Below are positions 1-37,841 of a stretch of DNA of 37,841 nt, one piece after another. Each line of letters starts with the position of its first letter. The stretch's first letter is position 1. This DNA comes from Verrucomicrobiota bacterium (GTDB lineage Bacteria > Verrucomicrobiota > Verrucomicrobiia > Opitutales > Opitutaceae). The notes beneath the pieces were generated by a model. The model saw nothing but the letters and a program-made list of their open reading frames with translations, was not told the DNA's origin and made no database searches. A program made the translations under genes and the position numbers. The stretch spans positions 1-37,841 of the forward strand of contig VHCI01000022.1 of assembly GCA_016871775.1 (NCBI GenBank), given 5' to 3'.

Positions 1-10
1 CATTTCCCGC

Positions 11-48
11 CCGAGGCCGCGGCTCCCGCCGCGGCCTCGGTTTTTTTT
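11..48 (+). terminator. Intrinsic terminator of an upstream gene
   Basis: A perfect 12-bp stem (11-22 pairing with 29-40, CCGAGGCCGCGG and its complement) closes a 6-nt loop and is followed by eight T residues (41-48). This is a textbook rho-independent terminator reading on the + strand. The gene it ends lies to the left of the window. Confidence 0.93.
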
Positions 49-96
49 GCCGCGGGGAGGGCCTTTAGGGCTGGGGAGGGGAAGGCTCAAAAATCT

Positions 97-102
97 TATA
101 AT
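97..102 (+). promoter_or_regulatory. Perfect TATAAT -10-like box
   Basis: TATAAT occurs at 97-102 in a locally AT-rich patch, which is unusual in this GC-rich DNA. It lies between two intrinsic terminators. No recognisable TTGACA-like box sits 15-19 bp upstream (74-79 is G-rich), and there is no extended TGn. It is therefore only a candidate promoter, which would start transcription near 109. Confidence 0.4.
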
Positions 103-108
103 GGGGCT

Positions 109-218
109 TGCGCGTGAGGCCGGCGTCTGAATGATTTTTCCCCTCCCGCCACAAAAATTGGGGGTTGAGCCTAGCTCCCCTCGGTTTTTACGCCCGCTCT
201 TTGAGCGGGCGTTTTTTT
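109..218 (+). ncRNA. Candidate small RNA between -10 box and terminator
   Basis: A transcript starting downstream of TATAAT (97-102) and ending at the terminator at 190-218 would be about 110 nt long. It would hold an internal hairpin at 161-180: GAGC/GCTC closing a CTA loop, then a TT bulge, then GGG/CCC. I find no convincing coding frame with a ribosome site that ends before the terminator. The alternatives are a terminated leader (attenuator) of the TonB receptor gene, or a long read-through tail with a second terminator. I recognise no known RNA family. The call rests on promoter and terminator geometry only. Confidence 0.35.
190..218 (+). terminator. Second intrinsic terminator
   Basis: CGCCCGCTC (191-199) pairs perfectly with GAGCGGGCG (203-211) around a 3-nt TTT loop, and a run of seven T residues follows (212-218). 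The A at 190 can pair with the first T. It lies 176 bp before the TonB receptor start, so it separates that gene from anything transcribed from the left. Confidence 0.92.
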
Positions 219-393
219 ACCCTAGCGCGATGCGCGCGGCGGGCCGCTTGGAAGGGGGATGGGCCCGAGTGGTCGCGGGAGCGTCGTCGCTGAATTGGCA
301 CGTACGTTACGGGCCAGTCACGGCCGGGTGAGAACCCTGCGACGGGCGGGCATTCCCGTTGCTGGGTGCGGGCGGGCTTCCGCCGATGGCGAT
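219..393 (+). other. Leader of the TonB receptor gene
   Basis: This 175-bp gap holds no gene that I can support. The frame of the receptor is open back to an ATG at 259, but the stretch 259-393 encodes no recognisable domain, and the signal peptide begins at 394. A small stable hairpin (GGGT-GAGA-ACCC, 326-337) is visible. Parts of 311-345 recall cobalamin-riboswitch boxes only loosely, and I do not call one. No clear -35/-10 pair was found. Confidence 0.45.
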
Positions 394-3246
394 ATGCCTT
401 GGTTTGGCCGGTTTATACCTTCCGTCGTCGCGCTCTGGGCGCTGGCCGTTTCCGGCCTCGCTCTCCGTCTCCCGGCCGCGGAGGCGGGTGGGATCATCAC
501 CGGGCGGGTCATTGATCTGGCTACCGGTTCCGGGGTGGCGGGCGCGGAAGTGCGCTTGGGCGGGGTGACCGTGACCTCCGACTTGGAGGGGGCTTTTCGT
601 CTGGCGGGGATTCCGGCCGGTTTTCACGAGGTGCGGGCGACCAGGGGCGGGTATCAGCCCGGGGCGGTCTCGGGCGTGGCGGTGCTGCCGGCGGCCGTGG
701 CCAACACCGAGGTGCCGTTGACGCCGGTGGGCGCGGACACGGTGGTCAAGCTGGAGGCGTTCTCGGTCTCCGCCGAGGTGGTGCAGACCTCGGGCGTCGG
801 GTTGCTGAGCCTGCGGCAGAAGTCCCCGGCGGTCAGTGACGCCATTTCCTCCGACCAGATGGGCAAGCTGGGATTCGGGACGGCGGCGGCGGCGATGAAG
901 GCCGTGACGGGCGCGTCGGTGGTGGGCAACAAATACGTCTACATCCGTGGGCTGGGGGAGCGCTACAGCTCGACGGTGGTCAACGGGGTGGAGGTGCCGA
1001 GCGCCGACCCGGACCGGCGGGCGGTGAACCTCGATATGTTCCCCAGTGACTTGGTGGATGCGATCGTCACGACCAAGACCTTCACGCCGGATCGTCCCGG
1101 CAATTTCACGGGCGGGGCCGTGGACCTGAAGACCAAGGAGTTCCCGGAGCAGTTTATGCTCTCCCTGTCCGTCTCGGTGGCGGTCAATTCCGGGGTCACG
1201 GGCAAGGACCTGCTTTCGACCGGGGGCCCGGCCAACACCTGGGGGCGGGATGATGGCGGCCGGGCGTTTCCGGCGGAGCTGGCGAACCAGCGCATCCCTC
1301 TGCGGTTCACGGGTCCGACCGTGGACACGGAGATCGGGCGACTGACGCGCGCCTTCAGCCCCGTGCTGGCTCCGACGGTGCGGAATGCGCCGGTGAACCG
1401 GAGCTTCGCGGTCGCCTTCGGGGGATTGGCGGAGGTGTTTGGCCGCAAGCTGGGGTACGCGGCGAGCGTGTCCTATGACCGGAGCTTCTCCGGCTACCAG
1501 GGCGGCTTCACAGGCCGGTATGAGCGCCAGGGCATCAACTCCCCGTCGCTGGCCCCGCTGGTGGAGATGAGCGATCAGCGCGGCGAGGACGACACCCTGA
1601 TCGGTTCGTTGTTCAATGTGGCGTACCAGTTTAGCCCGGACCACCAGGTCAGCGTCAGCGCCCTCTACAACCAGACGGGCAATGATCAGGCCCGGCGGCA
1701 GTCGGGATTGAATGTGGCCGGCGGCGGGATCAGCGAGACGGAGGTCTTTGAGACCCGGACCCTGCGGTACACGGAGCGGGACCTGCGGTCGGTGCAGGTG
1801 ACCGGCAAGCACCTGTTCCCGGCCTGGCGGGAAACGAAGGTGCAGTGGAGCTACACCGACGCGGACACCTCGCAGGAGGAGCCGGACACGCGGTACTTCA
1901 GCACCTTCCGGACCCCCGATGGGGCGCAGTTCTTCGAGGCCTCGGGCCTGCCGCGGCCCTCGCGTTACTTCCGGGCCCTGGAGGAGGGGCGCCGCGACGC
2001 GAGCCTCAATGCGACCGTGCCCCTGGCCTGGGGCGGCGGGCGCGGATCCCTGCTGAAATTCGGCGGGGCATGGGCGCAGACGGAGCGCGAGTTCCGCGAG
2101 CGCCTGTTCGAGTACAGCAGCACCGTCCTGCGTTACGACGGCAACGAGGCGGCGTTCCTGCGGCCGGAGCAGGTGGGCCAGGTGGACCCGGCGACGGGGC
2201 GCTTCCGCCAGGGTCAATTGTACCTCATCGAGAGCAGCTCGCTGGGCAACAATTACGCGGGGGAGCAGACCGTGCGGGCCTTTTACGGGATGATGGACCT
2301 CGCGCTGAACTCCAAGCTGCGGGTCATCGGCGGGGTGCGCCGGGAGTCGACCGCGCTGGACGTCCGCAGCCGGGATCCGCGGCGGCGGGCGGGGCAGCTG
2401 GAGAGCGATGACACCCTGCCCTCGGTGAGCGTGGTGTATGCGCTGGGCGAGCGGATGAACCTGCGGGCAGCGGCGACCCGGACCATCGCGCGGCCCAATT
2501 TCCGGGAAATCGCGGACTACACCTCGTTCGAGTTCGTGGGCGACTTTGTCTATATCGGCAACCCGACCCTGCGGCGGACGCGCATCACCAACTTTGACCT
2601 GCGCTGGGAATGGTTCCCGCGGCGCGGGGAGATTCTGGCGGTCAGCTTCTTCGACAAGCGGATGACCGACCCGATCGAGCGCGGGGTGTTCTCCGTGGTG
2701 AACAGCGGCGAGCTGCAGTTCCAGAATGCGCCCAGCGGCGAGGTGCGGGGCGTGGAGGTGGAGGGCCGCAAGGAGCTGGGCTTCCTGTCGGACCGCCTGC
2801 GGCGATTCTCCGGCGGCTTCAATTACACCTGGGTGGAAGCCTCGGTGGCGATCGCGCCGGCCGAGCTGACGGCGATCCGTTTCTTCGATCCGGCCGCGCC
2901 CGCCACCCGCGGCCTCGCCGGGCAGTCGCCGTACATCTTCAACGTGGACCTGACCTTCAATGAGCCCAAGTGGGGCACGACCATCAGCGCCTATTACAAC
3001 CTTTTTGGCCGGCGGATCGCGCAGGTCAGCCCGCCGGGCACCCCGAGCGTGATGGAGGAGGCCTGGCCCTCGCTGGACCTCATCCTCAACCAGCGTTTCG
3101 GCGAGCGGTGGAAGATGACCGTGTCGGCCAAGAACCTCCTGAACCGCGCCGCGGAGGAGACCTACACCTACCAGAACCGCCAGTACCTGCGGGCCTCGCG
3201 GGTCCGCGGGGTCACGACCTCGCTCGGCGTCACCTTCACCTACTGA
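394..3246 (+). CDS. TonB-dependent outer-membrane receptor
   Basis: This is a 950-aa outer-membrane active-transport receptor that would bind an unknown ligand and take energy from TonB-ExbBD. I chose the ATG at 394 because it opens a clear signal peptide (residues 1-31, ending LPAAEA). The ATG at 259 would bury that peptide behind 45 arginine-rich residues. A carboxypeptidase-regulatory-like beta-sandwich follows (about 33-110), then VVKLEAFSVSAE as a possible TonB-box region (about 117-128), a plug domain (about 140-250, with YIRGLGERYSS and NFTGGAVDLKTK) and a long beta-barrel ending in Tyr, as expected for BAM recognition. The length is typical. Only 23 bp separate it from the next gene, so the two are probably co-transcribed. 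The ligand cannot be read from sequence. No Shine-Dalgarno site precedes the start. Confidence 0.93.
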   Translation: MPWFGRFIPSVVALWALAVSGLALRLPAAEAGGIITGRVIDLATGSGVAGAEVRLGGVTVTSDLEGAFRLAGIPAGFHEVRATRGGYQPGAVSGVAVLPAAVANTEVPLTPVGADTVVKLEAFSVSAEVVQTSGVGLLSLRQKSPAVSDAISSDQMGKLGFGTAAAAMKAVTGASVVGNKYVYIRGLGERYSSTVVNGVEVPSADPDRRAVNLDMFPSDLVDAIVTTKTFTPDRPGNFTGGAVDLKTKEFPEQFMLSLSVSVAVNSGVTGKDLLSTGGPANTWGRDDGGRAFPAELANQRIPLRFTGPTVDTEIGRLTRAFSPVLAPTVRNAPVNRSFAVAFGGLAEVFGRKLGYAASVSYDRSFSGYQGGFTGRYERQGINSPSLAPLVEMSDQRGEDDTLIGSLFNVAYQFSPDHQVSVSALYNQTGNDQARRQSGLNVAGGGISETEVFETRTLRYTERDLRSVQVTGKHLFPAWRETKVQWSYTDADTSQEEPDTRYFSTFRTPDGAQFFEASGLPRPSRYFRALEEGRRDASLNATVPLAWGGGRGSLLKFGGAWAQTEREFRERLFEYSSTVLRYDGNEAAFLRPEQVGQVDPATGRFRQGQLYLIESSSLGNNYAGEQTVRAFYGMMDLALNSKLRVIGGVRRESTALDVRSRDPRRRAGQLESDDTLPSVSVVYALGERMNLRAAATRTIARPNFREIADYTSFEFVGDFVYIGNPTLRRTRITNFDLRWEWFPRRGEILAVSFFDKRMTDPIERGVFSVVNSGELQFQNAPSGEVRGVEVEGRKELGFLSDRLRRFSGGFNYTWVEASVAIAPAELTAIRFFDPAAPATRGLAGQSPYIFNVDLTFNEPKWGTTISAYYNLFGRRIAQVSPPGTPSVMEEAWPSLDLILNQRFGERWKMTVSAKNLLNRAAEETYTYQNRQYLRASRVRGVTTSLGVTFTY

Positions 3247-3269
3247 GCCTGCCTGATTTCTCCCGCATA

Positions 3270-5075
3270 ATGAAACTAACCTACCTCCCCCTCGTGGCCC
3301 TGCTGGCCGCTCCGGCGGCGCTGTTCGGCGCCGATATCGTGGTGAATTCGAACATCACTTCGAATCGCACCTGGACCAAGACCAACACCTATATCCTCGA
3401 TGGCCGGGTGTTCGTGACGGATGGCGTCACGCTTACCATCGAGCCGGGCACGGTGATCAAGGGCAAGGCCCGCTCCGCCCAAGACGCGTCGGCGCTGGTC
3501 ATCGCGCGTGGCGGCCGGATCAACGCCTCCGGTACGGCGGCCGAGCCGATCGTGTTTACCGCCGAGGCGGACAACCTTAACGGCAACCTAGGCCAGAACG
3601 ACCGCGGCCTCTGGGGCGGCGTCGTCATCCTTGGCCGGGCCCGGACCAACACGGCCTCAGGCCAGGGGAACATCGAGGGTATCCCCACCACCGAGCCGCT
3701 GGGCATCTACGGCGGGACCGATGACGCGGATAATTCCGGCACCTTCCGCTACGCCTCGATCCGGCACGCCGGCTCGCTCCTTGGGCCCAACAACGAGCTC
3801 AACGGCCTGACGATGGGCGCGGTCGGCTCCGGCACCACGATCGAGTACGTGGAGGTGTTCGCCAACGCGGATGACGGCTTCGAGTGGTTCGGCGGCACCG
3901 TCAATGGCAAGTACCTGGTGAGCGCGTTCAACGATGACGATGCGTTCGACTGGGATGAAGGGTACCGCGGTAAGCTCCAGTTCCTCTTCACGATCCAGGA
4001 CCCGCGGGTGGGCAACCACGCGCTCGAGTCCGACGGCGGCACGACCCCGGAGGACGGCCAACCCTACGCGATCCCGACCATCTACAATTACACCGCCATC
4101 GGCTCGGGCGCGGATTCGACCAATGCCCTGAGCATCGGGCCCATCTTCCGCGACAACACCGGCGGCAAGGTCTACAGCTCCATCTTCCACGATTTCCGCG
4201 GCTATGCCTGGCGCATCGAGACCGAGAGTGCCCAGCGCGAGGACAGCGCCAAGCGCCTCGCCGCCGGGGACATCGTGATCAACAACAACCTGTTCGGCAC
4301 CTTTGGCGTGGGCACCACCGCCACGGCCCTCTTCGTGTCCCCCAATGCGACCTCCGGTGGTCCGGCCCCGGCCAGCAACTACACCGTGGCTCACATCACC
4401 GAGGCGGCCCGCCAGAACCGGATCAACACGGACCCGCAGTTCGTGGCCATCAGCCGCGCCCGGGACGGCCAGCTGGATCCGCGCCTGCGCGCCGGCAGCC
4501 CCGCCCTGCAGCTGGCGGCGACGCCCCCCAACGACGGGTTCTTCACCGCCACCACCTACCTTGGGGCCTTCACCACCTCCGGCAATTGGGCCTATGCCTG
4601 GACCAAGCTGGGCCGCGACGGCTATTTCTCGGCGGCGAGCGCCCTGAGTGATCCGGGCGCGGGTTCGACGGTCGTCGTTAACGCCGGTTCGACCACCAAG
4701 CTGAGCAACCTCTCCACCCGCCTCACGCTGGTGGCCGGCTCCACGGCCTTCCCGGGCTTCTTCCTGAACGGTTCGCAGTCCCAGACCGTGATGATCCGTG
4801 CCGTGGGCCCCGGCTTGGCGCCACTGGGCGTGGCCAATGTCGTCGCTGACCCGGTCCTAGAGCTCTACTCCGGCCAGAACAAGATCGGCGAGAACGATGA
4901 CTGGACGGGCACGCAGGCCGCCCAGCTGGCGACGCAGGTCGGCGCGTTCCCCCTGGCGGCCGGCAGCAAGGATGCGGTGCTGCTCGCGACGCTCGCTCCC
5001 GGCGCCTACACCCTGCAGGTGCGGGGCAAGACTGGCGGCGGCGAGGTGATCCTCGAGGTTTACGAGATCGACTGA
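3270..5075 (+). CDS. Secreted beta-helix-like protein, TonB receptor partner
   Basis: This 601-aa protein has a signal peptide (about residues 1-20, MKLTYLPLVALLAAPAALFG). The body (about 30-440) has repeated short beta-strand turns with phrases such as LTIEPGTVIKG, WGGVVILG and Asp/Asn-rich stretches (FNDDDAFDWDEG). These resemble right-handed beta-helix proteins that accompany TonB receptors in other phyla. Residues about 478-601 form a separate domain (GFFLNG, VMIRAVGPGLAPLG, NDDW, LEVYEID) that recurs twice in the metalloprotease at 15120-17348. The gene lies 23 bp after the receptor, which suggests a surface or periplasmic partner in capture of the same ligand. Enzymatic activity is not evident. 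The start has no Shine-Dalgarno site; CTCCC lies 5 nt upstream of the ATG. Confidence 0.8.
   Translation: MKLTYLPLVALLAAPAALFGADIVVNSNITSNRTWTKTNTYILDGRVFVTDGVTLTIEPGTVIKGKARSAQDASALVIARGGRINASGTAAEPIVFTAEADNLNGNLGQNDRGLWGGVVILGRARTNTASGQGNIEGIPTTEPLGIYGGTDDADNSGTFRYASIRHAGSLLGPNNELNGLTMGAVGSGTTIEYVEVFANADDGFEWFGGTVNGKYLVSAFNDDDAFDWDEGYRGKLQFLFTIQDPRVGNHALESDGGTTPEDGQPYAIPTIYNYTAIGSGADSTNALSIGPIFRDNTGGKVYSSIFHDFRGYAWRIETESAQREDSAKRLAAGDIVINNNLFGTFGVGTTATALFVSPNATSGGPAPASNYTVAHITEAARQNRINTDPQFVAISRARDGQLDPRLRAGSPALQLAATPPNDGFFTATTYLGAFTTSGNWAYAWTKLGRDGYFSAASALSDPGAGSTVVVNAGSTTKLSNLSTRLTLVAGSTAFPGFFLNGSQSQTVMIRAVGPGLAPLGVANVVADPVLELYSGQNKIGENDDWTGTQAAQLATQVGAFPLAAGSKDAVLLATLAPGAYTLQVRGKTGGGEVILEVYEID
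4701..5072 (+). repeat. Shared secreted C-terminal domain, copy A
   Basis: Residues about 478-601 of the beta-helix-like protein. The order of landmarks is LSNLSTRL, GFFLNG, IRAVGPGLAPLGV, ADPVLELYSG, NDDW, GAFPLAAGSKDAVLL, LAPGAYTLQV and ILEVYE. The same landmarks occur in the same order in two tandem copies at 15123-15935. I do not know a family name for it. Confidence 0.8.
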
Positions 5076-5178
5076 GCGGGGTTCCGGCGCCGCATGCGGG
5101 CGGCGGCAGCTGGCCAACGGGGCGGATAGGTCGGGCACGGGCCCGCCTTCCACCTGCTTGCCTTAAGCGAGGTTCGAT

Positions 5179-5832
5179 TCAGCCGGCCCGGCGCAGCGCG
5201 AGCTGGCGGCGGGCGGCCTCGGCGGGCGGTCCCGACGGGAGCGCCGCCAGCGAGGTTTCGAGCAATTTGGCGGCCTCCGCACCCTGCCCGGCGGCGGTGA
5301 GGCGTTCCGCGGCCACCAGGGCGGCGTGCGCCGCGGCCTGGCGGAGCGCCGGATCGCCGTTGCGCAGCATTTCCCCGAGCACTTGGGCGGCGGTGGGGTC
5401 CGCGATCAGGCCGAGGGCGCCGATGGCCTCCGGGGCGGCGGCGTGGCCGGGCTTGGCGACGATGCGCCGGAGGGCCGGCACGGCGGCTTTTTCGCGCCGC
5501 ACCCCAAGCGAGTCGATCACCCCGGCAAGTTGCCGGCCCTGCAGCGTCTCCAGGGCCCCGAGCAGCGCGGCCCCGGCGGCGGGGTCGGCCATCGATTCGA
5601 GGCCGCTGCGGGCGTAGTCGCCGAGCTGCTCGTGCGCGAGCAGGGAGGCGAGGGCGGGCACCGCCGCGGGGCCCGCGAAATCCGCGAGCTGCTGGCAGGC
5701 GAGCGCCTTCTCGCGCATCCCGGCGTCAGACTTCAGAACGGCGAGGGCGGCCGACTCCCGCGGGTCGGGCGCGGCGACGCACCCGGTGAGCGCCAGCAGG
5801 AGGCAAGGAAGGAGGAAACGGCAGGCTTTCAT
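5179..5832 (-). CDS. HEAT-repeat lipoprotein
   Basis: A 217-aa exported lipoprotein. The ATG at 5832 is chosen because it opens a lipoprotein signal (MKACRFLLPCLLLALTGC, lipid-acceptor Cys18); an upstream ATG would add 17 residues before it. The mature part is a series of alpha-helical HEAT-like repeats with recurring 'AVPAL' units (AAVPALASLL, AAVPALRRIV) and ala-rich helices, a fold used as a protein-binding scaffold. It starts 14 bp after the stop of the Gfo/Idh/MocA oxidoreductase and is probably co-transcribed with it. No catalytic motif is visible. It may support an envelope complex, but the partner is unknown. Confidence 0.8.
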   Translation of the reverse strand: MKACRFLLPCLLLALTGCVAAPDPRESAALAVLKSDAGMREKALACQQLADFAGPAAVPALASLLAHEQLGDYARSGLESMADPAAGAALLGALETLQGRQLAGVIDSLGVRREKAAVPALRRIVAKPGHAAAPEAIGALGLIADPTAAQVLGEMLRNGDPALRQAAAHAALVAAERLTAAGQGAEAAKLLETSLAALPSGPPAEAARRQLALRRAG

Positions 5833-5846
5833 CGGGGGGCGGGGGA

Positions 5847-7121
5847 TCAGGCGTGCCAAGGGGCGCGGCGGGCACGGCTGCACATCCGGTTGGCCTCGGC
5901 GTCGTTGACGAACGTCTCGGACTGGGGATCAAACGTGACCTTGCGGCCGAGGCGCCAGCCGATCGCGGCGACGTGGGAGACGATGTGGCCGCGGCGGGTG
6001 ACGTCCGCGTTAGCCGCGGGCTGGCCGCGGGTACGGATGCAGTCGAGGAAATCGCGCACGTGCTTGGAGGGGTCGGTACCGGCCATCGTGGCGGGGGCGC
6101 CTCCCTCCAGCAGGCGCGGATTGGAGACCGCGACCTTGCCGGAATCGGCCGCCTCGACCCAGCCCTCGTCGCCCTCGTAGCGTACGGGGCAGGTGCCGGG
6201 GGCCTTCCAGTCGCCCTCGCCCTTGAAGCCGGCACGCCGCATCACGAGCTTCACGCCGTTGGCGTAGCGCGCGTGGATCGTCTGGCCCTCGGCCTCGTAC
6301 GAGACGGGCACGGTGGCGTCGGCGCTCGCTCCCCACTGGCAGAGGTCGACCGTGTGGGCGCCCCATTCGGGCAGCGCGGCGCCGCCGTGAAAGTCAAAGT
6401 AGCCCCGCCACCGGCCGTTGATGTAGTCCTTGTGGAAGGGCCGCCAAGGCGCCGGTCCGAGCCAGCGGTCCCAGTCGACCAGTTCGCGCGCGGGCTGCGT
6501 CTCCGCGGGGAGCCATTGGTGGCTTTCCTCGAGCGCGAGGATGCCGGCGTGGACCGTATGGATGCGGCCGAGGCGGCCGGTGCGGGCGAGGTTCGCGGCC
6601 CACTTGAAATTGTCGACGGTGCGGCGTTGGGTTCCAGCTTGGAACACGCGCCCGTAGCGGTTCATCGCGTCCGCCAGTTCCTGGCTCTCGCGGACCGTCA
6701 TGCTGCAGGGCTTCTCGCAATAGACGTCCTTGCCGGCGCGGGCGGCGAGGATCGAGGCCACCGCGTGCCAGCGGTCTCCGGTCGCGATCACGACGGCGTC
6801 GATGTCCTTCCGGCCGAGCACGTCGAACATTTCGCCCGTCTTCGCGCAGTCCTGGTTCTCGTAGGCGCGGTTGACCATCACGCGGACGACCTCGCGGCGG
6901 GTCTCCTGAACGTCGGCGATCATCACGAACTGGACGTCGCGCTGGCTGAGGAAGGACTTGAGCACCTCGCGGCCGCGCGGCCCGAGGCCGATGCCGCCGA
7001 CGGTGATGCGGTTGCTGGGGGCGACGGCCCCGTTGAGGCCGAGGACGGAACCGGGGATGAACAGCGGCGCGCCAAAGGCGACGGCCGACTGGCGCAGGAA
7101 ACGACGGCGGGAGAGCTTCAT
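5847..7121 (-). CDS. Tat-exported Gfo/Idh/MocA-family oxidoreductase
   Basis: A 424-aa NAD(P)-dependent sugar or polyol oxidoreductase-like protein exported by the Tat pathway. The ATG at 7121 opens with MKLSRRRFLRQSAVAFGAP, a twin-arginine signal. A Rossmann dinucleotide site follows (about residues 39-50, ITVGGIGLGPRGRE), then the family signature EKP at 136-138 (VYCEKPCSMTVRE) and a C-terminal substrate domain. These Tat-borne family members are abundant in Verrucomicrobiota and Planctomycetota and are usually tied to sugar degradation; the substrate here is unknown. It leads a unit with the HEAT lipoprotein 14 bp downstream. Upstream lies the stop of a broken DUF6250-like gene (7184), so the oxidoreductase may once have belonged to a longer sugar-use operon. 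Confidence 0.9.
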   Translation of the reverse strand: MKLSRRRFLRQSAVAFGAPLFIPGSVLGLNGAVAPSNRITVGGIGLGPRGREVLKSFLSQRDVQFVMIADVQETRREVVRVMVNRAYENQDCAKTGEMFDVLGRKDIDAVVIATGDRWHAVASILAARAGKDVYCEKPCSMTVRESQELADAMNRYGRVFQAGTQRRTVDNFKWAANLARTGRLGRIHTVHAGILALEESHQWLPAETQPARELVDWDRWLGPAPWRPFHKDYINGRWRGYFDFHGGAALPEWGAHTVDLCQWGASADATVPVSYEAEGQTIHARYANGVKLVMRRAGFKGEGDWKAPGTCPVRYEGDEGWVEAADSGKVAVSNPRLLEGGAPATMAGTDPSKHVRDFLDCIRTRGQPAANADVTRRGHIVSHVAAIGWRLGRKVTFDPQSETFVNDAEANRMCSRARRAPWHA

Positions 7122-7183
7122 CGAGGTGTGGGGATGAAGCAGATTACCTCCCCCGTCCTCCCGCGCAATACCGAAGCGCGGCC

Positions 7184-7562
7184 TCAATCCTCGGCGTGGA
7201 CGGTGAAGTCCGCGAACTCAAGGCGGCTGCGGACGGTGCGGAACGCGAACCAGCCTGCGCGCAGCGGTTCCGGGTCGCGGAAACGGAACAGGATCCGGTC
7301 GTCGCAGGCGAAGCTGGCCTCGCCGTCCGCGCCCACGCGCAGCGCGATGCGGTGGTCGTGGTCCGGCCGCAGGAGGTACCGCGGATCGTCCAGGTCGTGC
7401 TCGGGGCGCAGGGGCCGCGCGCCGGTGCCGTCGTAGCGGCGGAAGCGGGTGGTGGTGTTCCCGTTGCCACCGGAGCCGAAGTGGTAGGTAAGGAGCGAAT
7501 TGTATTCGGGGAAGCGGCCGCCGCGGCGAGGAAACGCCGCCGGAACCAGCTTAAGCGCGGGC
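7184..7562 (-). pseudogene. C-terminal remnant of a DUF6250-like gene
   Basis: Between the efflux outer-membrane factor and the oxidoreductase, one minus-strand frame is open from about 7562 to a TGA at 7186-7184 and encodes a recognisable protein end. The landmarks run FPEYNSLLTYHFGSGGNGN, NTTTRFRRYDG, RPEHDLDDPRYLLRP, GWFAFRTV and FADFTVHAED. I recognise these as the C-terminal half of the secreted family I know as DUF6250 (the glycosidase-like beta-sandwich proteins of Verrucomicrobiota). The name should be checked. No ATG, GTG or TTG start in this frame lies before the homologous part, and the N-terminal half and signal peptide are missing; the frame runs into the stop of the outer-membrane factor gene at 7566. 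I read it as a gene truncated by deletion or by insertion of the efflux operon. Confidence 0.72.
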
Positions 7563-7565
7563 CGC

Positions 7566-8894
7566 TCATTCCCCGGCGGCGAAGCGCAGCGCGTACTGGG
7601 CCTGGTTGTACTCGGCGATCACCCCGATGTATTCCCGCCGGGCGCGGACGAGTTCCTCCTCGGCTTGGAGGTCCTCGAGGGCGGCGCTCACGCCGGTCTC
7701 GCGCCGTTGGCGGGAGAGCCGCGCGGTGGTGTCGGCGGAGGCCAGGGCGGCGCGGGCGAGCTCGAGCTGGCGGGCGAGGGAGCGGACACGGACGTGCTGT
7801 TCCACCACCTGGCGGCGGACGGCGTCTTGAAGGATTTCCTGCGCGATCCCGGCCTGGCGTTCGCGGGCGGATGCCTCGCGTTCCCGGTGCGGGTCGAGGA
7901 GTCCGCCGGGGCCGACGCGCCACGAGAGGCCGAGGGCGAAGTCGCCGCTGAAGCCCCAGTCGCGGGTGACGCGGGAGCCGGCGGGGCCGCCGCCGAGGCC
8001 TCCGAGGGAGGCCTGCGCGCCAATCGCGGGCACGAGGGGGGCGACCTCCGCGCCGCGGCGGGCGAGGCGGGCGGCCTCGCGGCGGGCGGCGGCCTCGTCG
8101 AGCTCGGGCCGGCGGGCAAGGGCGGTGGCGATGAACGGTGCCGGGGAATCACCGGGCTCGAGCAGCCGGAGCGGCTCGAGCGAAGCGTCTGCGGGTGTGA
8201 GGTCGACGGCGGGATCGAGGCGGAGCGTCTCGGCGAGCCGGGCGGCGGCGATCCGTTGCTCGCCCTGGAGTCGGGCGACGCTAAGGGTGGCGCGGTCGCG
8301 GGCGGCCGCGATGCGGGCAATGTCCCCGCGGAACCCGAGACCGGTCTCGCCGAGGACGGCAGCCTGCCGGGCGTGACGTTCGAGGATGGCGGCGGACTCC
8401 TCAGCCGCGGCGACGGCGGCCCGGGCGCGAAGGAGCTCAAAGTAGCCGGCGGCGGCCCGGAGGGTCATCTCCCGCTGGCGGCTGGCGGCCCCGGCCTCGG
8501 CGGCGCGGGCCTGCTGGCGGGAGATCAGGTTCTGGAAGTACACCTCGCCCGGTTCGAGCTGGGCCTGCACCGCGAGTCCGGCGGCCAGCGACTGCTTGTC
8601 GGCGGCGAAGACCGGCCCGTTGACCGCCTGGACGTTCTCCTCGTGGCGGCGGATCGCGACGGAGGGCGTGATCCAGGGGAGGAAGCGGTTGCGGGCGAGG
8701 TCGCTGGCGGCGCGGGCCTCGGCGATCCGCTCCTGGGCCAGGCGCACCTCGAGGTTGGCGGCGCCGGCGAGCCGCAGGGCCGTGGGCAGGTCGATGGGCG
8801 CGGGCGCGGCGGCCGGCTGGGCGGGCGCGACCTGGGCCAGCAGTAACGCAAGGCCGCCGGCGATCCGGGCGGAGAGGCGGGAGGCGGGGCTCAT
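7566..8894 (-). CDS. TolC-family outer-membrane factor of RND efflux pump
   Basis: A 442-aa outer-membrane channel protein that would complete a tripartite efflux pump. It has an N-terminal signal peptide (about residues 1-29) and two outer-membrane-efflux repeats of long, alanine/arginine-rich helices (for example LRLAGAANLEVRLAQERIAE at about 40 and its counterpart in the second half). The length fits the family. Its ATG overlaps the adaptor stop as ATGA (8894-8891), which indicates translational coupling as the last gene of the pump-adaptor-channel operon. I see no lipobox. It ends four bases before the frame of the DUF6250-like remnant, so this is probably the edge of a rearrangement. Confidence 0.9.
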   Translation of the reverse strand: MSPASRLSARIAGGLALLLAQVAPAQPAAAPAPIDLPTALRLAGAANLEVRLAQERIAEARAASDLARNRFLPWITPSVAIRRHEENVQAVNGPVFAADKQSLAAGLAVQAQLEPGEVYFQNLISRQQARAAEAGAASRQREMTLRAAAGYFELLRARAAVAAAEESAAILERHARQAAVLGETGLGFRGDIARIAAARDRATLSVARLQGEQRIAAARLAETLRLDPAVDLTPADASLEPLRLLEPGDSPAPFIATALARRPELDEAAARREAARLARRGAEVAPLVPAIGAQASLGGLGGGPAGSRVTRDWGFSGDFALGLSWRVGPGGLLDPHREREASARERQAGIAQEILQDAVRRQVVEQHVRVRSLARQLELARAALASADTTARLSRQRRETGVSAALEDLQAEEELVRARREYIGVIAEYNQAQYALRFAAGE

Positions 8895-9934
8895 TTGGCT
8901 TCGACGGCAGTGACGGCCTGCCCCGCCGTGAGGGTGATCTTGCCCGGCACCAGGACGCGGGCGTTCTCGGTGAGGCCCTCGAGGATCTCGGCGTGGGTGC
9001 CGTCGTTGAAGCCGGCCTTGACCGCGATGCGGGTGGCCTTGCCATCGACGAGCGTGAAGAGGAAGGCCGAGGCCTTCTCGCGGATCAGCGCGGTGGCCGG
9101 GACCAGCAGGGATCCGCGGCGCAGTTCCACGCCCGCCCGGACGGAGACGTACATCCCGGGCCGCAGCGTGCCGTCGGCATTGGGCAGGTCAGCCTCGACC
9201 GCGAGCGAGCGGGTGCGCTCGTCGAGGGCGCCGGCGTGGCGGCTGACCTTGGCGGTGAAGGTGCGGCCGGGGAAGGCGTCGGTGGTGACGATCACGGGCT
9301 GGCCGGGCGTGACCCGCGAAGCCTCGATCTCTGGTACCGCCACCTGAATCCGCACGACCTGGTAGTCCGCCAAGGTGACGATTGCGGCGGCCGCGGGGCC
9401 CGCTCCGGCGGTGGCGGCGGGGACGAAGGCGCCGGGATCCACGTGACGCTGGGTGATCGTGCCGGCGAACGGCGCGGTGAGCCGGCCGTAAGCGAGGAGG
9501 GCTTCGTTCTGCCGCAGGGCCGACTGGGCGGCGGCGAGGCGGGCGGCGGCCTGGTCGGCGAGTTGCGGGGTGATGAGGTCCGGGGCCTGCGCGCGGGCGG
9601 CCTTGACGCGGTCGGCCTCAGCCTGGGCGAAGCGGGCCTCGGCCTCGAGTTTTCCGCGTTCGGCCGCGAGCTCGGGGAGGTCAAGCTCGGCTACCACCTG
9701 GCCGGCGCGGACGGTGTCGCCTCGGTCCACGCTGATGGAGCGGACGTAGCCGGGAACCTTGGCGTGGAGCGTCACCTGCTGCTGGGCGCGCACCGAGCCG
9801 GGGAGGGTGACGAAGCGATAGATGTCGCCCCGCCGGGGCGAGGTCGCCGGGACCTCGGGGGCGGGCTGGGCCGCGGGGAGCGAGGCGGGGGCGAGGAGGC
9901 AGGCGCTGAGCGCGAGGGAGCGGAGCGAGGTCAT
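8891..9934 (-). CDS. RND efflux periplasmic adaptor (MFP)
   Basis: A 347-aa membrane-fusion protein that links the inner-membrane pump to the outer-membrane factor. It has a signal peptide (about 1-22, ending LPAAQP), a lipoyl/barrel-sandwich half-motif (VTLHAKVPGYVRSISVDRGD, about 54-73), an alanine-rich helical hairpin (about 85-150), the returning lipoyl half (GRLTAPFAGTITQRHVDPGA) and a beta-barrel (VVRIQVAVPEIEASRV) before the membrane-proximal domain. There is no lipobox Cys, so it is probably anchored only by its signal or is soluble. It starts 14 bp after the pump stop and overlaps the channel gene by 4 bp. The substrate is unknown. Confidence 0.92.
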   Translation of the reverse strand: MTSLRSLALSACLLAPASLPAAQPAPEVPATSPRRGDIYRFVTLPGSVRAQQQVTLHAKVPGYVRSISVDRGDTVRAGQVVAELDLPELAAERGKLEAEARFAQAEADRVKAARAQAPDLITPQLADQAAARLAAAQSALRQNEALLAYGRLTAPFAGTITQRHVDPGAFVPAATAGAGPAAAAIVTLADYQVVRIQVAVPEIEASRVTPGQPVIVTTDAFPGRTFTAKVSRHAGALDERTRSLAVEADLPNADGTLRPGMYVSVRAGVELRRGSLLVPATALIREKASAFLFTLVDGKATRIAVKAGFNDGTHAEILEGLTENARVLVPGKITLTAGQAVTAVEAK

Positions 9935-9948
9935 CGGGGAAGGTGGGA

Positions 9949-12900
9949 TTAGGCGGAGCGCGCGGGGGAATGGTGGGGGCTGGCGGGATCGTCGGGATCG
10001 AGGGAGGCGGATTTCACCCGCTGGCCGGTGAGCAGGGCGAAGACCCCGGGGAGCACGAACAGCGTGGCCAGCGTGCCGAGGAAGAGGCCTCCGACCACGG
10101 CGCGGCCCAGCGGGGCGGTCTGGCCACCGCCCTCGCCGCCGCCGAAGGCGAGCGGGAGCATCCCGGCGATCATCGCGCAGCTGGTCATCAAAATCGGCCG
10201 GAGCCGGCTGCGGCTACCTTCCAGCGCCCCGGCCACCGGGTCTCCCCCGGCGGCGCGGGTGCGCTCGGCGAACGTCACGAGGAGGATCGCGTTGGCCACC
10301 GCCACGCCGATGGCCATAATCGCGCCCATCGCCGACTGGATGTTGAGCGTCGTCCCGGTAAGGAGGAGCATCGCTGCGACCCCGGCGAGCACGGCGGGGA
10401 CGGTGGAGAGGACAGCGAGCGCGAGGCGGACCGACTGGAAGTGGGCCACCAGCAGCAGCAGGATCACGACCACGGCGATCGCGAGGCCCGTGCGGAAGCC
10501 GCCGAGCAGTTGCTCGAGGGGGACGATCTGGCCGCGGAGGTCCACCTTGGTGCGGGCCTCCGGGGCGGGTCCGGCCGCGGCGATGGCGGCGCGGATCTGC
10601 CGTACCGCCGTGCCGAGGTCGATCCCGTGCAGGTTCGCGGTGACCGTGACCAGCCGGGCGAGGTTGTAGCGCTCGTAGGTGCCGACGCTGGTGCCGGCCG
10701 TGAAGGTGGCGAGATTCCGCAGCAGCACGGGGGCGCCGAAGTTGGAGGTGATCGGCACGTTCTGCAGGTCCTCGACCGAGGTCGTGCGGGACTCCGGGAT
10801 CTGGACCTGCACGTTGAAGCTGATGCCGGAGTTCGGGTCCGCCCAGTAGACGGGGACGGTGAAACGACTCGACGTGGTGGCGGCGACGACCGAGCGGGTG
10901 ACGTCGCTCATCTGCACCCCGAGCTGCCCGGCGCGCTCGCGGTCGACGTTCACCGCGAGGCTGGGGTAGTCGAGCGTCTGCGCCACCTGGACATCGCGGA
11001 ACCCCGGGAGCTGGCGCAACTGCCCGATGATGCGGTCCGCGTAGGCCTTGCTCACGGGCAGCGAGGAGCCGCTGATCGCGATCTCGACCGGGGTGGGGGA
11101 ACCGAAGCTCATCACCCGCGAGACGATGTCCTGCGGCTCGAAGGAGAGGCGGACGTCCGGCAAATCCTGGGCGAGGGTCGCGCGGAGGCGCTCCTTCAGG
11201 TCCTCCAGCCGCGCGGTGGCGCCAGGCTTGAGCTGCACCGCGAGCCAGCCCTCCTCGGGGCCGCCGTTCCAGAGGTGGACTAGATTGACGGGGAAGCTCG
11301 AGTTGTGGACGCCGACCATCCCGATGGAGATATCGACGCGGTCCGCGCCGCCGGCCTCGCGTTCGATGGCCCGGAGGATGCGGCCGGCCGCGACCTCGGT
11401 GGCGGCGACCTGCGTGCCGCTGGGGAGGCGGAAGCGGAGCGCGAACTGGCCGCTGTCGGAGGCCGGGAAGATCTCGGTGCCGAGGCGGCCGCCGATCAGC
11501 CAGATCGCGGCGGCGCAAGCGGCGAGATAGGCGAGCGTGAGGGGCCAGCGCCCGGCGACGAGCCCGCCGAGGAGGGAGCCATAGGCGCGGGCGAGCCCGC
11601 CGGGCGCGGCGGCGCCGTGGGCGGCGCGGCCGCGGAGCAGCCAGACCGAAAGCACCGGCACGAGCGTGCTCGACAGCAGGTAAGAGGCGATCATCGCGAA
11701 GCCAACCGCGAGGGCCAGCGGGACGAAGAGCGCCTTGGCCGCGCCCTCCATAAAGAACGCTGGGATGAACACGCTCAGGATGCAGAGCATCGCCAGCAGC
11801 CGGGGCCAGCCGGTCTCGGCGGTGCCGTCAAGGGCGGCGCGGGCCGGGGAGGCGCCGCGGCCGAGGTGCGTGTGGATGTTTTCCACCGCCACGGTCGCTT
11901 CGTCCACGAGGATGCCGACCGCGAGGGCGAGGCCGCCGAGGGTCATCAGGTGGATCGACTGCCCGCTGATCCAGAGCGCGAAGGCGGCCGCGAGAAGGGC
12001 GAGGGGGATGTTCACTACCACGATGAAGGCGGTGCGCCAGTCGCGCAGGAAGAGCAGCACCATCAGGCCGGTGAGCAGCGCCCCGAGGCCGCCCTCCTTG
12101 AGCAAGTCGCGGATGGAGCGCTCGACGACCGGGGACTGGTCAAACACGTAGCTGACCTTTATGTCCTCCGGCAGGATCTTCTGGAACTCGGGTAGGTTCT
12201 CCTTCACCAGCCGGACGACCTCGAGTGTCGAGGCGTCGGCGCGCTTCGTCACCGGCAGGTAGACCGTGCGGCGTCCGTTCGCGAGGGCGTAGGAGGTCGT
12301 GACGTCCGCGCCGTCCTCGACCGTGGCGAGGTCGCGCAGGTAGACGGTGCCCTGGTCGGTGCGGCGGAGCAGTGTCGCCTCGAGGTCCTTCGGGTTGCGG
12401 ACGATGGCGTTCAGTTCGACGATCGGGTATTTGTCGCCGAGGTTGAGGTTCCCGGAGGGGCTGATCGGGTTGGATTCGGCGAGGGCCTTGACGATGTCGT
12501 CGGGCGAGAGCCCGTAGGCGCGCATCCGGTCGGGGTTCACGTTGACGATGATGCCGCGCGAGCTGCCGCCGAACGGGGGAGGCGCGGAGACGCCGGGCAG
12601 GGTGGCGAAGGAGGGACGGACGCGGTTGAGCGCCTGGTCCTGCATCTCCCCGAGCGTGCGGTTGGGGTTGTCGGAGGAGAAGACGAGGTAGCCGACGGCG
12701 ACGCTGCCGGCGTCGAAGCGCATCACGAAGGGCGCCACTGTCCCCGGGGGCATGAAGGCGCGGGAGCGGTTCACCTGGGCGATCGTCTCGGACATCGCCT
12801 GCGACATATCCGTGCCCGGGTGGAACTGGAGCTTCATGATCGAGGCTCCCTGGATGGACTTCGACTCCACGTGCGAGATGCCCGCGATGTAGAGGAAGTG

Positions 12901-13107
12901 GTACTCGTAGCGGTAGGTGAGGTAGCCCTCCATCTGCGCGGGATCCATCCCGCCGTAGGGCTGGGCCACGTAGATCGTGGGCACGCCGAGCGGCGGGAAC
13001 AGGTCCCGCGACATCCGCTGCAGGGCGAGGCCGGCCGCGAGGGCGACGGCGACGACGAGCACGACGACGGTGAAGGGGCGGCGCAGGGCCAGCGAGGGGA
13101 GATTCAT
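9949..13107 (-). CDS. RND efflux pump permease
   Basis: A 1052-aa inner-membrane proton-driven transporter with the standard duplicated layout: an N-terminal transmembrane helix (FTVVVLVVAVALAAGLAL), a large periplasmic porter/docking region, the TM2-6 block, and the same again in the second half. In TM4, AcrB's proton-relay pair Asp407-Asp408 is Asp402-Glu403 (GILVDEATVAVENI). In TM10 the position of AcrB Lys940 is Ala938 (IGVAVANAILLV); the SRLRPILMTS motif of TM11 is kept. The relay therefore differs from AcrB, as in part of the broader heavy-metal/hydrophobe RND group, and the substrate class cannot be told. It leads the operon: CTCCC lies 10 nt before the ATG, with no Shine-Dalgarno site. 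No regulator gene adjoins it. Confidence 0.95.
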   Translation of the reverse strand: MNLPSLALRRPFTVVVLVVAVALAAGLALQRMSRDLFPPLGVPTIYVAQPYGGMDPAQMEGYLTYRYEYHFLYIAGISHVESKSIQGASIMKLQFHPGTDMSQAMSETIAQVNRSRAFMPPGTVAPFVMRFDAGSVAVGYLVFSSDNPNRTLGEMQDQALNRVRPSFATLPGVSAPPPFGGSSRGIIVNVNPDRMRAYGLSPDDIVKALAESNPISPSGNLNLGDKYPIVELNAIVRNPKDLEATLLRRTDQGTVYLRDLATVEDGADVTTSYALANGRRTVYLPVTKRADASTLEVVRLVKENLPEFQKILPEDIKVSYVFDQSPVVERSIRDLLKEGGLGALLTGLMVLLFLRDWRTAFIVVVNIPLALLAAAFALWISGQSIHLMTLGGLALAVGILVDEATVAVENIHTHLGRGASPARAALDGTAETGWPRLLAMLCILSVFIPAFFMEGAAKALFVPLALAVGFAMIASYLLSSTLVPVLSVWLLRGRAAHGAAAPGGLARAYGSLLGGLVAGRWPLTLAYLAACAAAIWLIGGRLGTEIFPASDSGQFALRFRLPSGTQVAATEVAAGRILRAIEREAGGADRVDISIGMVGVHNSSFPVNLVHLWNGGPEEGWLAVQLKPGATARLEDLKERLRATLAQDLPDVRLSFEPQDIVSRVMSFGSPTPVEIAISGSSLPVSKAYADRIIGQLRQLPGFRDVQVAQTLDYPSLAVNVDRERAGQLGVQMSDVTRSVVAATTSSRFTVPVYWADPNSGISFNVQVQIPESRTTSVEDLQNVPITSNFGAPVLLRNLATFTAGTSVGTYERYNLARLVTVTANLHGIDLGTAVRQIRAAIAAAGPAPEARTKVDLRGQIVPLEQLLGGFRTGLAIAVVVILLLLVAHFQSVRLALAVLSTVPAVLAGVAAMLLLTGTTLNIQSAMGAIMAIGVAVANAILLVTFAERTRAAGGDPVAGALEGSRSRLRPILMTSCAMIAGMLPLAFGGGEGGGQTAPLGRAVVGGLFLGTLATLFVLPGVFALLTGQRVKSASLDPDDPASPHHSPARSA

Positions 13108-13203
13108 GCCGGGGCGGGGGAGGGGACGCCGGCGAAACGGCGCGGGCGTCGAGTGGTTACGAGCGGGAAGCGGGTGGCAAGCGCCGAGGCCGGGGCCAGG
13201 CGC

Positions 13204-14157
13204 TCAATTCACCGCGGTGAGGCGCGCGACGAGGAAATCCTCGATCGAGGGGTGGGTGACTCCCGGCGCGCCGGGGTACACGAGCTCGCAGGGCACGCCC
13301 GCGGCAAGCAGGCGCTCCTGCAGCTTCGCGCCGAAGTTCGCGGTGTGCGTCGGGTCCTTCTGCGGCTGGCCAAGGGCCGGTGGCGCCGGATAGAGCAGGT
13401 AGGTCGGCGGGTCGCCGGCGCCCGCGTGGGCGAAGGGCGAGTAGCGCTGGATCCACGGGAGGATGCGTTCCCGCGCGGCGAGGAAGGCGGGGAAGCTGCG
13501 GTCGCGGGTCGCGAGGTCGTCCGGGTTGCTCATAAACCCGAAGGCGTGCCCGCCGTAGACGCTGTTGGGCGTCCACGCCTGCATCTCCGCGGGATCGAGG
13601 GTCGTCTGCGCGCCGGAGACTGCGACGCACCAGAGCCGGGTCGACTGGCGGGCCACCGGATCCGGGCTGGCGGGCTCGGCGAGGTCGTCGCCGAGGGCGA
13701 GGTAGAGGCTGGAGCAGGCGCCGGCGGAGCCCCCGGTGGCGGCGATGCGGCGCGGATCAAGGTTCCACTCGGCGGCGCGGTGGCGGAGGACCTGCAGGAC
13801 GCGGGCGGCGTCGGCGAGCGGCCAGGCGACGGGCGGCTCCACGCCGGCGCGCATCGCCTGGGTGGTGAAGCGGTAGTTGGCCGAGGCGACCGAAATACCC
13901 GCCGCGAGGTAGCGGGCTAGGCCGGCGACCTTCCCCTTGTCGCCGCGGACCCAGCCGCCGCCGTGGAGGTGGAGTACCAGCGGGGTTTGGCGGGGGGAGG
14001 GCGCGAGCCAGAGGTCGAACTGCTGCCGCTCGTGGGTGCCGTAGGCGACGTTGGCGTGGGTGGGGGCGGGGCCGGGGGGTTCGGGCGTCGCCGGCGGGGT
14101 GGCGGCGGCCGCGAGGGCGGCGAGGAGCAGGGCGGCGAGGACCGGGCGGGGTGACAT
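13204..14157 (-). CDS. Exported alpha/beta hydrolase (esterase-like)
   Basis: A 317-aa hydrolase of the hormone-sensitive-lipase/BD-FAE type. The ATG at 14157 opens a signal peptide (about 1-20, VLAALLLAALAAAATPPA), whereas the upstream in-frame ATG adds only low-complexity sequence. The oxyanion-hole motif HGGGW is present (LVLHLHGGGWVRGDKGK). The nucleophile elbow is GGSAGA with Ser144, and a candidate catalytic His lies in GVTHPSIEDF near the C-terminus. Such enzymes remove acetyl or feruloyl groups from plant polysaccharide or cleave short esters; the substrate is not evident. It stands alone on the minus strand, divergent from fpr 118 bp away. CTCCC is 8 nt before the ATG. Confidence 0.86.
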   Translation of the reverse strand: MSPRPVLAALLLAALAAAATPPATPEPPGPAPTHANVAYGTHERQQFDLWLAPSPRQTPLVLHLHGGGWVRGDKGKVAGLARYLAAGISVASANYRFTTQAMRAGVEPPVAWPLADAARVLQVLRHRAAEWNLDPRRIAATGGSAGACSSLYLALGDDLAEPASPDPVARQSTRLWCVAVSGAQTTLDPAEMQAWTPNSVYGGHAFGFMSNPDDLATRDRSFPAFLAARERILPWIQRYSPFAHAGAGDPPTYLLYPAPPALGQPQKDPTHTANFGAKLQERLLAAGVPCELVYPGAPGVTHPSIEDFLVARLTAVN

Positions 14158-14237
14158 GGGGGCTGGGGAGCGTGCGGCGGGAGCGGTGGCGAAGGCAAGT
14201 CCGGCCGCCGTCCTTGCCCGCGCCGGCAAGTCTCGGG

Positions 14238-14267
14238 TTGCTCTGCGGCGGTCCCCGTCGCCATATT
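14238..14267 (+). promoter_or_regulatory. Candidate fpr promoter
   Basis: TTGCTC (14238-14243) and CATATT (14262-14267) are 18 bp apart. The predicted start of transcription would fall within a few bases of the fpr ATG at 14276, implying a leaderless or nearly leaderless message. No Shine-Dalgarno site is present. Box matches are only partial. Confidence 0.35.
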
Positions 14268-14275
14268 TGTGGGCG

Positions 14276-15097
14276 ATGAGTACCCCGCCCCCTGCCTCCC
14301 CCTACAATGCGACCGTCGTGGGCCGCGAGCCCCTCAACCCGCAGCTGCTGATTTTGCGGGTGCGGCCCTCCGCCGGGGAATTCAACTTCACGCCGGGCCA
14401 GTTCGCCGTGCTGGGGCTGGCGGGGCGGGAGCCGCGCGTGGCGGATGCGCTGCCCGAGGATGTGGCGCCCGAGTCCGAAAAGCTGATCCGGCGCGCCTAC
14501 AGCATCGCCTCGGCGAGCGTCGAAAAGGCTTACGTGGAGTTCTACCTCGCGCTGGTCGCGAAGGGCGGCCTGACGCCGCGGCTCTTCGCCCTGCCGCACG
14601 GCGGTCGCGTGTTCCTCGGGCCCAAGGCGAGCGGCCTCTTTACCCTAGACCGCGTGGCTCCGGGGAAGGCGGTGTTCCTCATTTCCACCGGCACTGGTCT
14701 CGCGCCGTACCTGTCGATGCTCCGCACGCTGCTCATTCAAGACACCACGCGGCGGTTCGTCGTGCTCCACGGCGCGCGCTGCAGCTGGGACCTCGGCTAC
14801 CGTGGCGAGCTCGAGACGATCGCGCGCCTGCGGCCGAACGTCACCTACATCCCGTCAATCACTCGCGCCGAGCAGGACCCGCACTTCGCTGGCCAGGTGG
14901 GGCGGATCCAGAAGCTGTTGGAACAGGGAGTCGTCGAGCGCCTTTCGGGGGTGCGGCTGGACCCCGCGGAGGCGGATGTCTTCCTCTGCGGGAATCCCGA
15001 TATGATCGCCTCGGTGCGCGGCCTGCTCGAGGCCCGCGGCTTTACCCCGGACCACGGCAAGCAGTCCGGAACGATGCACGTCGAGGAGTATTGGTGA
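14276..15097 (+). CDS. fpr: Ferredoxin/flavodoxin-NADP+ reductase
   Basis: A 273-aa FAD enzyme that moves electrons between NADPH and ferredoxin or flavodoxin. The FAD site reads RRAYSIAS (about residues 72-79; family RxYS), NADP-binding uses STGTGLAPYLSML, and CGNPDMI marks the C-terminal NADP lobe. The protein ends HVEEYW, matching the short aromatic C-terminus (YW) of the bacterial Fpr subclass (E. coli/Azotobacter type) that stacks on the flavin. The ATG at 14276 is chosen because everything upstream in frame is low-complexity and unrelated. The gene is single. It converges on the metalloprotease operon, with 22 bp between stops. Its likely role is redox balance or supply of reduced flavodoxin/ferredoxin for biosynthetic Fe-S enzymes. 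Confidence 0.93.
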   Translation: MSTPPPASPYNATVVGREPLNPQLLILRVRPSAGEFNFTPGQFAVLGLAGREPRVADALPEDVAPESEKLIRRAYSIASASVEKAYVEFYLALVAKGGLTPRLFALPHGGRVFLGPKASGLFTLDRVAPGKAVFLISTGTGLAPYLSMLRTLLIQDTTRRFVVLHGARCSWDLGYRGELETIARLRPNVTYIPSITRAEQDPHFAGQVGRIQKLLEQGVVERLSGVRLDPAEADVFLCGNPDMIASVRGLLEARGFTPDHGKQSGTMHVEEYW

Positions 15098-15104
15098 GGC
15101 GCTC

Positions 15105-15118
15105 CCCGCGGCCGCGGG
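15105..15118. other. 14-bp GC palindrome between convergent genes
   Basis: CCCGCGGCCGCGGG is a perfect palindrome lying between the fpr stop (15097) and the metalloprotease stop (15120), followed by TTT on the + strand. It could help end transcription in both directions. It has no loop and only a three-T tail, so this is a weak call. Confidence 0.3.
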
Positions 15119-15119
15119 T

Positions 15120-17348
15120 TTAGGGCACCTCGTAGACCTCGACCAGCGCGGTGCCGGCGCCGGGGCCGGTCACCTGGGCGGTGTAGTTGCCCGGCGGCAG
15201 GGTGAGCAGGAGCATCGCGTCCGTGCTGTCCGCGGCAATCGGGCGGAAGGCGCCGACCGCCTCGCCGGTGGCGGTGAGCTGCGGGTCGCCGCCCCAGTTG
15301 TCGTTGCTGGCGATGCGGCGCGAGGCGCTGTCGAAGAGCGCCAGCCGCGGGTCGCCCAGCACTTGGGCAGCGGGCAGGCCGAAGGGCGTGAGCGACGGGC
15401 CCATCGCCCGCACCAGCACCGTCCGGGCGGTGCCGCCGCCGAGGACGAAGCCCGCAGTGAGGACCGAGTCGGCGGGGATCGGCTGCAGCACGGAGACGTT
15501 GACCAGCCGCGGGGTCGCGGACGCGAAGGCGGGGCCAGGGGTGGCGTCGAACAACTCCGCGAGGACGGCGCCGGCGGGTGATCCGTTCGCCGCCACCACG
15601 ATGCTGTAGGGGCGGGGGGCGAGGGCGGGGCGGTGCAGCGCGGCGTCGCGTGAGCCCGCGCCGAGCGCGAAGGCCCCGGTGGCGTCGAAGATCGCCGCGA
15701 TGCCGGGCTCTGTGCCCCAGTCGTCGTTCGCACCCGCGGGGGCGGCGCCGATCAGCTCGAGGCGCGGATCGGCGAGGACGTCGTCGAGCCCGAAGGCGGC
15801 GAGGCCCGGCCCGATGGCGCGGACGAGGAGCGGCTTGGCGCCGGTGGTGCCGGCCCCGCCGATCACGGTGCCGACCGTGAAGGAGGGGGCGGCGGGCGTG
15901 AGCCGCGTGAGGATCGAGAGGTTGGCGAGGCGGCCGGGTGCGGCGCCCGCGGCGAGGGAGAGGGTTGCGCCGGCCGAGGTCGCGGTGCCGCCTGCATTTG
16001 TGGCCACGCAGGTGTAGGCGCCGGCGTCGGCGGTCCCGACGTTGCGCAGCACCAGCGTGCCGCGGGTGGCGCCCGCCAGCGCGGTGCCGTTGCGGCGCCA
16101 CTGGTAGAGGGGCGCGGGGCTACCCTCGGCCTCCGCGCGGAAGACAACAGTGCTGCCCGGGGAGATGGACTGCCCCAGTGGTTGCAGGGTGAAGGTGGGC
16201 GCGGTCACCGCCGGGGCCACCGTCAACGGGGCGTCGGCGCTGGCCACCGCGCCGCCGCTGTTGCTCACCTCGACCGAGTAGATGCCGGCGTCCCCGGGCT
16301 GGACGTCCGTGAGCGTGAGCGTGTCGCTGGGGGTCGCGAGCCCGAGGGCGACGCCGTTGCGTCGCCAGAGGTGGTAGCGCGGAGTGGAGCCGGTGGCGGT
16401 GACCGTGAAGGCGACCGTCTGCCCGGTGCGGGCGGCAGCGGGTTGCGGCTGGCGCACGATCACGGGGGCGACGGCGCGGGTCGTGACGTTGAGGGTCATG
16501 GTGCTGGTGACCGAGCCGCGGGCGTTGGTGACGGTCACGCTCCAGATGCCGCTGCTGACAGTGGCGACGTTGCTCAGGGTCCACGCGGCGGTGGAGACGC
16601 CCTGGGTCGCGCCGTTGCGCCGCCACTGGTAGGTGAAGGGAGCGGTGCCGGAGACGCCGACCACGAAATCCACCGCGTCGCCCTCGACCGGGTTCTGGTC
16701 GACGAGCGGCAGGGTGAGCCGCGGGGCGACCGCGCCGTCTGCGGAGGCGTAGAGGAAGGCGGCGCCGGCGCGGTCGTCATCCGTAAGCACATCCGTGTCG
16801 CCCGAGCGGCTGTTCATAATTGCGGAGACGAATTGCCCGGCCTCGTCGGGGTGGCCGAGGCCGAGGGCGTGGCCGAACTCGTGGAGCGCGACGCGGATGA
16901 ATTCCGCGTTGAGGCTGCCCGCAGGGTGGCGGAGCGGGCCGCGGTAGGCGTCCCAAGCGTACTTCGTATTAAAGATCACGTCGCCCTCGGTGCGGCGGGT
17001 ACCGACGCGCCAGATGGTGTTTACGGCAAGGGTGGATTCGCCGAAGGGGCGGCCGAAGATGTCGCCGCGGAAAAGGACGTTGTTCACCCCGTTGCCGTCC
17101 CCGGCGGGCAGGGCCGAGTCGAGGACCCACGTGAACTTGCTGCGCACGAGGGAGCGGTTCCACTCCGCGAGGAGATCCGCCGCGACCGCGTTCCAGCCGC
17201 GCGGGTCGCTGGCGGGGGCGCCCGGGCCGAGCTGGAGGTGCATCTGAATGTTGCCGTCGGGCCAGACGGGGCTGCCTCCGACCGGGATGAAGGCGGGGGC
17301 GGGCAGTGCCGGGGCAAGGGCGGCGAGGAGGGCGAGGCGGGGTCGCAT
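15120..17348 (-). CDS. Secreted matrixin-like metalloprotease with Ig-like domains
   Basis: A 742-aa secreted zinc protease. A signal peptide (about 1-19) is followed directly by a catalytic domain with the metzincin site HEFGHALGLGH (His156, His160, His166, Glu157) and a Met-turn (SAIMN, Met178). I see no propeptide with a cysteine switch. Three Ig-like domains follow at about 203-295, 296-385 and 386-470, each with a YQWRRNG/HLWRRNG strand. Two tandem copies of the C-terminal domain shared with the protein at 3270-5075 complete it (about 472-612 and 613-742). It starts 2 bp after the stop of the exported protein upstream, so the two form an operon. The proteolytic target is unknown; the Ig domains may hold it to a polymer or the cell surface. 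Confidence 0.9.
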   Translation of the reverse strand: MRPRLALLAALAPALPAPAFIPVGGSPVWPDGNIQMHLQLGPGAPASDPRGWNAVAADLLAEWNRSLVRSKFTWVLDSALPAGDGNGVNNVLFRGDIFGRPFGESTLAVNTIWRVGTRRTEGDVIFNTKYAWDAYRGPLRHPAGSLNAEFIRVALHEFGHALGLGHPDEAGQFVSAIMNSRSGDTDVLTDDDRAGAAFLYASADGAVAPRLTLPLVDQNPVEGDAVDFVVGVSGTAPFTYQWRRNGATQGVSTAAWTLSNVATVSSGIWSVTVTNARGSVTSTMTLNVTTRAVAPVIVRQPQPAAARTGQTVAFTVTATGSTPRYHLWRRNGVALGLATPSDTLTLTDVQPGDAGIYSVEVSNSGGAVASADAPLTVAPAVTAPTFTLQPLGQSISPGSTVVFRAEAEGSPAPLYQWRRNGTALAGATRGTLVLRNVGTADAGAYTCVATNAGGTATSAGATLSLAAGAAPGRLANLSILTRLTPAAPSFTVGTVIGGAGTTGAKPLLVRAIGPGLAAFGLDDVLADPRLELIGAAPAGANDDWGTEPGIAAIFDATGAFALGAGSRDAALHRPALAPRPYSIVVAANGSPAGAVLAELFDATPGPAFASATPRLVNVSVLQPIPADSVLTAGFVLGGGTARTVLVRAMGPSLTPFGLPAAQVLGDPRLALFDSASRRIASNDNWGGDPQLTATGEAVGAFRPIAADSTDAMLLLTLPPGNYTAQVTGPGAGTALVEVYEVP
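15123..15512 (-). repeat. Shared secreted C-terminal domain, copy C
   Basis: Residues about 613-742 of the metalloprotease: PRLVNVSVLQ, AGFVLGGG, VLVRAMGPSLTPFG, LGDPRLALFDS, SNDNW, GAFRPIAADSTDAMLLL, LPPGNYTAQV and LVEVYE. The order is the same as in copies A and B. It is the last domain of the protein, as in copy A. Confidence 0.8.
15513..15935 (-). repeat. Shared secreted C-terminal domain, copy B
   Basis: Residues about 472-612 of the metalloprotease: GRLANLSILTRL, VGTVIGG, LLVRAIGPGLAAFGL, LADPRLEL, NDDW, GAFALGAGSRDAAL, LAPRPYSIVV and LAELFD. It precedes copy C in tandem. LANLSILTRL is closer to copy A (LSNLSTRL) than to copy C. Confidence 0.8.
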
Positions 17349-17350
17349 CG

Positions 17351-17965
17351 TCAGGGGGTCTGGATGCGGGTGGCGGTGCGGCGGATGTGACCGGCGAACT
17401 CCGCGGGGGAGAGGGGGCGACCGCCGGGGCCGCGGGCGCCAACTGGGAAGGCGCCGGGGGCGAGCAGCGGCAGGGCGACGTCGTCGACCCGGTGGAGCGG
17501 CAGGCCGTTATTGCGGGCCACAAATTCCGCGCCCCTCACGTCCCGCAGAATCCGGTAGCGGCCGTGGCCCATTGCGACCAGCGGGCAGATGGCGGGGACC
17601 CCGGCGGTGACGAACACGATGTCCTGAGACCCGGGCTCGAAGCGGGGCATCCCGCTGACCTCCAGCGAGAGCTCGCCGACGGCTCCGCCGAGGAACTCAA
17701 GGGTCAGCAGCGGTGGCGGGACGCCCTTGATGGCCTCGAGCACGCGGAACGTGACCCGGGTGAAGATCGCGCGGTCGGCGCCCCGGGTGACGAGCGTGGC
17801 CTCCTGGCCGACCACCTCGCCCCGGAACACGAGGCCGGCGCGGTCGACGAGGCCCTCGAAGTCCGGCGGCACGACGGTGGAGGCGCGGCTGGGGAGCGCC
17901 AGCGACCAGAGCAGAAGGAGGGTGGGGAGCCACGTCGGGCGGGGCTGGAGAAGGGCGGTTATCAT
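17351..17965 (-). CDS. Exported protein of unknown function, matrixin partner
   Basis: A 204-aa protein with a signal peptide (about 1-30, MITALLQPRPTWLPTLLLLW onward). The mature part (VDRAGLVFRGEVVG, TRVTFRVLEAIKG, FLGGAVGELSLEVSGMPRFE, QDIVFVTAGV) looks like a compact beta-rich fold. I recall similar proteins being found next to matrixin-type proteases in other bacteria, but I know no function. The ATG at 17965 is chosen because the open frame upstream of it is the shadow of the polyphosphate glucokinase. It is the first gene of the operon, with only 2 bp before the protease start. It might be a chaperone, an inhibitor or a substrate-presenting factor; the sequence does not decide. Confidence 0.75.
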   Translation of the reverse strand: MITALLQPRPTWLPTLLLLWSLALPSRASTVVPPDFEGLVDRAGLVFRGEVVGQEATLVTRGADRAIFTRVTFRVLEAIKGVPPPLLTLEFLGGAVGELSLEVSGMPRFEPGSQDIVFVTAGVPAICPLVAMGHGRYRILRDVRGAEFVARNNGLPLHRVDDVALPLLAPGAFPVGARGPGGRPLSPAEFAGHIRRTATRIQTP

Positions 17966-18001
17966 CGGATGGGGCCGCTTTAAGCGGGGGAGGCCGCGGC
18001 C

Positions 18002-18040
18002 GCAATCCCGCCGGCGATTTTCCTGCCGCGCCGGGATTGC
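18002..18040. promoter_or_regulatory. 9-bp inverted repeat in a divergent promoter region
   Basis: GCAATCCCG (18002-18010) and CGGGATTGC (18032-18040) are perfect complements 21 bp apart, between the divergent matrixin-partner gene (start 17965) and ppgK (start 18075). A second pair, TGGAGC (18043-18048) and GCTCCA (18062-18067), follows. They may be operators for one or both genes. No regulator gene is adjacent. Confidence 0.35.
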
Positions 18041-18074
18041 CTTGGAGCGACCCCGTGGTTTGCTCCACGCTTCT

Positions 18075-18812
18075 ATGAACGCGCTTGGTATCGATATCGG
18101 CGGGTCCGCCATCAAGGGCGCCCCGGTGGACACCTGCAACGGCAAGCTGCTCGCGGAGCGGCATCGCATCGAGGTGGGCGCGGGAACCTCCCCCGCTGCC
18201 ATGGCCAAGGCGGTTGGCGCCCTCACCGCGCATTTTAAATGGAAGGGCCCGGTCGGCGTCGGCTTTCCCGGGGTGATCCAAGGCGGCACCATCTGGACCT
18301 CGGCCAACCTGCATCCGGGCTTTATCGGGTGCGATGGGGCGCGTCTCTTTGGAAAGGCGACGGGTTGCCCGGTGGCGATGATCAACGATGCGGCGGCGGC
18401 GGCGGTCGCCGAGATGCGCTTCGGGGCAGGCAAGGGCCTGATGGGCAAGGCGTTGCTCATCACCTTGGGCACCGGGATCGGCACCTGCCTGGCGTACCAG
18501 GGCGTGGTGGTGCCGCTGGAGCTGGGCCATTTCCCGTGGAAGCGCGGCAAGGACGCCGAGAAGTACTGCTCGGCCGCGGTGCGCGAGCGCAAGGAGCTGT
18601 CCTGGGAGGAGTGGGGCGGGCGTCTCAGCGATTTCCTGGTGGAGTTGGAGCGTCTGCTCTGGCCCGAGATGATCGTGGTCGGCGGCGGCGTGAGCGCCAA
18701 GCACGAGAAGTTCTTCCCGCACCTCAAGGTGCGCGCCGCGCTCAAACCCGCCCGTTTCTTGAACCGTGCCGGGATCGCCGGCGCCGCGATGTGGGCCACC
18801 GAGGCCCGCTGA
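18075..18812 (+). CDS. ppgK: Polyphosphate glucokinase
   Basis: A 245-aa ROK-family kinase that phosphorylates glucose, most likely with polyphosphate as phosphoryl donor. The N-terminus GIDIGGSAIKGAPVD is the phosphate-binding loop. GVGFPGVIQGG and INDAAAAAVAEMRFGAG carry the sugar site and catalytic Asp, LITLGTGIGT is the second phosphate loop, and GKDAEKYCSAAVRERKELSW matches the region by which polyphosphate-dependent enzymes are told from other ROK kinases. IVVGGGVSAKHEKF is the C-terminal domain. The ATG at 18075 is chosen because it starts at the expected ROK N-terminus. It is a single gene, divergent from the matrixin operon, and would supply glucose-6-phosphate without ATP; ATP may also be used. 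Confidence 0.9.
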   Translation: MNALGIDIGGSAIKGAPVDTCNGKLLAERHRIEVGAGTSPAAMAKAVGALTAHFKWKGPVGVGFPGVIQGGTIWTSANLHPGFIGCDGARLFGKATGCPVAMINDAAAAAVAEMRFGAGKGLMGKALLITLGTGIGTCLAYQGVVVPLELGHFPWKRGKDAEKYCSAAVRERKELSWEEWGGRLSDFLVELERLLWPEMIVVGGGVSAKHEKFFPHLKVRAALKPARFLNRAGIAGAAMWATEAR

Positions 18813-18822
18813 GCCGCGCGCC

Positions 18823-18834
18823 AAGTTGCAACTT
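18823..18834. promoter_or_regulatory. 12-bp perfect palindrome AAGTTGCAACTT
   Basis: AAGTTGCAACTT begins 11 bp after the ppgK stop and 120 bp before the MacA-like adaptor start. It is AT-rich in a GC-rich setting. It could be an operator for the downstream ABC export operon, or the stem of a weak terminator without a T tract. Confidence 0.35.
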
Positions 18835-18953
18835 TCTCCCGCGCCGGGGGTTGGAGAATTCCTCCCGCCTGTTCCTATCGCTTGCCTACTGGCCCCCACC
18901 GGGATTGGATACCGGGTCCCCAGTCACCTTTTTCTGCAGCCTTTCCCGTCCTT

Positions 18954-20306
18954 ATGACCTCTCCTTCCTCCTCCGACCCCCGGCGATCCCGGCGCGTTTG
19001 GGTCTTCGTCGCCGTCGCGATCCTGCTCGCGGGGGGCGGCGGCTACGCCTACCGCCAGCGCGCCCAAAGCGGCGGGCCGGTCATCACCGTGACCACCGAG
19101 AAGGCCGCGGTGCGCACGCTGACCCAGGTGGTGACCGCCTCGGGCAAGATCCAACCGGAGGTCGAGGTCAAGATCTCGACCGAGGCCGCGGGCGAAATCG
19201 TCGATCTCCCGCTCAAGGAGGGCGCCCGGGTGAAGCGCGGGGACCTGCTGGTGCGGATCAAACCCGACGTCTACCAGGCGCAGGTGGACCAGCAGGAGGC
19301 CAACCTGGTCGCGGCGCAGGCCAGCGCCGTGCTGGCCAAGGCCCAGTTGCGCAAGGCGGAGGATGATTTCCGGCGGGCCCAGGGGCTCTTCAACCAGAAG
19401 CTGATCGCCGAGGCGGAGTTCCTCGCGGCCCGCACGACGCGGGACGTTGCCCAGGCGTCCCACGATAATTCCGTGGCCCAGATCCGGCGCACGGAGGGCT
19501 CGCTGAGCCAGGCTAAGGACCAGTTGGCCAAGACAATCATCTACGCCCCAATGGACGGCACCATCAGTTCCCAGTCCAGCGAGGTGGGCGAGCGCGTGGT
19601 CGGCACCGGCTCCTTCGCTGGCACCGAGATCATGCGCGTAGCCGACCTTGCCAATATGGAGCTCCGGGTGCGGGTGAACGAGAATGACATCGTCAACGTC
19701 AAGCTGGGTGACCGCGCCGGGATCGCGATCGACGCCTACCCGGGGCGCAAGTTCACCGGCACGGTCTCCGAGATCGGTTCCTCCGCGCAGGGAGGCGGGG
19801 CCGCTTCCCAGCTCGCGGCCCTCTCAGACGACGTCACGAATTTCCTCGTCCGCATCCGCGTCGCCGACCCGGGCGTCCAGCTCCGACCCGGGATGAGCGC
19901 CACCGCGGACATCGAGACGCGGACAGTGGAGAACGTGGTCTCGGTGCCGATCCAGTGCGTGACCGTGCGCGCGAGCGGCGGGCAGACCTCGGAGGAGATG
20001 CGCGAGGCGGCCGCCAAGGCCGCCGAAAACAAGTCTGGCGGCGGGGCCGTCGACGCGGCCGCTGAGAAGCGCGAGGCGCGCCGGCAGCGGGAGGTCCTGC
20101 TCAAGGTGGCGTTCGTCCGCCAGGGGGACAGCGTCAAGATGGTCCCGGTGGAGGTCGGCCTTGCGGACAACACCCACCTCGAGATCAAGTCCGGCCTCCG
20201 CGCCGGGGAAGAGGTCGTTGCAGGGACTTACGCGGCCATCAGCCGCCAGTTGAAGGATGGCTCCCGCGTGACCCTCGCGAAGCCTAAGAGGGAGGAGCGG
20301 AAGTGA
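18954..20306 (+). CDS. MacA-like periplasmic adaptor
   Basis: A 450-aa membrane-fusion protein that works with the ABC ATPase and permeases that follow. The ATG at 18954 opens with a short cytoplasmic tail and one transmembrane anchor (about 15-31, [19 protein letters not shown]). A lipoyl half-motif ([20 protein letters not shown]), a helical hairpin, the returning half ([19 protein letters not shown]) and a beta-barrel follow. About residues 340-385 are an insertion rich in Ala, Lys, Glu and Arg between the barrel and the membrane-proximal part ([17 protein letters not shown]); it is not seen in short MacA proteins, though longer adaptors of this type exist. It leads a four-gene operon. Its stop overlaps the next start (TGATG). 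Confidence 0.9.
20291..20295 (+). promoter_or_regulatory. Strong Shine-Dalgarno site GGAGG
   Basis: GGAGG lies 10 nt before ATG 20306 and 7 nt before GTG 20303. It is one of the few clear Shine-Dalgarno sites in the window and is internal to an operon. Most unit-leading genes lack one. It leaves the start of the ATPase gene at 20303 or 20306. Confidence 0.6.
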
Positions 20307-21052
20307 TGCCGCCCCCGATCGCGATGAGCGCCGCCGCCCCTGCCCGCCGTCCGGCCCGCGCTCCGGGGGATTTGGTCATCCGCATCGAGGGGGTGACGAA
20401 GCTCTACCGGATGGGCGCGGAGACGATCCACGCGCTGCGGGGGGTGAATCTCAAGATCCGCCGCAACGAGTACCTCGCGGTCATGGGCCCGTCCGGCTCC
20501 GGCAAGTCCACCCTGATGAACATGCTGGGGTGCCTCGACACCCCGAGCGCGGGGCGCTACGATTTCAACGGCAAGGACGTCGCGCGAATGGTCGACGACG
20601 AGCTGGCGGAGATCCGCAACCGGGAGATCGGCTTCGTCTTCCAGACCTTCAACCTGCTGCCGCGCTCGGACGCCCTCCACAACGTGGAGTTGCCGCTGGT
20701 TTACGCCGGGGTGCGGCCCGCGGCGCGTCGCGAGCGCGCGCTGGGCGCCCTGCGCAACGTTGGTCTCGGCGACCGGATCCACCACAAGCCGAACGAGATG
20801 TCCGGCGGCCAGCGGCAGCGCGTGGCCATCGCGCGGGCCCTCGTCAACCACCCCTCCATCCTGCTCGCCGATGAGCCCACGGGGAACCTCGATTCCCGCA
20901 CTGGGGAGGAGATTATGGCCCTCTTTGAGGACCTCTACGAGCAGGGCCACACCATCATCGTGGTGACACACGAGGAGAACATCGCGCGCCACGCCCGGCG
21001 CGTGGTGCGCCTGCGCGACGGCCTGATCGAGAGCGACGGTCCCGTCGCCTGA
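20306..21052 (+). CDS. ABC transporter ATPase, MacB/LolD type
   Basis: A 248-aa cytoplasmic ATPase for the two permeases downstream. It shows Walker A (GPSGSGKST), Q-loop ([11 protein letters not shown]), the signature [13 protein letters not shown] with Met for the usual Leu, Walker B ([12 protein letters not shown]) and the H-loop (VVTHEEN). The N-terminus (about 1-25) is Ala/Pro/Arg-rich and extra to the family core. The start is ATG 20306, overlapping the adaptor stop by one base, or GTG 20303. It is followed after 3 bp by the first permease. This family drives MacAB-type export or release of lipoproteins; the substrate is not readable here. Confidence 0.93.
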
Positions 21053-21055
21053 CCG

Positions 21056-22306
21056 ATGGCGCGCCTGTTCCAGGAACTCGTCGAGTCGGTCCGGATCGCC
21101 TTCGGGCAAATCCGGGCGAACGGCCTGCGTTCGGTCCTCACCGCGCTCGGCGTGATCATCGGCATCGTGGCGGTCACCCTGATGGGCACCGCGATCAACG
21201 GGATCGACATCGGCTTCAACCGCAGCTTGGCGATGCTCGGCGAGGACGTCCTGTACGTGCAGCGCTGGCCGTGGCGCCGGGTGGAGGACTGGTGGAGCTA
21301 CGTCAACCGACCGGCGCTCGAGGTGGAGACGGCCGAGCGCCTGAACCGCGTGATCGAGGCGACGCCGGGCTCGCTGCTCGAGGTGGCGGTGCCGGTGGCG
21401 ACCCGCGGGACCTCGGTGCGGGCGGGTGAGTTGCGCCTGGCGGGCGTGATGCTCTTCGGTACCACCGGTGACTACGCCCGGATCGTGACCACCGACGTGG
21501 CGGAGGGCCGGATGTTCAACGCCGTCGAGGCGAGTGTTGGCCGGCCGGTCTGCGTGCTCGGGTCGGCGGTGGCGGAGAATCTGTTCCCTAGCGGGTCCGC
21601 GCTCGATCAGCAGGTGCAGATCCGCGGCGAACTTTACACCGTGATCGGCGTTCTTGCCAAGCAGGGCGAGTTCCTCGGCCTCTTCAGCTTCGACAACCAG
21701 ATCGTCGCGCCGCTGAACACCATGCGCCGCCAGACTGGGATCCGCGCCAACCTGGATCTGCGGGTGAAGGTGCGCGACAAGACGAGGCTCGCGGCCGCGG
21801 AGGAGGAACTGATCGGCGCGATGCGGCGCGTGCGCGGCCAGTTACCCGGGGAGCGGGACAACTTCTCGGTCAACCAGCAGCAGGCCTTCAAGGAGCAGCT
21901 GGATCCGGTCAAGGCGGGCATCGCGCTCGCCGGGCTATTCATCACCGGGCTTTCGCTCTTCGTCGGCGCGATCGGGATTATGAACATCACCTTTGTCAGC
22001 GTGAAGGAGCGGACCAAGGAGATCGGCACCCGCAAGGCGCTGGGGGCCCGCCGGCGGACGATCCTGCTGCAGTTCCTGATCGAGGCGGTTTCGATCTGCC
22101 TGATCGGCGGCCTCGTGGGCCTGGGGGTGACGCTCGCCGCGAGCCTCGTGCTGGCGACGCTGCTGCCGGCGCTGCCGATCGCGTTCTCGCCCGGCCTGAT
22201 GGCGGTCAGCGTGCTGGTCTCCATCCTCACCGGCGTCGTCTCGGGCTTCGCCCCGGCGTGGGGGGCTTCCCGCCTGGATCCGGTCGTCGCGCTTCGCTAC
22301 GAGTGA
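21056..22306 (+). CDS. MacB/FtsX-type ABC permease 1
   Basis: A 416-aa inner-membrane permease of the MacB-PCD/FtsX layout. It has one N-terminal helix (GLRSVLTALGVIIGIVAVTL), a large periplasmic domain (about 55-280) and three C-terminal helices (about 285-300, 330-360 and 375-400). The conserved cytoplasmic loop TKEIGTRKALGARRRTIL binds the ATPase. It starts 3 bp after the ATPase stop and ends 2 bp before the second permease. With that permease it would form a heterodimer, unlike the homodimeric MacB of E. coli. The domain order and length fit the family. Confidence 0.92.
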   Translation: MARLFQELVESVRIAFGQIRANGLRSVLTALGVIIGIVAVTLMGTAINGIDIGFNRSLAMLGEDVLYVQRWPWRRVEDWWSYVNRPALEVETAERLNRVIEATPGSLLEVAVPVATRGTSVRAGELRLAGVMLFGTTGDYARIVTTDVAEGRMFNAVEASVGRPVCVLGSAVAENLFPSGSALDQQVQIRGELYTVIGVLAKQGEFLGLFSFDNQIVAPLNTMRRQTGIRANLDLRVKVRDKTRLAAAEEELIGAMRRVRGQLPGERDNFSVNQQQAFKEQLDPVKAGIALAGLFITGLSLFVGAIGIMNITFVSVKERTKEIGTRKALGARRRTILLQFLIEAVSICLIGGLVGLGVTLAASLVLATLLPALPIAFSPGLMAVSVLVSILTGVVSGFAPAWGASRLDPVVALRYE

Positions 22307-22308
22307 CC

Positions 22309-23550
22309 ATGGAATTCCGCGAGATCCTTCGCATGGCCTTTGGGTCGCTGGGCGTGAACAAGCTCCGTTCGTTCCTGACGATGTCCGGCATCTCGATCGG
22401 CGTCTTCTCGGTGATCGGGGTGATGACGGCCGTCTCCGCGCTGCGCGGCTCGATCGAGACCGGGCTGAGCGTGCTGGGCTCGAACATCTTCCAGATCAGC
22501 CGCAATTCGACCGGCTTCCAGACCTCGGGCGAGGCGCGCCGGCGGATCGAGCAGCGCCGCAACATCACCCTTGAGCAGGCCCAGCGCTACCAGCAGCTGC
22601 TGCGCGATGTGACCGAGGTCGTGTGCCTGAGGGCCTTCTACCGCGACGGGCCGGTGCAGGCCAGCCACGGCAACCGCCAGACTGAGCCGGGCCTGACTTT
22701 CGGTGGATCCAACGAGCACTTCCTCGCGGCCAACCAGCACGCGATCGACCTCGGTCGGAACTTCACCGCGGAGGACGTCGACCTCGCTCGCCCGTTTGCG
22801 ATCCTCGGCCAGACGGTCGTGCGCAAGCTTTTCCCCGCGGAGTCGCCGCTTGGTAAACGGGTCAAGCTCGCGGGCCGCACCTACGAGGTGATCGGCACCT
22901 TCGCGGAGAAGGGCAGCAGCTTCGGGCAGACGCAGGACGAGATCGTGATCGTGCCGGTCACCCGCTTCCTCTCCGATTTCGGCGGGGCACGGTTCTCGAT
23001 CAACCTTGCTACCCAGGCGCCCTCGCAGGCGGTCTACAACGAGACGCTCGACCGGGCCATCACCGCGATGCGTATGGTCCGCAGCCTGCGGGCGGAGCAG
23101 GAGAACGATTTCGAGATCTCCTCCAATGACTCGCTCATCGCCGCCTTCGCGCAGATCGCGGACGTGGTGCGCGCCGGCGCGCTAGTGATCAGCGCCATCG
23201 CGCTGCTGGCGGCGAGTGTGGGTATTATGAACATCATGCTGGTGAGCGTCACTGAGCGCACCAAGGAGATCGGGGTCCGCAAGTCGGTCGGCGCCCGGCG
23301 GAGCTCCATTTTGGGCCAGTTTCTGATCGAGGCCGTGCTCCTTTCGCTCACCGGCGGGGTGGTGGGAATCATGCTTGGGGTCCTGACGGGCAACGCCCTC
23401 GTCGTCTGGCTGCAGGCCGAGGTCGTGTTCCCCTGGGGTTGGGCGGCCTTGGGCCTCGTCACGTGCTCCTTCATCGGGGTGGCGGCGGGCCTCTACCCGG
23501 CGCTGAAGGCCGCCAATCTCGATCCGATAGAGTCGCTTCGGTACGAATGA
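22309..23550 (+). CDS. MacB/FtsX-type ABC permease 2
   Basis: A 413-aa paralogue of the first permease, with the same plan: an N-terminal helix (KLRSFLTMSGISIGVFSVIG), a periplasmic domain, a three-helix C-terminus and the loop TKEIGVRKSVGARRSSIL. The ATG at 22309 is chosen; the open frame continues upstream only as a shadow of permease 1. It begins 2 bp after that stop. The periplasmic domain differs clearly from its partner, which points to separate surfaces for the adaptor or cargo. Its C-terminus (DPIESLRYE) resembles that of permease 1 (DPVVALRYE). It is the last gene of the export operon. Confidence 0.92.
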   Translation: MEFREILRMAFGSLGVNKLRSFLTMSGISIGVFSVIGVMTAVSALRGSIETGLSVLGSNIFQISRNSTGFQTSGEARRRIEQRRNITLEQAQRYQQLLRDVTEVVCLRAFYRDGPVQASHGNRQTEPGLTFGGSNEHFLAANQHAIDLGRNFTAEDVDLARPFAILGQTVVRKLFPAESPLGKRVKLAGRTYEVIGTFAEKGSSFGQTQDEIVIVPVTRFLSDFGGARFSINLATQAPSQAVYNETLDRAITAMRMVRSLRAEQENDFEISSNDSLIAAFAQIADVVRAGALVISAIALLAASVGIMNIMLVSVTERTKEIGVRKSVGARRSSILGQFLIEAVLLSLTGGVVGIMLGVLTGNALVVWLQAEVVFPWGWAALGLVTCSFIGVAAGLYPALKAANLDPIESLRYE

Positions 23551-23604
23551 GGAGCGCGCGCTAATTGGCTCGCCCGGGCCGGGGGGCCGCCGCACGGTGG
23601 CGCG

Positions 23605-24387
23605 ATGCTGAAGCTGCTGTTCATTGGCGATATCGTCGGCCGCCCGGGCCGGGACATCGTCGCCGGGCGTCTCGGGCGCCTCCGGACCGAGCAGAGCCTA
23701 GATTTTGTGGTGGCCAACGCCGAGAACGCTGCCGCCGGCGCCGGGATCACGGGGGACATCGCCCGCTCGCTGCTGGACTGCGGTGTCGATGCGATCACGC
23801 TCGGCGACCACGCTTGGGACCAGCGCGGCTGGGAGCACGAGATCACCCAGCTGGACCGCGTGTGTCGCCCCGCCAACCTACCCCGCGCCTGCCCCGGGAT
23901 GGACCACCTCATTATCGAGGCGCGGGGGTTCCGCGTCGCGGTCTTCACCGTGCTCGGCCGGACCTTTATGGGCCTGAAGGCGGACTGCCCCTTCCTCACC
24001 TCCGACCGGCTGATCGGGCAACTGCGCGCTCAGGCCGACGCCATCATCGTGGAGATCCACGCTGAGGCCACCTCTGAGAAGCAGGCCCTCGGCTGGCACC
24101 TCGACGGCCGGGTGACCGCCGTGCTCGGCACCCACACCCACGTCGCGACCGCGGACGCGTGCGTCCTGCCCAAGGGTACCGCGTTCATCTGCGACGTCGG
24201 GATGACCGGGCCGTACGCCAGCGTGCTCGGCCGCGAGGTCCGGCCGGTGGTGGATCGCTTCCTCGACGGTATGCCGCGCCGGGCCGAGGTCGCGACGGAG
24301 GACGTCCGCCTCTCCGGTGCGCTGGTCGAGATCAATGCCTCCAGCGCCAGCGCCCGGCGGATCGAGTTGCTGACCGTGCGCGCCTGA
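23605..24387 (+). CDS. ymdB: YmdB-like metallophosphodiesterase
   Basis: A 260-aa two-metal phosphoesterase of the YmdB family; B. subtilis YmdB hydrolyses 2',3'-cyclic AMP and affects multicellular behaviour. The motifs are [18 protein letters not shown] (Glu40, Asn41), LGDHAWD (Asp68, His69), [20 protein letters not shown] and DVGMTGPY. The expected GNH motif reads GDH, so a metal-bridging Asn is replaced by Asp68, while the catalytic His69 is kept. The length is typical. It lies 54 bp after the export operon on the same strand and may be read through from it. It converges with the peptide-binding lipoprotein genes. No Shine-Dalgarno site precedes the ATG. Confidence 0.9.
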
Positions 24388-24421
24388 GCGAGGGACGGCC
24401 CGGCCGCTTCCCCCGCCGGGT

Positions 24422-26020
24422 TCAGGGAGGCAGGATCCGGATGCCTTGGTACGTGCGGCCCCAAAGCCCGTCCTCCTCCCAGCCCTGCACGCGGGGGGAG
24501 AGCAGCCAGGTCTTGGTGTTGAAGTAGAGCGGGGTCAGCGGGCAAGCGGCGAGCAACGCTTCCTCGGCTTCCGCGAGCCGGGCGTCACGCTCCACCGGAT
24601 CCGCGGTCGCGGCGGCCGCGGCGAGCAACCGGCCGTAGGCAGGATCGTTCCAGCCCGGATAGTTGAGCGGGTGCCCGGGCCCGAAATCCTCCAGCATCGC
24701 GAGCGGATCCGCGACGTCTGGGATCGCCGTGATGAAGGCGAGGTCGAAGGTCCCCTGCCGGAGCGCGTCCAGATGGACCCGGGCCTCGCGGACGGCGATC
24801 GTCGTCTCGACGCCGAGCTCGCGCCGCCAGAGCTGCTGGATCGCCTCGAGGACAGGGGTCTGGGTCCAGCCGCTGAGCTCAAGCCGGGGCACGCCTCTGC
24901 CCCCGGGAAAGCCGGCCCGCGCCAGTTCGTCGCGGGCGGCTTCCGGAGCGTAGCGTACCGCGCCGCCGGGCGGCGCGCCCCCGGGGGCGAGACCCAGGGG
25001 GAGGAAACGATCGGCTGCGCGGTGGCCGCCTTGGAGGACGGTCGCGGCGAGGCGTTCCCGGTCGATCGCGAGGGCGAGCGCGCGGCGGACGCCCGGCGTG
25101 AGCGCGGGCCGGCGGGTGTTGAAGGCGAGGTAACGGGTCTCCAGCATCGGCGCCCGCCGGAGTTCGGCCGGCCGTTCCCTTTCCCACGCGGCTAGCCGGC
25201 CCCCGGGCACGGCCATCGTCGCCTCCACCTGGCCCGCGCGGTAGGCCCTTTCCTCGGCGTCGCCGCTGTCGAAGCGCACGAATTGGACCTCATCCAGCTC
25301 GACCCCCGTGGCGCCGCGCCAAGCCGGGTTGCGCCGAACGACTACGCGTTGGTCGGGGCGCCACTCGGTGAGGAGGAATGGTCCGTTGCCGACGAAGTTG
25401 CCGGGTTCGGTCCACCGGCGGCCGTGGCGCGCCACGACGTCCGCGCGGACGGGCAGCCATGGGGCGCTGGCGACGTGGTGCGGAAACCGCGGGTTCGGCT
25501 GCTCGAGGCGGATCTCGAGGCTCCGCGCGTCGAGGGCGCGGAAACCGACCGTGCGGAAGTCGGTGGTTTGCCCGGTCCCGTAGGCGCGGGCCCCGGCTAC
25601 GAGGTGGAGGGAGGCCGCCTTGGGCGAGGCGGTGGCGGGGCGCAGGGCGCGCTCGTAGGCCGCGACAAAGTGTTCCGCGGTCACCGGGGCTCCGTCCGAC
25701 CAGCGGCCGTCTGGCCGGAGGTGGAAGACATAGGTCCGGCCGTCCGGGGAGAATTCGAACCGGCTGGCGGCGCCGGGCCGGGGTGGTTCGCCCGCCGGGC
25801 CCGGGACCAGCAGGCCCTCGAGCAGGGCCCGCAGCATCCCGAACTCATCCGGCAGGGTGGTGGCTGCCGGGTCGAGCGAGGCGGGTTCGTTCCGCTGGCT
25901 TACGCGCAGCACCGACTCCGTCGCGGGCGCGGCCGGGCGCCCGCAGCCCGCGGCGAACGCGAGGAGCAAGCCCGCGCCCGCCCGCGCCGCGGCGACGACC
26001 CTAGGGCTCCAGCCAGACAT
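24422..26020 (-). CDS. Peptide-binding lipoprotein, OppA-like 2
   Basis: A 532-aa family-5 extracellular solute-binding lipoprotein (oligopeptide or dipeptide type). The lipobox AFAAGC gives acceptor Cys26. Family landmarks are SLDPAATTL, VGNGPFLLTEWRPDQRVVV, YLAFNTRRPALTPGVRRALA and RRELGVETTIAVRE. It is the last gene of the pyrF-isp operon, and its start overlaps the previous lipoprotein gene by 20 bp, so the two are translationally coupled. It shares the whole plan with its neighbour but has diverged in the ligand region. No permease or ATPase gene is near, so the transporter partner must lie elsewhere or the protein acts alone. The start is the ATG at 26020. Confidence 0.9.
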   Translation of the reverse strand: MSGWSPRVVAAARAGAGLLLAFAAGCGRPAAPATESVLRVSQRNEPASLDPAATTLPDEFGMLRALLEGLLVPGPAGEPPRPGAASRFEFSPDGRTYVFHLRPDGRWSDGAPVTAEHFVAAYERALRPATASPKAASLHLVAGARAYGTGQTTDFRTVGFRALDARSLEIRLEQPNPRFPHHVASAPWLPVRADVVARHGRRWTEPGNFVGNGPFLLTEWRPDQRVVVRRNPAWRGATGVELDEVQFVRFDSGDAEERAYRAGQVEATMAVPGGRLAAWERERPAELRRAPMLETRYLAFNTRRPALTPGVRRALALAIDRERLAATVLQGGHRAADRFLPLGLAPGGAPPGGAVRYAPEAARDELARAGFPGGRGVPRLELSGWTQTPVLEAIQQLWRRELGVETTIAVREARVHLDALRQGTFDLAFITAIPDVADPLAMLEDFGPGHPLNYPGWNDPAYGRLLAAAAATADPVERDARLAEAEEALLAACPLTPLYFNTKTWLLSPRVQGWEEDGLWGRTYQGIRILPP

Positions 26021-27605
26021 TTTTGTACGGGTGATGGTCCAGCAGGTTGGAGTGCCAGCCTTTCACCGCGGGGTGGATCAGGAAGACGTGCGTGTAGTGG
26101 TAGACCGGGATGAACGGCACGCCCTCGAGCAAAATGGATTCCGCGCGCTGGAGGAGTTCCTCCCGCGCCGCGGGATCAGCGGTGCGGGCGGCGGCAAAGA
26201 GGGCCGCATCATACTCCGGCTGCGCCCAGCCCGTGTAATTGTTGCCGCTGTCCCCGCGGAAAATGTCGAGGAAGGTCGCCGGGTCGAGGTAGTCGCCAAT
26301 CCAGTCCCCGCGGAGGATCTGGTAATCCCCGGCGCGCCGCGCCGCGTGGGTGACCTTGAGCTCCTGGTTGGAGAGGCGAACCTCCACCCCGAGCTCGCGG
26401 CGCCACATCTCCTGCACGGCCTCCGCCACCGCGCGGTGGTTCTCTGAGGTGTTAAACAGCAAGTCGATGGGCGGTAGGCCGCGGCCGCCCGGGAAGCCCG
26501 CCGCCGCGAGCAACCGGCGCGCTTCCGCGGGGTCGGAGGGGACCCGGGCGCGCGCCGTGTAGCCGGCGGTCCCCGGAGGCGTGAGCGCGTGGGCGGGTCG
26601 CTGGCCGCCCCGCAGGAGCCGGGTGACGATCGCTTCACGGTCGATCGCGAGGGCGAGCGCGCGGCGGACGCGCACGTCGTTGAGCGGCGGCCTCCGCGTG
26701 TTGAGGCGGAAGAAGTAGGTCGCGAGGTACGGGTCGAGCCGCAGCAGGTGGGGCGAGTTCTGGCGGTAGGAGTCGATCTTACTGATGGGTGCGTACTCGG
26801 TGACGTGCAGCTGGCCGGCCCGGAAGGCGCGCTCCTCGGCGTCGACGCTGTCCAGCGGGTAGAAGCGGATCCCGTTGAGGCGGACGGTGGCGGCGTCCCA
26901 GTAGCCGGGGAACTTCTCGACCGCGATGACCTGGTTCTGGCGCCACTCGGTGAGGCGGAAGGGCCCGTTGGTCACAATGTTGGCGGGGCGCGTCCACGGG
27001 TTCCCGCGCTGGGCGATGGGGCCGAGGCGGGCGATGGTCTCCACGGGCACGGGGTACCAAGGCGGGTTGGTGAGCAGGGAGAGGAAGTAGGTCGCGGGAT
27101 GCTCGAGCGTCAGGCGGAGCGTGCGGTCGTCCGCCGCCTCGGCGCCGACGGTGGCGAAGTCGCGTCCGCCGCTTTTGTGGAACGCCTCCGCGCCGCGGAG
27201 GATGTAGAGCATATTCGCGTAGTCCGCGGCCAGGGAGGGGGTGAGGATGCGCCGGAAGCTCGCGGTGAAGTCGCGTGCGGTGACCGGCCGGCCATCGCTC
27301 CAGCGGGCGTCGCCGCGGAGGCGGAAGGTGTACGTGAGCCCGTCCGCGGAGATCTCCCAGCGCTCCGCGACGCCGGGCACGGGGCGGAGGTCGACCGGGT
27401 CCTCGGTGACGAGGCCTTCGAAGAGGGCGCGGAGGATGTTGCCCTCGGCCACGCCGGTGACGACGTGGGGGTCGAGCTCGTTGACCTCGTAACCGACCCC
27501 GCGGTGGAGGATCTGCTGGCGGTTGCCGGCCTCGACGCGGGTCTCGCGCGGCAGGCAGCCCGCGGCGAGCAGGAGGGCGGCGCAAAGGGGGAAAATCATC
27601 CTCAT
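26001..27605 (-). CDS. Peptide-binding lipoprotein, OppA-like 1
   Basis: A 534-aa family-5 solute-binding lipoprotein. MRMIFPLCAALLLAAGC gives the acceptor Cys17. Landmarks are NELDPHVVTGVAEGN, ILRALFEGLVTEDP, VTNGPFRLTEWRQNQVIAV, YFFRLNTRRPPLNDVRVRRA and WIGDYLDPATFLDIFRGDSG. It is closer to canonical OppA/DppA than its neighbour. Its ATG (27605) overlaps the ispF stop as ATGA, so it is coupled to ispF. A second ATG lies 6 bp further in; the first is chosen because it makes the overlap. There is no transporter gene in the window. A role in peptide or murein-fragment capture is a family inference. Confidence 0.9.
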   Translation of the reverse strand: MRMIFPLCAALLLAAGCLPRETRVEAGNRQQILHRGVGYEVNELDPHVVTGVAEGNILRALFEGLVTEDPVDLRPVPGVAERWEISADGLTYTFRLRGDARWSDGRPVTARDFTASFRRILTPSLAADYANMLYILRGAEAFHKSGGRDFATVGAEAADDRTLRLTLEHPATYFLSLLTNPPWYPVPVETIARLGPIAQRGNPWTRPANIVTNGPFRLTEWRQNQVIAVEKFPGYWDAATVRLNGIRFYPLDSVDAEERAFRAGQLHVTEYAPISKIDSYRQNSPHLLRLDPYLATYFFRLNTRRPPLNDVRVRRALALAIDREAIVTRLLRGGQRPAHALTPPGTAGYTARARVPSDPAEARRLLAAAGFPGGRGLPPIDLLFNTSENHRAVAEAVQEMWRRELGVEVRLSNQELKVTHAARRAGDYQILRGDWIGDYLDPATFLDIFRGDSGNNYTGWAQPEYDAALFAAARTADPAAREELLQRAESILLEGVPFIPVYHYTHVFLIHPAVKGWHSNLLDHHPYKNVWLEP

Positions 27606-28081
27606 AAGGGAACGAGCAGGGCGACGGCGTGCGCGGCGATGGCGCGGCCCTGGCCGAGTTCGCCGACCCCCTCGTGAGTCGTGGCCTTGAGGCCGATCTG
27701 CCCGACGGGGAGGCCGGTGGAGCGGGCGAGGGCCGCCTTCATCTCCGCGAGCCGCGGCTGGATGCGGGGGCGTTCCGCGATGAGGGTTAGGTCGACGTTG
27801 GCGGGCTGCAGCCCGCGGGCGCGCAGCTCCGCGCAGACGCGCTGCAGCAGCAGTTGGGAATCGATCCCGCGGTAGGCGGGGTCGGTGTCGGGAAAAAAGT
27901 GCCCGATATCCGGCAGTCCGGCGGCCCCGAGGAGGGCGTCGCAGAGCGCGTGCGTGAGGCAGTCGGCGTCGCTGTGACCCTCGAGGCCGAAGTCCGCCTC
28001 GAAGCGGACGCCCCCGAGCACGAGGGGTCGTCCCGGTGCAGTGCGGTGGATGTCGTAGCCGTGGCCGATGCGCGGGATCAT
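27602..28081 (-). CDS. ispF: 2-C-methyl-D-erythritol 2,4-cyclodiphosphate synthase
   Basis: A 159-aa enzyme of the MEP isoprenoid pathway that closes CDP-ME-2-phosphate to the cyclodiphosphate with loss of CMP. The metal and substrate motifs are all present: GHGYDIHR near the N-terminus (the Asp and His ligands), GHSDADCLTHA, DIGHFFPDTDPAYRGIDS and LKATTHEGVGELGQGRAIAA. The length is normal for the trimeric enzyme. It overlaps ispD by 4 bp upstream and the lipoprotein gene by 4 bp downstream, so it lies inside one tightly coupled operon. IspD and IspF often form one bifunctional protein in other bacteria; here they are separate. Confidence 0.97.
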   Translation of the reverse strand: MIPRIGHGYDIHRTAPGRPLVLGGVRFEADFGLEGHSDADCLTHALCDALLGAAGLPDIGHFFPDTDPAYRGIDSQLLLQRVCAELRARGLQPANVDLTLIAERPRIQPRLAEMKAALARSTGLPVGQIGLKATTHEGVGELGQGRAIAAHAVALLVPL

Positions 28082-28788
28082 CGGCGGTCCGCCGCACGTT
28101 CGCGGGCGAGCAGGAACTCGACGTAGGCGAGGTCCGCGGGCGTGGTGAGCTTCGGGTTGGGGCGGTCGTTCGCGAGCACCGCGACGGGGTGGCCGAGCAG
28201 TTCAACGGCCTGCGCGTCGTCGGTGACGGGGAGGCCGCGGGCGGCGACGCGGGCGTGCGCCTGGACGATCAGGTCGCGGGCGAAGACCTGCGGCGTCTCT
28301 GCGGCCCAGAGGCGGTCGCGGGCGAGGGTGCGGAGCCGCTCGGGGTTGCCGCGGGAACCCTGAGGCCGGAGTTCCTTGATCGTGTCGGTGACGCGGCGGG
28401 CCAGCACTACGGCGTGCTCCCGGCGGACGATCTTGAGCAGCGCGACCAGCTGGTCGGGCTGGATGAGCGGGCGGGCGCAGTCGTGGATGAAGACGTGGGC
28501 GATGTCGGCCGGCAGCGCCTCGAGGGCAAGCTGCACCGAGTCGCGCCGCTCGCGGCCGCCCCGGACCAGCAGGGTGGGGGTGGGGGCGCAGGCGGCAAGT
28601 GCGAGCATCTGGCGCTGATCGCGGTAGACGACCACGTGGAGGTCCGCGACCCCGCTGGCGAGGAAGGCGGCGGCCGAATGGGCGAACACAGGCCGGCCAG
28701 CGAGGGGGGCGAGGACCTTGTCGGCTACGGCCCCGGCCATCCGGGAACCGCTGCCGGCGGCGAGAAGGATGGCGGCGGTGCGGCCCAT
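28078..28788 (-). CDS. ispD: 2-C-methyl-D-erythritol 4-phosphate cytidylyltransferase
   Basis: A 236-aa MEP-pathway enzyme that joins MEP to CTP, giving CDP-ME and pyrophosphate. The N-terminal nucleotidyltransferase motif AAILLAAGSGSRM is followed by a Lys (DKVLAPLAGRP). The family motifs HDCARPLI, RVTDTIKE and LWAAETPQVF are in order. The length is typical. It begins 5 bp after the pyrF stop and overlaps ispF by 4 bp (ATGA). Confidence 0.96.
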   Translation of the reverse strand: MGRTAAILLAAGSGSRMAGAVADKVLAPLAGRPVFAHSAAAFLASGVADLHVVVYRDQRQMLALAACAPTPTLLVRGGRERRDSVQLALEALPADIAHVFIHDCARPLIQPDQLVALLKIVRREHAVVLARRVTDTIKELRPQGSRGNPERLRTLARDRLWAAETPQVFARDLIVQAHARVAARGLPVTDDAQAVELLGHPVAVLANDRPNPKLTTPADLAYVEFLLARERAADRR

Positions 28789-28793
28789 CGGTG

Positions 28794-29486
28794 TTAGGCG
28801 CCGACTTCCGCGAGGATCGCGCGGGCGGCGGCGACCGGGTCGGGCGCCTTGAAGATCGGCCGGCCGACCACCAGGTAATTCGAGCCGGCGCGCACCGCCT
28901 CGGCGGGAGTCATCACGCGCTTTTGGTCGTCCGCGCGCGCGTCGCGGGGGCGGATGCCAGGGGTGACCAGCTTCACCTCCAGCGGGAGGACCGCACGCAG
29001 CGGGGCGATCTCAAGCGGCGAGCAGACGAGCCCGCGCAGGCCGGCGTCGGCGGCGAGGCGGCCGAGGCGGACGACCTGTTCCTCCGGCGTGCCGGCCACG
29101 CCGGTGGCGGCGAGCGCGGGGGCGCCAATCGAGGTGAGGACGGTGACGCCGAGGAGGAGCAGGTCGGGGGCGTGCTGGCGCTGCGCCTTCACCGCCCATT
29201 CCATCATCTCGCGGCCGCCGCCGGTGTGCAGCGTGAGCATCCCGACCGGCAGGCGGGAGGCGGACTCGACCGCCTTGGCCACCGTGTTCGGGATGTCGTG
29301 CAGCTTCAGGTCGAGGAACACCTTGAAGCCGAGGTCGGCGATCCCGCGGACCGCATCGGGGCCGCAGGCGGTGAACATCTCGAGCCCGAGCTTGGCCCAG
29401 CGCACGGTGCCCTGGAGCTGGCGGAGCACCGGAGCGACTTCGCGGGGCGACTGGGCGTCGAGGACGAGGATCAGTTCGCAGGGCAT
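28794..29486 (-). CDS. pyrF: Orotidine 5'-phosphate decarboxylase
   Basis: A 230-aa TIM-barrel enzyme that makes UMP from OMP, the last step of pyrimidine synthesis. The active-site signature is DLKLHDIPNTV (Asp59, Lys61, Asp64). LVLDAQSP at the N-terminus and LVVGRPIFKAPDP at the phosphate-gripper region fit the family. The ATG at 29486 is chosen because the upstream frame is unrelated. It leads the operon pyrF-ispD-ispF-lipoproteins. A TTGACT box is at 29523-29528 on this strand, and CTCCC is 5 nt before the ATG; no Shine-Dalgarno site is present. Coupling UMP and CTP supply with IspD, which uses CTP, may be meaningful. Confidence 0.95.
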   Translation of the reverse strand: MPCELILVLDAQSPREVAPVLRQLQGTVRWAKLGLEMFTACGPDAVRGIADLGFKVFLDLKLHDIPNTVAKAVESASRLPVGMLTLHTGGGREMMEWAVKAQRQHAPDLLLLGVTVLTSIGAPALAATGVAGTPEEQVVRLGRLAADAGLRGLVCSPLEIAPLRAVLPLEVKLVTPGIRPRDARADDQKRVMTPAEAVRAGSNYLVVGRPIFKAPDPVAAARAILAEVGA

Positions 29487-29522
29487 CGGGCGGGAGTAAG
29501 GCCGGCCCGCCTCGGGGATAGA

Positions 29523-29528
29523 AGTCAA
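29523..29528 (-). promoter_or_regulatory. TTGACT -35-like box upstream of pyrF
   Basis: On the minus strand TTGACT matches TTGACA at five of six bases, and lies about 37 bp before the pyrF ATG, in the 100-bp gap divergent from ispE. No good -10 match is seen 16-18 bp further on. It is a candidate only. Confidence 0.35.
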
Positions 29529-29586
29529 AACGGCGGCCGGCGCCGCGGCGCTTGCGCCGGGCGATCCGCCGCGCGAGAAGGTCGCC

Positions 29587-30474
29587 GTGCCGTCGCTGGT
29601 CTTCGCCGCCCCCGCCAAGGTCAACCTCCTGCTCGCCATCACGGGCCGGCGCCCCGACGGCTTCCACGACCTCGTCTCCGTGGTGGCGACGTTGGACCTG
29701 GCTGACACCCTGGAGGCGGAGCCGGCGGCGGAATTTTCGCTGGTCTGCGACGACCCGGAGTTGACGTCCGGTCCCGACAACCTGGTCCTGCGGGCCGCGG
29801 CGGCCTTTCGGCGGGAGACCGGCTGGGCGAGCGGTGTGGCCTTCCGTCTGCGTAAGCGCATCCCGGCGGGCGCCGGGCTGGGGGGCGGCAGCAGCGATGC
29901 GGTGGCGGCCCTGCGGGCGCTGAACCAGCTGGCCCCGCCGGATCGTCGCCTTCATCTGCCTGGATTGACCCGGCTCGCGGCCGAGCTCGGCTCCGACTGT
30001 CCGTTGTTTTTGGCGGAGGGCCCGGTGGTGCTGCGGGGCCGGGGTGAGCGGGTCGAACCCTTGCTGCCAGCGGAGGTCGCGCGGCTGCGGGGCCGGCGGT
30101 TGCTGGTCTGCAAGCCCGCGTTCGGCATCCCGACGCCCTCGGCCTACGCGCGCCTGGCCAAGGGTGCGCCGGGTTCCTACTGGCCGGCGGCGGAAGCCGA
30201 GGCGTGGCTGGCGCGGTGGCGGGCCGATCCGGCGGCGCCGGCGGAGGCCCTGCTGCGGAACACGATGGAGGCACCGGCGTTCGCCAAGTTCCCCGCGCTC
30301 CCCGAACTGCTCATACGGCTTAAAGCCGCTGCGGAGGTGGAGGGCCGGATGAGCGGCAGCGGCAGCGCGTGCTTCGCCTTGCTGCCGGAAGGGATGCCGG
30401 TAGCACCCCTCCTCGACCTGGTGCGGACTGGTTGGGGCCCATCGGCATTCGCCACCGAGGCGCGGATCGCTTAA
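29587..30474 (+). CDS. ispE: 4-diphosphocytidyl-2-C-methyl-D-erythritol kinase
   Basis: A 295-aa GHMP kinase of the MEP pathway that phosphorylates CDP-ME at the 2-hydroxyl. The start is a GTG at 29587, preceded by GAGAAGG about 5 nt away, a weak Shine-Dalgarno site. AAPAKVNLLLAITGRRPDGF opens the family (Lys11). The ATP loop is PAGAGLGGGSSDAVAALRAL (about 93-112), and GRMSGSGSACFAL is motif 3. It is divergent from pyrF-ispD-ispF, 100 bp away, so all three cytidyl/kinase/cyclase steps of the pathway lie together. Its length is typical. Confidence 0.96.
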   Translation: MPSLVFAAPAKVNLLLAITGRRPDGFHDLVSVVATLDLADTLEAEPAAEFSLVCDDPELTSGPDNLVLRAAAAFRRETGWASGVAFRLRKRIPAGAGLGGGSSDAVAALRALNQLAPPDRRLHLPGLTRLAAELGSDCPLFLAEGPVVLRGRGERVEPLLPAEVARLRGRRLLVCKPAFGIPTPSAYARLAKGAPGSYWPAAEAEAWLARWRADPAAPAEALLRNTMEAPAFAKFPALPELLIRLKAAAEVEGRMSGSGSACFALLPEGMPVAPLLDLVRTGWGPSAFATEARIA

Positions 30475-30481
30475 ATCCGCA

Positions 30482-30510
30482 TTGACCCTTTCGCGGGCCG
30501 AAAGGTTACT
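30482..30510 (+). promoter_or_regulatory. Candidate promoter of the PTS enzyme I gene
   Basis: TTGACC (30482-30487) is a good -35 match and is followed 17 bp later by GTTACT (30505-30510), a weak -10. It would leave a leader of about 40-50 nt before the ATG at 30560. It lies directly after the ispE stop (30474). Confidence 0.3.
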
Positions 30511-30559
30511 CAAGGGTGGTGCTTGCGTAACCCCGCGCGGGCCCGACTCCCTGTCACCA

Positions 30560-32323
30560 ATGGAAACCCGGGATCGTCACGAGTTCACCGTGCAAGGCAT
30601 CGCCGCCTCGCAGGGGATTGCGTACGGCGAGGTTTTCCTCTACCTGCAAAGCGACCTCAAGGTTCCTGACTATCAGGTCGAGACGGAGCGGCGGATCGAC
30701 GAGGTGGCCCGCTTCGACCGCGCGCTGGTCGCGACCCGCCAGCAGATCGCGCGCATCAAGGCCGAGGTAGAGCGCAACCTCGGGCCGGAGGAGGCCGCGA
30801 TCTTCGACGCCCACCTGCTGGTGCTTGAGGACGAGGCGCTTATCGGCGAGACGGTACGCGAATTCGAGGAGTCCGGCCGCAATATCGAGGGCTGCTTCCA
30901 GCGCATCTCCGCCCGCTACATCCGGGCGTTCGAGGAGATCGACGACGAGTACCTGCGCGAGCGCGCGGTCGACCTCCGCGACGTGGCGCAGCGCGTCCTC
31001 CAGAATCTCCTGGGCCAGACCGAGAACTCGCTCAGGCGCCTCGCGGGCGAGCGGATCGTCGTGGCCGTTGCCATCTCGCCCTCCGCCTCCGCCTCGCTCG
31101 ACCGTTCGTCGGCTATGGCTCTGGCGACGGATTCCGGCAGCAAGACCGGCCACGCGGTCATTGTGGCCCGGTCGATGAAGATCCCTGCGGTGGTCGGGCT
31201 CCGGGACCTCACCCGGCGGGTCAGCGACGGGGACTTGGCGATCATCGACGGCTACGACGGCCTCGTCATCGTCAACCCCTCCGAGGCGACGCTCTTCCGC
31301 TACGGGAAGATCCAGGAGCGCAAGAAGTCGTTCGAGGCGCTCCTGCGGGAGGTCAGCCACCTACCGGCCGTGACGCTGGACGGTGTGCCGGTAACGCTGC
31401 AGGCCAACATTGAGAAGGCGGACGAGGCGCGGCTGGTGGCGGAAAACGGGGCGGAGGGTGTGGGCCTTTACCGCACGGAATTCCTCTACCTAAACGCGGG
31501 GCGCCTGCCGACCGAGGAGGAGCAGTACCAGGATTACTGCGCCGTCGTGGAGGCGGTGGCGCCACGGCCAGTGGTGATCCGCACGCTCGATCTGGGCGGC
31601 GACAAACCGATGACCGACCAGACCGACCTGTTCCCGCGGGAGTCGAACCCGTTCATGGGCTTCCGGGCCATCCGCTGGTGCCTTGAGCACGCGGCGGTCT
31701 TCAAGGTCCAGTTGCGGGCCGTCCTGCGGGCGAGCGCCCACGGGCGGGTGCGGATGATGTACCCGATGATCAGCGGGGTGGACGAGCTGGCGCGGGCCAA
31801 CGCACTGCTCGGGGAGTGCCGGGAGGAGCTGCGGGCGGCGGGGATCCCCCACGACGCGCAGCTGGAGGTGGGTACGATGATCGAGATCCCGAGCGCCGCC
31901 CTGATCGCGGACCTGCTCGCCCGCCAGTGCCGTTTCTTCAGCATCGGGACCAACGACCTGATCCAGTACACCCTCGCGATCGATCGCGGCAATGACCGCA
32001 TCGCGCACCTCTACGAGCCGACGCACCCGGCGGTCCTCCGCTCGCTGCGCCAAATCGTGACCGAGGCCCGGCGGGCCGGCATCCCGGCGGGTGTCTGCGG
32101 CGAGATGGCGGGCGACCCGATCTACGCAGCGCTGCTGCTCGGCCTCGGCTTCGACTCGCTGAGCATGTCGCCGGCTTGGATCCCCTCCGTCAAATACCTG
32201 ATCCGCGCGATGCGAATGAGCGACGCGCGGGCCCTCGCGGAGGAGGCGCTCGCGCTGGACTCGGCTTCCGCGATCCACGCCCGCTGCGAGGCGTTCTACC
32301 GGTCGCGGGTACGGCTGGAGTGA
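30560..32323 (+). CDS. ptsI: Phosphoenolpyruvate-protein phosphotransferase (PTS enzyme I)
   Basis: A 587-aa enzyme that takes phosphate from PEP to its own His and on to HPr. The phospho-histidine motif reads GSKTGHAVIVARSMKIP with His198; the usual form is GGRTSH, so Ser is replaced by Gly. The PEP-binding barrel has GLYRTEFLYL, RTLDLGGDKP, NPFMGFRAIR, MIEIPSAALIADLL and GTNDLIQYTLAIDRGNDRIA, with the catalytic Cys513 in GVCGEMAGD. The ATG at 30560 is chosen because it places the enzyme I N-terminus as expected; there is no GAF domain, so it is not the PtsP form. No HPr, HPr kinase or enzyme II gene is in the window. A sugar-uptake role is therefore not shown, and a regulatory PTS is possible. 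Confidence 0.9.
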   Translation: METRDRHEFTVQGIAASQGIAYGEVFLYLQSDLKVPDYQVETERRIDEVARFDRALVATRQQIARIKAEVERNLGPEEAAIFDAHLLVLEDEALIGETVREFEESGRNIEGCFQRISARYIRAFEEIDDEYLRERAVDLRDVAQRVLQNLLGQTENSLRRLAGERIVVAVAISPSASASLDRSSAMALATDSGSKTGHAVIVARSMKIPAVVGLRDLTRRVSDGDLAIIDGYDGLVIVNPSEATLFRYGKIQERKKSFEALLREVSHLPAVTLDGVPVTLQANIEKADEARLVAENGAEGVGLYRTEFLYLNAGRLPTEEEQYQDYCAVVEAVAPRPVVIRTLDLGGDKPMTDQTDLFPRESNPFMGFRAIRWCLEHAAVFKVQLRAVLRASAHGRVRMMYPMISGVDELARANALLGECREELRAAGIPHDAQLEVGTMIEIPSAALIADLLARQCRFFSIGTNDLIQYTLAIDRGNDRIAHLYEPTHPAVLRSLRQIVTEARRAGIPAGVCGEMAGDPIYAALLLGLGFDSLSMSPAWIPSVKYLIRAMRMSDARALAEEALALDSASAIHARCEAFYRSRVRLE

Positions 32324-32373
32324 CCCGCGCCGCGAGTTGCACGGCGGCCGATCCGCGTTTAGCAGTTCTGGTC

Positions 32374-33033
32374 ATGGCTACGCGCCTCGCCCTCTTCTCG
32401 TGGTTGGTCGGGCCGTTTGGGCTGCTGCTGCTCGCGGGCTGCAACAACGTCTTCGCGCCCAAGTACCGGGTGCTGGTCGACGCCATCGCGGCCCCGGAAG
32501 TGCCCGCGCCGGCCGTCGGCAAGTCATACCGTCTGCTCGCCCGCAAGTCTACGGTCACGGGCCAGCAGTCTCAGGTGGAGGTGATCAAGGCGTGCGTCGA
32601 CGCCGCGCTAGCGGGCAAGGGAATGTTCGAGGCGCCCGCAGGCGTCCCCCCAGACGTGTTCATCGAGGTGGGCTTCGGGGTGGCCGCCACGCCTCGGGTC
32701 GATGCCACCTCGCGGGAGACCTTCCTGCAGCTGGCCGCCCGCGCCAATGCCTCCCGCGGGATCGACAAGGGCGCCGGCCCGGAGATCTGGGACGTGCGCG
32801 TGGCCGTCGTGGGCATCTCCGGACGGATGGAGACCGCGATGCCGTTGCTCGCTGCGGTGGCCGCCGACCACATCGGCCGTGACACCAAGCTGGAGACCAA
32901 GATCGAGGTGCCGCAAAACGCCGAGGTGATCGGCAGTGTGCGCGCGGGTGCGATCCGGACGCTGGAGGGCGGCGCGACGCCCCGCACTCCCGCGAGCGCG
33001 GGGGCGGCGGTGAATCCGGTGCGCGCGGACTAG
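32374..33033 (+). CDS. Lipoprotein of unknown function
   Basis: A 219-aa lipoprotein. The signal MATRLALFSW onward ends in LLLLAGC with acceptor Cys23. The mature part has alternating strands and helices (YRVLVDAIAAPEV, KSYRLLARKSTVTG, VFIEVGFGVAATPRVD, EIWDVRVAVVGISGRMETAM) that resemble small envelope lipoproteins with a DUF4136-like plan, but I cannot place it surely. The ATG at 32374 is chosen because it opens the lipobox signal. It lies 50 bp after enzyme I on the same strand and may share its transcript. It converges on the cupin gene 19 bp away. Confidence 0.7.
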   Translation: MATRLALFSWLVGPFGLLLLAGCNNVFAPKYRVLVDAIAAPEVPAPAVGKSYRLLARKSTVTGQQSQVEVIKACVDAALAGKGMFEAPAGVPPDVFIEVGFGVAATPRVDATSRETFLQLAARANASRGIDKGAGPEIWDVRVAVVGISGRMETAMPLLAAVAADHIGRDTKLETKIEVPQNAEVIGSVRAGAIRTLEGGATPRTPASAGAAVNPVRAD

Positions 33034-33052
33034 GCGCTCCGGCGCGGCCGCG

Positions 33053-33436
33053 TCAGTCAAACCACTCGTCCGCTGGGTCGAAGGCGGGAATTGCCACGTT
33101 GACGATGCGGAAGCACCCTACTAGGCGGTGGCGGCAGCCGGGCTGGATCATTACTGACAACATCGGTCGGGCGGGAACCCGTTCCCCGTCGAGCTCGATG
33201 AAGCCCTCGCCTTCGAGTATCAGGTAGATCTCGGTCATTTTCAGGTGGTAATGGGTGCGGGCGTCGATCGAGATGTCTACCAGATGGACGGTCGCAAAGT
33301 CGTTGCCGGGCACAGCGAACCCGCGGCGCGCGGAGCCGCAGGGGCAGGGGACGGCGGGTACGGCGTCGAGCTGGGTCCGCAGATGGCGCGCGCCGCGGTG
33401 GACGACCGGGGAGTTCGGACCAGCTTCGGGGTTCAT
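33053..33436 (-). CDS. Small cupin-domain protein
   Basis: A 127-aa single-domain cupin. The metal site is complete: HYHLKMTE (His62, His64, Glu69) and His103 in PGCRHRLVG, with the motif-1 context EIYLILEGEGFIELDGE. This 'mannose-6-phosphate-isomerase-like' cupin is typical of sugar isomerases, binding proteins and small oxygenases; no specific substrate is readable. The ATG at 33436 is chosen because the longer open frame overlaps the pilin promoter region and has no cupin sequence. An N-terminal PCPCGS motif with two Cys is notable. It converges with the lipoprotein gene, and its divergent neighbour is the pilin. Confidence 0.78.
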   Translation of the reverse strand: MNPEAGPNSPVVHRGARHLRTQLDAVPAVPCPCGSARRGFAVPGNDFATVHLVDISIDARTHYHLKMTEIYLILEGEGFIELDGERVPARPMLSVMIQPGCRHRLVGCFRIVNVAIPAFDPADEWFD

Positions 33437-33542
33437 CCTTTGGAGCAAATGGTCAGCGGGCGACGGGGCGAGCGCGAACAGTTGGCACGAGTACTCCCCG
33501 CTTCGTCGATTTCCGCGCCAAACCCGCTTGCCGGTTTTTTGC

Positions 33543-33548
33543 GATAAT
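33543..33548 (+). promoter_or_regulatory. GATAAT -10-like box before the pilin gene
   Basis: GATAAT lies 68 bp before the pilin ATG (33617), just after a run of six T (33535-33540). It matches the -10 consensus at five of six bases. A -35 at the right spacing is not clear. A transcript from here would have a leader of about 60 nt. Confidence 0.35.
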
Positions 33549-33616
33549 CCCATCTTCGCTTCGTCGCTCAACCGGAGCTCCTCTATCCCGACGTTCGCCG
33601 ATCCGCTCCCGCCACC

Positions 33617-33976
33617 ATGAACAAAATCAGCCAGCACGCCCGCGAGGGTTTCACCCTCGTTGAGATCATTATCGTCGTCGTCATTCTAGGCCTCTTGGCC
33701 GCGATGGCGGTTCCGGCCTTCAACAAGGCCCGCCAGACGGCGACCGAGAAGACCATTTTGAATGACCTGCGCCAGCTCTCTGCCGCGGCCGACCAGTACT
33801 TTTTGGAGAACGGTGGCGTCGCTGAGGTCCCGGTCACCAAGCTCAAGTCCGAGTACGTGAAGACCTTGAACACCAGTCGCTCCGGCGAGATCTGGCCCAC
33901 CACGATCTCCCGCACGGCTACCACGATCACGGTGACCTACGGGCCGGACGCGACCAAGGTCTCGGTCGACCGCTAA
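33617..33976 (+). CDS. Type IV pilin-like (pseudo)pilin
   Basis: A 119-aa prepilin. The leader MNKISQHAREG (11 residues) is cut by prepilin peptidase before Phe12, and the first hydrophobic helix FTLVEIIIVVVILGLLAAMA carries the conserved Glu at +5. It is followed by a short soluble domain (VPVTKLKSEYVKTLNTSRSG, TATTITVTYGPDATKVSVDR) with no cysteine pair. It could be a minor pilin, a type II secretion pseudopilin or a major pilin of a simple system. No assembly genes are near. The frame is supported by the pilin motif, and CTCCC lies 6 nt before the ATG. Two hairpins follow the stop. Confidence 0.9.
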   Translation: MNKISQHAREGFTLVEIIIVVVILGLLAAMAVPAFNKARQTATEKTILNDLRQLSAAADQYFLENGGVAEVPVTKLKSEYVKTLNTSRSGEIWPTTISRTATTITVTYGPDATKVSVDR

Positions 33977-34018
33977 TCCGCGCGCCGCACGGATTAGCGC
34001 CCCCCGGCTGGTCCGGGG
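33971..34018 (+). terminator. Two hairpins after the pilin gene, no T tract
   Basis: CGCTAATCCG (33971-33980) and CGGATTAGCG (33990-33999) form a perfect 10-bp stem around 9 nt, overlapping the TAA stop (33974-33976). A second stem follows: CCCCGG (34002-34007) with CCGGGG (34013-34018). Neither has a T run, so it may be a rho-dependent or RNA-stabilising end. GGATTAGCG occurs again at 34091-34099. Confidence 0.45.
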
Positions 34019-34127
34019 CCGAATTAGAACGCGGCGGTTTCCCAGCTCCTGCTTCGTTTTTCGGTCCTCGGCGACCGTCCCCGGGAGGCTGGATTAGCGG
34101 AAGGGCGCGTCGCTTCCCCACGAACCC

Positions 34128-34991
34128 TCAGCGTCCCGCCTGCTGGTGCGCGTCGAGGAAGGCCCAGAGTTCGCGGGTGCAGGGATCTTGCGGCAGGCCA
34201 AGCTCGGCGTTGATGCGGGAATGGTTCGTCTCCCGGGCGCCAAAGACCTTCACGGGCACCCCGACCCCGCGCAGGACCGTGCCGAGCCGCTGGGCCTGCG
34301 CGGTGTTGTCGGGGTGTTCCGCCACGTGGAGGATTAGGAAGGGAGGGATGCCCTTGCCGGGCGCGACGTGGGTGACGGCGGAGAAGTCGCGGTGCTGCTC
34401 CTCGGTGCCAAATTTGGCCCGGTGCGTTGATTTCGGCTCCGGCTGCCCGTGGGCGCGCCGGCGGGTCTCCGCGGTGGTGATGATCGCCGGCAAATCGTAG
34501 GTGTCGCCGTCGACCGCCACGCACCCGCGCAGGGTGGAGAAGGGCACCCCGTGTGCGCGCAGCCGGCGCTCGTCGGTGCAGAGCAGGGCGGCGAGCTGGG
34601 CACCGGCCGAGTGCCCCATTACGAAGATCCGCCGCGGGTCTCCGCCGTGGGCTGCGATGTTCGCGTGCACCCAGCCTAGCGCCCGCGCCACGTCGTCGGT
34701 CAGGGCCGTCATCTCCACGGCCGGCAGCAGCCGGTAGTTGGTCGCCACGAAGACGAACCCGCGGGCAGTGAAGGCCCGGGGCTTCTCCTGCACCAGGTTC
34801 TTGTCGCCCGCCTGCCAGCCGCCGCCGTGAATCCAGAACACGACGGGCAGGTCGCGCGCGCCCGGGGGCGCATAGATGTCGAGCACCTGCCGCGGGGCAG
34901 CGGCCGGAGCGTAGGGGACGTCCCGGTGCACCGGGGCGAGGTCGGCGGCCAGGAGGGCGAGGGGGGCGGCGAGGAGGAGGAGGATTTTCAT
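34128..34991 (-). CDS. Exported alpha/beta hydrolase (BD-FAE/HSL-like)
   Basis: A 287-aa secreted hydrolase. A signal peptide (about 1-16) is followed by HGGGW (55-59, oxyanion hole), the nucleophile elbow GHSAG (Ser128) and a catalytic His candidate in ETNHSRI (His257). It is a paralogue of the hydrolase at 13204-14157: both have HGGGW, a preceding PLVLHLH/PVVFWIH strand and a NYR segment after it. The family includes feruloyl and acetyl-xylan esterases and carboxylesterases. It stands alone on the minus strand, divergent from the DUF1549 gene 118 bp away, and ends 151 bp after the pilin stop on the other strand. Confidence 0.88.
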
Positions 34992-35048
34992 CGCGGGGTG
35001 CCGCAGGAGATCCGCTTAATGCGGCCGGCGGAAGCGAATTCCCCGCGC

Positions 35049-35080
35049 CGCGTTTCACCTTGTCAGAGAAAGGTGACGCG
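35049..35080. promoter_or_regulatory. Imperfect inverted repeat before the DUF1549 gene
   Basis: CGCG-TT-TCACCTT and AAGGTGA-CGCG flank an 8-nt loop (35062-35069), forming an 11-bp stem with a TT bulge. A TTGTCA box (five of six bases of TTGACA) at 35060-35065 overlaps it. It lies about 30 bp before the DUF1549 gene start and may be its operator. Confidence 0.35.
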
Positions 35081-35109
35081 GGCACGGTTTTTCTCAGCTC
35101 CCGCGCCCG

Positions 35110-37569
35110 ATGTCCGTACTGGTCCGCCCCGCTTTGCTGGCCCTCGCCTGTCTTGGACCCATGGTCGCCGCGCCGGCCAAGGTGGATTTTGTCCGCGAAA
35201 TCCGGCCGCTGCTCGCCCGACATTGCTATGATTGCCACGGGCCCGAGGAGGCGAAAGGCGGACTGCGGTTTGACCAAGCGGTCGCGGCCCGGCGGGGCGG
35301 CGAATCGGGCCTGCCCGCGGTCGTGCCGGGACATCCGGAGCGCAGCGAACTGCTGGCCCGGCTTCGCGCCACGGACCCGGAGGACGTGATGCCGCGGAAG
35401 TCGGCCCCGCTGCCTGCGGCGGACCAAGAGCTCCTGCGGCGCTGGATTGCCGAGGGAGCGGACTGGCCGGCCGACGCGCGCCACTGGGCCTACGTCCCGC
35501 CCGTCCGCCCGCCGGTGCCCGCTCCGCGCGCCGGTCAGGCTGCACCCGGTTCCCCGATCGACGCCTTCGTCGCCGCGCGCTTGGAGGCGGTCGGTATCAT
35601 CCCGGCGCCTGCGGCCGACCCGGCGCGCTGGCTGCGGCGCGTCACGCTCGACCTCACGGGGCTGCCGCCCACGCTGGCGGAGTCGGCCGCGTTCGAGGCC
35701 GATCGTTCGCCCGCGGCGCGAGGGCGCGCCGTCGACCGGCTCCTTGCCTCGCCGCGCTTCGGTGAACGCTGGGCTCGGCCGTGGCTGGATCTCGCGCGGT
35801 ACGCCGATTCCCACGGTTTTCAGCGCGACGACCTCCGCGACCTCTGGCCCTACCGCGACTGGGTGATCGCGGCCCTCAACGCCGACTTGCCTTTCGACCG
35901 CTTCTCCGTGCTCCAACTGGCGGGAGACCTGTTGCCCGAGTCCGAGCGGGGTTTCGCCGTGGAGGCGCTCGTCGCCACGGGCTTCCACCGCGCGGCGGCG
36001 ACCAACGTCGAGGCCGGCACCGACCAGGAGGAGGGGCGGGTGAACCAAGTCTTCGACCGTGTGAACACCACGGCCACCGTCTGGCTGGGCACGACCCTCG
36101 AGTGCGCGCAGTGCCACAACCACAAGTACGATCCCTTCTCCATCAAGGACTACTACCGGCTCTTCGCCTTCTTCAACCAGGCGGAGCGGGAGACGGACTT
36201 CACCACGCCCAAGGCGATGGCGGCCCTGCGCTTCACCGGCCCGTACCTAGACCTGCCGCCCGCGGAGGCCGAGGCGGCCGCGCGCGCTGGATTCACCACC
36301 CGGCTGGCGTCGCTCGACGAGCGCATCGCGGCCCGCCGGCCCGCGTTGCTCCAGGGTTTCGCGACGTGGCAGGAGCAGGTGGATCCCGCCACCGTGCCGG
36401 CCGCGATCGCGGCTGTCCTGCGCGTCGAGGCTGCGCAGCGCAACGCGGCCCAGCGCGCGCGCTTGGAAGCCTACTTCCTTGGCCTCGACCCGGAAATGGC
36501 CGCCCTGCAGGCGGAGCGGCGCGCGCTCGAGAAACAGCGGCCGCCGTCCCCCGCCCGCACGCTGGTGATGCGCGATGTCGCCACGCCGCGTCCGACGCGG
36601 GTCCTGCGCCGGGGCAACTTCCTCGACCCGGGCGAGGAGATCGGGCCCGGCACGCCGGAGGTCTTGCATTCCTTCCGAGGCGGGGCTTCTGCCAACCGCC
36701 TCGACCTCGCCCGCTGGCTCGTCTCCCGGGAGAACCCCCTCGTCGCGCGCGTCACCGTCAACCGCTGGTGGGCCGAGCTTTTCGGCCGCGGCCTCGTCGC
36801 CACGCTGGAGGATTTCGGAATCAAGGGCGAACCGCCGTCCCACCCCGAGCTCCTCGACTGGCTCGCGGTGGAGTTGATGGACCACGGGTGGAGCCTGAAG
36901 CACCTTCTGCGCGGGATCACATTGTCCGAAACCTACGGCCGGGCGTCCCGGGTCGAGCCGGCGGCACGGGCGCGCGACGACCAGAACGTCCTGCTCGCCC
37001 GGGGACCGCGGCTGCGGCTCGACGCCGAGATGATCCGGGACAACGCGCTGGCGGCCGCCGGGCTCCTGAGCGCGCGGATGGGCGGCCCGCCGGTGCGCCC
37101 GCCTCAGCCGGCTGGCCTCTGGGAAAGCAAGGTTGGTGGCGACCGGGTGACCTACTACGTGAGCGACGGCGAGGACGCCTGGCGCCGCGGGATCTACACG
37201 GTGTGGAAACGCACCTCGCCGTACCCGAGCTTCACCGTGTTCGACGCTCCGGCGCGCACGGCGTGCGCGGTGCAACGCTCGCGGTCCAATACCCCACTGC
37301 AGGCCCTCGTGCTCCTTAACGATCCGGTCTACGTCGAAGCCGCGCGCGCGCTCGGGCGGCGGATGGCGGCCGAGACCGCGGGGGCGCCCCTCGCGGACCG
37401 TTTGCGTCACGGCTTCCGCCTCTGTCTCGCCCGTTCGCCCGGCGCCACCGAATTGGCCGCGCTCGAACGGTTGTGGCGCGAGCAGGCTGCGGCGGGCGAC
37501 GAGACCTCGGCCTGGCACGCCGTCGGGACCGTGCTGCTGAATTTGGACGAGATGATCACCAAGGGATGA
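35110..37569 (+). CDS. DUF1549/DUF1553 protein with cytochrome-like domain
   Basis: An 819-aa exported protein of the planctomycete/verrucomicrobial type. A signal peptide (about 1-21) leads to a PSCyt1 haem-c-like domain ([19 protein letters not shown], CxxCH at 39-43). The DUF1549 domain (about 145-370) holds a second CxxCH (CAQCH, 332-336) in [22 protein letters not shown]1553 (about 520-790) has [25 protein letters not shown] and [20 protein letters not shown]. It overlaps the DUF1501 gene by 4 bp (ATGA). The pair is widespread in these phyla, often near sulfatases, but its function is unknown. CTCCC lies 7 nt before the ATG, and no Shine-Dalgarno site is present. Confidence 0.93.
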
Positions 37570-37841
37570 ACGCCGCCGATCCGCTGCCCCCCGCCGACTG
37601 GCTCGACTACGCCCGGGCCGAGACCCGCCGCGCCTTCCTCCGGAGTTCCGGCGTCGGGCTCGGGGGCATCGCGCTCTCGTCCCTGCTCAGCCAGAGCCTC
37701 GGCGCGGCCGCCGCGACCACTCGGGCGCCGCATTTCGCCCCGCGGGCCAAACGGGTCATCTACCTGCATATGGTCGGGGCGCCCTCGCAGCTGGACCTGT
37801 TCGACCCAAAGCCAGCCCTCGCGCGCTACGACGGCCAGAAG
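37566..37841 (+). CDS. DUF1501 protein, partial at window end
   Basis: The first 92 codons of a Tat-exported DUF1501 protein. The N-terminus [18 protein letters not shown] is a twin-arginine signal, and [20 protein letters not shown] is the family's start (a sulfatase-like alkaline phosphatase fold). The ATG (37566) overlaps the stop of the DUF1549 gene (ATGA). The rest lies beyond the window. It is the usual partner of DUF1549/DUF1553 proteins, and the function of the pair is unknown. Confidence 0.92.

Follow-up and report, generated by a model that had tools for sequence, protein, structure and literature searches.

Dozens of exported-looking proteins of the Opitutaceae and their relatives, unrelated in other respects, carry a domain of about 125 residues that belongs to an unnamed family; it lies at one end of the mature chain, nearly always as a tandem pair (about 265 residues). 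The sharing of this domain suggests a common tag by which proteins are sorted, or held outside the cell; sequence alone does not separate sorting, anchoring and binding. Our leading reading, offered tentatively, is that the pair serves as a terminal attachment module by which exported proteins are retained on the surface or in the matrix. The domain was recognised in a stretch of 37,841 nucleotides, hereafter the window, from a Verrucomicrobiota bacterium of the family Opitutaceae (contig VHCI01000022.1). The features concerned are as follows.

259-3246, plus strand: TonB-dependent receptor with a carboxypeptidase-regulatory-like domain, the genomic partner of the next gene
3270-5075, plus strand: TonB-partner protein, 3' of the TonB receptor gene, with beta-helix-like repeats (by eye)
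4698-5072, plus strand: domain, single copy, at the end of the 3270-5075 protein, closing ...EVYEID-stop
15120-17348, minus strand: matrixin-like metalloprotease with a Peptidase_M10 stretch, three Ig stretches and then the domain pair
16749-16997, minus strand: Peptidase_M10 match (matrixin residues 118-200)
15540-15935, minus strand: domain, copy 1 of the tandem pair in the matrixin
15123-15512, minus strand: domain, copy 2 of that pair, forming the chain end and closing ...EVYEVP-stop

The first-pass annotation had proposed that one domain occurs three times in the window, in two proteins otherwise unrelated, and both points were borne out. In the alignment of the three copies 34 of 137 columns are invariant, and the two matrixin copies show 38% and 46% identity to the one at 4698-5072. 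A profile made from the three returned 53 rows at E<=1e-3 from the source genome (3.78 Mb, 274 contigs); since 50 of these are further places (best E 8.2e-43), two of them weak and both on one contig end, the likeness goes far beyond chance. The domain boundary was extended, as an N-terminal R-L-x-N-x-S strand belongs to the domain. The matrixin contains Peptidase_M10 and three Ig stretches, and the protein at 3270-5075 has no Pfam match at E<=1. Elsewhere the window holds an RND efflux set on the minus strand (7566-13107: an AcrB-type pump, an HlyD-type fusion protein and an OEP), and, between 24422-28205 and at 35110-37569, two adjacent SBP_bac_5 solute-binding proteins and a PSCyt1-PSCyt2-PSD1 protein, respectively.

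The domain had been put forward as one without a name, and it remains so: no Pfam or NCBIfam family reached its cut-off for the window copies, and a named identity in either collection was rejected. A sequence search for solved relatives gave nothing convincing (best E 0.17), and no description of this domain was found in the titles and abstract openings that made up the literature searched, many subscription papers lying outside it. Among named sequence families NCBIfam NF038127 (FDP_fam, the DVUA0089 family) alone matched the module repeatedly, though weakly: it hit 24 of 50 own-genome copies (best E 4.3e-7), the match to the first window copy spanning the D-P...N-D...P-G-x-Y part. When the genome was searched, window copies scored 23.0 and 23.2 bits, and the first copy alone 24.5, against a cut-off of 29. 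That cut-off was passed at one module copy of the own genome (29.1 bits) and at two in another genome, G099; two more places in G013 pass it, beyond those placed at module copies.

Structure prediction returned one fold for all three window copies, as the first-pass annotation had anticipated. Modelled from window 15126-15935 and 101 other pairs, the pair (pLDDT 95.7, pTM 0.90) has the element order bbb-a-bb-a-bbb in both halves, and the same order appears in the single-copy model (window 4695-5072, 116 rows; pLDDT 91.5, pTM 0.86). Compared by VIA, the single copy gave nine best rows with Z between 9.4 and 10.7, seven of them titled collagen-binding domain or PPC and the other two covering residues 419-517 of the subtilase Tk-SP, which we take to be its C-terminal jelly roll. 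Tk-SP ranked highest (Z 10.7; 2.8 A over 96 residues), with ColG s3b at Z 10.4 (2.4 A over 91), PPC 5sv5 at Z 9.9 (1.9 A over 88) and ColH s3 at Z 9.6; below these came the p24 GOLD domain (9.2), PliG (9.1) and LipL32 (8.9). With Foldseek, the best five single-copy matches had E values from 5.6e-5 to 1.3e-4, the third being the p24 GOLD domain. The domain, put forward as uncharacterised, is thus not of unknown fold: on the models, the closest known fold is the PPC/collagen-binding-like jelly roll. For the whole pair all VIA rows had Z below 8, and the best Foldseek match was 5iku (E 8.6e-8) at an rmsd of 17.5 A; the modelled halves are therefore arranged unlike those of ColG.

The likeness to PPC and collagen-binding domains thus comprises the predicted jelly-roll fold (the ColG, ColH and PPC 5sv5 rows, Z 9.4-10.4), carriage by secreted proteins and, for ColG, a C-terminal tandem. 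There are also differences. The Pfam model of PPC (PF04151) had no match at E<=1 in 50 copies or in the two window proteins, and the profile-profile comparison was weak, with probabilities of 11 (profile A2) and 80 (profile A6); five shuffled controls and one reversed control, made for A2 only, gave at most 0.2. The domain is longer (about 125 residues compared with 96-117 in solved single-domain chains), its model has two short helices, and its placement is terminal. Binding to protein substrates or to collagen is reported for PPC domains of other proteins (PMC3327674, PMC6168687 and PMC5889866), and the first of these papers names D-x-D-x-Y as the binding residues. In the register of the weak profile match, the first D is present in 213 of 260 copies, the second in 0 of 260 and the Y in 2 of 260, so that the binding residues of PPC appear not to be kept, a point that counts against attachment. 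As to the value of a tandem, PMC5889866 reports that adding s3a to s3b left the affinity to a short collagen peptide unchanged; avidity is therefore not established for that pair.

What sets the family apart is the regularity of its architecture. A local search of fetched stretches counted 51 copies in 27 reading frames of the own genome, with two copies in 24 frames and one in three (the TonB partner, a protein, L051, that looks hydrolase-like by eye and the decayed L054). Frames at loci from named genomes gave two copies in 111 of 113, one in two and three in none. For the frames closed by a visible stop (25 from the own genome and 108 from named loci, many of them cut 5' by a contig or locus end), the figures were two copies in 129 of 133, one in four (of which L092 is cut on the 5' side) and three in none; L054, decayed and with a partial copy, L040, open at a contig end, and five open frames of the 113 were left out of this count. 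In the same 133 frames the tail past the last copy measures 1-3 residues in 103 and at least 310 residues in 30, with no frame between 4 and 309; the excluded L054, with a tail of 96 residues, is the exception to terminal placement. Decayed-looking copies were seen at two own-genome places (L054 3141-3986 and G000:C124 9502-9866), one being partial and the other carrying an internal TAG.

By a crude test, a signal peptide precedes 25 of the 30 N-terminal modules, ending 5-16 residues before the module, which in these frames starts 28-55 residues from the methionine; of the other five frames a contig end cuts one, and the remaining four look signal-peptide-like by eye. The same test was positive in 78 of the 103 C-terminal frames, and many of the others begin at the edge of a contig or locus. 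Among 30 control loci with a PF04151 domain, taken from this phylum, 1 has that domain within 25 residues of a stop, and in 11 of the 30 no stop was reached within the locus. The proposal of a C-terminal module accordingly stands in part: the module was terminal in all 133 counted frames but N-terminal in 30 of them. In DUF1800 and CHRD proteins the pair directly follows the signal peptide (L037, L039, L040, L044 and part of L056-L134).

We infer that the pair moves as one unit. In a tree of 109 copies, poorly resolved, first and second copies tend to cluster by label: 10 label changes were counted for C-terminal first copies and 16 for C-terminal second copies, against 27.7 each after shuffling, and one each for N-terminal first and second copies. 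The clustering of first copies with first copies thus appears with weak tree support. The sampled N-terminal first copies form one group in this tree, and the N-terminal second copies likewise.

Against this background the TonB partner, with its one copy, is an exception, two copies being the normal state. One copy is found in the five domain-bearing homologues of the same family for which a locus was available (the own protein included), all ending in [VIL]-D-COOH; G260, the sixth genome of the family that gave a match, lies outside this set. In 4 of 4 same-family homologues inspected, the gene has on its 5' side a frame whose end, by eye, resembles that of a TonB receptor; in a fifth, from another family, the flank is too short to judge the neighbour. 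Since homologues in genomes with no module match either have no such domain or have a different module at the end, the domain is dispensable for the fold of this cargo, which weighs against attachment. Other Verrucomicrobiota homologues of the TonB partner often end in a different module of some 60-120 residues finishing like F-Y-R-V (C-terminal ends of L139, L141, L143, L146, L147, L154, L156-L158 and L164), possibly another terminal tag.

The cargo is diverse. The 133 frames yielded 101 distinct stretches, and the 89 that were scanned matched 81 Pfam families at E<=1e-5, led by Ig_3 (47 stretches), SGL (11), NHL (10), DUF1800 (7), CHRD (7) and PQQ-like propellers (6), with cyclophilin also among the commonest; matrixin accounts for 3 of the 89. 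N-terminal modules precede DUF1800 and metallophosphoesterase and, by eye, beta-lactamase-like and Kelch-like cargo. Searching Verrucomicrobiota with a profile, as had been advised, uncovered many unrelated, mostly exported-looking proteins with the domain at a chain end.

Their distribution agrees with the suspicion of a lineage-specific domain, as the family is centred on Opitutaceae both in a 387-genome sample and among named loci. In the sample, with at most 11 candidates scored per genome, 23 of 387 Verrucomicrobiota genomes matched the first profile, two of which (G134 and G114) look false or internal on reading. Within the Opitutaceae 18 of 37 sampled genomes match and 19 do not, two of the 18 holding only two copies. 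Copy counts in twelve chosen genomes were at least 137, at least 94, at least 93, 71, 64, 59, 39, 37 and 29, with three zeros; the first three are lower bounds because scoring stopped at 150 candidates. A far-genome profile (A6) gave 22 of 387 compared with 23 of 387 for the first, each with no more than 11 candidates scored per genome, which disposed of the idea that a wider Verrucomicrobiota family had been overlooked; in the far variant of other orders, P-x-D-x-R-E-S-A-I replaces the window-type A-F-x-L-x-A-G-S-x-D-A. The 79 loci kept from named genomes, the best 79 of at least 550 relatives, are all titled Opitutaceae, Opitutae, Opitutia, Opitutus, Verrucomicrobia or Verrucomicrobiota. Similar R-A-x-G-P sequences presumably occur in other phyla. 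Spread on phages or plasmids was considered and set aside, no relative being found in viral contigs or PLSDB.

We thus envisage the following scheme. Two PPC-like jelly rolls in tandem would make up one module, added to exported proteins at either terminus of the mature chain. Export by Sec would come first; once folded, the pair would bind a shared ligand, either on the cell surface or in the extracellular matrix, and would keep the varied cargo there. The binding of a ligand, its being shared and retention rather than export are the steps that we infer. What the analysis establishes is the one predicted fold, the near-strict pairing, the terminal placement, the promiscuous cargo, the copy number, the concentration in one lineage and the extra conservation of the last strands and chain end of C-terminal copies; of these, fold, pairing, placement and cargo speak for attachment. 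We prefer it to an export signal on the ground that the module is used at both termini.

Conservation of the chain end is also the reason why a signal of the type IX kind stays the main rival. According to this explanation, which we regard as doubtful, a machine of the outer membrane would read the C-terminal pair as a signal for export or sorting, and its N-terminal use would be derived. PMC4804311 describes the C-terminal domain (CTD) of type IX substrates as a beta-sandwich at the extreme C-terminus with the signal in the last 22 residues. The module shares with it the predicted beta-sandwich at the extreme C-terminus, the varied exported cargo and the constrained last residues, and differs in being paired and in standing at the N-terminus in 30 of 133 frames, which weighs against the rival. 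The complete lack of tails between 4 and 309 residues speaks for it, as does the final residue: proline is last in 83 of 103 C-terminal frames (14 of 22 in the own genome, 47 of 57 among scan hits and 22 of 24 in other frames of the same loci), the commonest ends being E-V-P (36) and E-L-P (18). At the equivalent position, proline is found in 78 of 100 terminal second copies compared with 2 of 100 first copies, and, in N-terminal pairs, in 0 of 29 first and 3 of 29 second copies. The patchiness of the module within a single family fits a sorting signal as well.

A similar picture emerges from conservation, used here descriptively. The named loci had been found with two peptide patterns, and conservation in them is therefore biased; the chain-end comparison was repeated on sets outside the peptide scan. 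Over columns 102-118 the terminal copy surpasses the first copy of its class in conservation by 0.47 bits in the own genome (-0.47; 20 copies each) and 0.61 bits in frames outside the scan hits (-0.61; 23 each), the biased scan hits giving -1.04; in N-terminal pairs the difference is smaller (-0.22; 29 each). Second copies are also more conserved in columns 1-31, by -0.20 to -0.32 bits in all four sets. Conservation of the chain end would be superfluous for a simple binding tag and so counts against attachment. The link between proline and the terminal position is not distinguishable from common descent: proline occurs in 80 of 103 C-terminal copies versus 5 of 157 others, yet only four supported independent contrasts were found, none opposite (p 0.5). 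Repeated independent gain of a terminal proline was not borne out on this basis. Moreover, of 11 closed frames in a genome from a different order, 8 have Asp or Glu as the last residue and 3 have Pro. Two further results concern the type IX system itself. SprA was found in 0 of 387 genomes, in a search that had no positive control, and T9SS tail models, which NCBIfam includes, are absent from the seven NCBIfam families matched at E<=1 by 50 copies. Also against a sorting signal, PMC3327674 reports that the PPC domains of one protease are unnecessary for its secretion.

The module also invites comparison with PEP-CTERM/exosortase sorting, which likewise relies on a C-terminal tag carried by many exported proteins. 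Exosortases are common in the window's family (57 of 61 genomes). However, a C-terminal pair leaves no room for a helix and a basic end (0 of 133 tails measure 4-309 residues). Exosortase dependence was rejected as a rule: exosortases occur in G045 and G088, which lack the module, and none was found in G351, with its 29 copies. In a far relative (L167, from G169, which has only two copies) a 56-residue stretch follows the pair and shows by eye a PEP-CTERM-like end, with a hydrophobic helix and a basic terminus.

Less probable than a sorting signal is a substrate-binding module serving each cargo separately, on a polysaccharide or a protein, like the collagen-binding domains of collagenases or carbohydrate-binding modules. 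Both kinds of domain are among the fold neighbours. The cargo argues against it, since the commonest families are Ig, NHL, PQQ-like, DUF1800, CHRD and cyclophilin, and the sole glycosidase-linked family among the 25 commonest of the 81 is a lambda-carrageenase propeller, in 3 of 89 stretches. PPC domains of this phylum, for their part, are used without the terminal two-copy arrangement. Collagenases differ further in that matrixin is so minor a cargo here and in the arrangement of the ColG pair. Equally improbable is a structural cap, by which the pair would seal the chain end against proteases or stabilise the protein with no partner involved. A C-terminal proline and a missing tail would resist exopeptidases. 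PMC3327674 also describes the PPC domains of a protease as essential for thermostability; the pairing and the patchy distribution are left unexplained by a cap.

Beyond attachment as such, a bolder proposal, which we consider unlikely though worth stating, takes the pair for the recognition tag in a surface-targeting system of the Opitutia that is as yet undescribed. A partner in the envelope would read the pair, together with the chain end when it is C-terminal (mostly E-[VL]-P-COOH), and would deliver or fix tens of proteins outside the cell, in the manner of T9SS in Bacteroidota but with other parts.

To our knowledge, the placement of proteins on the surface of Verrucomicrobiota has been little studied. 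The family described here is unnamed and its predicted fold is a known one; the strictness of number and place is unusual, and its function would be that of a tag. If this is true, a considerable share of the exported proteome would bear the tag, given its 27 frames here and at least 137 domain copies in a relative. The whole tagged set could then be named and tested at once, and the 265-residue pair with its fixed end would offer a defined handle for finding the partner.
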